Shown piece by piece: positions 1 through 45,278 of a DNA stretch of 45,278 nt. The position numbers and the translations under genes were made by a program. The stretch is from Clostridia bacterium (GTDB lineage Bacteria; Bacillota; Clostridia; Oscillospirales; CAG-272): positions 1 to 45,278 of the forward strand of contig JAFYOX010000056.1 in NCBI GenBank assembly GCA_017547755.1, in the 5' to 3' direction. Numbering within the stretch: position 1 is the first letter of the stretch; every line of letters begins with the position of its first letter. Under the pieces are notes generated by a model that made no database searches, had not been told where the DNA came from, and saw only the letters and a program-made list of their open reading frames with translations.

Positions 1-263
1 CCATTCGTGCCGAACTGCTTCAGTTTTTCTTCCTTTTTCTTTGTTTTTTGCAGCGGAACAAAAATCTGATTCCATACCTTGGTGCCGTATTCCACCTGTT
101 CGATGTGGGCGTTGACGGAATCGAGGGTAGCGTTTACCTTGTCGAAAATTTTCAGACATTTCTTCGCGCAGACCTTGCGGCAGATATAATTTCCGTCCGC
201 CAGTTTCTGTTCGGAGACCAGACCTACTTCCGCTCCGCAGATTGCACAGTTATGTTTTGCCAT
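1..263 (-). CDS. DUF4428-type zinc-ribbon protein (3' end cut by window)
   Basis: The visible 87 residues start with a Cys-x2-Cys pair (NCAICGAEVG) followed by the spacing typical of DUF4428, with a second Cys pair further on (VCAKKC). This looks like a small zinc-binding treble-clef or ribbon module, as known for DUF4428 proteins of Firmicutes. The part after residue 35 is charged and probably helical, ending in a lysine-rich stretch at the window edge. The start ATG at 263 is preceded by GGGGG at a normal distance. It follows the DUF6935-like gene by 53 bases on the same strand, so the two are probably co-transcribed. The function of the family is unknown to me; cytoplasmic location is inferred from the absence of a signal peptide or membrane segment. 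Confidence 0.75.
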   Translation of the reverse strand, partial: MAKHNCAICGAEVGLVSEQKLADGNYICRKVCAKKCLKIFDKVNATLDSVNAHIEQVEYGTKVWNQIFVPLQKTKKKEEKLKQFGTN

Positions 264-316
264 GATGATTCCCCCTGTTTATATGGAAATATGTTTTTTA
301 TTGTGTGATGCCGGGA

Positions 317-895
317 TCACGCCCACGGATCGGCAGATTTTGGATCACGGATGCTCACCATCAGGAACTGATCCCACAGGAACCATTTTCCGTCACTGCC
401 GCGCTGGCGAAGCACAATTTCACGCGGATTGTCCGCGCCGCCGCTTCGGATAAACAGCTTTTTGTATCCTTCGTTTGCATCGGAATAAGGATTGGTTTCC
501 ACGGTGATCACAAACGGCTCGTCGGGGGTATATTCGTTTTCGGGAACCGCCCCCTTGAAATAGGAAAAAGGCACATGATGTCCGTTCCGGAAACGGTCGT
601 TCAGAAAAGAAATTTCATAATTCGACAGGGGTCTCGGTCCCTTCAGGAAGTTGAGCATTTCCGTCCCGATATTTCTGTCCGCCGCATATACGCAGAGAAC
701 GCAGACGGTCAGTGCCGCTGTCTGAAACGGGGTATCCAGTACCGCTTCGGGAAGCGCCTGCAGTTCTGCAAGACATTCGGGAAGGGCACGGAAGGTAAAA
801 GTTTCCTTATGATTTGCCAGATTTTTTGCCGCGCCCGATACCGTATTCTTTACGGCATCGTCCACGTTTTTCTTGAGTTTATCAAAGATTGACAT
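317..895 (-). CDS. DUF6935-like protein
   Basis: A 192-residue soluble protein. Residues 1-30 form a probable amphipathic helix (MSIFDKLKKNVDDAVKNTVS). They are followed by an LPE-x-LAELQALPEA segment, a YAADR motif, an NFLKGPRPLS motif and a C-terminal WFLWDQFL...KSADPWA ending. From memory these match the family labelled DUF6935, which occurs in clostridia next to small zinc-ribbon and bacteriocin-like or stress genes. No catalytic residues can be assigned. The start is set by AGGAGG 6 bases upstream of the ATG. It lies in a three-gene minus-strand group with the membrane protein at 913-1509 and the zinc ribbon at 1-263. The family label is from recall of conserved words and should be treated as likely rather than certain. 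Confidence 0.7.
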   Translation of the reverse strand: MSIFDKLKKNVDDAVKNTVSGAAKNLANHKETFTFRALPECLAELQALPEAVLDTPFQTAALTVCVLCVYAADRNIGTEMLNFLKGPRPLSNYEISFLNDRFRNGHHVPFSYFKGAVPENEYTPDEPFVITVETNPYSDANEGYKKLFIRSGGADNPREIVLRQRGSDGKWFLWDQFLMVSIRDPKSADPWA

Positions 896-912
896 TCAAA
901 TCCTCCTGAAAA

Positions 913-1509
913 TTATTGATTATCCAATTTTGTTGCTGCGCCGAACAGCAGGATCAGGTCTTTTTCGGCTTCATAGGCCAAAAATCCGCTTTGGTTATCG
1001 TGTACGTATATCCGTTCACCGCTTGCGTATTCTATATCAAGGATTTCACCGTACATATCCGGCAGACCGCTGACACTATGGTAATATCCGTTATACTGCG
1101 CGAAATTGTATGCTGCTGCGATTTCCCGGAGACGTACCATAAAATCGGTTTCTGCCTTGTATTCCGCCCGATCGCTTTCTCCCTGCCTGTCATACCAATC
1201 GTATCTGACAATCACTTCACCATCCTGCAGAACAGCGTCAAGCTTATAGACACGATACCCCAGTTCCTCCGCATCGACTGCGGAAAACAGCGAGATCTCC
1301 GCGTGGAATTCCACTATTTCCGTGGATTCGATCACTTTGGGCACATCTGCCTGCTCCTGACTGACAACGCCGCCGTCGATGTGATCCGTGTTTTCTTCAG
1401 AAGTTCTTCGCCAGACTGCGGCGATCCCACCTGCAATCGCTGTAACCATGAGGGCAATTCCAAGTCCCGCAAACAGCCATTTCATTGGATTCTCTCTCTT
1501 TCTCATCAT
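913..1509 (-). CDS. membrane-anchored protein of unknown function
   Basis: A 198-residue protein with one N-terminal membrane segment (about residues 10-31, WLFAGLGIALMVTAIAGG) and no lipobox, so the remaining ~165 residues are probably extracytoplasmic. The soluble part has beta-rich, acidic sequence without a family I recognise. Two starts are possible: ATG 1509, with AAGGAAG upstream, or the internal Met at residue 9, with GAGAG upstream. The first is given. The stop codon lies about 15 bases before the next start (895), with the next gene's ribosome binding site in between, which indicates co-transcription with the DUF6935-like gene. I find no convincing promoter directly upstream, only an AT-rich 11-bp tandem repeat at 1525-1546. 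Confidence 0.7.
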   Translation of the reverse strand: MMRKRENPMKWLFAGLGIALMVTAIAGGIAAVWRRTSEENTDHIDGGVVSQEQADVPKVIESTEIVEFHAEISLFSAVDAEELGYRVYKLDAVLQDGEVIVRYDWYDRQGESDRAEYKAETDFMVRLREIAAAYNFAQYNGYYHSVSGLPDMYGEILDIEYASGERIYVHDNQSGFLAYEAEKDLILLFGAATKLDNQ

Positions 1510-1524
1510 TTGTTTACTTCCTTA

Positions 1525-1546
1525 TTTAATCAGAATTTAATCAGAA
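1525..1546. repeat. perfect 11-bp tandem repeat
   Basis: TTTAATCAGAA occurs twice in direct succession (1525-1535 and 1536-1546), just upstream of the minus-strand gene at 913-1509. It could be a regulator site or slippage-prone AT-rich DNA. Confidence 0.6.
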
Positions 1547-1579
1547 CCTCTGTATTATTTCCGGATGTAAAGCCATCCC

Positions 1580-1608
1580 TTGACCAAGCCGGGACTTCAT
1601 GGTATAAT
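1580..1608 (+). promoter_or_regulatory. SigA-type promoter
   Basis: TTGACC (1580-1585) and TATAAT (1603-1608) are separated by exactly 17 bases. Transcription would begin near 1615 and run through a long leader into the lipoprotein gene at 1880. Confidence 0.75.
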
Positions 1609-1614
1609 AAGGTA

Positions 1615-1871
1615 AGATAATAAAAATATTTTTGGGCGGTCTCTGTGTTCGTTGGCGCGTTGACAGAGAACAGTATGTGAAAAAACATCATACCGGGGTA
1701 CCCAAAAAATTCGCGGCGCAAGGCATATCTATACCCTCCTTCGATAACCTGCAAGTCTATTATAAGGAGATCTCCCTCTTTTTACGCCACCCTCATACTC
1801 AAAAAGGGTGGGGAAAACAGAAATTCTTTTGAAAAAGGGTGGGGATTTGGGTGGGAAATCCACGTGAAAGG
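1615..1871 (+). promoter_or_regulatory. putative structured 5' leader RNA
   Basis: Several complementary segments are visible by eye. TTTTTGGG (1629-1636) can pair with CCCAAAAA (1701-1708). TCTCTGT (1640-1646) can pair with ACAGAGA (1663-1669). GTATG (1673-1677) can pair with CATAC (1689-1693). One CCACCCT (1787-1793) can pair with any of three downstream GGGTGG copies (1805-1811, 1836-1842, 1849-1855); the first two sit in a 14-base direct repeat, and the third is the loop of a GGATTT/AAATCC hairpin next to the ribosome binding site (1866-1871). This geometry would allow alternative pairing, but no known riboswitch class was recognised. Confidence 0.4.
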
Positions 1872-1879
1872 TAAAAAAT

Positions 1880-3247
1880 ATGAAAAAAATCCTCCTGATA
1901 TTGCTTGGCCTTGTTATGCTCGTTTCCGGTCTTGGCGGATGTTCCGGCCGGGAGCGTCCCAGTCCGGATGCTCCCGTAACGCTCACGATGTGGCACGTAT
2001 ACGGAAGTCAGACGGAATCTCCTCTCAACAATCTGATCGATGAATTCAACCGTACGGTCGGCCGGGAAAACGGCGTGACCATACATGTTGTATCTGTCAC
2101 CAGCTCCTCGGCAATCGACAAAGCCCTGAAGGCTTCCGCGGACGGAGAACCCGGAGCTGAAAAACTTCCGGATCTGTTCACGGCATATCCCCGTGTTGCG
2201 GAAATCGTGGGCCATGAAAATCTTCTCGCATGGGACGAATATTTTACCGAAACGGAACTTGATGCTTTTGAAGATTCCTTTCTCGGGGAAGGGTATTTTG
2301 ACGGACGCATTCTGATGCTTCCGATCGCGAAATCCACCGAAGCCTTCTATATCAACAAAACGATTTTTGACCGCTTCAGCCGCGACACAGGGATCACTAC
2401 GGATCTGCTGACTTCGTTTGACGGTATTTTTTCTGCGGCAAATGCGTATTACGATTGGTCGGACGGACAGAATTTTCTGCAGATCAACGACTATTATCAC
2501 TACGCTTTCGTCGGTACGAAAACCCTCGGTAGTGAGTTCATTGTAAACGGCAGACTCATGACAGATGCTCCTGCTTTTGAGGCGGTCTGGAATCCTCTTG
2601 CCGAAGCTGCCATTTACGGCGGAATCTGCCTGGATGACGGCTATGCCGCTTCGCGATGGAAAACTGTAGAAATTATTGCAAATACGGGATCTACGGCGGA
2701 CATCCTCTATCAGCCCGATTTCATGGTCAATGCAGATAATTCCACGGAAGAAATCACCGCTATTACACTCCCTTTTCCGGTATTTGATGCGGATAATCCC
2801 ATCGCTGTACATCGCGGCGGCGGACTGTTTGCGCTCAGAAATGAAGATGAACGCAAAAACTATGCCGCATACATTTTCGCAGAATGGCTGACGGAATCGG
2901 AAAACAATCTGGCGTTTGCATCGCAGGCCGGATATCTTCCCGTCACCACCGAAGGGTTCGAACTTCTTTTTGACAAAATCGATACCATGGGGGAAAGCTC
3001 CCGCAGTCTCTATCAAGCCGTGGATACGATGATGTCGGACTACACCCTGTATGCGCTTCCGCTGTACGCAGGTGCCTCCGAAAAACAGCTTGCTTTTGAA
3101 AAGAATGTCAAAACGGTTCTGAAATCCGCACATAACCATTTTCTCAAACGGGTAAGTGCCGGAGAAGATGCGGATGCGGTCCTCCGTGAACTGACAGCAC
3201 AGTCGCTGGATGAGATCCGCAGACTGTCCGCAGAGAGAGGGGAGTGA
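1880..3247 (+). CDS. extracellular solute-binding lipoprotein (family 1), no permease nearby
   Basis: A 455-residue protein with a lipoprotein signal peptide (MKKILLILLGLVMLVSGLGG then Cys, lipobox LGGC). A family-1 ABC solute-binding fold follows: the TMWHVYG opening strand, an EFNRTVG helix and a MLPIAKSTEAFYIN hinge-like segment are typical of sugar/oligosaccharide-binding proteins. It would sit on the outer face of the membrane. Unlike standard sugar importers, no permease or ATPase genes follow. Instead the stop codon overlaps the start of a membrane-bound LuxR-type regulator. I infer that it may act as a ligand-sensing partner of that regulator, or supply a transporter encoded elsewhere. 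The ribosome binding site GAAAGG lies 8 bases before the ATG, and transcription probably starts at the promoter at 1580-1608. Confidence 0.85.
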   Translation: MKKILLILLGLVMLVSGLGGCSGRERPSPDAPVTLTMWHVYGSQTESPLNNLIDEFNRTVGRENGVTIHVVSVTSSSAIDKALKASADGEPGAEKLPDLFTAYPRVAEIVGHENLLAWDEYFTETELDAFEDSFLGEGYFDGRILMLPIAKSTEAFYINKTIFDRFSRDTGITTDLLTSFDGIFSAANAYYDWSDGQNFLQINDYYHYAFVGTKTLGSEFIVNGRLMTDAPAFEAVWNPLAEAAIYGGICLDDGYAASRWKTVEIIANTGSTADILYQPDFMVNADNSTEEITAITLPFPVFDADNPIAVHRGGGLFALRNEDERKNYAAYIFAEWLTESENNLAFASQAGYLPVTTEGFELLFDKIDTMGESSRSLYQAVDTMMSDYTLYALPLYAGASEKQLAFEKNVKTVLKSAHNHFLKRVSAGEDADAVLRELTAQSLDEIRRLSAERGE

Positions 3248-4917
3248 CCGTTCTCATGAACATGAAACTGACCGGTCTACTGCGTATTTTCAGACAGTAC
3301 CGTCTGGCCGGAAGCACGCTCCGGAGACGTTTGTTTCTCTACTTCATCTCGTCCATTGCACTGATTCTTGCCCTGATCCTGCTGCTTCTGAACCTGTTCG
3401 GGATCCTGAATCCGACCAACGCGCAGCTGATGGACACCATGGAATCCGGTCTTTCCGTATTCTGTTCTCAGGCAACGCACAATACGGATAAGATCGCCGC
3501 GTATGCCATTTCCTTTTCCTCCCATCTCGAAGATAATATTCAGAATTACCTGACCGAACAGAATCTGACTTTTGACGAACTCCGGGACAATACCGACGCT
3601 GTCACAGCTCTGCAGAGTCAGCTTTACGATACAGCCTACCTGCATATGCAGCTTGCCCCGTCCAGCGGTGTCTTCTATCTTCTGAACACCACGGTCAACA
3701 GCCGCTCCGAGGTGCCGCTTTATAACGGGATCTATCTGAAATATGTCAATCTCGTATCCGACAGTACGGTGAACAACGAATTTTCGCTTTACCGCGGATC
3801 GTATGCCACCGGAAAAGAACATGGCATCACCTTCCACAGCGGATGGCAGAATGAGATGCAGACGGACTTTTTTGATACCTTCGCCGATACCTTTACGGAC
3901 GGCGTACACTATGCTCTCAGTCCCGCAGTCAAGATTCCCGACACATGGGAACGTGCGAGATATGTTTATGTGCCGGTCCGCGATATGCAGGAAAATGTCA
4001 TCGGTGTCTGCGGATTTGAGATCAACGATCTGTATTTCCAGCTGATGCACAAAGCGGAAAACGACGGTACCGCTCCCATCATGTACGCGCTTCTGGATGA
4101 CCGAAGCGGTACATACAGCGGACAGTTCAGCATCAATCAGTACGGCATTGCCGACAATGCGGAAGGCGGCATCCGGATCCATGAAAAAAAGGGACTGTCG
4201 TATTTTGATTTCGGTACCGACACCTGCGTCGGAAAGACCTGTGAAGTCATGATCGGCGGAGAAACTTATCTCGCGGCGATCATGCTGCCTGAAGAGGTTT
4301 TTGACAACCGGATCCGGCAGGGACAGCTCAATGCAACAGCGATCATACTGATCGTGGTAATTACCGCTTTCATCTGCTGTGTCGTGATCAGCCGGAAGTA
4401 TGTTTCTCCGATCTTAAAAAAGCTGGAGCAGGTGCGTTCCCGCGGCGGCGACGTGTCCCATCTCAGCATTCCGGAAATCGACGATCTGATCGATTATCTG
4501 GAAGCCAGGGACATCGGGTACGAACAGCGTCTGCGGGAGCTGGAATCCGCAAAGCATGCCGCGGAAGAGGAAGCATCACGTGCAAAGGAAGCCTACGAAA
4601 AAGCGCTGTCCGATTATGAAACCGCACAGCGTGAAATCCAGTCGCTTGCAGAAGACCGCCGGCACGATATTGTGCTGGAAGACTTTGAATTTTTCCTCTG
4701 CAACCTCAGTTCGCTGACCCCCAAAGAATACAGCATATACGAGTTGTATCTTGAAGGAAAAACAGCAAAGGAAATCATGGAAATTCTGGATATCAAGGAA
4801 AACACCATGAAATTCCATAACAAAAACATCTATTCCAAGCTCGGGATCTCTTCCCGCAAACAGCTTCTGAAATTTGCCGCTCTGAAAAAACAGCAGGAAA
4901 CGAAAGAAACGCCTTGA
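3244..4917 (+). CDS. membrane-bound sensor with C-terminal LuxR-type HTH
   Basis: A 557-residue one-component regulator. A first membrane segment (about residues 27-52) and a second (about 363-385) enclose a ~310-residue extracytoplasmic region that is probably a Cache-like ligand domain. A short linker and a charged coiled coil (about 415-470) follow, then a LuxR-family HTH at the C-terminus (SLTPKEYSIYELYLEGKTAK... with KENTMKFHNKNIYSKLGISS as recognition part). The start is uncertain: a GTG at 3244 overlaps the lipoprotein stop codon, while ATG 3256 or 3262 lies at a better distance from GAGGGG. No kinase, receiver or nucleotide-binding motif is visible. The tight coupling to the solute-binding protein suggests the two form a receptor pair acting on an unlinked target. 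Confidence 0.8.
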   Translation: MTVLMNMKLTGLLRIFRQYRLAGSTLRRRLFLYFISSIALILALILLLLNLFGILNPTNAQLMDTMESGLSVFCSQATHNTDKIAAYAISFSSHLEDNIQNYLTEQNLTFDELRDNTDAVTALQSQLYDTAYLHMQLAPSSGVFYLLNTTVNSRSEVPLYNGIYLKYVNLVSDSTVNNEFSLYRGSYATGKEHGITFHSGWQNEMQTDFFDTFADTFTDGVHYALSPAVKIPDTWERARYVYVPVRDMQENVIGVCGFEINDLYFQLMHKAENDGTAPIMYALLDDRSGTYSGQFSINQYGIADNAEGGIRIHEKKGLSYFDFGTDTCVGKTCEVMIGGETYLAAIMLPEEVFDNRIRQGQLNATAIILIVVITAFICCVVISRKYVSPILKKLEQVRSRGGDVSHLSIPEIDDLIDYLEARDIGYEQRLRELESAKHAAEEEASRAKEAYEKALSDYETAQREIQSLAEDRRHDIVLEDFEFFLCNLSSLTPKEYSIYELYLEGKTAKEIMEILDIKENTMKFHNKNIYSKLGISSRKQLLKFAALKKQQETKETP

Positions 4918-4937
4918 AATAGAACAATGGCAAAAGA

Positions 4938-4966
4938 AAAACTCGCGGGACGCGCGAGTTTTTCAC
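4938..4966 (+). terminator. rho-independent terminator
   Basis: AAAACTCGCG (4938-4947) pairs with CGCGAGTTTT (4953-4962) around a 5-base loop and runs into T-rich sequence. It ends the lipoprotein/regulator operon. Confidence 0.85.
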
Positions 4967-5085
4967 TTTTTACTGCATGATTAAATTTTCTCTTCGTTTG
5001 ATTGAAGCACCGGTACAGCTGTCGGAGGATAAGTGAACGCAGAAAATTCCCGTTTTCCGGGAGTTTCCGTTCAGATACAGCGCGC

Positions 5086-5114
5086 TTGTTTTCTGCGGAT
5101 TCCTGTGATATACT
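5086..5114 (+). promoter_or_regulatory. SigA-type promoter with extended -10
   Basis: TTGTTT (5086-5091), 17 bases, then TATACT (5109-5114) preceded by TG one base upstream. It drives the XRE regulator. Confidence 0.75.
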
Positions 5115-5144
5115 GAAATTACCAAAGAAAAGGAGGAATCCGGG

Positions 5145-6464
5145 ATGAAACTCAACCTCGGTGAAAATATACGCAGATACCGCAAGCGCATCGACTGGAC
5201 GCAGGAACAGCTTGCCGACCGGCTCGGTGTGTCCTATCAGTCCGTCAGCCGCTGGGAGTGCGGCGACGGTTATCCGGACATGGAACATCTGCCGACTCTT
5301 GCCAGACTGTTTTCCGTCACGATCGATGACCTGATCGGATATGGGAGCGAAAACGATAAACTGTCGGGGCAGGAGATGGGAAAACAATTTGAAAAATTGC
5401 TCCGAAAGGGAGAGATCGACGAGATCACAGCGTTCATGCGCCTGATCCGGTACGAATATCTCGATAAATTTGATCAGATTTTTCACGCTCTGTATTCGCT
5501 CTCTTATTGTGACCGGCCGGACGGAAAGCTGTACGAATCCCCGGAATTCATGGAAGAACTGCGGCTTCTGGTCGGGGAATATCTGAAATGCGGCACAAAG
5601 ACATGGGCAAAAACATCGCTGATCGAAATCATGATCCGGCTGGAAGACGATGAGCATTTCGAACGTCTGGCAGAAGAATACTATGTTTCCGAAGGACAGG
5701 ATCTGAGCCTCAACGGCATGCTGCTGCAGCGAGCAAAGATCAAAAAGGACATCGGAACCTACCAGCTTACCCGTGCGGTCAAAAAAATGCAGGATTTCTA
5801 TTCCTGTTTCGAACACATGGAATGGACAGAGGATCCGGCTTGGAAAAATGCGGCGGAAAATCTTCCCGATGTACCGGAACGCGATCCGTTTTTCTGTGCC
5901 GCACAGAGCCGCCGGAAACTGGAAATGCTCCATACGTTCAATGCGGTCGTACCGGATGCGCTCCATCCGGTCTCCGGCGACGGGGAACTTGACCTGTGGG
6001 GCATTCTCCGGGTGGAGATCGGCATTTTCTACGCCGCACAGTTATCCGCCTGCGGAGAATACGAACTTTCGCTGACGGTTCTCGAGGACTGTGCCTCCCT
6101 GATCGAACAGCTTTACGATTTCCCGGAAAGTATGGAACAGTACGGAAAATGCTGTAAGCACGATTTTCCGAAGATCACCTGCAAATCGCCGGAACTGGCG
6201 GGAATCATCGCATACCGTTCGCCGGCGTTTGACGAAGGTATTCCGGTGGACATCCTGATCACCTATCACCCGGAACGTGATTTCAAACAAATCAAAGACC
6301 CCGGCGAATATTATCATCTCGGTATGCTCGGCGGGTGGCAGTATCACTTCCTGACGAAAAGCAATATCCTGTACAAAGGCTTCTGCTCCGAATGGCTCGA
6401 TCCCATCCGGAATCATCCGCGATACCTCGCCGTCGTCGAGAGAATCCGGAAGTACCAGAACTGA
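5145..6464 (+). CDS. XRE-family transcriptional regulator with large C-terminal domain
   Basis: A 439-residue protein. Residues 4-60 form a clear Xre/Cro HTH: LGENIRRYRKRIDWTQEQLA, then a recognition helix around SYQSVSRWECGDGYPD. The following ~370 residues are acidic, helical and rich in Trp/Tyr, resembling the TPR-like sensory regions of some Firmicute XRE regulators, but no defined family is recognised. The start is fixed by AAAGGAGG 9 bases upstream and by the promoter ending at 5114. The gene stands alone between two terminators, so its target is not obvious; it may regulate itself. It is cytoplasmic, without membrane segments. No sign of truncation is seen. Confidence 0.85.
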   Translation: MKLNLGENIRRYRKRIDWTQEQLADRLGVSYQSVSRWECGDGYPDMEHLPTLARLFSVTIDDLIGYGSENDKLSGQEMGKQFEKLLRKGEIDEITAFMRLIRYEYLDKFDQIFHALYSLSYCDRPDGKLYESPEFMEELRLLVGEYLKCGTKTWAKTSLIEIMIRLEDDEHFERLAEEYYVSEGQDLSLNGMLLQRAKIKKDIGTYQLTRAVKKMQDFYSCFEHMEWTEDPAWKNAAENLPDVPERDPFFCAAQSRRKLEMLHTFNAVVPDALHPVSGDGELDLWGILRVEIGIFYAAQLSACGEYELSLTVLEDCASLIEQLYDFPESMEQYGKCCKHDFPKITCKSPELAGIIAYRSPAFDEGIPVDILITYHPERDFKQIKDPGEYYHLGMLGGWQYHFLTKSNILYKGFCSEWLDPIRNHPRYLAVVERIRKYQN

Positions 6465-6466
6465 AC

Positions 6467-6517
6467 AAAAACCACAGCCGATGAGGAATCATAGGATCAC
6501 TCATCGGCTGTGGTTTT
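6467..6517. terminator. strong bidirectional terminator
   Basis: An 18-bp perfect stem (6467-6484 with 6500-6517, core ACCACAGCCGATGAG) is flanked by A and T runs on both sides. It ends the XRE gene from the left and the molybdenum hydroxylase operon from the right. Confidence 0.9.
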
Positions 6518-6539
6518 CTATGCAGAAGTATAAAGGATA

Positions 6540-8834
6540 TCAGTCTTCGCTGACCGACATCGCAATATTTTCGGGAGTAATGGGGAGAGTCCGGTGCCAA
6601 ACGCCGGTCGCGCGTCTGATTGCATGGGCGATCGCCGGAGCCGGGGTATTGATGACGATCTCACCGATCGATTTTGCGCCGAACGGTCCCGTCGGCTCGT
6701 AGGTATGCTCGAATTCGACCGTCAGATTTCCGACATCCAGACGTGTCGGCAGCTTGTACTGCATGAACGAGGATTCCATCGGCTTTCCGCGTCCGTCATA
6801 GGTGACGTTTTCCATGAGCGTATGCCCGATGCCCTGCACGATGCCGCCTTCGGTCTGGATTCTCGCCAGCGCCGGATTGATCGGGATGCCGCAGTCGACG
6901 ACCGCCGTGTAATCGAGCACCTTCACCTCACCGGTGAGCTTATCCAGCTCGATTTCAACCATGCCGACCATGTACGGCGGCGGTGAAACGGGGGAGGAAT
7001 GCGTCGCGGTCGATTCCGCGGCGATGGTATTGCCGACCTGCGCCTTGTAGGCGATGTCGGTCAGGGAAACGGTCTGTCCGGTTCCCGGATGACGCACACA
7101 GGTACCGGCGAATTCGACTTCCTCTTCCGCACAGCCGAGCATTTCCGACGCAATGGCGCAGATGTTCTTTTTCAGCTCATTGCAGGCTTTCACGACCGCC
7201 TGTCCGGTGATATACGTGGTCGACGAAGCGTAGGAGCCGGAGTCATAGGGAGAAACGTCCGTATCCGCGCCGAACACCGCGATGTCATCCACATCGCAGT
7301 CCATCAGTTCCGCCGCCATCTGCGCGAGGATCGTGTCACAGCCGGTGCCCATATCCGCCGCGCCAATGATGAGATTGTACGTGCCGTCTTCGCTGAGCTT
7401 CAGCGTTGCGGAGCCGACGTCGATGTTGGAGATACAGCTGCCCTGCATCGCCATCGCCACTCCGGCGGTTCTCACCTTGCCGTTACCCATATCGCGCACC
7501 TTGGAGCGTTCTTCCCAGTTGAACAGCTGACGACAGTGTTCCATACAGCGGTCAAGCGCACAGGAATTTGCAATTTCGTTGTAGTACGCGGGCATGACCA
7601 TGCCTTCCTTCAGCATATTCCGGTCGCGGATGACCGACGCATCCATGCCGATCTTTTCCGCCAGTTCGTTCACGATCGATTCGACCGCGAAGATCCCCTG
7701 CGTCGCACCGTAGCCGCGGTAAGCTCCCGCCGCCTGATGATTGGTGTAGACCACATCGTAGTGGAAGCGGAAAGCCTCAAGAGAACCGGTGTACAGTGGA
7801 ATCGCCTTATGTCCGGACAGACCGACGGTCGTGGGACCGTGCTCGCCGTACGCGCCGGTATTCGACAGCGTATAGAGATCCATCACGCGGATCGTGCCGT
7901 CGTTCATCGCGCCCATTCTTACAGTAATTTCCATTTCATGACGCGGGGATCCGGCGATCTGCGATTCCTCGCGGGTATAGATGATCTGCGCGGGACGTCC
8001 GGTCTTCATGGCGACGAAGGCAGGGTAAACGTCGCAGACCGCCGTCTGCTTTGCACCGAAACCGCCGCCGATCCGGGGCTTTTCCACGCGGATCTTACTC
8101 TTGGGAATTCCAAGCGCACGGGAAAGGATCCGTCGGGTATGGAAAACGATCTGCGTGGACGAGATCAGATGCAGACGTCCGTACCGGTCAAACTCCGCAT
8201 AGGCGGTAAACGGCTCCATCATCGCCTGATTGTAGGCTTTCGTGTGGTACGTACGTTCCAGCACGATGTCGCATTCCGAAAGGATGCCTTCCACATCCCC
8301 GTGGGTCTCGTCGGCGCTTGCGACCATATTCCGTTTGGGATCGCCGCCGACCTCACAGGGAGGGAACCAGTCGTCCTCGGGATGCACCAGCACGGGATTG
8401 TCCTTTGCGGTGCGGAAGTCAAGGACAGCTTCCAGAACCTGATATTTTACCTTGATGAGATTCATCGCCTTCACCGCCGCCTTTTCGGTTTCGGCGGCGA
8501 CGATGGCGACCGCATCCCCGGCAAAGCGCACGTGACGGTCAAGGATCAGACGGTCGTACGGAGACGGCTCCGGGAAGGTCTGTCCGGCGATGGCAAACCG
8601 TGTCTTCGGAACGTCTTCCCATGTATAGACTGCGACAACGCCGGGAACCTTTTTTGCGATGTCCGTATTGATCTCCTCAACAATGGCATTGGCGTGCGGA
8701 GAGCGGAGGATCTTTACAATAAGGGCATCCTTCGGCGAAACGTCATCCGTGTAAACGGGCTTGCCGAGAAGAAGCTGCATGGAGTCCTTCTTGCGGACGG
8801 ATTTGTTGATCGATTTGTATTCCTTGTGTTCCAT
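6540..8834 (-). CDS. xdhA: xanthine dehydrogenase-type molybdopterin-binding subunit
   Basis: A 764-residue large subunit of the xanthine oxidase family. It oxidises purine or other N-heterocycle substrates at a molybdenum-cytosine-dinucleotide centre. Family signatures seen are the N-terminal a/b hammerhead (KPVYTDDVSPKDALIVKILR), the glycine-rich cofactor loop RIGGGFGAKQ, GAYRGYGATQG, and near the C-terminus the GGIVQGIGHTLMEN and FGAKSIGE segments. The last carries the glutamate expected to act as base next to molybdenum. AAGGAGG precedes the ATG. It is the last gene of a three-gene minus-strand operon after the FAD and Fe-S subunits. The neighbouring purine permease supports xanthine or hypoxanthine as substrate, but related clostridial enzymes oxidise other purines or nicotinate, so the substrate is inferred. 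Some clostridial relatives need selenium; nothing here decides that. Confidence 0.88.
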   Translation of the reverse strand: MEHKEYKSINKSVRKKDSMQLLLGKPVYTDDVSPKDALIVKILRSPHANAIVEEINTDIAKKVPGVVAVYTWEDVPKTRFAIAGQTFPEPSPYDRLILDRHVRFAGDAVAIVAAETEKAAVKAMNLIKVKYQVLEAVLDFRTAKDNPVLVHPEDDWFPPCEVGGDPKRNMVASADETHGDVEGILSECDIVLERTYHTKAYNQAMMEPFTAYAEFDRYGRLHLISSTQIVFHTRRILSRALGIPKSKIRVEKPRIGGGFGAKQTAVCDVYPAFVAMKTGRPAQIIYTREESQIAGSPRHEMEITVRMGAMNDGTIRVMDLYTLSNTGAYGEHGPTTVGLSGHKAIPLYTGSLEAFRFHYDVVYTNHQAAGAYRGYGATQGIFAVESIVNELAEKIGMDASVIRDRNMLKEGMVMPAYYNEIANSCALDRCMEHCRQLFNWEERSKVRDMGNGKVRTAGVAMAMQGSCISNIDVGSATLKLSEDGTYNLIIGAADMGTGCDTILAQMAAELMDCDVDDIAVFGADTDVSPYDSGSYASSTTYITGQAVVKACNELKKNICAIASEMLGCAEEEVEFAGTCVRHPGTGQTVSLTDIAYKAQVGNTIAAESTATHSSPVSPPPYMVGMVEIELDKLTGEVKVLDYTAVVDCGIPINPALARIQTEGGIVQGIGHTLMENVTYDGRGKPMESSFMQYKLPTRLDVGNLTVEFEHTYEPTGPFGAKSIGEIVINTPAPAIAHAIRRATGVWHRTLPITPENIAMSVSED

Positions 8835-8844
8835 GCCTGCCTCC

Positions 8845-9300
8845 TTATCCCTTCTTTGAATTCAGATAATTGCGGATCCCGCGGAGCTGTCCGTCATATC
8901 CGGAACAGCGGCAGAGATTTCCGGCAAGGAACGCGCGGATCTCGTCATCCGTGGGATCGGGATTTTCACGCAGAAGCGCGATGGTGTTCATCACAAATCC
9001 CGGATTGCAGAAGCCGCACTGATCCGCTCCCTGATCGGCGATAAAGCCGACAAAATCGGATGCTTCTTCCTGCAGTCCTTCCAGTGTGTAAATTTCATGA
9101 CCGTCGGCACGGACCGCCAGAGCAGAGCAGGACAGGACGGGCTTTCCGTCCATGAGAACGGTACAGAGACCGCAGTTAGAGGTGTCACAGCCGCGCTTGA
9201 CGGAAAGACAGCCTTTCTCACGCAGAAAATCGAGCAGAACCGTGTCGCTTTCCACGGATGCGGTAATATTTCTGCCGTTCAGCTTCAGTTTAATTTCCAT
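8845..9300 (-). CDS. xdhC: xanthine dehydrogenase-type [2Fe-2S] subunit
   Basis: A 151-residue electron-transfer subunit carrying two [2Fe-2S] clusters. The plant-ferredoxin-type cluster ligands are Cys38, Cys43, Cys46 and Cys58 (GCDTSNCGLC...SC). The second, all-helical domain has QCGFCNPGFVMN and CRCSGY. Length and domain order match small subunits of bacterial molybdenum hydroxylases. I chose ATG 9300 because AGAGGTG lies 6 bases before it; a GTG nine bases earlier falls within that ribosome binding site. The start is one base after the stop codon of the FAD subunit, so the two are translationally coupled. It passes electrons from the molybdenum site to the flavin. Confidence 0.88.
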   Translation of the reverse strand: MEIKLKLNGRNITASVESDTVLLDFLREKGCLSVKRGCDTSNCGLCTVLMDGKPVLSCSALAVRADGHEIYTLEGLQEEASDFVGFIADQGADQCGFCNPGFVMNTIALLRENPDPTDDEIRAFLAGNLCRCSGYDGQLRGIRNYLNSKKG

Positions 9301-9301
9301 A

Positions 9302-10057
9302 TTATTCACCTCTCAGTCCCTGCAGGGAACGCTCTGTGAGTACTTTGATCAGATGGGTGCGGTACGCGGCACTTCCGCGCATATTTCCGCCGACCGGCAC
9401 ATTTTCCGCCGCAAATTCCGGAAAATCATCCGCACTTTCCCGACGGAGCAGGACGGCACGTCCCGGACGAGCGCCGATGGATGCGCGGTACTCCCCGTTC
9501 ATGTGCGAAACGGCGCAGGAGAGCACGGGAAAATCCGTGCGCTGATTCCGGACGGAGGAATAGATGATCCGGCAGGGCGTCTTCTTTACGATCAGCCGGA
9601 CGAGGATATCTCTGTCCGGTTTCATGTTTGCGAATTCTTCCAGCGGAACGATCCCGCCGCGATACAGCTCCACATAGGAGTCAAGCGCAAGAAAGACCGT
9701 CAGCACGTCGGAGAAGCCGAAACGTCCCCAGATGCTTCCGCCCACCGTCGCCATATTGCGGAACTGCACACCGACGATATCCTTCACGGCGTCGGCAACG
9801 GCATGACCGGCGTACGCATTCAGTCCCTCATGGACTTCGATATCGCGGAGCGTGACCATCGCGCCGATGGAAAATTCTTCCTCGGTTTCCTCGATCCTGT
9901 CAAGTCCGAGATCACACAGGTCGATGGCGGTACCCACACTGCCTCGTCCCAGTCTCGTCCACAGCATACCGCCTATGATGCGGTTTTTCTTATTCTGATT
10001 GAGTGTATATGCCTCTTCCAGGCTCTGTGCCCGGACATATTTCTGAATCGTTACCAT
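9302..10057 (-). CDS. xdhB: xanthine dehydrogenase-type FAD-binding subunit
   Basis: A 251-residue FAD subunit (CO dehydrogenase flavoprotein family). It begins with a YVRAQSLEEAY segment, a common opening of this family. A glycine-rich IIGGMLW flavin loop is followed by the conserved QFRNMATVGGSIWGRFGFSD stretch. The C-terminal third corresponds to the CO_deh_flav_C domain. An upstream ATG at 10081 would lie only about 10 bases from the expected transcription start. The Met at 10057 has AAGGGG 10 bases upstream and fits the family N-terminus, so I use it. It is the first gene of the operon FAD, Fe-S, Mo subunits and is transcribed from the promoter at 10099-10127, back to back with the ABC importer operon. 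Confidence 0.85.
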   Translation of the reverse strand: MVTIQKYVRAQSLEEAYTLNQNKKNRIIGGMLWTRLGRGSVGTAIDLCDLGLDRIEETEEEFSIGAMVTLRDIEVHEGLNAYAGHAVADAVKDIVGVQFRNMATVGGSIWGRFGFSDVLTVFLALDSYVELYRGGIVPLEEFANMKPDRDILVRLIVKKTPCRIIYSSVRNQRTDFPVLSCAVSHMNGEYRASIGARPGRAVLLRRESADDFPEFAAENVPVGGNMRGSAAYRTHLIKVLTERSLQGLRGE

Positions 10058-10098
10058 AACAGACATACCCCTTGTTTTCATACATTTGCTGATTGTAT

Positions 10099-10127
10099 AT
10101 TATACCATAAGCAATTGACTTTTACAA
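10099..10127 (-). promoter_or_regulatory. SigA-type promoter of the molybdenum hydroxylase operon
   Basis: On the minus strand TTGTAA (10122-10127) and TATAAT (10099-10104) are 17 bases apart. Its -35 box is one base from the -35 box of the divergent promoter. Confidence 0.75.
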
Positions 10128-10143
10128 GAGATTATGCTATAAT
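10115..10143 (+). promoter_or_regulatory. SigA-type promoter of the ABC importer/MocA operon
   Basis: TTGACT (10115-10120), 17 bases, TATAAT (10138-10143) with an upstream TG (extended -10). It interleaves with the divergent promoter at 10099-10127. Confidence 0.8.
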
Positions 10144-10144
10144 C

Positions 10145-10168
10145 CGTTGTAGTTTCAAAAAAACAACG
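10145..10168. promoter_or_regulatory. candidate ModE-type operator (24-bp inverted repeat)
   Basis: CGTTGT (10145-10150) and ACAACG (10163-10168) form an inverted repeat at the expected transcription start of the importer operon. Total length (24 bp) and the CGTT...AACG ends match the ModE box of E. coli as I remember it. The operon itself encodes a ModE-type HTH protein. Confidence 0.4.
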
Positions 10169-10190
10169 CTTATTCTTCAGGAGAAATACC

Positions 10191-11210
10191 ATGAAAAAAA
10201 TCCTTTCCGTGATCCTGCTTCTCGCCAATCTGCTTGCCCTTGCCGCCTGCGGCAGTACCGGTGCGGATACCGCCTCCGGAACCGGCGAAGCAGGGGTTCT
10301 TTACCCGCTGACCGTGACCGACCAGAGCGGCAGAACGGTCACGATCGAAGAAGAACCGCAGAAACTTGTCAGCGGCTACTATATTTCCACAAGCGCCCTG
10401 ATCGCTCTTGATCTCGATTCCAGACTTGTCGGTATCGAGGCAAAGGCGGACAAGCGTGCTATCTATTCTCTCAGCGCTCCCGAACTTGTGGAGCTTCCCA
10501 ATGTGGGCACAGCCAAGGAATTCGACCTTGAAGGCTGTGCGGCGCTGGAGCCGGATCTTGTCATCCTTCCTCTCAAGCTCAAGTCCGCCGCGGATACCCT
10601 GACCGAGCTCGGCATCGACGTGATTCTTGTCAATCCCGAAGATCAGGGACTTCTCGAAGAAATGGTAACGCTCATCGGCAGAGCAACCAATACCGAAGCC
10701 AAGGCAGACGAGCTCCTTAACTTTATTTCCGCGCAGAGCGACCGTCTCACCGCGGAACTTGCCGATACGACCGATCCCAAGGTCTACCTCGCGGGCAACT
10801 CCAGCATGCTTTCCACCGCCGGGGACGCCATGTTCCAGTCGGATATGATCCGCCTTGCAGGCGGTGAAAACGTCGCTGCGGAAATCACGGATACCTACTG
10901 GGTGGAAACCAGCTACGAGCAGATTCTCACATGGAACCCCGAATATATCATCCTTGCTTCCGATGCGTCTTATACCGCAGAGGATGTTCTGAACGACGCG
11001 AATCTTGCGGACTGCGATGCCGTAAAGAACGGCAATGTTTACCGGATGCCCGCAAAGGCGGAAGCATGGGACAGCCCGGTTCCCAGCGGCATTCTCGGCT
11101 CCGTGTGGCTTGCTTCCATTCTCCATCCCGACATCTGCACCGAAGCGGAAGCGGCGGAGATCATCGACAGCTACTACGAAACCTTCTATGATTTCAAGTA
11201 CAGTGAATAA
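10191..11210 (+). CDS. ABC importer substrate-binding lipoprotein, probably molybdate
   Basis: A 339-residue lipoprotein (signal MKKILSVILLLANLLALAA followed by Cys; lipobox LAAC) of the helical-backbone class III binding proteins (BtuF/FhuD/MolA fold). Typical segments are TVTDQSGRTVTIEEEPQKLV, LVGIEAKAD, a LEPDLVILP strand and a long backbone helix, ending with a PVPSGILGSVWLASILHPD stretch. In this fold the ligand is often Fe-siderophore or cobalamin, but the H. influenzae MolABC importer of this class carries molybdate or tungstate. Given the ModE-type regulator, MocA-like enzyme and molybdenum hydroxylase around it, molybdate is the most likely cargo (inference). The ribosome binding site CAGGAGA precedes the ATG. 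Confidence 0.85.
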   Translation: MKKILSVILLLANLLALAACGSTGADTASGTGEAGVLYPLTVTDQSGRTVTIEEEPQKLVSGYYISTSALIALDLDSRLVGIEAKADKRAIYSLSAPELVELPNVGTAKEFDLEGCAALEPDLVILPLKLKSAADTLTELGIDVILVNPEDQGLLEEMVTLIGRATNTEAKADELLNFISAQSDRLTAELADTTDPKVYLAGNSSMLSTAGDAMFQSDMIRLAGGENVAAEITDTYWVETSYEQILTWNPEYIILASDASYTAEDVLNDANLADCDAVKNGNVYRMPAKAEAWDSPVPSGILGSVWLASILHPDICTEAEAAEIIDSYYETFYDFKYSE

Positions 11211-12177
11211 CAAAAGAATCCATTGGATCTGTACGGCGGGCTTTGTCCTTATGATAACGCTCGCCGTTATCAGCTTATCCGTCGGAAAATATCCGCTCAG
11301 CCTTGAAAAACTCCTTGCGGGAGACGAGATGCAGCGGCGTGTTTTCTGGATGCTCCGGTTCAGCCGGACGATCGTCGGAGTGATCGGCGGGTTTGCCCTC
11401 GGTGCGTCGGGCTTTGTATACCAGACGGTGTTCCGCAATCCGCTGGCATCCCCCGATATCATCGGCGTTTCCTCCGGTGCAAGTGCCGGTGCGGCGGCAG
11501 GGATTCTCTTTCTCTCCGGCACTCCTGCGGTAACGCTTTCCGCCTTCCTCGGCGCACTGATTGCCGTGATCCTCGCGCTTGCCTTATCCTCTCTCGATAA
11601 AAGCGGTAAAAACAGTTCCATTGTGCTTGCTGGGATCGCGGTGCATTCCCTTGCACAGACCGCGCTGATGGCTCTGAAGCTGACCGCAGACCCGGAGAGG
11701 GAACTTGCCTCGATCGAATACTGGATCATGGGAAGTCTGAACGGCATCAGCGGCGATTCCGTCGGTGCAAATCTGAGTCTGTGCATCGTCTGCCTGACCG
11801 TGCTTTTTCTTCTGCACCGGCAGGCAGTACTTCTTTCGGCAGACGAAGGGGAAGCCCGGATGCTTGGAGTCAGCGTCGGGAAAATGCGGCTTGCCGTTCT
11901 TCTCACAGCGACCCTCACCGTTTCCGCCGTCGTGAGCCTTACAGGACTCATCAGCTTTGTCGGGCTGCTTGCACCCCACGCGGCACGGATGATCACAAAA
12001 AGCAACCGGATCGGCACCATGTTCCTCAGCGGCTGTCTCGGCGGTGCGCTTCTCTGCGGAGCCGATATCTTAGCCCGTTCCGCCGCACAGACCGAGCTTC
12101 CCGTCAGCATCTTCACCAGTCTTCTCGGCGCACCGTTCCTCATTTTCCTGATCGCACGGAGGAAAAAGACGCTATGA
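11188..12177 (+). CDS. FecCD-family ABC importer permease
   Basis: A ~329-residue membrane protein of the BtuC/FecCD family with about nine to ten membrane segments. Characteristic words are RFSRTIVGVIGGFALGASGF (the RLPR-type motif reads LRFSRT), NPLASPDIIGVSSGASAGAAAG, and near the C-terminus a GLISFVGLLAPHAARMITKS segment that contacts the ATPase. The start is not certain: ATG 11188 overlaps the lipoprotein gene by 23 bases and GTG 11203 by 8; neither has a strong ribosome binding site, suggesting translational coupling. Its stop overlaps the ATPase start (ATGA). It forms the channel of the putative molybdate importer. Confidence 0.87.
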   Translation: MISSTVNNKRIHWICTAGFVLMITLAVISLSVGKYPLSLEKLLAGDEMQRRVFWMLRFSRTIVGVIGGFALGASGFVYQTVFRNPLASPDIIGVSSGASAGAAAGILFLSGTPAVTLSAFLGALIAVILALALSSLDKSGKNSSIVLAGIAVHSLAQTALMALKLTADPERELASIEYWIMGSLNGISGDSVGANLSLCIVCLTVLFLLHRQAVLLSADEGEARMLGVSVGKMRLAVLLTATLTVSAVVSLTGLISFVGLLAPHAARMITKSNRIGTMFLSGCLGGALLCGADILARSAAQTELPVSIFTSLLGAPFLIFLIARRKKTL

Positions 12178-12968
12178 ATTTCTTAACAGTCAGAAACCTC
12201 AGCGCAGGCTACGGAAAACGGACGATTTTATCAAACGTCAGCTTCTCCATGGAAAAAGGGCATATCCTCGGCGTTTTAGGTGCCAACGGATGCGGAAAGA
12301 CCACGCTCATCAAATGCCTCTGCGGTATTCTGCCCCACACAGGGGAATGTATGCTCCTCGGAGAACGGCTTGATAGTCTGTCATCAAGGCAGATCGCAAA
12401 AAAATGCAGTTATATCCCGCAGAGAAGCGGCATCGGCATTGAGATCTCCGTCCTCGACGTTGTCTTAATGGGCTATAATCCGAGACTCCGTCTGCTCGAG
12501 CATCCGGACAGGGAAATGAAGGCGTCCGCCATGGAAATGCTTGCTCTCGTCGGTCTTGAGGGCAGAGAAAACGACGATTATCTCTCCCTCAGCGAGGGAC
12601 AGAAACAGCTCTGTATCCTTGCGCGTACCTTAGTTTCCGACGCCGATCTGCTCCTTCTCGACGAACCCGAAAGCGCACTCGACTTCCGCTTCCGGTACAA
12701 AGCCCTTGCGATCCTGAAACAATGGGTCGGCCGGGAAAACAAGGGTGCGGTCGTTGCCCTTCACGACGGAGCGCTTGCACTCAATTACTGCGACGAACTG
12801 CTGCTTCTCTCAAACGGCTCCGTCCTCGGAACGGTATGTCCGAAAACCGATCCGATTGAAAAAACCGAAGAAATGCTGAGCCGGATCTACGGAAGCATCA
12901 CCGTCCGGAAATGTTTTGACAAACACGGCAGAGAGCATCTGATCATCATCAAGGAGGGAGAGATTTGA
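12174..12968 (+). CDS. ABC importer ATPase
   Basis: A 264-residue ATP-binding subunit of the FecE/BtuD/MolC type. It has Walker A GANGCGKTT (residues 36-44), a Q-loop (SYIPQRSG), a signature LSEGQKQ (Glu in place of the commoner Gly at the third position), Walker B LLLLDEPESALD and the H-loop histidine in VVALHDG. The ATG at 12174 overlaps the stop codon of the permease gene. Its own stop overlaps the TTG start of the ModE-type gene. It energises the importer on the cytoplasmic face. Signature variation of this kind occurs in active importers and is not evidence of decay. Confidence 0.9.
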   Translation: MNFLTVRNLSAGYGKRTILSNVSFSMEKGHILGVLGANGCGKTTLIKCLCGILPHTGECMLLGERLDSLSSRQIAKKCSYIPQRSGIGIEISVLDVVLMGYNPRLRLLEHPDREMKASAMEMLALVGLEGRENDDYLSLSEGQKQLCILARTLVSDADLLLLDEPESALDFRFRYKALAILKQWVGRENKGAVVALHDGALALNYCDELLLLSNGSVLGTVCPKTDPIEKTEEMLSRIYGSITVRKCFDKHGREHLIIIKEGEI

Positions 12969-13306
12969 AAGCGGTCACGAAAATCGTTATCATCGACGAC
13001 AACGGCGAAAAATTTTTCGGAGAAGGTCCCGCAAGACTTATGCACGGCATCGAAGAAACCGGATCCCTGCGCGGAGCGGCGATGTCCATGGGAATGGCAT
13101 ACACCAAGGCGCTGAAGCTGATCGGCAATGCGGAAAAAGTCCTTGGATTCCCCCTGACCGAACGTGTGACGGGAGGTATCAAAGGCGGCGGAAGCCGGAT
13201 CACCCCCAAAGGAAAGGAATGGCTTACCAAATATGAAAACTACCGTGACGCCTGCATGGCTGCCAGCGCCCGACTCTATATGGAATTCTTTCCGGAGCAG
13301 CAGTAA
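12965..13306 (+). CDS. ModE-type winged-helix regulator without molybdate-binding domain
   Basis: A 113-residue protein matching the N-terminal LysR-like HTH of ModE: the ARLMHGIEETGSLRGAAMSM helix pair, the YTKALKLIGNAEKVLGFPL recognition region and an RVTGGIKGGGSRITPKGKEW wing. E. coli ModE carries in addition two MOP (molbindin) domains that sense molybdate; these are absent. Single-domain versions are common beside molybdate genes in clostridia. The start is a TTG with AGGAGG upstream, overlapping the ATPase stop codon. I infer that it controls this operon, and perhaps the divergent hydroxylase, through the inverted repeat at 10145-10168. How it would sense molybdenum status is not visible. 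Confidence 0.82.
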   Translation: MKAVTKIVIIDDNGEKFFGEGPARLMHGIEETGSLRGAAMSMGMAYTKALKLIGNAEKVLGFPLTERVTGGIKGGGSRITPKGKEWLTKYENYRDACMAASARLYMEFFPEQQ

Positions 13307-14324
13307 ACGCCACATCATCCTTACCGGCGGAAGAGGAACGGGAAAGACCACGCTTCTCCGGAAGCTGTTTGACGGGACAGCACTGCACGGGATCCGTACG
13401 TATGCCGTCCCCGGAAAGGCGGTATATCTCCGTGAAAACGGCACTGCAAAGGATATTCTCATCGGAGAATTTGACGAAACGCTTCCCGGAACCGAAAACA
13501 GAATGCGTCCGGATTTGGAAGCTTTTGTATCCGCCGGCATCCCACTTCTTGAAAAAATTGCGTCATCCGAAGACGAATGGGTCTCCATTGACGAGATCGG
13601 CTATCTGGAAACTGCCTGTCCCGAATACTGCACCGCGCTCGAACGTCTGTTTGACAAACGGCGTGTCGCCGCCGTTGTCCGGAAGCAGTCCCTGCCGTTC
13701 CTGCAGTCTTTTTGCGGCAGGGAGGACGTCTTCCTCGTCGATCTTGACAAACCCTACGGAAACATCTCCTGCGTCATCATGGCGTCCGGACTCGGAACGC
13801 GCTTCGGCGGAAACAAGCTGATGGCGGATTTCCATGGGGAACCGATGATCCTCCGTGCAGTCAGAGCAGCCGAAGGAATCTTTGATAAGCGCATTGTTGT
13901 CACCCGTCACGCCGATGTGGAAGCGCTCTGCCGCCGTCACGGCATCGACTGCATCCTCCACAATCTTCCTCACCGGAATGATACGGTCAGACTCGGCATC
14001 GAAGCGGCGGGAGATACCGAAGCCTGTGTCTTCTGCCCCGGTGATCAGCCGCTTTTACGGCAGGAGACCGTTGCCGCTCTCGCTCTTTCCGCAAGGAACG
14101 CTCCGAAAGACATCTGGCGCGTCCGCTTCGAAGACACACACGGTGCTCCGGTTCTTTTTCCGAAATGGGCATTTGCGGAATTGTCCGCTTTACCTGAAGG
14201 GAAAGGCGGCGGATTTATAGTGAAAAAATATCCCGAACGCCTGAAAACCGTAAGTGCCGGGGATCCGTTGGAACTGATGGACGCGGATACCCCGGAGGAT
14301 CTTGAATTTCTGCGGAATCAGTAA
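13233..14324 (+). CDS. P-loop NTPase fused to MocA/MobA-like nucleotidyltransferase
   Basis: A 363-residue two-domain protein. Residues ~26-170 form a P-loop domain (Walker A GGRGTGKTT at 32-40; Walker B-like EWVSIDEIGYLE), similar to THEP1-type nucleoside triphosphatases. From about residue 176 a MobA-like NTP-transferase domain follows, with MASGLGTRFGGNKLM and CPGDQPLL as nucleotide- and metal-binding motifs. It is most like MocA, which attaches CMP to molybdopterin to form the cytosine dinucleotide used by xanthine-dehydrogenase-type enzymes. The start ATG 13233 overlaps the ModE-type gene by 74 bases; a GTG at 13245 is an alternative. It is the last gene of the importer operon, thus joining metal uptake and cofactor maturation. 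The role of the NTPase domain is unknown. Confidence 0.82.
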   Translation: MKTTVTPAWLPAPDSIWNSFRSSSKRHIILTGGRGTGKTTLLRKLFDGTALHGIRTYAVPGKAVYLRENGTAKDILIGEFDETLPGTENRMRPDLEAFVSAGIPLLEKIASSEDEWVSIDEIGYLETACPEYCTALERLFDKRRVAAVVRKQSLPFLQSFCGREDVFLVDLDKPYGNISCVIMASGLGTRFGGNKLMADFHGEPMILRAVRAAEGIFDKRIVVTRHADVEALCRRHGIDCILHNLPHRNDTVRLGIEAAGDTEACVFCPGDQPLLRQETVAALALSARNAPKDIWRVRFEDTHGAPVLFPKWAFAELSALPEGKGGGFIVKKYPERLKTVSAGDPLELMDADTPEDLEFLRNQ

Positions 14325-14327
14325 AGC

Positions 14328-14363
14328 AAAAAGTCGGACTTCAAAGGAAAGTCCGGCTTTTAT
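14328..14363. terminator. bidirectional terminator
   Basis: A 13-bp stem with one wobble pair (14329-14341 with 14349-14361, core AAGTCCGGCTTTT) and A/T runs on both sides separates the convergent MocA-like and permease genes. Confidence 0.85.
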
Positions 14364-14380
14364 CACGCGTATATAACAAT

Positions 14381-15811
14381 TTATTCTTCCGCCGAAGAGT
14401 CTTCGGTCTTTGCCGTCACCGGCTTGTCCTTCGGAAGGATGATGTTGAGAAGGATCGCAACGAGCGCTGCGGGAACGATCCCGGAGCCGCCGAAGATCAG
14501 CTGTACCGCCTGGGGAGTATTCGCAAGGATACCGGTGTTTGCGCCCATACCGTAGCCGACACCGAGAGCAACTGCCACGATGGAGAGGTTTTTGCCGGTA
14601 AGAGGTTCCTTGGTGATGAGCTGAACACCGCTGATCACGATGGAAGAGAACATCATTACAGCCGCACCGCCGAGAACAGACTGCGGCATGATGGAAACGA
14701 TCGCACCGAGCTTCGGGCAGAGACCGCAGAGAATGAGGAAGATCGCGCCCGTGGAAAGAGCAAAGCGGTTGACCACCTTCGTCATCGCAACGAGACCGAC
14801 GTTCTGGCTGAAGGAGGTATTGGGAAGCACGCCGAAGAGAGCCGCAAAGGAGGAACCGATCCCGTCACAGATAACGCCGCCGGAAAGTTCCTTGTCCGTA
14901 GCCTCTCTGCCGAGACCGCCTTCCATAACCCCGGAAATATCGCCGACGGTCTCAACCGCCGTAACGATAAACATGATCATTACGGGAAGAATGGCACGGA
15001 GGTCAAACACGGGCTTTACGGGCATGATCTTGGGAAGCTCAAACCATGCGGCATCCGCAACCTTCTGCCAGTTGAGCACCCAGGACTTTGTATATTCCGT
15101 GCCGTCCGCTGTCACGCCTGTGGTGGGAAGAATAAAGCCCATGATAAATGCAGCGATGTATCCGCAGACGATTCCGAGAAGGATGGATGAGGAGCTGGTA
15201 AACCCCTTGGTTCCATGCTTGAAGAAAAGGATCATGGCAAGAACAAAGAGCGCAAGAAGGAGATTTTCCGCAGAACCGAAGTCCTTTGCGGCATTTCCGC
15301 CGCCGAACGAGTTGATGCCTACCGAAATCAGGCTGAGACCGATCGAAAGAACGACGGTACCCGTAACAACGGAAGGGAAGAATTTCCGGAGAGGCTTGAT
15401 GAAAAATCCGACAACAATTTCGAAAAGACCGCCGATCAGGGAAGCTCCGATAATAGCGCCGTAGGCGAGAATGCCGCCGCCCATGGTCTGGGTGATGCTC
15501 TGAAAAACACCGATAAAACCGGAGGATGTCCCCATGATGATCGGAACGTTGCCGCCGACGGGACCGACAGAGAAGAGCTGAAGCAGGGTCACGAGTCCGG
15601 CAACCAGCATCGCGTTCTGGAACAGATGGAGCTGAAGCTCCGCAAACTCACCGCCCGCAAGACCGCAGGCACCGGTGATGATGATAAGAGGCGTCAGATT
15701 TCCCACGAACATGGCAAGAACGTGCTGCAGTCCGAGAGGGATCGCCTGTCTCAGCGGCATCCTGCCGTTCATCTGAAAAGCATTTGCGGAAAGTTGATTC
15801 GAGTTTTTCAT
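14381..15811 (-). CDS. xanthine/uracil permease (NCS2 family)
   Basis: A 476-residue membrane protein of the nucleobase-cation symporter-2 family with about 12-14 membrane segments. The N-terminal region has LGLQHVLAMFVGNLTPLIII, the family opening, and the conserved NCS2 segment is visible as SFSQNVGLVAMTKVVNRFA. It imports purines (xanthine, hypoxanthine or urate) by proton or sodium symport; members closest to this type are purine rather than uracil carriers. A frame-extending ATG at 15835 is less likely than ATG 15811, which has GAAAGGA 7 bases upstream. The gene has its own promoter at 15854-15882. It presumably supplies the substrate of the xanthine-dehydrogenase-type enzyme. No purine riboswitch is seen in its short leader. 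Confidence 0.88.
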   Translation of the reverse strand: MKNSNQLSANAFQMNGRMPLRQAIPLGLQHVLAMFVGNLTPLIIITGACGLAGGEFAELQLHLFQNAMLVAGLVTLLQLFSVGPVGGNVPIIMGTSSGFIGVFQSITQTMGGGILAYGAIIGASLIGGLFEIVVGFFIKPLRKFFPSVVTGTVVLSIGLSLISVGINSFGGGNAAKDFGSAENLLLALFVLAMILFFKHGTKGFTSSSSILLGIVCGYIAAFIMGFILPTTGVTADGTEYTKSWVLNWQKVADAAWFELPKIMPVKPVFDLRAILPVMIMFIVTAVETVGDISGVMEGGLGREATDKELSGGVICDGIGSSFAALFGVLPNTSFSQNVGLVAMTKVVNRFALSTGAIFLILCGLCPKLGAIVSIMPQSVLGGAAVMMFSSIVISGVQLITKEPLTGKNLSIVAVALGVGYGMGANTGILANTPQAVQLIFGGSGIVPAALVAILLNIILPKDKPVTAKTEDSSAEE

Positions 15812-15853
15812 GAAAAAATCCTTTCGTGAAATCATAAAAATGTCGCTTTTTTA

Positions 15854-15882
15854 ACTATATCATAACCGATACGCTTTGTAAA
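15854..15882 (-). promoter_or_regulatory. promoter of the purine permease
   Basis: On the minus strand TTTACA (15877-15882) and TATAGT (15854-15859) are 17 bases apart, with TG one base upstream of the -10 box. Confidence 0.65.
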
Positions 15883-15922
15883 GTGAAATCTGTACAATCT
15901 TCGCTTTCTCTCAATAAAACTC

Positions 15923-15950
15923 TTGTAATTTCATCAGAAAATGGTATAAT
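15923..15950 (+). promoter_or_regulatory. SigA-type promoter
   Basis: TTGTAA (15923-15928), 16 bases, TATAAT (15945-15950). It drives the P-loop protein at 16005. Confidence 0.7.
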
Positions 15951-16004
15951 AGACCGCACAGGATGCACCGCATCACAGCAAACCTATTCTATGGAGAGAG
16001 CGCG

Positions 16005-16601
16005 ATGTTTAAGAATATATTGATCATGGGCGTCGGCAGAGCCGGAAAAACGACCTTAGCCAAAATGATCGCCGAAAAGTACAGGTACAGCATCATCAGC
16101 ATCGATGATATTGTGACCGCGATGGGAGCATTTCCCGGACTCGGCATTTCATGGGACGGAGATCACGCAAAAATTGCAGAGCATATGGCACCTTTTCTGA
16201 CGATCTATCTGAAAGAATTGTCGGAAGGGAGCAAATTTTACGGCGGATGCAAGACGGTCATTGAGGGAACGGACATTGATTTCGAGCGGCTGATCCCTCA
16301 TATAAACAAGCGCAAATATCACCTCATCGGGCTGACGTACAGCCGGGTAACAAAAGAAGAACTGTTCCGGACGATCCGGAAATACGATACCGAAGACGAC
16401 TGGTCGTATTATTTGTCCGACGAACAGCTGGAAGCATACTGCGGAGAATGCGTGGAAAGAAACCGGTTCTTCGACGAAAAATTCCGGGAATACGATATCC
16501 CGTCCTACGACACGTCAATCGACCGTGAAGCGGTTCTGCATGACATCATGGAACATCTGGAAGACAAATGCGGAAGTAAACCGGAAACAGCAAACGGGTA
16601 A
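16005..16601 (+). CDS. P-loop kinase-like ATP-binding protein
   Basis: A 198-residue soluble protein with a Walker A motif GVGRAGKTT near the N-terminus, then SIDDIV, a kinase-like acidic motif. This resembles small AAA/adenylate-kinase-like nucleotide-binding proteins found singly in clostridia. A mid-region phrase (TVIEGTDIDFE) could be the Walker B equivalent. The upstream ATG at 15963 would be only a few bases from the expected transcription start; ATG 16005 has GGAGAG 6 bases upstream and begins directly with the nucleotide-binding strand, so it is used. Substrate unknown. The next gene is 129 bases downstream on the same strand. Confidence 0.75.
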   Translation: MFKNILIMGVGRAGKTTLAKMIAEKYRYSIISIDDIVTAMGAFPGLGISWDGDHAKIAEHMAPFLTIYLKELSEGSKFYGGCKTVIEGTDIDFERLIPHINKRKYHLIGLTYSRVTKEELFRTIRKYDTEDDWSYYLSDEQLEAYCGECVERNRFFDEKFREYDIPSYDTSIDREAVLHDIMEHLEDKCGSKPETANG

Positions 16602-16730
16602 GCGGACATATAAAGAAAAGGATAATACGATTCAATATTGTGTCCGTACAGCGGATGGATTCTATGTTCGGCACTATGGCGCGATATTCTGTAAGCGATA
16701 TGTTTAAATAGAAAACGAAGGGAGAAAGCC

Positions 16731-17000
16731 ATGGCAAACAAGAACACGGCTGCGAACGGTTTCGGCAGTCTGACACTTGAAAAAGGGGTTTACGAAGGCG
16801 AATTCCGGAACGGCATGAGAGCCGGATACGGAAAAAGCACTTTTACCCTCAACGGCACGTGTCTGGTCAGCGAAGGGGAATGGACGAACGATACGCTGAA
16901 CAGCCGCAGCAAAAAACTTTATCTCGTTCTTGCAGACGGCACCATCGTGCCTCATTATGACGACGAAGATTACACTGCACCGGACAGTACGGCAACATGA
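16731..17000 (+). CDS. small MORN-like protein
   Basis: An 89-residue protein with one recognisable MORN-type repeat (YEGEFRNGMRAGYGKSTF, residues 22-39) and a weaker second one (SEGEWTNDTLNS). MORN repeats form beta-hairpins that bind lipids or proteins. The acidic C-terminus is probably disordered. There is no signal peptide or membrane segment, so it is likely cytoplasmic. AGGGAG lies at the right distance before the ATG. It sits 22 bases before a rhodanese lipoprotein, with which it is probably co-transcribed. No enzymatic role can be given. Confidence 0.65.
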   Translation: MANKNTAANGFGSLTLEKGVYEGEFRNGMRAGYGKSTFTLNGTCLVSEGEWTNDTLNSRSKKLYLVLADGTIVPHYDDEDYTAPDSTAT

Positions 17001-17022
17001 CCTGCGGAAAGGAAACCTGTTT

Positions 17023-17487
17023 ATGCTCAAACGAATACTTTTCATCTTCATACTCACTATACTCACACTTCAGCTCAGTGCGTGTCAAAGCACTTCTGAA
17101 AATCCTGACGGAAAGGATACCGGCGCTGACAGCGCCGATGCAAGCGAAACAATGAACGAAAACCAGACCGGCACCTACCTCCGGATCAGCATGGAGGAAG
17201 CGGTGACCATGATGCAGGAAGAAAGCGGCTACATCATCCTCGATGTACGCCGTGCCGACGAATTTGCCGGCGGACATATTCCGGGAGCGATCAACGTCGC
17301 AAACGAGGATATCGGCACGGCAGAGATCCCGGAACTTCCGGACAAAGATCAGCTGATCATGGTGTACTGCCGAAGCGGACGCCGCAGTAAGGAAGCCTCC
17401 GAAAAGCTGGCAGCTCTCGGATACACGAATATCGTGGAGTTCGGCGGAATCCTCGACTGGACGGGAGAGATCTCTGACGGTGAATAA
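17023..17487 (+). CDS. rhodanese-domain lipoprotein
   Basis: A 154-residue lipoprotein (signal MLKRILFIFILTILTLQLSA then Cys; lipobox LSAC) with a ~40-residue acidic linker and a C-terminal rhodanese domain. The domain has the strand YIILDVRRADEFAGGHIPGA, the active-site loop YCRSGRRS with the sulfur-accepting cysteine and the GYTNIVEFGGILDW end. Such proteins transfer sulfane sulfur or act in redox sensing on the outer membrane face. GGAAAGG precedes the ATG; an earlier in-frame ATG at 16930 would bury the signal peptide and overlap the MORN-like gene, so it was not used. The gene ends before a good terminator. Confidence 0.85.
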   Translation: MLKRILFIFILTILTLQLSACQSTSENPDGKDTGADSADASETMNENQTGTYLRISMEEAVTMMQEESGYIILDVRRADEFAGGHIPGAINVANEDIGTAEIPELPDKDQLIMVYCRSGRRSKEASEKLAALGYTNIVEFGGILDWTGEISDGE

Positions 17488-17504
17488 ACCTGAGGAAAAC
17501 ACAA

Positions 17505-17556
17505 AAATGCCTGAATGCCTGCGTTGGTCATGACGCGATGCATTCAGGTATTTTTT
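17505..17556. terminator. terminator hairpin
   Basis: AAATGCCTGAATGC (17505-17518) pairs with GCATTCAGGTATTT (17540-17553) with one wobble pair, with an inner GCGT/ACGC pairing, followed by a T run. Confidence 0.85.
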
Positions 17557-17592
17557 ACAGAATATTTTGCAGATGATTTTCTGCCGGAATCA

Positions 17593-17601
17593 TGATATAA
17601 T
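17593..17601 (+). promoter_or_regulatory. extended -10 promoter
   Basis: TGATATAAT (17593-17601) is a perfect extended -10 element; no good -35 box is seen. It precedes the sialidase-like gene. Confidence 0.55.
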
Positions 17602-17630
17602 AGAAAAAAAACGAAACGGGGTGGTCGTTT

Positions 17631-18638
17631 ATGAAACTGACACATACCATTTTATCAAAGCATCCGACCCGGTATCATTCTTTCCCGGATGTCGTAAAAA
17701 CGCTGTCCGGACGTCTGATCGCCGTTTTCCGGGATGCGGACGGACACGTCGCCAATGAGAGCCGGCTGATGATCACGCACAGCGATGACTGTGGGAAAAC
17801 ATGGTCGGTTCCCACGGTTCTCGATCCGATCTGCGGACATATGCCGCGCATCTCCCTTCTGCCGGACGGTACGGTCGTTATTCTTGATGACGGTGCGCCA
17901 CCGAATCATCCGCAGGGAAAACTGCCCCATGTCCGGACGCGGCTGTTCCGCTCATCGGACAACGGGGATACTTTCACGGGAAGCATTCTGGATCCCGGTA
18001 CGAACCGCGATGTTCCCGAATGCCCGACCTTTGCGCCGGACCGGATCCTGCCGCTGTCGGATACCGAATGGATCACGCTCGGACAGGTCCGGCTCGGCAG
18101 GATATCGTGTAAGCACAGTTTTGTCAATTTTGTATATCGCACGACCGACGGCGGAAAGACATGGAACGTCGAAGAAATCGCGTCGTGCGATCTGATCCGG
18201 AAAGTGACGGAACCGTCCATGACCCGACTTCCCGACGGCAGGATCCTTGCGCTTTACCGGGATAATCAGGCGGGCTCTCCCTCCCTTTGGAATACGGCAG
18301 ATGCGGACGGTACGAACTGGACACAACTCCGTACCGCACCGTTCTGCGGACAGCGTCCCACGGCTGGCTTCCTTTCGGACGGACGTCTTTTCGTAACCTA
18401 TCGGAAAACCGACCGTCCGTACGGAACTGCGGCATGGATCGGGACGCCGGAACAGCTTGCCGCCGGAAACAATACCGGAGAATTCATGCTGATGCCGGCA
18501 GAGCAGGGGATCGGACTCGGTGACATGGGATACAGCGGATGGGTCGAAACAGAGCCCGGTGTGATCTATGCGGTTTATCATCATGCGGACGAACCGGGAC
18601 ACTCCTATATCCGCGGTGTGAGAATCGGGCTGGACTGA
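17631..18638 (+). CDS. sialidase-like BNR-repeat beta-propeller protein
   Basis: A 335-residue protein with at least three Asp-box (BNR) repeats: SDDCGKTW near residue 47, SSDNGDTF near 106 and TTDGGKTW near 169. These mark a six-bladed sialidase-type propeller, and the overall length fits a single propeller. The full sialidase arginine triad and Tyr/Glu pair cannot be assigned by eye, so the enzyme may hydrolyse another glycoside or bind glycans. There is no signal peptide; the product should be cytoplasmic, unusual for true exo-sialidases. GGGGTGG lies before the ATG. It converges with the next gene, with only 4 bases between the stop codons and no visible terminator. Confidence 0.75.
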   Translation: MKLTHTILSKHPTRYHSFPDVVKTLSGRLIAVFRDADGHVANESRLMITHSDDCGKTWSVPTVLDPICGHMPRISLLPDGTVVILDDGAPPNHPQGKLPHVRTRLFRSSDNGDTFTGSILDPGTNRDVPECPTFAPDRILPLSDTEWITLGQVRLGRISCKHSFVNFVYRTTDGGKTWNVEEIASCDLIRKVTEPSMTRLPDGRILALYRDNQAGSPSLWNTADADGTNWTQLRTAPFCGQRPTAGFLSDGRLFVTYRKTDRPYGTAAWIGTPEQLAAGNNTGEFMLMPAEQGIGLGDMGYSGWVETEPGVIYAVYHHADEPGHSYIRGVRIGLD

Positions 18639-18642
18639 CCGC

Positions 18643-20100
18643 TCACATTCTCAGACAGGGACGTGCGGCAACTTCCCGCATGGTGCGTTCGTAGGTGCCG
18701 TCCGAATTCCAGAACATATGCGATGTGACCGCTTCCGGGAACCAGATGCCGTCGTCAAACATCCCTGCCATACCGAGAGCGACCTTACCTTCGGGATCAA
18801 GTTCGTGGATGAGCTGCGTCATTTTCTGTGCCGCGCCGCCGTACTGCATCCACTGTCCCTGCAGGAAACGCCAGCGCTGGGCACGGAGCGCCGTATCATG
18901 CGCGATCAGACGCGGATGTGCTTCGCCGAGCAGGAACGGGCCGCGCTGATAGACGAACTTGCTCCAGTCAAGGGTGCAGTAGCCCTTGTACAGGATCCCG
19001 ACCTTCGCGCCGGGACGCATGGAAAGAATAGTGCGGATAAATTCTGCGGTGTTTTCAAAAGCATTTTCACACTGGAAATCCGGTTCGGAATTCAGCGGGA
19101 ACGCATCGTGATTTTCCCAGATGATCTCCACGCGCGGATCGGTTTTTGCAATATCGTCCGGATGATTCCGCACCGAGTCGGCGTGCAGACCGAACTGGAT
19201 CTGAAGACCGGGATACCGTGCCAGCAGTTCGGACGCCGTATCGTTGACCAGCTTTACGACCGTTTGGGCAATGGAACGTCCGGCAATTTCGGAATCTCCG
19301 CGTTCGGTGAACGACTGGAAATAGATGCCGTCCACACCGAGAGGGGCATATTCCGCTTCAAACCGGTCAAGAACCGACTGTCTGACCGCCGCGAGATAAT
19401 CGTCATCGATGCTCCTGATATTGCCGCATCCGTCGATCCATCCCCAAGCAAAGCCCCAGATGACACGGATGCCCCATTCATGCGCATATTCGGTGATCTC
19501 CCGTGCATTGACGGGGCAGAAGTCATTCCAGATGATCACTTCGTTCAGCTTCAGACGTGCCATATTCCGCAGGAACAGGCGGTAGTCGTTGATCGGATGC
19601 CCCCAGGTAAAGATCATGCGGCGCTGTGTCTGCGGTGCGGAACGGTGGATGCTGTCGGGGAGTTCAAAATCCAGCGTTTCGTTGTTGTCGCACATGGGGT
19701 AGTGCGAATGCTGGACAAGGTAATGATCGAGAAAATCCACGGCACCGTAATACAGGGAACGGTCGTCCGCACCGGCGATCAGGATCCAGTTGTACGCCGG
19801 ATCGGACGGATTCTTCATGATGCGGATGCAGTAGCCGTCTTCCGGAACATCTTCCGGACGGATATAGGTGCTGAGAAGTTCGCTTTCTTCGCGGAGCCCG
19901 AGGATGATCGCGCATTTTTCGGGAAGCGTACTGCTTTCCCTGCGGCACGGAAGAACATACAGCGTATAGACGCCCGGATCGCGCGTCACACGATAGCCGA
20001 CTTCGGCGGACAACAGCTGCATGGCTTTTGCCTGCATCCCTTCATAACGGGTGTAGATGATCTCCCATGCGGATTTTTTGTCATAGGTGATTTTTTTCAT
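18643..20100 (-). CDS. putative glycoside hydrolase, TIM-barrel type, family unclear
   Basis: A 485-residue protein. The N-terminal ~125 residues look like the alpha/beta domain preceding the barrel in GH20, GH67 and GH84 enzymes: a YTLYVLP strand, an ILIAGADDRSLYYGAVDFLD segment. A barrel-like domain follows with RRMIFTWGHPINDYRLFLRN, LKLNEVIIWND, a WGIRVIWGFAWGW segment and GVDGIYFQSFTERGDSE, in which the Glu before Arg could be catalytic. Secretion signals are absent. AGGAGG is 7 bases from the ATG, and a promoter is seen at 20161-20188. I cannot assign a CAZy family; hexosaminidase- or glucuronidase-like activity is only suggested by the N-terminal domain. It is transcribed divergently from the clan GH-D-like gene at 20419. 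Confidence 0.65.
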   Translation of the reverse strand: MKKITYDKKSAWEIIYTRYEGMQAKAMQLLSAEVGYRVTRDPGVYTLYVLPCRRESSTLPEKCAIILGLREESELLSTYIRPEDVPEDGYCIRIMKNPSDPAYNWILIAGADDRSLYYGAVDFLDHYLVQHSHYPMCDNNETLDFELPDSIHRSAPQTQRRMIFTWGHPINDYRLFLRNMARLKLNEVIIWNDFCPVNAREITEYAHEWGIRVIWGFAWGWIDGCGNIRSIDDDYLAAVRQSVLDRFEAEYAPLGVDGIYFQSFTERGDSEIAGRSIAQTVVKLVNDTASELLARYPGLQIQFGLHADSVRNHPDDIAKTDPRVEIIWENHDAFPLNSEPDFQCENAFENTAEFIRTILSMRPGAKVGILYKGYCTLDWSKFVYQRGPFLLGEAHPRLIAHDTALRAQRWRFLQGQWMQYGGAAQKMTQLIHELDPEGKVALGMAGMFDDGIWFPEAVTSHMFWNSDGTYERTMREVAARPCLRM

Positions 20101-20160
20101 GATCCTGCCTCCTCATACGGACGTTCCGCAGTCTGTGCGGAAATATTATTTTATAGTATA

Positions 20161-20188
20161 ATTATAGCGGATTTTCATCATTTTTCAA
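20161..20188 (-). promoter_or_regulatory. SigA-type promoter
   Basis: On the minus strand TTGAAA (20183-20188), 16 bases, TATAAT (20161-20166). It drives the putative glycoside hydrolase at 18643-20100. Confidence 0.65.
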
Positions 20189-20272
20189 GGTATAACCGCG
20201 CAAAAACAGGGGATGCTCCGACTTTTTTCGTTTCCCGGCGGAACTGCCCCCGCACGGATCGTATGTTTGATA

Positions 20273-20301
20273 TTGACTTCCTCCGGATTATGCAGTATAA
20301 T
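20273..20301 (+). promoter_or_regulatory. SigA-type promoter
   Basis: TTGACT (20273-20278), 17 bases, TATAAT (20296-20301). It drives the gene pair 20419-23478 through a ~110-base leader. Confidence 0.78.
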
Positions 20302-20418
20302 CAAAGCATAGTACATTTCCGGTGCAAAAACTGTGATTTTTGTATTGCAGACATCGATATCCGACAGCACAATCAAACGATTTCTGAAATTCATTTCGCC
20401 TCAGAAAGGGGATAAACC

Positions 20419-21699
20419 ATGATATACCATTGCGAAAAAGAACAGACGCTGACTTTCTCCGTTCTGCCGCCGCTGTATCTGCCGTTCTATAATCAGTGGG
20501 GAGCAAACGCATACTATACCTACTCCGCCTTCGATTACGATCCCTTTGAGCTCCGCGCGTCCAGTACCTCGGGTTCCCCCGTTGTGCTTGCCGGGGACAA
20601 ATTCTTCGGGTTCCTGACCGATCGCGGCGGACGGATCCTCTACGACGGATACGGCAAACTGACCTTTGTCTGCCCGGCAGGACAGTCTCTCTGGGCGGCG
20701 GAAGACTGCAATCCCTATGAAGAATGGCGGCGGTACAACGAAACGGTGGTGAAGGATCAGCCGGCATATACCCCGGAATTCTTCTGGGGCGGACTGGAAT
20801 ACTGCACATGGGTGGATCAGAAAAACACCGCCGTGCGTGCGGGAAGCAGCAATATGCAGGAATATCTATGCGAAAATTATGTCTATGATTACATGAACCG
20901 CGTGGAAAAGCTCGGACTTCCCAAGGGAAAGCTGACGATCGACGACGGATGGGATCTGCGTTATCCGGCAGACGAAAAGGTCTGGGGGAACTGGGAGATC
21001 GACCGCGTCAAATTCCCGCATATGGAACAGCTGGTGAAGGATATGACCGCATCCGGATTTGTTCCGGGGCTGTGGTTTGCACCCTTCACGTTTACGCCGA
21101 ACTGTATCCTTGCACAGAACCATCCCGAGCTGATCGGTGAAAACTGGAATCAGAATGCGGAAAACTACGATTCCCAGAGCCTGATGTTCATCAGGCCGTC
21201 GCCTCTGCTCGAACGGTATTTTACCGAAGTTTATGGATACTATATCGACATGGGATTCCGGAAATTCAAGCTGGATATGTCGTACGGCAACAAGCGTGAG
21301 ATGAAAGAACTGCTCGCCATGATGTACCGGATCATCAAGAAGCTGAATCCCGCAGTCGAAGTGGAAGCCCATATCCCGGATATTTTCGTTTCAAAATACT
21401 GCGATACCGTGCGCATCAATGACGTTTCCTTCGACGACCGCGATCAGTGGCGTGCGGTGACGATGGAACACTATAAAGTCTGCCGGTATTCTGCCCACGA
21501 CCGGATCCTGAATCTGGACCATATCGGCACGAACACTCCCGACCCGGAAGCCGCACAATATATGATGCACGCACGTCTCCTGCTGGGGCTTGAAAGCGGT
21601 TTCCCGTGCGTATCTCTGCTGCCCGACCGTTTTGACGATCCCGCGGTCGCGGAAGAATATGCGGTATTGGTGAAGGACTGGTGCAGAAAACAGAAATAA
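20419..21699 (+). CDS. clan GH-D-like glycosidase (GH31/GH36-related)
   Basis: A 426-residue protein with a short N-terminal beta-rich part and a TIM barrel of the clan GH-D type. Seen are KLTIDDGWD (end of an early barrel strand), GFVPGLWFAPFTF (similar to the GLWFEP of alpha-galactosidases) and KFKLDMSYG, in which the Asp is the likely nucleophile. The usual GH36 acid/base motif (SCxxGGxRxD) is not found; RINDVSFDDRDQW may supply the acid. The protein is clearly shorter than GH36 or GH31 enzymes (usually 600-800 residues), lacking a C-terminal beta-domain. AAAGGGG precedes the ATG. It has no signal peptide and is followed after 33 bases by the DUF4091 gene in the same operon. Confidence 0.7.
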   Translation: MIYHCEKEQTLTFSVLPPLYLPFYNQWGANAYYTYSAFDYDPFELRASSTSGSPVVLAGDKFFGFLTDRGGRILYDGYGKLTFVCPAGQSLWAAEDCNPYEEWRRYNETVVKDQPAYTPEFFWGGLEYCTWVDQKNTAVRAGSSNMQEYLCENYVYDYMNRVEKLGLPKGKLTIDDGWDLRYPADEKVWGNWEIDRVKFPHMEQLVKDMTASGFVPGLWFAPFTFTPNCILAQNHPELIGENWNQNAENYDSQSLMFIRPSPLLERYFTEVYGYYIDMGFRKFKLDMSYGNKREMKELLAMMYRIIKKLNPAVEVEAHIPDIFVSKYCDTVRINDVSFDDRDQWRAVTMEHYKVCRYSAHDRILNLDHIGTNTPDPEAAQYMMHARLLLGLESGFPCVSLLPDRFDDPAVAEEYAVLVKDWCRKQK

Positions 21700-21732
21700 G
21701 ACAATGTAAACTCTCCAAAACAGGAGGATAAT

Positions 21733-23478
21733 ATGCTGCAATATCAGAATACCGAGCTCCGGATCGGACTGCAGACGGAGGATTTCAAGCTGACATGGGG
21801 AACCCGTTCCGTGTCTGCACCGGAGCAGATCGACAATTATCCGAAAGAACTGCGCCTTCCTGCCGGTCGGCGGGACTGGGCCGCCTTTCAGGCTGTCCTC
21901 TGGTGCAGGGACGCATGGGCATTGAATACCGGACGTGCGCCGTGGATCTCCCAGAAAGAAAACCGTCCCGTATTCCGTCTGGCGGCAGAATCGCCTTTCC
22001 CGACGGAACTTCATCCCGTCGATATGCACACGGACAACGACGGACTGCGGAAAGCCGATGCGATCCTCACGTCCCACGTTCTGGAACTGGACGGAAACCG
22101 TGCCTGCTCCGTCTGGGTGGAAATGCAGATCCCGGAGGATACCGTGCCGGGCGAATACACCTGCACGATTTCCCTGTACGGCGGGGAACTGTTCGCGCCG
22201 GAAATCAAGCTTGCCTCTCTTCCCGTGACCGTAACCGTGTATGACCGTGTGATGCCGTGTCCCGCAGAACACCGGTTCCATCTGGATCTGTGGCAGCATC
22301 TTTCCAACATTGCGCGGAAGCATGAGGTTCCGCTGTGGAGTGATGCCCATTTCACGGTGCTTGAAAATTACGTCCGTTCGCTCGGCGAACTGGGACAGAA
22401 GGCAGTCACCCTTGTGGTATCGGAAGTACCGTGGGCAGGGCAGGACTGCCGGATGGAATACCGCATGGCTGCCAACCTGTTTGAATATTCCATCATTCCC
22501 GTCACAAAAACCGCGTCCGGATTCGAGTACGATTACCGCCCCATGCAGAGATACATCGATCTGTGCGCGAAGTACGGCATCGACCGGGAGATCTCCCTGT
22601 TCGGTCTGGCGAATGTCTGGGACGGCGGAGAATTCGGCGTACTTGCACCGGATCATCCCGACAGGATCAGGATCCGGTATCTCGACGAAGCGGACGGCTG
22701 TTACCGGTACATGACGACGGCGGCGGAAATCGATGACTACATCCGTTCTCTGGAACAGTATTTCATCGCCACCGGGCAGATCGGCAAAGTCCGCCTCGCC
22801 GCGGATGAACCCGGCGATATGGAAGCCTACCGCAGAACGCTCGATCATCTGAAGACCGTAGCACCCGCATTCCGGTGCAAGGCGGCGCTGAATCACGCTT
22901 CCTTCATCCGCGAGTTCCAGAATGAAGTGGACGACTATGTCCCCTATATCGGAACGATGGCGGACGAATTCGACGTCATGCAGGAATATCAGAAGACCCT
23001 GACGGGGAAGCGGTTCCTGTGGTACGTGTGCTGCGGGCCCGCATATCCCAATACCTTCCTCGGAAGCCGTCTGACCGAAAGTTACTTTATCGGGATCCTG
23101 ACGTCCTATCTGAAGCTGGACGGATTCCTGCGCTGGGACTATACGGTGTGGCCCGATGATCCGCGGACGGATATCCGCTACAGCAATTGGGCGGCCGGAG
23201 ATACCAATTTCGTCTATCCGGCGGCAAACGGCGCACCGCTTCTGAGCCTGCGCTACAAGGCGCTGAAGCGCGGGATCCAGTTCTATGAGCTTCTGGAACA
23301 GCTCCGCGCGTCGGGAGATACCGGAAGCCTTGCCGAAGCGTTCGATATGGTCGTCAGAGAAAAGGACGTCCGGGAATATTACAGAACGTATCACCGTCTG
23401 ACTGACCTCTGCTCTGTGGAGTATGCGGACTATCTCGGACTGAAACGATATCTTCTCGAAAAACTGACCGGAAAGTGA
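21733..23478 (+). CDS. DUF4091/GH123-like glycoside hydrolase
   Basis: A 581-residue protein. The first ~180 residues are a beta-sandwich (SVWVEMQIPEDTVPGEYTCT...). A TIM barrel follows with RLAADEPGD around residue 355, an Asp-Glu pair like the catalytic D-E of GH123 beta-N-acetylgalactosaminidases. The C-terminal part has the DUF4091 hallmarks: LRWDYTVWPDDPRTDIRYSN, GDTNFVYP, LRYKALKRGIQFYELL. Known GH123 enzymes use substrate-assisted hydrolysis of GalNAc-beta linkages. There is no signal peptide, so it would act on internalised sugars. AGGAGG lies 5 bases from the ATG. It shares an operon with the clan GH-D-like gene and ends before a hairpin terminator. Confidence 0.75.
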   Translation: MLQYQNTELRIGLQTEDFKLTWGTRSVSAPEQIDNYPKELRLPAGRRDWAAFQAVLWCRDAWALNTGRAPWISQKENRPVFRLAAESPFPTELHPVDMHTDNDGLRKADAILTSHVLELDGNRACSVWVEMQIPEDTVPGEYTCTISLYGGELFAPEIKLASLPVTVTVYDRVMPCPAEHRFHLDLWQHLSNIARKHEVPLWSDAHFTVLENYVRSLGELGQKAVTLVVSEVPWAGQDCRMEYRMAANLFEYSIIPVTKTASGFEYDYRPMQRYIDLCAKYGIDREISLFGLANVWDGGEFGVLAPDHPDRIRIRYLDEADGCYRYMTTAAEIDDYIRSLEQYFIATGQIGKVRLAADEPGDMEAYRRTLDHLKTVAPAFRCKAALNHASFIREFQNEVDDYVPYIGTMADEFDVMQEYQKTLTGKRFLWYVCCGPAYPNTFLGSRLTESYFIGILTSYLKLDGFLRWDYTVWPDDPRTDIRYSNWAAGDTNFVYPAANGAPLLSLRYKALKRGIQFYELLEQLRASGDTGSLAEAFDMVVREKDVREYYRTYHRLTDLCSVEYADYLGLKRYLLEKLTGK

Positions 23479-23500
23479 TCCGCAAAACCCCAAAAGACAA

Positions 23501-23537
23501 ATACCCCCTGCCGTTTTTCAGACCCGGCAGGGGGTAT
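23501..23537. terminator. hairpin between convergent genes
   Basis: A 13-bp perfect stem, ATACCCCCTGCCG (23501-23513) with CGGCAGGGGGTAT (23525-23537), around an 11-base loop. The flanks are only moderately T-rich. Confidence 0.75.
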
Positions 23538-23558
23538 ATTGCTGTAAATGCAGATTTT

Positions 23559-24272
23559 TCACGGGATATAAATGCGGTTCATTTCAACGATCTGTCCGTC
23601 TTCCGTGCGGACCGTCGTATTGTACGGGGTAAAGTTATAATCGGTAACTGCACCGACTAAAAAATCGCCGGGGTAGAGAATAACTTCGCCCTTTTCCGGA
23701 TCAATGAAGTCAGTGCCACGGAAGTCGGCGGAAACACGGATCGTGGCTTCACCGATCTCGTACCAGTTTTTAGCATCGTCAAATTCTGACTCAAAGTAAA
23801 TGCCGCAGTTGTCCGTAACCAGATCAAATCCGCCGTTTTCAAGCCCGCCGTTGATGCAAATCATCCCGGAATCGGTCTTATCCATGGACGTCACTCTTAC
23901 TTCTCCGGAGTATCTGACGATGGTATCGCCGAGCTGAAGCATTGCGATATCGACCATGTCATACCTGTCGTAGGTGTAGATCTTCAGATCCATCTGCATA
24001 CGTCCCTGATCATCCACATATGCGCCGCCTTCGTTCAGCGAGACCGAAAGAATAGCGTCCGACAGATTGTCCATCGTGGTATCGGGAAGCGGATGGATCG
24101 TGCGGGCGTTTTCCGGAGGAATGACTTCCGCCGTATCGCTATTCACAGCGTCGGCAGAGATCATATTGCCGGCAGGTTCTGTGATTCCGCTGTTCTCCGG
24201 CTGTGCATCCGTGCATCCGGCAAGCAGAAGGCATACTATAGTGGTAATTACAAAGATTTTTTTCATTGGCAT
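23559..24272 (-). CDS. lipoprotein of unknown function
   Basis: A 237-residue lipoprotein (MPMKKIFVITTIVCLLLAG followed by Cys; lipobox LLAGC). About 50 residues of low-complexity acidic linker precede a soluble beta-rich domain with many Asp, Gly and Tyr residues. No family was recognised. Two possible starts are six bases apart; AAGGA suits the first ATG (24272). The gene is monocistronic between a convergent hairpin and the exonuclease gene, 74 bases downstream of the latter on the same strand. A TATAAT sequence lies just upstream but without a properly spaced -35 box. Confidence 0.7.
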   Translation of the reverse strand: MPMKKIFVITTIVCLLLAGCTDAQPENSGITEPAGNMISADAVNSDTAEVIPPENARTIHPLPDTTMDNLSDAILSVSLNEGGAYVDDQGRMQMDLKIYTYDRYDMVDIAMLQLGDTIVRYSGEVRVTSMDKTDSGMICINGGLENGGFDLVTDNCGIYFESEFDDAKNWYEIGEATIRVSADFRGTDFIDPEKGEVILYPGDFLVGAVTDYNFTPYNTTVRTEDGQIVEMNRIYIP

Positions 24273-24346
24273 CAGATTCCTTTTTTGTTTTTGTGATATC
24301 CATATTATATACGATACCGCGTTACAAATGTGTTACATGCTGTTTT

Positions 24347-25111
24347 TTATACAGCGGCTGCTTCCTCCATAAAATAGCGGAACGCATCTTCACCAATGGT
24401 ATAGTCTTTATAATCGATCCACCTGCCGCGTCTGCCGCAGTTGTAGAGGAATCCTCTCCGGAGGATATCGTCCTTCTCCGGATGATTTTCCGCATATTCG
24501 AGGATCTTCCTGTAGCAGTAGAGCGTTGCACGCACATCCTCCAGAGAATCATGCGCATTGAACTCATACCCGAAATGCTTCGCGGCGGCGGTCAGTCTCT
24601 GCCAGCGTTCGACGCCGATACAGGCGGGAAACATCAGCATCGGGTCCGGTCCCCATACCACGTTCCGGATCAGCTGCGTACCGCCCGGATTTCCCAGCTT
24701 CCGATCATAGCCCCATAAAAATTTCAGTTCAAACTTGATGTTGTAAGCGATAACGACCCTGGACTTGTACAGAATTTCCTTTACCGCAGGGAAGATGTCC
24801 GCAAAAGTGGGCTGATCCTTCACCATTTCCGGAGAAATGCCGTGGATCGCCTGTGCTTCCGGCCATGCTGTCAGCCGCTGCGGTCTGCAGAGCGTATTGA
24901 GAAGGATGTTCCCATCCTGATCGATGATCGAAACGGAAAGAATTTCATCATGCTCTTCACAGTCGAGCGGATTTTTTATGCCGGTGGTCTCAAAATCGAT
25001 CACCGCGACGTCATATTCGCAGTTTTCCAGACGCAGCTGTTCCGCCGCTCTCCATGAAGCATAGGCTTCCTCTGCCATCGTTTCTGTATTCGGAAAGTTT
25101 TCTTTTGTCAT
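24347..25111 (-). CDS. DnaQ-fold 3'-5' exonuclease (DEDD)
   Basis: A 254-residue protein with an exonuclease domain at residues ~34-200: Exo I DFETTG (first Asp/Glu pair), IHGIS, Exo II AYNIKFELKFL and Exo III HDSLEDVRAT (His and Asp spaced as in DEDDh enzymes). The usual Asp of Exo II (N-x3-F-D) is Glu here. The ~50-residue C-terminal extension is rich in Arg, Tyr and Trp. Related stand-alone proteins degrade or trim single-stranded nucleic acids. AGGAGA precedes the ATG, and the gene begins 18 bases after the stop of the GH36-like gene, so the two are probably co-transcribed although no functional link is apparent. Confidence 0.82.
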   Translation of the reverse strand: MTKENFPNTETMAEEAYASWRAAEQLRLENCEYDVAVIDFETTGIKNPLDCEEHDEILSVSIIDQDGNILLNTLCRPQRLTAWPEAQAIHGISPEMVKDQPTFADIFPAVKEILYKSRVVIAYNIKFELKFLWGYDRKLGNPGGTQLIRNVVWGPDPMLMFPACIGVERWQRLTAAAKHFGYEFNAHDSLEDVRATLYCYRKILEYAENHPEKDDILRRGFLYNCGRRGRWIDYKDYTIGEDAFRYFMEEAAAV

Positions 25112-25129
25112 ACAGGCAGTCTCCTGTCC

Positions 25130-27040
25130 TTAAATTTTCTGATATTCCCAGAGAGCAACCGAGCGGATCGGCTGCCGGAAGGTGATCTGGGTACCTTCCT
25201 GGACAAATTCTTCGCCGGTTCTCATATTTGTGAACCGATACGTTCCTTCTCTCAGCTTCGCGGAAACCGTCTTTGATTCCTCCGGAGCTCCGTTGTTGCG
25301 GATGACTTCGAAGATCCCGTGTTCCTTTTCGGGTTCATCGAACTGCCATACGGTCCACTTGAAGCGGCTCTTATGATAGGGAGTCAGCGCGTAGAAATCC
25401 GCAGTACAGAGAACCGGCGCGGTACGGTAGAAAAGATCCGCATATTCCCGTGCCAGTGCGAAATCCTCTTCGGTTTTGGAATCGAGGATCACGGATGCGA
25501 AATTCAGCGCGGGTGCGAAGGAAGCGAGCACGTTGAATTCGTCGGCTGCAGTGATGTCCATCATCGGACCGTCGCCTTCGTAGGATCCGTCCGCGCGTTC
25601 CCACGACCAGCCGAAGCCGCGGAAGTAGGGGATCCAGGTATAGAGCGTCTGCATGAAGGACTGCTGTACGGGGTGTTCGCCGTAGCCGTAGTCGGTTTCA
25701 TGCAGAGGAACGGAGCGGCGCATGGTTTCGATGTCGTTCCGTCTGCCGCCCGATGCGCAGGAGTCGATCAGAAGGTCGGGGAAGCGTTCTTTCAGCGCAT
25801 CCCAGAACCGGAGATAGCCCTGAACATAGAGGTTTTCCGTTGCTCCGCGGCGGTCTGCGGCATCGGCTTCCTGCCAGATGGGATGCGGACAGAAATTATA
25901 GTCCTGCCGGTAGATCTTGATGTGGGATTCTTCGATCACATCGCCGATCTTTTTGATCAGATAGTCACAGCAGTCTTTCTGAGAAAGATCAAGCATTTTG
26001 ACGTACGGATCGTTCTTTGCGGAAATGATCCATTCGGGATGCTCCGCCAGAACCTTGGATTTTGCGGTGACACGTTCGGCTTCAAACCAGACGAGGAAAT
26101 CGATGCCGTTTTTCTCACATTCCTCACCGATCGGTGCAAGACCGCGCGGGAACCGTTCGGTATCGCAGGTCCAGTCGCCGACCGTTCCCCACCAGTCGTC
26201 GTGTCCGTTGTCGTTCTTGGAATAGTACCATCCGGCGTCAAGCCACCAGAGATTGATGTCGATCCCGTGTTCCTTTGCAAGGCGGATGTGTTCGAGCTGA
26301 TTTTCTTCGGTCGCATGCGTGAATTCGATGGTTCCGGGAGGTGCGTATGCCCCCTGAAGAAGCGGCTTTGCGGTTCCGACGTGCTTGAGATACCATCTTC
26401 TCCAGACATTGATGCCGTGCTCGAGCGTTCCTTCAAAGGAAACCACGACGATCAGCGGTGTGCGGATGGTTTCTCCCGGAAGGATGGAAATATTGAAATC
26501 CTCCGCGCTTTCCTGCTGTGCCGCCCAGTACCGGATGCCGCCTTCCACCTTCTTGAAAAGCGATTCCCATTTTCCCGGCCAGCCGATGGCGATGTTGTGT
26601 CCGTGACCGTCGAACGTAAGGCGCTGATAAGGGAACGCCCGGTCACAGCTTCGGCCGCCGAAGGGAGACTGCCGCAGTTCGTAGCCGTAGGAAAGGATCG
26701 TTTCCGCGGTGGAATAGCCGTCCCGGGAGCAGTAGTCACCGTTGCAGGTGTAGACCCTGTCGTTTTCGCCTTCAAAGACGGTGTGGATGGCATAGACATG
26801 GCGAAGGACCGGGGATTTTTCCGTTCCTCTGTTCGTGAAGTAAACGGTCCATTCCGATGCGTCAAAATCATCATAAGCGACGCATTCCGCACGGACTTCC
26901 ACTTCGCCGATGAGGGCAGTGTAGGTAATATGCGTACCGTTCTGCTCCGTCAGGGTATTTTCCGGCATACCGCGGTATGTGGTTCCTCCGAGTTCAAACG
27001 AGACCGGAAGGGACTGCGGATCAAGTACAAATTTTCTCAT
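25130..27040 (-). CDS. GH36 alpha-galactosidase-like enzyme
   Basis: A 636-residue protein built like GH36 enzymes: an N-terminal supersandwich (about 1-230), a TIM barrel and a small C-terminal beta-domain. Catalytic motifs are IKIYRQDYNF, with the nucleophile Asp, and SCASGGRRNDIE, with the acid/base Asp. INLWWLDAGWYYSKN and DFLVWFEAERV are also typical (the latter replacing GLWFEPE). GH36 acts on alpha-galactosides or alpha-GalNAc; which one cannot be decided here, though GH123-like and sialidase-like neighbours make mucin-type glycans plausible. No signal peptide is present. GGAGG lies before the ATG and its promoter is at 27096-27124. Confidence 0.85.
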   Translation of the reverse strand: MRKFVLDPQSLPVSFELGGTTYRGMPENTLTEQNGTHITYTALIGEVEVRAECVAYDDFDASEWTVYFTNRGTEKSPVLRHVYAIHTVFEGENDRVYTCNGDYCSRDGYSTAETILSYGYELRQSPFGGRSCDRAFPYQRLTFDGHGHNIAIGWPGKWESLFKKVEGGIRYWAAQQESAEDFNISILPGETIRTPLIVVVSFEGTLEHGINVWRRWYLKHVGTAKPLLQGAYAPPGTIEFTHATEENQLEHIRLAKEHGIDINLWWLDAGWYYSKNDNGHDDWWGTVGDWTCDTERFPRGLAPIGEECEKNGIDFLVWFEAERVTAKSKVLAEHPEWIISAKNDPYVKMLDLSQKDCCDYLIKKIGDVIEESHIKIYRQDYNFCPHPIWQEADAADRRGATENLYVQGYLRFWDALKERFPDLLIDSCASGGRRNDIETMRRSVPLHETDYGYGEHPVQQSFMQTLYTWIPYFRGFGWSWERADGSYEGDGPMMDITAADEFNVLASFAPALNFASVILDSKTEEDFALAREYADLFYRTAPVLCTADFYALTPYHKSRFKWTVWQFDEPEKEHGIFEVIRNNGAPEESKTVSAKLREGTYRFTNMRTGEEFVQEGTQITFRQPIRSVALWEYQKI

Positions 27041-27095
27041 GGTTTTCCTCCGTAAAGCTCAGGTGTGGGTCGTAAAGGCTGTCAGTATTACATTT

Positions 27096-27124
27096 ATTAT
27101 ACCATAGATCCCGGATCCGCACAA
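27096..27124 (-). promoter_or_regulatory. SigA-type promoter
   Basis: On the minus strand TTGTGC (27119-27124), 17 bases, TATAAT (27096-27101). It drives the GH36-like and exonuclease genes. Confidence 0.65.
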
Positions 27125-27172
27125 TACTCCGCGCGGCAATTTCATCTTCATATAAAATAACGGGAATATAAC

Positions 27173-27201
27173 TTGATACCGCAGAGATATCGTGATATAA
27201 T
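27173..27201 (+). promoter_or_regulatory. SigA-type promoter, extended -10
   Basis: TTGATA (27173-27178), 17 bases, TATAAT (27196-27201) preceded by TG at the extended position. It drives the gene at 27278. Confidence 0.78.
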
Positions 27202-27277
27202 GACAGCATACCGCAGTTTCCGCAGAAACACGCTTTGAATTTCTGAATCTGTATCAATAACAATATGGAGTATGCCT

Positions 27278-28960
27278 ATGTCTGACAATAAATTTTATCT
27301 TGTGAAAGACGGCAGAAGCGCCTGCAGCTTTGTTTATTCGGAATATCCGTATCCCTATGACGTCTATAGAGATGTCACACCGCCGGAGCCGGTGAAAAAT
27401 ATATCCTCCCGACTGTTCATTTATCTGAACAAAACCCTGTTGAACGGAATTTGTCAAGAGACCGGAGTATGGCCGCCTCTGGTGACGGAAGATGAGGGAA
27501 AAGATCTGACGGGGAACAAAGTGTACGTCGGCCGATGCTTCACGACCGATCTCTCCGGGCTCGGCGAAGCGAATGCGTACCAGTATGTCATCATCCGTCA
27601 CGGAAATACAGCAGTGACGCTCGCCCATACCTACGGCGGATATCGTGCCGCTGCAGAGAAGATCCACGCGTGCGTACGGTATTCGGAAGACAAAAAAGAT
27701 GCATGGCTGGACGAAGAAGCGTTCGGGACTTTCAGCCGTGATCTGCCGCCGGTACGGCATGCCTTCCCGCAATTCACAATATCCTTTTACGGTTCTCCGT
27801 ACAATCGTGCTCCCCGTGAGGATGAAAAAACCTTCCGCGGGATCGTGGATTTCGGTACGGACGAAGTGCCGCTGAACGCAAACTGGCACGATCCGGAGGA
27901 TACGGCAAAGCTCCGCAGACTCATCGAACGGTTTTATGCCGAAGGGATCACCACCCGTCTGTACGGTGCCGCCCATCCCGGAGACTGCGATCCGCTGGAG
28001 CATCCGGAAAAAGCGGAAGAATATGAACAGGAGATCCGCGGTCTGGTGGAAACGTTCGGCGATCTGGAAGGGATCTCCCAGTGGGGCTATTGGGATGAGC
28101 CGGAAGCATGGCATTTCAATCTCTGTTCCTTTGCACGCACCTGCTTCCGCAAATACGATCCGAAAAAACGTCCGGTATATATCAATCTCGGTCCCAGAGC
28201 ACACTCTTTCGGTGTACAGACCTTTTACAGTGAATTTTCAAGACTGGTCCATCCCGATTACTACTGTTTTGACCGGTATCCCTTTTTCATGACGGAAAAG
28301 GGTGCGGAAATGACCGACCTGTATTTCTATTCCAACTTCGAACTCCAGCGTGCGTTTGCCGTCGATGACGGCGTTGACCACGGCGCGATCCTTGCCGGCA
28401 TCAAAGTGGGGGCAGATCCGGCGAGATCGGACATCACACCGCATTTCATGCGCTGGCAGACCAATCTGCTGGCCGCGTACGGCTGCCGGTACATCGAATA
28501 TTATGTCTATTACCATGTCCATGACTACACGATCCTCGGCGAAAATAATGAGCCGACATGGCGCTGGGATCTGTGCAGAGAAACGACAGGATATCTGAAA
28601 TCTGTATTTTCACTGCTCGATGATCACCGACTGGAGGCGGTATTCCATCTGCCGAAACCGGACGGAACTTACGATCTGGATGTGATCCCCTATTACGGCT
28701 GGCGCGGTCTCGGGAATATCGCGGGATGCGACGCCATTCTGAGTTTCTATGACGAAGGGATCCTCGTCGTGACGGACAAGCGCGCGGATGTGTTTGACGG
28801 CGGCGATCATGATCTTCTGATCCCCGGTTTTGCAGGAACCGAATGGTTTGACCCGGAACAGCGGAAATTCATCCCCATCTGTGACTGTCCCGCCGCGGAA
28901 ATGACGGAAGAAGGCTTCCGGCTGCACCTGACACTGGCAAGTCAGTATATTTTCAGATAA
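27278..28960 (+). CDS. putative glycoside hydrolase, unclassified
   Basis: A 560-residue soluble protein. Residues ~90-135 (VIIRHGNTAVTLAHTYGGYRAAAEKI) resemble the small alpha/beta domain found ahead of catalytic barrels in GH20/GH67-like enzymes. The middle appears to be a TIM barrel with NWHDPEDTAK, an ISQWGYWDEPEAWHF segment carrying an Asp-Glu pair, YYCFDRYPFF and AAYGCRYIEYYVYYHVHDY. The C-terminal ~100 residues are beta-rich. No CAZy family is recognised, and a substrate cannot be given. I use ATG 27278 (GGAG 7 bases upstream) rather than the ATG six bases earlier. No signal peptide. The gene has its own promoter and terminator and is divergent from the GH36-like operon. Confidence 0.65.
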   Translation: MSDNKFYLVKDGRSACSFVYSEYPYPYDVYRDVTPPEPVKNISSRLFIYLNKTLLNGICQETGVWPPLVTEDEGKDLTGNKVYVGRCFTTDLSGLGEANAYQYVIIRHGNTAVTLAHTYGGYRAAAEKIHACVRYSEDKKDAWLDEEAFGTFSRDLPPVRHAFPQFTISFYGSPYNRAPREDEKTFRGIVDFGTDEVPLNANWHDPEDTAKLRRLIERFYAEGITTRLYGAAHPGDCDPLEHPEKAEEYEQEIRGLVETFGDLEGISQWGYWDEPEAWHFNLCSFARTCFRKYDPKKRPVYINLGPRAHSFGVQTFYSEFSRLVHPDYYCFDRYPFFMTEKGAEMTDLYFYSNFELQRAFAVDDGVDHGAILAGIKVGADPARSDITPHFMRWQTNLLAAYGCRYIEYYVYYHVHDYTILGENNEPTWRWDLCRETTGYLKSVFSLLDDHRLEAVFHLPKPDGTYDLDVIPYYGWRGLGNIAGCDAILSFYDEGILVVTDKRADVFDGGDHDLLIPGFAGTEWFDPEQRKFIPICDCPAAEMTEEGFRLHLTLASQYIFR

Positions 28961-28975
28961 CCTGATACAAGTGAA

Positions 28976-29014
28976 AAAAATCTCCTCGGACAACAAAAAT
29001 CCGAGGAGATTTTT
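28976..29014. terminator. bidirectional terminator
   Basis: A 15-bp perfect stem, AAAAATCTCCTCGGA (28976-28990) with its complement at 29000-29014, with A and T runs at either side, between convergent genes. Confidence 0.9.
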
Positions 29015-29021
29015 CTATTGA

Positions 29022-31550
29022 TTACAGCGTGATCCTATACATCCGGCGGGTTTCTCCGGCTTTCATGAATTCCCCGAAGCCGTCGTAAATATCCTCCGTA
29101 TCAGCGAGGACAAACGGGACGGCACAGCGGGTATGTACATCGATGAAGCCGTCGCCGGACGTAACGTCCGGTTCGTCGGTTCCGAATGCCATATCGGCAT
29201 ACCGGTGCATGGGAGGCAGGGCAAAGGCACGGTCATTGCCGCGTCCGGTCGATACATCCGCAAGCAGTACGGTTTCCCGATCCATGGAGATCGCGGGAAC
29301 GGACAGAACCGCGCCGGTCACTCCGGCAGGCTGACATACGGGGATCTCTGTAACGTGATCCTCTTCGCCTGTGACAAGATTGTAACGGTACAGCCGCAGA
29401 TGTCCTTCCGCCGTTTCGCCGGTGCCGTTGTGGCTCAGATAGACTACGGTATTTCCGTCTTCGTTTGGAACGATGGAAGCGATCACCGGCTTCGCACACC
29501 GGCGGAAAGCATAATACCCCGGTTTCGGCATGGTGTAATAGTCCGCGATCGACCATCCGTTTGCTGCGGGCCAGCAGTCGTTCCACATCCAGAACAGGAT
29601 CCCGGACGAATACCACGCATTCCGGCGGAACAGTTCCATTGCCAGCCGGATCCATTCGCAGTGAAGGAACTGCATTTTCTTCACACGGTCGGCGCCGCTT
29701 TTATATTCTCCGAAAATGCCTTTTGTCAGACGATCCACATACCCGTACAGCGTAATGCTTCCGAGTCCGGGATTGTTCTTCGTGTGATATTCGCTCATGG
29801 AGGTATCATCCCCGAAAATATCTTCGTCGGTCAGGAACCGCCGCAGAGACGATACAAACGGCATCCCAATGGCAGGCTGTTCGGCAGTGAACCGGTCGAG
29901 ATAATGATCAAAGTATTCCCGGTATCCGCTCCATCCCTGTTCGGATTCCGTGATCCCGGCGGCAAGATTTGCATCCGCAGTCCGTACCCATCCGAAGAAA
30001 TTCCCGAGGAACTGCGTATTGTGGGACGTGCCGCGTACACCGGAAGCGTAGGGAACGCCGCCGTAAGGAGAAGACGGAAGGAACCGGCGTTCGGGGTCAA
30101 GCTCGGCAAGAACCGGTCCGATGGCTTCCAGAGCGGCTTTTCTGCCGTTGTAATCCATACGGTTTTCGTCGCCTGCCACGGCGTTTTCGTTGTCGCCCGA
30201 CCACCATACCAGCGAAGGATGGTTCCGCAGGGCAAGTGCGGCTGTCCGGGCTTCGTTTCTCAGATGATCCAGAAGTTCGTCTTCCGGATAGGAACCGCAT
30301 GCCATCAGGAAATCCTGCGTCACAAGGATCCCCGCTTCGTCGCAGGCGGTATAGAACGCATCGTTTTCAAAAATACCGCCGCCCCAGACGCGGAGCATCG
30401 TCACGCCGGCGTTTTTGGCAAGTGCCACGAGTCTGCGGATCTTTTCCGGCGTTTCCGCGGAAGGGAAGGGTTCGCAGGGTACCCAGTTGGCACCCTGACA
30501 GAAGATCTCCGTGCCGTTGATGAGCAGACAGAACCGGGAGGAACCTTCGTTCCGGTCCCATTCGATCAGATGATCGTACTTCTTCAGTTGTTTCGCCTTT
30601 TCTGCCCATGCGGAACCCGGTGCATCCTCCGTTTCCAGAAGGATCACCGTCCGGATTCCGAAGGACTGGTTTTTGCTGGAAATCAATGTCCCATCGGCAC
30701 CGTAAACTTCACAGGTCAGCGTGTACAGCGGCTGTTCGCCGTATCCTACCGGATACCACAGCTTCGCATCGGGAATATCGACTGTTTCGTCGATGTCCGC
30801 GCTGTGCGGATCGGTCGTCGGAAGGATCCGCCGCTTTTTGCTCCAGACCACATTCCCGTCCGGACCGGCGATGGAAAGATGCGCCCGGCCGTTTCCGGTG
30901 ATATCAAGGAAATGCAGGGAAAGTGCAACCTGTGCGCCGAAGGGATTCACGTTTTTCGTCCGGATATAGATGCCCTCATTGCCGGTTCCGAGCCGGTCGT
31001 GCGCCAGCGTGTCTCCGGTCCCGCAGACCAGTTCCACCGGACGCCAGATTCCCATGGTCACGAAGCGTCCGACCCAGTCCCAGCCGTACGTACACTGGAT
31101 CCGGCGGGTATACAGACGTTCCGAGGTAAAGGCGGCACTGCGTCCGGGACGGCCTTCCACCTCGCGCACCGGGGAACGGAATTCGACGGTGATCGTGTTT
31201 TCTCCGGGCTTCAGGATGCCGGAAAGAGCAAACCGCCACGGGATGAACATATTGTCGGTTTCCCCGAGCTTCACACCGTTGACGGAGACTGTGCTGTAGC
31301 AGTCCAGTCCGTGGAACAGAAGCGCCGCGTTTTCCGGGATCTCCTCTAAGTCAAAGATGCCGGTGCAGGTCACATCGCAGTTCTCGATCCACTGACAGCT
31401 TTCCGCGTTGTCGCGCCGGAAGAGGTCACCGAGGATCCCGGCTTTCTGAAGGTCGGTATGAATGCACCCGGGAACTTCGGCGGGAACGGTATAGTCATAG
31501 ACGCCGTCGGGCGAAACGATCCGGGAAGTCCATGTAATATCGGTAAGCAT
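29022..31550 (-). CDS. GH2 beta-mannosidase-like enzyme
   Basis: An 842-residue GH2 enzyme with the beta-mannosidase layout: N-terminal jelly roll (WTSRIVSP...YTVPAEVPGCIHTDL is a beta-mannosidase opening), Ig-like domain, TIM barrel and C-terminal beta-domains. RRIQCTYGWDWVGRFVTMGI and VTMLRVWGGGIFENDAFY are family words. The acid/base Glu is in WWSGDNEN. The nucleophile Glu is probably the one in RFTAEQP, where the family usually shows RFxSEFG, so the site is somewhat divergent. It would release mannose from the non-reducing end of beta-mannosides in the cytoplasm; no signal peptide is present. GAGGAG precedes the ATG. Followed upstream on the same strand by a VOC-fold gene. Confidence 0.85.
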   Translation of the reverse strand: MLTDITWTSRIVSPDGVYDYTVPAEVPGCIHTDLQKAGILGDLFRRDNAESCQWIENCDVTCTGIFDLEEIPENAALLFHGLDCYSTVSVNGVKLGETDNMFIPWRFALSGILKPGENTITVEFRSPVREVEGRPGRSAAFTSERLYTRRIQCTYGWDWVGRFVTMGIWRPVELVCGTGDTLAHDRLGTGNEGIYIRTKNVNPFGAQVALSLHFLDITGNGRAHLSIAGPDGNVVWSKKRRILPTTDPHSADIDETVDIPDAKLWYPVGYGEQPLYTLTCEVYGADGTLISSKNQSFGIRTVILLETEDAPGSAWAEKAKQLKKYDHLIEWDRNEGSSRFCLLINGTEIFCQGANWVPCEPFPSAETPEKIRRLVALAKNAGVTMLRVWGGGIFENDAFYTACDEAGILVTQDFLMACGSYPEDELLDHLRNEARTAALALRNHPSLVWWSGDNENAVAGDENRMDYNGRKAALEAIGPVLAELDPERRFLPSSPYGGVPYASGVRGTSHNTQFLGNFFGWVRTADANLAAGITESEQGWSGYREYFDHYLDRFTAEQPAIGMPFVSSLRRFLTDEDIFGDDTSMSEYHTKNNPGLGSITLYGYVDRLTKGIFGEYKSGADRVKKMQFLHCEWIRLAMELFRRNAWYSSGILFWMWNDCWPAANGWSIADYYTMPKPGYYAFRRCAKPVIASIVPNEDGNTVVYLSHNGTGETAEGHLRLYRYNLVTGEEDHVTEIPVCQPAGVTGAVLSVPAISMDRETVLLADVSTGRGNDRAFALPPMHRYADMAFGTDEPDVTSGDGFIDVHTRCAVPFVLADTEDIYDGFGEFMKAGETRRMYRITL

Positions 31551-31599
31551 GATATTCTCCTCTCATGCAGGAATTATTTTCCGGAAGTTCATCTCCGGA

Positions 31600-31962
31600 T
31601 CACGCTTTGTATTCGCGGATCTGCACGGATACGCCGTCGGGATCGTAGACGTAGAAATATTTTGCGGTGGGTTCGGGATTGCGTACCGGCGAGGGATTCA
31701 GACCGGCTTCCACGGCATAAGCATGCACCGCTTCGACGTCTTCGGAGGCAAAGCAGAGGAACATCCCCTTACCTTCGAAATTCTGTCCTTCGGGCATGGC
31801 AATGAGTTCGATCTCGGTCTCGCCTTCCGCATTCTGAAGATAGGCGACATTGCCGCCGTTTGCGGAGAACTGCTTGGCGATCTGCAGTCCGGTGAGGGTG
31901 GTGTAGAAGCGGAGCGATGCTTCAAAGTCACGGACTCTGAGAGAAATGTGATGGAATTTCAT
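31600..31962 (-). CDS. VOC/glyoxalase-fold protein
   Basis: A 120-residue protein of the vicinal-oxygen-chelate superfamily: MKFHHISLRVRDFEASLRFY (metal-binding His and the helix after the first strand), IELIAMPEG and the ending YFYVYDPDGVSVQIREY with a C-terminal Glu-containing metal strand (VQIRE). The closest known function is lactoylglutathione lyase, but small VOC proteins have many activities. An upstream in-frame ATG at 32058 would add 32 unlike residues; the chosen ATG has AGAGGT at the right distance. It lies 49 bases before the beta-mannosidase-like gene on the same strand and may be co-transcribed. Confidence 0.8.
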   Translation of the reverse strand: MKFHHISLRVRDFEASLRFYTTLTGLQIAKQFSANGGNVAYLQNAEGETEIELIAMPEGQNFEGKGMFLCFASEDVEAVHAYAVEAGLNPSPVRNPEPTAKYFYVYDPDGVSVQIREYKA

Positions 31963-32097
31963 GGAAATACCTCTTTTCTGTTTGATTTTAATGTATTCCG
32001 GATTGGAAAACCGGAGCTGATTGATCCCATTATACCGCATAATTGTGAAAATTTCCACCCCAAATTACGGAGACCGGCGGATCCGGCGATCCTGTAC

Positions 32098-32126
32098 TTG
32101 CAGGATGACGGGTTTTGCGGTATAAT
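32098..32126 (+). promoter_or_regulatory. SigA-type promoter
   Basis: TTGCAG (32098-32103), 17 bases, TATAAT (32121-32126). It drives the GH2 gene at 32166 and possibly the two-component genes after it. Confidence 0.75.
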
Positions 32127-32165
32127 AGCGGCAGAAGGATGAATGATCACAACAGGAGGATATCA

Positions 32166-34913
32166 ATGAACCACATTATTTCTCTTAACGGAAGCTGGAA
32201 CATCGACTGGCTGTGCGGCGAACCGTATACCGCAGAGCGTGAACCGGAGATCCGCCCGGGATCGGATTCGGTCACATCCTGTCCCGTTCCCGGCTACTGG
32301 GAGGATATGACCGACCTCTTCCGCACCACAGCTCTGCATACCAGACTGAAATGGAATCCTCTGTATACCTTACAGCGGTATCCGCAGGCAGGATATGTCC
32401 CCGATATGGCACTGCCGGATCCGTTCGGATGCCTTGTATATCAGCGTACTGTGGAGCTGGATGAGAACCCGCCGTACGAGACCGAACTATTTATCGGCGG
32501 CGCACAGAATACCGTCTCCGCATGGATCAACGGCGTATATCTGGGACGGCATGAGGGCTATTCCGCGCCATTTGCTTTTGCCGTTCCGGCGGATGCGCTG
32601 AGAACCGGCGGAAACCGGATCACGCTTGCCGTGTCCAATCACCGGCTCGCCGGGTATATGGGACGTCCCGTGTCCGGGCTGACCTCCCGTGCGGCAAACG
32701 AATGTACCGGCGGCATCTGGGGCGATGTACAGCTGTGCCGGTATCCGGACGGTCTGCGGACTCCGTATGTTACCACAGCGGATGACTGCACCGGTTTCAC
32801 GGTGCACTGCAGTCGGACGAAAACGGACAAAACCGTCCGCATTCTGGACGGCGGCAGATGTGTCCGAAGCATCGTGATCCCGGCGGATGCGGAGGAAGCC
32901 GTGTTCTCTGCGGAAGGATTGACCTTCTGGTCGCCGGATAGCCCGAAGCTCTATACGGCGGAGGTTTCCACGGAACATCAGACGATGTCCGCACGGTTCG
33001 GGATCCGCCATCTGACGGTGCGCGGAACAAAGCTGTATCTCAACGGGGAACCGTACTTCTTCCGCGGGACCTGCGAGCACTGCTATCAGCCCGTGACGGT
33101 CCATCCGACCCGGGAGAAGGGTTACTACCGCATGGTGATCCGGAAACTGAAGGAACTGGGATTCAACTCCATCCGCTTCCACACGTGGGTTCCGCCGGAA
33201 GAATATATGGAAGCCGCGGACGAGCTCGGCATGGTTCTCGAGATCGAATCCCCCAACAATACTGCATACGAAGAATGGCGTGAGATCGTCCGTTTCTGCC
33301 GTGGACACGCGTCGGTGAATATCTATTCCACCGGGAACGAACTTCAGATCGACGCGGATTACGAAAAGCATCTGGAAGCCTGCGCCGGACTGATCCACAG
33401 CGGCACGGACTCCCTGTTCTCGCCCATGTCCGCTATGCGCGGGATCGAGTACCACTTCACGGATGCCGACGGGACGACGGACATCCCGTTTCGGTACAAT
33501 CCCGCCAGACTCGGAAATGTCGGAAAATACTGCGACGTCTACAACAGTTATTCCAACGCGCTGACCAGTTATTCTTCCGCGTCCGGTACGCAGAAGGTGC
33601 TGGATGAACGCAACGCCGTCTACGGAAAGCCCCTTCTGTCCCACGAGATCAGCATCCACGGTACGTGGATCGACCTGTCTCTGGAGGAACGGTACCGCGG
33701 TACGCGCATCGGCGACACGGAATTCATGTCCTCCGTCCGCCGTCATCTGGCGGAAAAAGGACTTCTGGAACGATCCAATCTGTACTACCGTAATTCCTGT
33801 GCATGGCAGCAGATCCTGCGGAAGCACTGCTTTGAAACGGTGCGCCGCTGTAAGACCTTTGCCGGATACGATTTCCTCGGGGACATCGATACCCACTGGC
33901 ATACGTTCGGCTACTGCGTGCGAATGATGAATGAGTTCTACGAGCTGAAGCCGGGCGAAACCGTGGAAAACGTGCGCCGATACAACAGCGATACGGTTCT
34001 TCTTGCCGATCTGCCGGGATCCGTCAATTATTCCGCCGGAGAAACGGCGGAGATCCCCGTGCTGGTATCCCATTACGGCAGAGAGATCCCGAAGGCGTCC
34101 CTGCATCTGCGGATCACCGGAGAGGGAAGAGTGCTTTACCGGAAGGAACTGCGGCTCGGCGAGATCCCGCGCGGAGAAGTCACGGAACTGTATAAGATCG
34201 CCTTCCGGATGCCGAAATGCGACAAACCGATGGCACTGACCCTGACCGCACAGCTTTCCGGCGGTGATACCGACTGCGAAAACCGGTGGGAACTGTATGT
34301 TTTCCCGAAAAACGCCGCGCCGAAAGCGAAAACGCTGAAAGAAAAGAACGTCCTTGTCACCGGAAACTGCGGCGGCACGGCGCTGTGGAACGCTCTGTGC
34401 GAAGGAAAAAACGTCATTCTGTTCGGGACAGGTCCTTTTGCTTCCGCGGAGGTGAACTGGCAGATCGCTCTTGCCGGACGGACGAACGGGCATCTGGCAA
34501 CGGTGATCGCGGATCATCCGCTGACAGAAGATTTCCCGCATAACGGATACTGCGGCAGACAGTTCGAGCATCTGATGTACGGCAGCCGCTCTGTGGTGCT
34601 GGATGTGAAAGGACAGCCGCACGAACCCATTCTGGACATCGCATCCGCCTATAAAAACGCACAGAAGGAAGCCATGCTCGCGGAATACCGGGCAGGCAGG
34701 GGACGCCTGCTGATCTGCACGCTGAGCCTGCCGGAGACCGATCCGGCGGCGCGCTGGCTGAAGAACCGGATCCTTGAATATGCGGCAGGAGAGGATTTCG
34801 AGCCTGCGCAGGAGCTGTCGGAAACGCAGTTTGCCGCGCTCTGCAGGGTCTCTCCGGTGAAGACGGCAAAGAATGCCAATGAGGCTATGAACAAAAATGA
34901 CATTACCATGTGA
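32166..34913 (+). CDS. GH2-family glycoside hydrolase
   Basis: A 915-residue enzyme. Jelly-roll domain (ISLNGSWNIDWLCGE..., VYQRTVELDENPPYETELFI), Ig-like domain, then a barrel starting with RHLTVRGTKLYLNGEPYFFR, typical of GH2. The acid/base Glu is in IYSTGNELQ and the probable nucleophile Glu in LLSHEISIHG. The substrate is undetermined: GH2 includes beta-galactosidases, glucuronidases and others. The C-terminal 250 residues hold beta-domains plus a ThuA- or GATase-like segment (NVLVTGNCGGTALWNALCEG, NVILFGTG). AGGAGG is 7 bases before the ATG, after the promoter at 32098. There is no signal peptide. Only 50 bases separate it from the sensor kinase gene, suggesting that a glycan-derived signal controls the region. 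Confidence 0.8.
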   Translation: MNHIISLNGSWNIDWLCGEPYTAEREPEIRPGSDSVTSCPVPGYWEDMTDLFRTTALHTRLKWNPLYTLQRYPQAGYVPDMALPDPFGCLVYQRTVELDENPPYETELFIGGAQNTVSAWINGVYLGRHEGYSAPFAFAVPADALRTGGNRITLAVSNHRLAGYMGRPVSGLTSRAANECTGGIWGDVQLCRYPDGLRTPYVTTADDCTGFTVHCSRTKTDKTVRILDGGRCVRSIVIPADAEEAVFSAEGLTFWSPDSPKLYTAEVSTEHQTMSARFGIRHLTVRGTKLYLNGEPYFFRGTCEHCYQPVTVHPTREKGYYRMVIRKLKELGFNSIRFHTWVPPEEYMEAADELGMVLEIESPNNTAYEEWREIVRFCRGHASVNIYSTGNELQIDADYEKHLEACAGLIHSGTDSLFSPMSAMRGIEYHFTDADGTTDIPFRYNPARLGNVGKYCDVYNSYSNALTSYSSASGTQKVLDERNAVYGKPLLSHEISIHGTWIDLSLEERYRGTRIGDTEFMSSVRRHLAEKGLLERSNLYYRNSCAWQQILRKHCFETVRRCKTFAGYDFLGDIDTHWHTFGYCVRMMNEFYELKPGETVENVRRYNSDTVLLADLPGSVNYSAGETAEIPVLVSHYGREIPKASLHLRITGEGRVLYRKELRLGEIPRGEVTELYKIAFRMPKCDKPMALTLTAQLSGGDTDCENRWELYVFPKNAAPKAKTLKEKNVLVTGNCGGTALWNALCEGKNVILFGTGPFASAEVNWQIALAGRTNGHLATVIADHPLTEDFPHNGYCGRQFEHLMYGSRSVVLDVKGQPHEPILDIASAYKNAQKEAMLAEYRAGRGRLLICTLSLPETDPAARWLKNRILEYAAGEDFEPAQELSETQFAALCRVSPVKTAKNANEAMNKNDITM

Positions 34914-34963
34914 GGACATGAGTTTATGCCCGGATTTTACAGACAGCCAGAGGGAATTGACAA

Positions 34964-36829
34964 ATGACGAAGTTTAAAGACAGAATATTGAAAAGCTCCT
35001 ATTTGCAGGCGGCGGGGATTCTCTTGCTGATCGCGCTTGCCGCACTGCTCCTGCTGTTCAACAATCTCAACAGCATGCAGGCGACCAGCGCCCTGATCTC
35101 CCAGATCCGGTTTTACGGCGACTACCGGATCGGGGACGGTCCGTGGCAGGAGATCACGGAAGGGGAACATATCCCCGCCAATCAGGGGGATGTGACTCTG
35201 CGCGGCAATTTTCATATGCTGACGCCGGACGGCGAGTACGTCGGCATCTACCGCGGGGAGATTCCCGTTGCGTTCTATATCAATCACATCGCTATAACGA
35301 TCCTTGAAGAAGGAAACGAGCCGTACATCCTCGATATGGAGAATCCGCTGTACGGCAGTTCCGCCTGCGGCGTGAGCTGGTATGCCTGTCTGCTGTCCGG
35401 CGAACCCGAAGAAACGGTCGAGATTATGATCCGGAATCCGCACCGTTTCGGGAACGAAAACGCGATCGACGAAATGCTGTCCGGTCTGTCACTCTGGGCA
35501 GGGATCGATTTTGAAAGAGACATCATGGAAAGCGGTCAGTACCAGCGGAATATCGGACTGTTTTTTGTGATCGTCGCGTTCGTTCTGCTCGGCTCCGCAC
35601 TGTTTTCCGCACTGCTCCATATTCCGAACAGCCGGATCATCGGACTGTTCGGCGCGGCGATCCTTTCTGCCGGGATCTATCTGGCGTACAGCGTTCCCGG
35701 CATATCCTTCTGGAGCGAACATATTGCCGGGAATACGAGCATCCTCGGGTTTTCCATGATGTTCTATATGCTGTTCGTATCGGCGATCATCCTCTGTTCG
35801 CTGAAGAAAACCCGGCGGATCGGCTGCATTGCGGCTGTCCTGTCCGGGATCACGGACGGGCTGTATTTTCTCCTGCCCGTGCTGACGGGTATGTATTTCT
35901 ATGACACATGGCTTCCGTGGGTGATCACGCAAAGTGCGTCAAATATCGTACTGCTGATCTGTCTGGCGGCGGAATTCCGGACATCCGGCAGAAAGGAACG
36001 CCTGCAGAACATCGGACTGGCACTTATTGCCATTGCCTTTGAAGCGGATGTGATCGCGACCGCATCCGGCTTCTGGCAGGGCGGACTTGTTTCCAAGTAT
36101 GTATTTTACGTCATGTTCCTTGCCGCGCTGTTCGTGGTGCTTCGCCTGATGCCGGAAAGCATCAATGCCGCGTTCAGGGCACAGGAACTGGAACTGCAGA
36201 GAAGCCGTCTTCTTGCGGAAAAAAACATGATGGAGGCGGAACTGAAGGACAGCCGGATCGCCCTTATGCTTTCGCAGATCCGACCGCACTTTATCTACAA
36301 CACGCTCGGAACGATTGAGCGGATGTGCCTCAAAGACCCGCAGAAGGCGTTTGAGCTTGTGCGGAATTTCAGCCTGTATCTCCGGGGCAATTTCGGCGAG
36401 CTTGACAGCGTGACGCCGATCCGTTTTGCCGAGGAGCTGAAGCATATTGAATATTACGTCAACATCGAAAAAGTCCGTTTCCCGGATATGAACATTGCAT
36501 ATGACGTGAACATCACCGAGTTCGTTCTTCCGGCATTGTCCGTACAGCCGCTTGTGGAAAATGCGATCAGGCACGGTCTTATGCGGCTGGAGAGCGGCGG
36601 AACGGTCGTGATCCGTTCCTATGAAACAGCAGAGCACTACTGCGTCGAGGTAAAGGACGACGGCGCGGGATTTGATCCGTCAGCTCCCATGGACGAAAAA
36701 AAGCACGTGGGACTGCGGAACATCCGCGGAAGACTGAGCGCAATGGTGAACGGTGAACTGTTTATCGAAAGCAGACCGGGCGGCGGCACCAGAGCCGTAA
36801 TAATGATTCCGAAGGAGATGACCGAATGA
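34964..36829 (+). CDS. LytS-class membrane sensor histidine kinase
   Basis: A 621-residue kinase. An N-terminal membrane segment (about 16-35) is followed by a ~160-residue extracytoplasmic region and a block of about seven membrane helices (about 190-400), as in 7TM-DISM sensors. A coiled coil and the His_kinase domain follow, with phospho-acceptor His442 in SQIRPHFIYNTLGTIE. The HATPase domain has VQPLVENAIRHGL (N box), VKDDGAGF (G1) and VGLRNIRGRL/PGGGTRAVIMIP (G2). Such kinases usually partner LytTR regulators. AGAGGG precedes the ATG. The stop codon overlaps the response regulator start (ATGA), making a cognate pair almost certain. The extracytoplasmic domain has no recognised ligand. 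Confidence 0.87.
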   Translation: MTKFKDRILKSSYLQAAGILLLIALAALLLLFNNLNSMQATSALISQIRFYGDYRIGDGPWQEITEGEHIPANQGDVTLRGNFHMLTPDGEYVGIYRGEIPVAFYINHIAITILEEGNEPYILDMENPLYGSSACGVSWYACLLSGEPEETVEIMIRNPHRFGNENAIDEMLSGLSLWAGIDFERDIMESGQYQRNIGLFFVIVAFVLLGSALFSALLHIPNSRIIGLFGAAILSAGIYLAYSVPGISFWSEHIAGNTSILGFSMMFYMLFVSAIILCSLKKTRRIGCIAAVLSGITDGLYFLLPVLTGMYFYDTWLPWVITQSASNIVLLICLAAEFRTSGRKERLQNIGLALIAIAFEADVIATASGFWQGGLVSKYVFYVMFLAALFVVLRLMPESINAAFRAQELELQRSRLLAEKNMMEAELKDSRIALMLSQIRPHFIYNTLGTIERMCLKDPQKAFELVRNFSLYLRGNFGELDSVTPIRFAEELKHIEYYVNIEKVRFPDMNIAYDVNITEFVLPALSVQPLVENAIRHGLMRLESGGTVVIRSYETAEHYCVEVKDDGAGFDPSAPMDEKKHVGLRNIRGRLSAMVNGELFIESRPGGGTRAVIMIPKEMTE

Positions 36830-37602
36830 AAGCGATCACAGTGGATGATGAAATCCATATGCTGGAAACCCTGCAGGAAGCCGTATGCGCGTCTTCCGAC
36901 ATCGAGTATGCGGAAGCGTTTACCTCCTGTTCCGCCGCACTTGCATACGCCGCGGAACATCCTGTGGATATAGCTTTCCTTGATATCCATATGCGCGGGA
37001 TCGGCGGTCTCGAACTTGCCGAAAAGCTGATGGAGCTTCATCCCCGATGCCGGATCATCTTCTGTACGGGGTATGAAGAATATGCCGTATCGGCATTTCA
37101 GCTTCATGTGTCCGGCTATCTGATGAAGCCGATCACCGCGGAAGCGGTGCAGACGGAGATCGACCACATCAAGGGTGTCCGGACGACGGAAAAACTGCTC
37201 ACCATCCGGTGCTTCGGGAATTTCGAGGTGTTCTGCGGCGGGAAAGTCCTTCCTTTCCGCCGGAAGAAAACCAAGGAACTGCTCGCTGTCCTGACCGACC
37301 GCAGCGGTGCGGGGATGACGGCAAAGGAGATCTGTGCGGTCCTGTTTCCGGAGGATACGGACGGGATAAAGAATACGGCGTACCTGCGGCAGCTTGTACT
37401 CGACCTCAGGAACACGCTGAAAACCGTCCGCGCGGAGGATGTCCTGAAGCATGAAACGCCGTATTACCGGATCGACACCGACCGGATCCGATGCGATTAC
37501 CTCAGTTTTCTGGAAAACGGCAAGCCGGAGTTTTTCGGCGAATACATGACGCAGTACAGCTGGGCGGAGGAAACCTGCGCAATGCTCCAGTTCCGTAAAT
37601 GA
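36826..37602 (+). CDS. response regulator with SARP/OmpR-like winged helix
   Basis: A 258-residue regulator. The receiver domain (1-125) has the acidic pair Asp7/Asp8, phospho-acceptor Asp53 in AFLDIHMRG, a Thr in FCTGYEE and Lys in LMKPI. The C-terminal domain (about 135-235) has IRCFGNFEVFCGGKVLPFRR and KKTKELLAVLTDRSG, followed by NTAYLRQLVLDLRNTL and PYYRIDTD: the winged-helix layout of SARP/BTAD-type activators. LytS-class kinases normally work with LytTR-type output domains, so this combination is less usual. It overlaps the kinase gene by 4 bases. Probable targets are the nearby glycosidase genes or the glycyl radical enzyme operon (inference only). Confidence 0.83.
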   Translation: MKAITVDDEIHMLETLQEAVCASSDIEYAEAFTSCSAALAYAAEHPVDIAFLDIHMRGIGGLELAEKLMELHPRCRIIFCTGYEEYAVSAFQLHVSGYLMKPITAEAVQTEIDHIKGVRTTEKLLTIRCFGNFEVFCGGKVLPFRRKKTKELLAVLTDRSGAGMTAKEICAVLFPEDTDGIKNTAYLRQLVLDLRNTLKTVRAEDVLKHETPYYRIDTDRIRCDYLSFLENGKPEFFGEYMTQYSWAEETCAMLQFRK

Positions 37603-37649
37603 GGAAAAAACGCAGGATACGATTCCGCCGTTTTCATATGCTGCCGGAA

Positions 37650-37679
37650 TTGTCAATCTCCCGCCGATTTTCTTGACAA
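37650..37679. promoter_or_regulatory. inverted repeat overlapping a -35 box
   Basis: TTGTCAA (37650-37656) and TTGACAA (37673-37679) are perfect inverted half-sites with a 16-base gap; the right half contains the -35 hexamer of the next promoter. It is a candidate operator. Confidence 0.45.
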
Positions 37680-37701
37680 GCGGCAATATCTGTGCTAACA
37701 T
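37673..37701 (+). promoter_or_regulatory. promoter of the glycyl radical enzyme operon
   Basis: A consensus TTGACA (37673-37678), 17 bases, then TAACAT (37696-37701) preceded by an extended TG. It makes the operon independent of the two-component genes. Confidence 0.75.
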
Positions 37702-37744
37702 TAAGAAAATATTATCCGCTGCCGCGCAAACGAAAGGGATGTCT

Positions 37745-39907
37745 ATGAATTACCTGCATGATCTGAATATCTTCCGCTTCCGGAAAGGCTACGTATACGA
37801 ATGGGATAATTTACCTGTTCCCATGCGTGAGGCAAAGGTTTTCCTGAAGCTGATCGAAGCATACCCCGTACACATCGAGCCGGACGACCTGTTCGCCGGA
37901 TGGTACGGATTCAAAACCGAAGAGGAAATGACGGCGGCATACCCTCCGGAGCCGGAAGGTGCGCTCGAAAAACTGCCGCATAAACAGGAAGGCTTCCCGA
38001 CACTTCCCGATATCGGCGCTCTGCGGGCGCACGGCTTCCATCCGGGGAGCTATGACACCGCGCATCATGAAAACGATTACCGCGCGATCCTGTCCGGCGG
38101 TATGAATCAGTATAAGACGAGAATTTCGGAAGAACTCCGGAATCCGGAAAACAGCGAAGAGAAGAATGTGTTCCTGGAAGCCATGCTGGAATCGCTGAAG
38201 GGCGTTGAGATGCTCTCGTATAAGTTCGCGGAGCTCGCAAAGACCATGGCGGAACAGGCAGAGGACGCCAAAGACCGGGAACGTCTTCTCCGGATCGAAG
38301 CCGCGTGCCGCAAGGTTCCGATGGAACCGCCGGAAGACTTCTTTGAAGCGGTGCAGGCGGCATATCTGGTGCGGATCCTGACATCCATCTCCTATGTCTG
38401 CTGTGTTTCCGTATCGTTCGGGAATTTCGACCGGTATATGTACCCGTATTATCTGGCTTCGAAGGAAAAGGGTGTCAGTGACGACGAGATCCTTGCGATC
38501 CTTCTTCAGCTTTACCGCATTCTGGACAATTACGGCGGAAACGACTGCGCGATCAGCGTCGGCGGTGTCGACGAAAACGACCGGGACGCGACCAACGAAC
38601 TGTCCTTTCTGATGATCCGGGCGGAAAAGATGTCGAAGCTCCGCTCACCTCTCTTTACGGCGCGCATCCATGCGGGCACGCCGAAGGAATTCCTCCGCGA
38701 ACTGGTCAGCAGGGAATTATTTGAGATCGGTCAACCCAGCTTCTACTCCGAGGAACGGTGCCGCGAAGCGGTCGCTTCGCGCGGGATCGCCATAGAGGAA
38801 GCGCGGAACTGGAACATCAGCACCTGCATGAATCTCGTGATGGCAGGTCAGGAGGCGGCGCACGGCTGGGGATGCAAGGTCAATACCCATCTGCCGCTCG
38901 AACTGGCTCTGAACGGCGGTCAGCCGCTGTCCGGCACCTTCGATCTGCCGCTGAAAACGCCGCCGAAGCGTTCGTATGCGGACATCGACGAGGTTTACGA
39001 TCAGTACCGCAGTTATCTGCGGGAGCTTCTCCATTACGCCATGGAATGGCAGCATCTGGAAACCAAGCGGATGGCGCAGGCGTATCCGAATCCGTTCATC
39101 GCCGTACTGACGGAGGACTGCATCTCCCGCGGAAAGGACCGCTGGGACGGAGGTGCGAGATACCATAATCTGGTTATGGAAATGATGGGCTTCGCCAATA
39201 CCGCCGACGCGTTCACGGCGATCGATGCGCTGGTATTCGAGCAGAAAAAATATACCCCCGACGATTTCATCGCCGCGGCACAGGCGGATTACGTGGGATA
39301 CGAAGATTTCCGCGATCAGCTTCTGCGCTGTGCGAAGTACGGCATGAACAACGAAAAAGCGGACGGCAGTGCGCGCCGTGTCCTTGCCATCGCGTCGGAG
39401 CTGTGCGAGGAAATGCGCGCGGAAAACCGGAGATATCTGCCGTCCCTGCATACCCTCTGGGATGACGTCCACTGGGGACGCGGTATTCCCGCGTTCTTCG
39501 ACGGACGCAGAAGCGGCGAACCGGTGAACAAGAATGCCGGTCCCGCCACACTCGCACGCCGTGCAGGTCCCACGGCGCTCGTCCTGTCCGCCGGACGTCT
39601 CGATCAGATCCGCTGCAGCGGCGGTCAGGCGCTCGATGTGCATATCGGCGCACGGAATCTCGACACCGACGCCGGACGCGACAAGATCGGTGCGTTCATC
39701 AAGACCTACTTTGCGCTCGGCGGACTGCAGATTCAGGTGAACGCCCTGAGCAGTGAAACGCTGCAGAAGGCGTACGATCATCCGGAGGAATACCCCGATC
39801 TTCTCGTGCGCATCGGCGGTCACAGCCGCTATTTCAACGAATTCGACAACGATATGAAGCAAAAATTCATCGAACGGTTCAAGATCGAAGAAGGAGCCGA
39901 TGCGTGA
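37745..39907 (+). CDS. glycyl radical enzyme of unknown class
   Basis: A 720-residue protein of the pyruvate formate-lyase/glycerol-dehydratase superfamily. The C-terminal glycyl radical motif is RIGGHSRYF with Gly692 as radical site, 28 residues from the end. The candidate thiyl cysteine is Cys361 in NISTCMNLVMAG. In dehydratase and C-N/C-S lyase classes the equivalent is GCVE, with a Glu two residues later; here Met-Asn follows, so that base is missing. PFL's Cys-Cys is also absent. The following GWGCKVNTHLPLELALNGG aligns well with the superfamily. The enzyme is shorter than usual (about 780-850). The promoter's -35 box excludes the longer frame; AAAGGG is 6 bases before this ATG. Its activase gene overlaps its stop codon. 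The substrate is unknown. Confidence 0.85.
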   Translation: MNYLHDLNIFRFRKGYVYEWDNLPVPMREAKVFLKLIEAYPVHIEPDDLFAGWYGFKTEEEMTAAYPPEPEGALEKLPHKQEGFPTLPDIGALRAHGFHPGSYDTAHHENDYRAILSGGMNQYKTRISEELRNPENSEEKNVFLEAMLESLKGVEMLSYKFAELAKTMAEQAEDAKDRERLLRIEAACRKVPMEPPEDFFEAVQAAYLVRILTSISYVCCVSVSFGNFDRYMYPYYLASKEKGVSDDEILAILLQLYRILDNYGGNDCAISVGGVDENDRDATNELSFLMIRAEKMSKLRSPLFTARIHAGTPKEFLRELVSRELFEIGQPSFYSEERCREAVASRGIAIEEARNWNISTCMNLVMAGQEAAHGWGCKVNTHLPLELALNGGQPLSGTFDLPLKTPPKRSYADIDEVYDQYRSYLRELLHYAMEWQHLETKRMAQAYPNPFIAVLTEDCISRGKDRWDGGARYHNLVMEMMGFANTADAFTAIDALVFEQKKYTPDDFIAAAQADYVGYEDFRDQLLRCAKYGMNNEKADGSARRVLAIASELCEEMRAENRRYLPSLHTLWDDVHWGRGIPAFFDGRRSGEPVNKNAGPATLARRAGPTALVLSAGRLDQIRCSGGQALDVHIGARNLDTDAGRDKIGAFIKTYFALGGLQIQVNALSSETLQKAYDHPEEYPDLLVRIGGHSRYFNEFDNDMKQKFIERFKIEEGADA

Positions 39908-40812
39908 TGGCGGACGGACTGGTGTTTGACATCCAGCATTTCTGTCTGGACGACGGTCCCGGAATCCGGACGACCGTGTTTTTCAAGGGATGCCCTCTGC
40001 GGTGCATCTGGTGCCACAATGCCGAAGGTCTGTCCGCGGAGCCGCAGCTTTATTACGCCTCCGAAAAATGCACCGGATGCAGAAAATGCGCGGACGTCTG
40101 CCCGGAAAACGTCCATTCTTTCCGCGAAACGGGGCATGACGTCGATTTTTTGTCCTGCGTGAGCTGCGGATCCTGCGCCGATGTCTGCGGCAGGGAAGCC
40201 CTGCGGATCGCCGGACGGCGCATGAGCGCACGGGAGGTGCTGAAGGATGTCCTCGCCGACAAGCCGTTTTACGATCAGTCCGAAGGCGGCGTCACCCTGT
40301 CGGGCGGAGAGCCGCTGATGCAGGGCGATTTCGCCTGTGAACTGGCAGAACTCGCCAAAATAAACGGTCTTCACGTCTGCGTCGAGACCTCGGGATACTG
40401 CACACCGCAGACGCTCCGGCAGATCCTGCCGTTCACGGATCTGTTCCTGTTCGATTTCAAGCATCATGATCCACAGCTGCACCGGCGGTTCACCGGGGTC
40501 GATAACCGGCGGATCCTTGAGAATCTGCGGTTTCTGTCGGAGAACGGGAAAGAGCTGATCCTGCGCTGTCCCATCATCCCCGGATGCAATGACAGCGAGC
40601 CGCATTACCGGGCGATCGCGGAGCTTTCGGAGGAATTATGCGGCGTGACCGCCGTTCACATCGAGCCGTACCACCCGTTCGGGCTGAGCAAATACCGCGC
40701 GGTCGGCAGGAAAGCGGCGTACGTCCGCGACGAACTGCTTGACCGTCGGGATGCGGAGCGGATCCGGGATCATATCGCGTCGCTCACGGCAAAGCCGGTG
40801 GTGATCTCCTGA
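39907..40812 (+). CDS. glycyl radical enzyme activase (radical SAM)
   Basis: A 301-residue activating enzyme that would abstract hydrogen from Gly692 of the adjacent enzyme using S-adenosylmethionine. The radical-SAM cluster ligands are Cys29, Cys33 and Cys36 (KGCPLRCIWC). An inserted ferredoxin-like domain has two further Cys clusters (CTGCRKCADVCPE and CVSCGSCADVCG), as in activases of the dehydratase-type enzymes rather than PFL activase, which lacks it. VTLSGGEPLMQ is the SAM-binding GGE motif. It begins with ATG overlapping the TGA stop of the enzyme gene (TGATG); a GTG three bases earlier is also possible. The tight coupling confirms the pair as a functional unit. Confidence 0.9.
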   Translation: MADGLVFDIQHFCLDDGPGIRTTVFFKGCPLRCIWCHNAEGLSAEPQLYYASEKCTGCRKCADVCPENVHSFRETGHDVDFLSCVSCGSCADVCGREALRIAGRRMSAREVLKDVLADKPFYDQSEGGVTLSGGEPLMQGDFACELAELAKINGLHVCVETSGYCTPQTLRQILPFTDLFLFDFKHHDPQLHRRFTGVDNRRILENLRFLSENGKELILRCPIIPGCNDSEPHYRAIAELSEELCGVTAVHIEPYHPFGLSKYRAVGRKAAYVRDELLDRRDAERIRDHIASLTAKPVVIS

Positions 40813-40865
40813 CGGAGACGGCACACGTTTGAATACCATATTTTAACACACAAAGGAGAACTCCC

Positions 40866-41258
40866 ATGAAGCGCGTTTACGAATTTCTCAAAAAAGCAGA
40901 GGTCTATTATCTGGCGACCGTCGAAGGCGATCAGCCGCGCGTCCGTCCGTTCGGCACGGTGAACGAATTCGAAGGAAAGCTCTACATCCAGACCGGCAGA
41001 GTCAAGCCGACGAGCGCACAGCTTGCCGCGAATCCGAAGGCGGAGATCTGCGCGTTCACGGAAGGCGCGTGGATCCGCGTTGCCTGTGAACTCGTGGAAG
41101 ACGACCGCGTCGAAGCGAAGAAGGCGATGCTCGACGCATACCCGAATCTCCGCGGAATGTACGACGAAAACGACGGAAATACGCAGGTCTTCTGGATGAA
41201 GAACGCCTGCGCGACCTTCTGTGCCTTCGGAAAAGCGCCGGAAACCGTCGAATTCTGA
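40866..41258 (+). CDS. PNPOx-like split-barrel flavin protein
   Basis: A 130-residue protein of the pyridoxamine-5'-phosphate-oxidase-like fold: AEVYYLATVEGDQPRVRPFG (first strands with the flavin-contacting RPFG), KLYIQTGRVKPTSAQLAANPKAEI and a C-terminal strand FCAFGKAP. Such proteins bind FMN or F420 and are often used as small reductases or heme-binding proteins. No catalytic residues are obvious. AAAGGAG lies before the ATG. It follows the activase by 53 bases in the same orientation without a terminator between them, so it probably belongs to the glycyl radical enzyme operon. A hairpin terminator follows it. Confidence 0.8.
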   Translation: MKRVYEFLKKAEVYYLATVEGDQPRVRPFGTVNEFEGKLYIQTGRVKPTSAQLAANPKAEICAFTEGAWIRVACELVEDDRVEAKKAMLDAYPNLRGMYDENDGNTQVFWMKNACATFCAFGKAPETVEF

Positions 41259-41303
41259 AGCGATTGCCGCAAAACGGCAAGGATATAACCCCGAATAACA
41301 CAG

Positions 41304-41340
41304 AATCTCCCCGGGAAGCCATGCTTCCGGGGAGATTTTT
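41304..41340. terminator. terminator hairpin
   Basis: AATCTCCCCGG (41304-41314) with CCGGGGAGATT (41327-41337) plus an inner GAAGC/GCTTC pairing, one bulged base, then a T run. It lies between convergent genes. Confidence 0.85.
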
Positions 41341-41356
41341 CGATCTGTCTGTTAAT

Positions 41357-42973
41357 TTACCTTGTTCCGGCAGTCACACGGACGGTGAACGCGAATCCCG
41401 CGCACCGCACCGTGATGTGCGCTTCGCCTTCCTTTCCGGCGAAGGTCACATAACCGTTTGCATCCACGTGTACCACATCGGGCGCATCGTTTTCATAGGT
41501 CACCGCAGGATCGGTGTCCCCGCCGATCTCGAACCACGTTCCGTTCGCATAATCGGCGATGCCGCGGATCTGCTTCAGCTCATTTTCGGCGGTATTGAGG
41601 AAATATTCCGTCACGACCGGGCGGAACCCGACGACCTTCCGGTTGTCCCCGGAGAGATCCGTATCCGCCGGATAAACGATCACGGGGATCTGCACCGTCC
41701 GTCCGCCGTAAGCCGCATCGATGTACGTCGCACCCACCCGTTCGCCCCGGACAGTCATGCCGTCGACGGAGAGCACGGACGCGTCGTAATTCGAGAAGGT
41801 CACGCCGTCTTCCGCCGGATACCGGCGGTAGCAGGTGTCCAGCCAGAGCAGATTCATCTTCACCGATTCGCCGATGCGGAGCCGGTAAACATGGGGAACG
41901 CTCGTTACGGCGATCGGCCAGACCGGATCGGGGTCGGGGAAGCAGGTCAGACCGCGCGAAACGTTCGGCAGACCGGTCTCGGAGTAGAAATCCTCGTCCA
42001 TTCCTTCGAAATCATAGCGGTGGAGACGGGTACCCCATTTGCCCCACTGATCGCCGTAGGCGTAGGCAAGGAGCATGAGGTCGCCGGACCTGATATGATG
42101 CAGACCGTCGCCGGAGATGCCGCTGTTATGGCACATCCAGCTTGTATTCACGCGGATCTCGTTCACGCGGCGGAAGGTCAGACCGTCGTCGGACTCATAG
42201 ATCGCGAGCATACTGTCCGCGGTGAAGCGTTTGTCCGTGGAAATAGCGACGAATTTGTCGAGATCCTCGCAGTAAACGACGTCGAACGAGTCGTTGGAGC
42301 CGCCCGAGCGCATGACGGCGACGCCGCGGTATTCGAGAGTCGCAGGCCAGTCCTCGCGGGTCATATCGGCGGTCGCAACGCGGGTCATGTGGTACGCACT
42401 GCCGTCGGCGCGGGTGGACGTCCACGTGAAGTACATATAAAGAACGTCATCCTTCACCACAAAGGACGGCTCCCCGGCGCCCCATCTCTGCCACGGCTCA
42501 TCGAAATAGACGATGGGCGCAGGCTTGCCGGTCCAATGGAGATCGCCGCGGTGCTCACCCCAGCCGTCGCCGGTCCATTTTTCGTAGGGACCTTCGGCAT
42601 TTCTCGACCGTGCGACGAAGGCATTGTTGCACACGCCGCCGCCGTGGGAAAAGACGGTGGAGGTGTAGCCGATGTAATAGTAGCCGCCGTGGAAGATCAC
42701 TGCCGGGTCGCAGACGGAGAACCAGTCCATGGAATCGGCGGTCGGCATGAGAACGACCACCTCGGGCGACCACGTCCTGCCGCCGTCGGTGGATTTCTTA
42801 TAGGTGAACCAGTCGGCTTCGCCTTCCGCACCGGGAGAAGCGAACCAGGCTTCGCAGATGCCGTCACGCACCATGATGCTGGGACCGTAGCGGTAGCCCC
42901 ATGTCATCCCCTCACAGGGCGCATAGATGTCACATCCCTCGTCGGGCAGACGGAGCCGGAAATGTTTCTTCAT
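41357..42973 (-). CDS. GH43-like beta-propeller with C-terminal Ig-like domain
   Basis: A 538-residue protein. Residues ~20-330 look like a five-bladed GH43/GH32-type propeller: YGPSIMVRDGICEAWFAS, DPAVIFHGGYYYIGYTST and GAGEPSFVVKDDVLYMYFTW have the blade signature, and the Asp and Glu of DPAV and GEPS are candidate catalytic residues. Residues ~370-450 form a BIG2-type Ig-like domain (VTFSNYDASVLSVDGMTVRG...), and a second beta-domain of similar kind follows (TDPAVTYENDAPDVVHVD...). Such modules are normally extracellular, yet there is no signal peptide. AAAGGATG precedes the ATG, and an extended -10 promoter is seen at 43016-43024. The activity (arabinofuranosidase-, xylosidase- or phosphorylase-like) cannot be decided. 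Confidence 0.72.
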   Translation of the reverse strand: MKKHFRLRLPDEGCDIYAPCEGMTWGYRYGPSIMVRDGICEAWFASPGAEGEADWFTYKKSTDGGRTWSPEVVVLMPTADSMDWFSVCDPAVIFHGGYYYIGYTSTVFSHGGGVCNNAFVARSRNAEGPYEKWTGDGWGEHRGDLHWTGKPAPIVYFDEPWQRWGAGEPSFVVKDDVLYMYFTWTSTRADGSAYHMTRVATADMTREDWPATLEYRGVAVMRSGGSNDSFDVVYCEDLDKFVAISTDKRFTADSMLAIYESDDGLTFRRVNEIRVNTSWMCHNSGISGDGLHHIRSGDLMLLAYAYGDQWGKWGTRLHRYDFEGMDEDFYSETGLPNVSRGLTCFPDPDPVWPIAVTSVPHVYRLRIGESVKMNLLWLDTCYRRYPAEDGVTFSNYDASVLSVDGMTVRGERVGATYIDAAYGGRTVQIPVIVYPADTDLSGDNRKVVGFRPVVTEYFLNTAENELKQIRGIADYANGTWFEIGGDTDPAVTYENDAPDVVHVDANGYVTFAGKEGEAHITVRCAGFAFTVRVTAGTR

Positions 42974-43015
42974 AGTTCTTCATCCTTTCGTGCATGGAGA
43001 TTTTTTCTTTTCTTT

Positions 43016-43024
43016 ATTATAGCA
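43016..43024 (-). promoter_or_regulatory. extended -10 promoter
   Basis: On the minus strand TGCTATAAT (43016-43024) upstream of the GH43-like gene. The -35 region is poor. Confidence 0.5.
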
Positions 43025-43159
43025 CATTTTTCTGCGTGTACAGCCTTTTCCCGAAAAATTACGCAGGAAAGGATACATGAAAAATTTTCTCGTTTATCCG
43101 CTGTTTTTTTGTCCTTTTGTCGTCCGTTGTGTGGCATAATTCACAGATGACAGGGGATT

Positions 43160-44074
43160 ATGCCGATACAGAAAAACGACTCCCCGACAGAGTTTGAAAC
43201 ACACGGAAAATTCACAGAGACCAGAATGAAAATACTCAGAATCGTCACCGCGGCAGTGTTTATACTGTCCGTGATCTTATGGGGAATCGGGAGATTCCAT
43301 GCGATCCGGCAGGATACCGTTCCTCCGGTGATCTCGTCGTTCATCGACGTACTCAGCGTCCGGACGGATGCCGACGAAGCGGAGCTGAAGAAGGGGCTCA
43401 CCGCCGAAGACAATACGGACGGCGACGTCACGGACAGCATCGTCATAGCGAATATTTCACGGTTTACCGAAAAAGGCGTCTGCCGAATCGAATATCTGGC
43501 GTTTGACCGGAGCAACAACATCGCACATTACGAACGTACCGTCCGGTTTGAGGACTACCGTTCTCCGGAGATCCGTCTGACGGCTCCGCTGATGTACGTG
43601 CAGAACAAGGAGATCCTCCTGACCGACCGCATTTTTGCCCGGGACTGTCTGGATGGGGATATCTCGGAAAAACTGCGCTTTACCTCCGTGGGCGTTTCCG
43701 CCTACGATACGGGCGTGTACGAGCTGCACGCGGAAGCCAGAAATTCCTACGGCGACACGGTCCGCGAGACCTTTCTGCTGAACGTCATCCCGTTCGAATA
43801 CAACCGCGGGCAGATCACACTGACGGAATACCTGATCCATGTGCCCGCCGGTGAAGAGGTCTTCCCGGAAGCATACATCAGAGAAGCCGCAGACGAGGAC
43901 GGAAATCCGATCCCCGCAGAAACAGTAATTATTACCAGAGAAGCAGATCTGTCAAAACCCGGAACGGGTCAGTTCCGGTACGAAATCATCGACGCAAACG
44001 GAAATGTCGCGGCAGTGACGTTCCTTGCGGTCATTGTAACCGATCCGGCGGATATGCCCGGACAGGAAGGATAA
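43160..44074 (+). CDS. membrane-anchored protein with DUF5011/Ig-like repeats
   Basis: A 304-residue protein with one membrane segment at about residues 25-45 (ILRIVTAAVFILSVILWGIG) and an outside region. Two or three repeats with the pattern of DUF5011/HYR-type Ig-like modules are seen: TAEDNTDGDVTDSIVI... and ARDCLDGDISEKLRFT..., each followed by GVCRIEYLAFDRSNNIAHYE- or GVYELHAEARNSYGD-like strands. These modules are common in Gram-positive surface proteins. The ribosome binding site (AGGGG) is rather close to the ATG. It precedes the Wzz/BY-kinase gene by 16 bases and is thus probably part of a surface-polysaccharide operon; its job there is unknown. Confidence 0.7.
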   Translation: MPIQKNDSPTEFETHGKFTETRMKILRIVTAAVFILSVILWGIGRFHAIRQDTVPPVISSFIDVLSVRTDADEAELKKGLTAEDNTDGDVTDSIVIANISRFTEKGVCRIEYLAFDRSNNIAHYERTVRFEDYRSPEIRLTAPLMYVQNKEILLTDRIFARDCLDGDISEKLRFTSVGVSAYDTGVYELHAEARNSYGDTVRETFLLNVIPFEYNRGQITLTEYLIHVPAGEEVFPEAYIREAADEDGNPIPAETVIITREADLSKPGTGQFRYEIIDANGNVAAVTFLAVIVTDPADMPGQEG

Positions 44075-44090
44075 GGATAAAGGATGCAGC

Positions 44091-45143
44091 ATGAATGACG
44101 AAATCGAACTCTATCTCGATGAGATCAATATACGGAGCATCCTGCGCGATTTTCTGAAGAACTGGTGGCTGTTTGTTCTTGCCGCCGTGTCCGCACTGCT
44201 CCTTCTCTCGGGCTATGAAAATCTCATCCACCGGGAATCCTATACGTCCGGCGCAACGATGGTCGTTTCCGCCAAAGGGAAGGGAAGTGCCGACGCCTTC
44301 GCGGATCTGACGACCACCACCGGGATGGCGGACGTTTTCAGCGATATCTTCAGCAGCAGTATACTGCGGAAGCTGGTCGCCGAGGAACTGCACGTGAGCA
44401 CCGGATCCTTCCGGGTACAGGCGCACGTCATTCCGGAAACGAACCTTCTGATCGTACAGGTCTCCGGAGAAGATCCGCGGATCGTGCATCTGGCGATCGG
44501 CGAAGTACTGGAGCACTGCACGGACGTGTCCGAATACGTATTCAGCAATGCGGTGCTCGATATCCTTCAGCCCCCGACCGTCGTCCAGAGAACCCCCGAC
44601 GCGTTCAGCTCGGGACGCTGGCAGAAACTCGCCGCCGCGGTCGCATGCCTGCTCATGGCGTATGTGATCGGTGCCATCTCCGTCCTTCGCGGCACGGTGA
44701 AGACCGAAGCCGCGGCAAGACGCAGGATCCGCGGGGAAAAACTGGCGCTCATCGGTCATGAAGAGAAAAACCGGACCCTGCGCGCCAAGCTGCGGTCCGT
44801 GACCAAGGCGATCCTGATCACCAATCCCACGACCAGCTTCGGGTATCTGGAATCCTTTCAGAAGCTGTCGTTCCGGATCCACAGCATGATGAAGCCGAAA
44901 GAGCAGAAGGTCCTTCTCGTCACCAGCATCGGCGAAAACGAAGGAAAATCCACCGTGGCAAGCAATCTTGCGCTGGCACTCGCCCAGAACGGCAGAAATG
45001 TGATCCTTGCGGATTTTGACCTGCGCAAGCCCGCCGTCTGTAAGATCTTCGATATTCTTCCGCAAAAGAAGAACGGACTCTGGAAAGACACCTTCCATCT
45101 GAGCGGCACCCGGAAACTCGAGCTGATCTTAAGTAACTACTGA
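44091..45143 (+). pseudogene. Wzz/BY-kinase fusion, truncated by insertion element
   Basis: The 350 residues include a Wzz-type chain-length domain with two membrane segments (about 25-43 and 182-202). A tyrosine-kinase-type P-loop domain follows from about residue 275: Walker A SIGENEGKSTVASN and Walker A' VILADFDLRKP. Single-protein Wzz-BY-kinases of Firmicutes continue for another 100 or more residues with Walker B and a C-terminal tyrosine cluster, both absent here. The frame ends a few codons after a TTAA (45129-45132), followed closely by an IS5-like transposase start, so the element has most likely cut the gene. Before insertion it would have controlled capsule or exopolysaccharide chain length. 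Whether the truncated product is made is unknown. Confidence 0.75.
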
Positions 45144-45278
45144 TTAACTCCACCCTATCGAAAAAGATATGGTATAATATTCATATCAACACAACAGGGA
45201 GACAAACGAAAATGAAAAACCAACAAACGTTCACCGATCTGGAATACAGCAGCCGCAAGCGGATTACCCGCCGTGAGG
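45133..45278 (+). mobile_element. left end of an IS5-like insertion sequence (partial)
   Basis: The sequence after TTAA (45129-45132), a possible YTAR-type target site, contains a TATAAT box (45173-45178) and the start of a transposase gene. The boundary at 45133 is an estimate: the right end and the inverted repeat partner lie beyond the window. Confidence 0.6.
45212..45278 (+). CDS. IS5-family-like transposase (5' part only)
   Basis: The 22 visible residues (MKNQQTFTDLEYSSRKRITR followed by Arg-Glu) match the N-terminus of IS5-group transposases, which open with a TFxDxEYxxRKxxTRRE phrase. CAGGGAG lies upstream. The rest of the gene is outside the window, so activity cannot be judged. The position within the kinase gene suggests a recent insertion. 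Confidence 0.7.
   Translation, partial: MKNQQTFTDLEYSSRKRITRRE

Follow-up and report, generated by a model that had tools for sequence, protein, structure and literature searches.

What does a glycyl radical enzyme (GRE) do once the glutamate of its CXE motif is gone? That glutamate is generally regarded as the catalytic base of GRE eliminases. The motif is conserved among these enzymes, and E-to-Q variants of HypD and IslA are described as having lost activity (PMC7077986, PMC8473560). In the window, by which we mean the whole stretch of 45,278 nucleotides analyzed here, a GRE gene encodes N-I-S-T-C-M-N-L around the thiyl cysteine, with asparagine at the glutamate's place. Our best explanation, offered tentatively, is that the protein is an active GRE from an apparently undescribed subfamily that has lost the CXE glutamate from its Cys loop. 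Contig C41, which makes up the window, belongs to a 3.05-Mb assembly that is 74.8% complete, and its source bacterium probably lives in an animal gut. The features discussed are collected in Table 1.

Table 1. Features of the window, with the evidence behind each assignment
Position	Strand	Feature	Basis or remark
25133..27040	-	GH36 (melibiase family)	Domain match
29022..31550	-	GH2-family protein	Domain match
34964..36829	+	Sensor histidine kinase	Domain match
36826..37602	+	Response regulator, directly 5' of GRE operon	Domain match
37673..37701	+	Sigma-70-like promoter TTGACA-17-TAACAT, TG before -10	Consensus match only
37745..39907	+	GRE, 720 aa, [ST]CM[NG] clade member	Pfam domain matches, relatives, tree
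38063..38065	+	His107 codon	Aligns with HypD His160; no variation among the 13 clade members that have a residue here
38825..38827	+	Cys361 codon, thiyl radical position	HMMER alignments
38831..38833	+	Asn363 codon, CXE glutamate position	Asn/Gly in 14/14 clade members
38852..38854	+	Glu370 codon (C+9)	Invariant 14/14; candidate replacement acid/base or structural residue
38867..38869	+	Trp375 codon (C+14)	Invariant 14/14; 0/58 others
39449..39451	+	His569 codon	Invariant 14/14; adjoins the position corresponding to HypD Thr645
39818..39823	+	Gly692 (radical glycine) and His693	His where other GREs carry F/Y/W
39904..40812	+	GRE activase, radical SAM and ferredoxin-type [4Fe-4S] domain	TIGR02494 324 bits, cut-off 174.35
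40866..41258	+	Pyridoxamine 5'-phosphate oxidase-like flavoprotein	Domain match

A glycyl radical enzyme outside the characterized classes

The protein belongs to the GRE superfamily: both Pfam domains lie over their cut-offs (PF02901, 336.9 bits against 24.3; PF01228, 66.5 bits against 22.2), and the thiyl cysteine, the radical glycine and a predicted barrel fold are all found. An earlier note on this DNA had placed the radical motif at Gly692 and the thiyl position at Cys361. Reading of the open reading frame and HMMER alignments agree, since Cys361 falls on the thiyl cysteine of 2f3o, diol dehydratase 5i2a, glycerol dehydratase 1r8w, CutC 9f3w and HypD 6vxc, and Gly692, in the context L-L-V-R-I-G-G-H-S-R-Y-F, on the radical glycine of solved GREs. 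Because Cys361 aligns in this way, Asn363 occupies the position of the CXE glutamate. The replacement of Val-Glu by Met-Asn described in the earlier note is therefore genuine. The superfamily fingerprint has been given as RVxG[FWY] (PMC11528403); the window reads RIGGH, in which the glycine is kept and histidine replaces F/W/Y.

The start codon at 37745 has AAAGGG six bases ahead of it, and there is an alternative in-frame ATG at 37739. The GTG start of the activase overlaps the GRE stop codon, as expected from the coupling that the note had reported. The sequence of the window GRE shows an intact thiyl cysteine, radical glycine and coupled activase, along with clade-invariant residues of its own. 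The promoter-like site upstream matches the consensus at 10 of 12 positions and is the sole one between 36700 and 41500. Shuffled sequences gave a mean of 2.1. As chance alone would supply roughly two sites of this kind here, what deserves attention is the position and not the score. The window also holds GH123 and other genes around the GRE. The minus-strand ORF at 32487-34919 has no Pfam match, whereas the plus-strand frame opposite it does match Pfam. In the comparison with other clade loci, none of their genes encoded a homologue of the flavoprotein.

No NCBIfam equivalog for a known class (HypD, CutC, HpsG/HpfG, PFL1, PRK09983 formate C-acetyltransferase, IAD, HPAD) scored over its curated cut-off, the best reaching 291.1 bits against 1000, and the GREs of three relatives (L052, L055, L056) likewise fell under every one. 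In the PDB, 2f3o ranked first by sequence search and 5i2a by profile. These results, together with the comparison with YbiW and PflD below, rule out a known characterized class and uphold the earlier description of a non-canonical GRE, for the classes that could be tested. The AF2 model predicts a GRE eliminase fold. In structural alignments the protein is 22-27% identical to the CXE eliminases (glycerol/1,2-propanediol dehydratase, CutC, HypD, IslA, HpsG), and differs from them in lacking the CXE glutamate and in its own invariant residues, including the Trp at C+14.

Pyruvate formate-lyase (PFL) shares the glycyl radical domain and Cys loop, but its reaction is ruled out, as the adjacent Cys-Cys is missing and T360-C361-M362 stands in its place, again in line with the note. 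Aminoacyl radical enzymes (AAREs) are also GRE homologues with an altered motif (PMC11528403). They replace the radical glycine itself, whereas the window clade keeps it and alters the CXE glutamate (in subclade I also the residue after the glycine); with Gly692 retained rather than Ala/Ser/Thr, an AARE is ruled out. GCVV GREs such as L058 and L101 lack the CXE glutamate as the window clade does, but lie far from it in the tree. Their identification with HplG was dropped, since L101 matched CutC best in the PDB and HplG (7vua) scored much lower.

A clade with its own conserved residues

A first search of 146 genomes from the window's own family gave three relatives, at 38-40% identity, all reading SCMG. 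A wider scan of genome contigs, in which the best 80 of more than 595 matching stretches were kept, and whole-genome searches brought the set to 14 distinct sequences once duplicates were merged: the window, L052, L153 (= G1054), L053, L049 (= L054), L050, L055, L140, L056 from Ructibacterium gallinarum, L051, L139, L154, L155 and the partial L143. This number rules out a private mutation or sequencing artefact. L052, from water deer cecum, is 58% identical to the window protein, and L153, from the window's genus, 60%; other members come from goat cecum (L053), roe deer rectum (L049 = L054) and sheep colon (L055). Every member seen belongs to Clostridia, and pairwise identities run from 33 to 67% with reading frames intact.

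At E <= 1e-150, clade matches were found in 7 of 395 genomes of the window's own family, 4 of 391 from the class, 2 of 21 from another family, 1 of 51 of the order of G493 (G493 itself) and 1 of 378 of the phylum (the window's own genome); a smaller alignment at E <= 1e-120 gave 3 of 295 genomes of the order. These sets are overlapping samples that include the window's own genome where it was searched. Because matches per sample are so few, the clade looks rare and patchy. Its setting is one of many GREs. The window's own genome encodes 14 GRE genes and has 15 PF02901 matches; 23 of 24 other genomes of the genus have 1 to 17 and one has none, and 11 sampled genomes from other genera of the family have 0 to 5. 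The window's genus is GRE-rich.

For the tree we aligned 72 GREs, comprising the 14 clade members and a chosen set of 58 others (13 paralogues from the window's genome, 9 neighboring GREs and 36 selected rows), and removed the motif columns. A branch with SH-aLRT 100 separates the clade from all other rows, and its stem measures 0.87 changes per column; the tree comes from a quick search without bootstrap and has some long branches. Within the clade, the window, L052 and L153 make up subclade I. Among the titles and opening lines of abstracts listed for open PMC papers, and in passages of the papers cited here, we found neither an SCMG/TCMN GRE nor a GRE acting with DeoC. The clade is a real GRE subfamily with a changed Cys loop, apparently not described before.

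Of the 58 non-clade rows in the same alignment, 49 carry the CXE glutamate; none of the 14 clade rows does, and Gly (11) or Asn (3) replaces it there. The nine other rows without it carry Gln (3), Val (3), Asp, Thr or Ser, the last being PFL. All 14 members read [ST]CM[NG] and share a Glu at C+9 and a Trp at C+14. The radical glycine is followed by F/Y/W in 58 of 60 non-clade rows (gaps in 2) and by Y or F in 11 clade members; His693 occurs in the window, L052 and L153. Thus Asn363 is paired with His693 throughout subclade I (3/3), and Gly363 with Tyr or Phe693 in the remaining 11. Counting rows with a letter, 18 residues are invariant in the clade, each found in at most 12% of other rows. Seven of these never occur among the other 58 (Trp53, Phe326, Cys339, Met362, Trp375, Arg466 and Gln628); further ones are Glu370 (10% elsewhere), Glu479, Lys596, His569 (12%), Gln621 and Gln330.

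The base could have moved to His107, Glu370, His569 or, in 11 of 14 members, Asp265. His107 is common outside the clade too (81%). Asp265 corresponds to HypD Asp339 and is Gly in subclade I, and HypD's essential Asp278 corresponds, in an alignment by eye, to position 221, where clade members have V, A, Y, W or F. Glu370 begins the AF2 strand 370-380 that follows the Cys loop. In HypD, Tyr450 stands at C+16, an even spacing from the Cys, unlike Glu370. We also take Asp447 of glycerol dehydratase, at C+14 and so likewise evenly spaced, to have an active-site role. Because of its odd spacing, Glu370 may point away from the active site. The note's inference of another reaction or chemistry does not follow from the missing glutamate: the AF2 model fits propanediol dehydratase, glycerol dehydratase, CutC and HypD to the same degree, and the base may sit on another residue.

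Kinases and aldolases beside clade members

The suggestion of a sugar-related setting gains from the neighborhoods. The window itself has GH36, GH2, GH123 and a two-component system, and sugar kinases, aldolases and glycoside hydrolases lie near some relatives, so that sugar metabolism is a likely role for the clade. L052 has, on one strand, genes for a solute-binding protein, a DeoC-type aldolase, a GDSL protein, an FGGY kinase, a GntR regulator, the GRE and its activase. L153 has the GRE and activase; its opposite strand then encodes an FGGY kinase, a homologue of a solute-binding protein, another GRE and DeoC, and a GntR homologue follows. The FGGY, DeoC and GntR genes all lie within 13 kb of the GRE and activase, and their products are 51, 48 and 43% identical to those of L052. 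In L056 the order is GRE, DeoC, GH43, Zn-ADH, FGGY, an SGL/NHL-repeat protein, a second GRE (SACC), an activase and a third GRE, with DeoC beginning right behind the stop codon of the first GRE. GRE, aldolase and kinase thus occur together in L052, L056 and L153, and both the aldolase and the kinase are absent from the window locus.

The three aldolases score over the deoC cut-off of 117.3 (L052 186.9, L056 229.4, L153 175.5) and keep two lysines, in K-T/S-G/S-T-G and K-A-A-G-G, which we take to be the catalytic ones. Since the L052 and L153 aldolases differ from that of L056 around these lysines, their substrate may not be deoxyribose 5-phosphate. The FGGY kinase of L056 exceeds the xylulokinase cut-off (411.8 against 380.25); those of L052 and L153 have xylulokinase as their nearest match yet remain under it (320.5 and 324.4). 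Elsewhere, the L053 GRE adjoins an L-ribulokinase (677.9 against 583.25), and L055 lies near GH43, GH28 and an arabinofuranosidase domain. Melibiase-family genes adjoin the clade GREs of L049 and L056, and another lies near a second GRE cassette, L160.

The pairing is not confined to the clade. The genome that carries L153 (G1054) has four deoC matches over cut-off, and its contig C241 holds, in one run (the L160 cassette), a deoC match, an FGGY kinase, an activase and a non-clade GRE with the thiyl motif LCQD. This kinase is 45% identical to that of L153, and the DeoC-like protein shares 52-53% identity with its counterparts in L153 and L052. The melibiase-family protein close to the run shares 40% identity with the one in the window. 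The same kind of kinase and aldolase is thus paired with two different GRE types.

We ran the same tblastn queries on clade and control loci, counting the window from 27746 on. Clade loci had DeoC in 3 of 14, FGGY in 4 and both in 3. In 74 control GRE loci drawn from mixed taxa (L057-L130; 1.23 Mb in all), DeoC was found near none, FGGY near 2 and both near none. Neither was found near any of 40 hand-chosen non-clade GRE loci of the same lineage (0.62 Mb), of which other genomes in the family supplied 20, the window's own 13, G1054 5 and G973 2. Fisher p values were 0.003 (DeoC) and 0.005 (FGGY) against the mixed loci and 0.015 and 0.003 against the same-lineage loci, all of them soft, as related loci are not independent, flanks vary and two of the three loci with DeoC are related at the 60% level. 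L160, already known to hold DeoC and FGGY, was excluded from the 40; with it (1/41), p by hand is about 0.05 for DeoC and 0.01 for FGGY.

The activase adjoins the GRE in five clade loci (window, L052, L153, L139, L154), stands elsewhere in the locus in two, and was not found in seven, among them the whole of subclade II (five loci) and L143, whose sequence stops at the gene. Controls had an activase match in 60 of 74 mixed and 11 of 40 same-lineage loci. Because so few same-lineage loci have one, lacking an activase is nothing unusual for this lineage, which weakens the idea that its loss is a special trait of subclade II.

A possible deoxy sugar route and its alternatives

We favor, with some reserve, a radical enzyme that makes a deoxy sugar for cleavage by an aldolase. 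The activase would generate a radical on Gly692 that passes to Cys361, whose thiyl would abstract a hydrogen atom from a sugar or sugar-derived polyol, likely at the pentose level and perhaps phosphorylated by the FGGY kinase. Loss of the neighboring C-O group would give a deoxy sugar, and Cys361 would quench the product radical. Because the CXE glutamate is absent, proton transfer would need another base, such as His107, His569, Glu370 or, in most members, Asp265, or else the substrate would need none, for example if a carbonyl or hemiacetal already lay beside the radical. In relatives with the full cassette, the DeoC-type class I aldolase would then split the product into a small aldehyde and a triose (phosphate). 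In the simplest scheme, a pentitol 5-phosphate would lose O2 to give 2-deoxyribose 5-phosphate, the DeoC substrate.

By analogy, such a scheme would resemble the GRE-aldolase logic of YbiW/FsaA and PflD/FsaB, built from other enzyme families. In Escherichia coli K-12, ybiW-ybiY adjoin fsaA, and pflD-pflC lie near fsaB, gldA and PTS genes, so that GRE, aldolase and, for pflD, phosphorylating PTS genes stand side by side, as GRE, aldolase and kinase genes do in L052, L056 and L153. YbiW and PflD are reported to cleave 1,5-anhydroglucitol-6-phosphate and 1,5-anhydromannitol-6-phosphate to 1-deoxyfructose 6-phosphate (PMC12441222). Their partners are Fsa aldolases and PTS genes rather than DeoC and FGGY, they keep CXE (GCIE, GCVE), and they are 25-27% identical to the window GRE. 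With 26.5 and 25.3% identity and CXE theirs alone, an anhydro-sugar-phosphate lyase of the YbiW/PflD type is ruled out.

Second in our estimate, and a serious contender, is a new, catalytically active GRE subfamily that acts on something outside the DeoC/FGGY cassette, for example an anhydro sugar, an aglycone or a uronic acid from glycans, while the aldolases would serve other enzymes of GRE-rich sugar loci. DeoC was not found in 11 of the 14 clade loci, including all five of subclade II and the window, which holds neither DeoC nor FGGY. The window's 74.8% complete assembly had no deoC match, its best FGGY being 34% identical and on another contig; the missing quarter of that genome may or may not explain these absences. 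In all, 3 of 12 clade genomes lacked a deoC match, the other two being G468 (96% complete) and G593 (88%). Since these two carry a clade GRE without deoC, the aldolase is not an obligate partner clade-wide, and subclades may differ in substrate. Moreover, deoC is common (10 of 14 control genomes), and the glycan enzymes near clade GREs are varied (GH36, GH28, GH43, an alginate-lyase family, a GLAA-B domain, Gfo/Idh/MocA). The R. gallinarum genome has a single deoC match, the one at L056, which favors the deoxy sugar reading; that locus has two further GREs, however, and its DeoC could serve one of those. Against an unrelated substrate, the FGGY-DeoC pair recurs with three clade members from two subclades and with one non-clade GRE, and both control sets, as chosen, lack it.

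An ordinary-mechanism diol dehydratase acting downstream of an aldolase, as GREs do in fucose/rhamnose microcompartments, with its acid residues merely moved, seems improbable to us. A decayed or regulatory GRE without catalysis, suggested by the lost glutamate and the odd His beside the radical Gly in subclade I, is very improbable given the invariant Cys361 and Gly692, the 18 clade-invariant residues that are rare elsewhere, the adjoining activases and frames kept intact across such divergence.

The deoxy sugar reading can be carried one step further, to a form that we consider unlikely as a whole. The clade would then be a new class of radical sugar enzyme. A pentose or pentitol prepared by the FGGY kinase would undergo radical dehydration, without the CXE glutamate, to a 2-deoxy sugar (phosphate), and a DERA-type split would yield acetaldehyde and triose phosphate. 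This would amount to a GRE-dependent glycolysis in animal-gut Clostridia, with at least two GRE types, TCMN/SCMG and LCQD, feeding one kinase-aldolase pair.

Many abundant gut GREs have been described as of unknown function (PMC11574389). Because R. gallinarum DSM 107454 carries a clade member, direct testing is possible. A coherent clade that lacks the CXE glutamate and conserves residues of its own is a natural test of the role of that glutamate and of the chemistry that the fold permits. If the reading of the gene context is true, one of the many uncharacterized GREs would gain a function, and sugars in the gut would have a further radical route, a counterpart to the one by which YbiW and PflD open anhydro sugar phosphates.

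Active-site residues of the clade and of other glycyl radical enzymes

In the window and the two other subclade I loci (L052 and the same-genus locus L153), a His directly follows the radical glycine (RIGGH), a position at which other glycyl radical enzymes (GREs) carry F, Y or W. In all three cases this His co-occurs with Asn at the CXE position, two residues after the thiyl Cys.

A further case of CXE Glu loss among GREs is a group with GCVV replacing GCVE, found in 16 of the 74 non-clade loci of mixed taxonomy, L057–L130 (L058, L063, L078, L084, L088, L093, L099, L101, L113, L114, L117, L118, L124, L125, L128 and L129). Its hosts include Sporomusa, Clostridium, Sedimentibacter, Oleispirillum and Cohaesibacter, and CutC is the top PDB match at L101.

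GRE content of the genome and genus

The window's own genome (3 Mb, 75% complete) holds 14 GRE genes, from 15 PF02901 matches of which two share one frame. They lie on contigs C111, C43 (two), C56 (an incomplete gene, interrupted by the contig end), C30, C41, C105, C100, C19 (two), C60, C15, C16 and C77. Their thiyl motifs are GCIE, TCVE, GCYE (two), GCNQ, GCTE (two), GCHE, ACWE, GCVE, GCWE, GCQE, TCMN and PFL's Cys-Cys. Eight further same-genus genomes have 11–17 PF02901 matches each. The genome that holds L153 also contains a second cassette of GRE, activase, FGGY kinase and DeoC homologue, whose GRE has LCQD as its thiyl motif, with Asp in place of Glu. The window itself also encodes a molybdopterin protein and a protein with NTPase-like and MobA-like NTP transferase domains.

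Positions of features discussed in this part
Feature	Location	Coordinates	Strand
His codon after radical glycine	window	39821-39823	+
Xanthine-dehydrogenase-family molybdopterin protein	window	6543-8834	-
Protein with NTPase-like and MobA-like NTP transferase domain	window	13233-14321	+
Second GRE-activase-FGGY-DeoC cassette	L160	3768-9180	

Activases near GRE genes

At four loci (L139, L154, L155 and L056 of Ructibacterium gallinarum), between two and four distinct GRE genes lie next to one another, accompanied by one to three activases and by regulators of the AraC or IclR type or homologues of these; one GRE of L056 carries SACC. No activase gene was found within the fetched 8–22 kb around any of the five subclade II GREs (L053, L049, L050, L055, L140). 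When the 40 same-lineage control loci (L161–L200) were searched over spans in the same range, using two to four activases as tblastn queries, a match turned up in only 11. Because many GREs of this lineage thus have no activase gene within 8–22 kb, its activases may be shared between GREs or encoded elsewhere.
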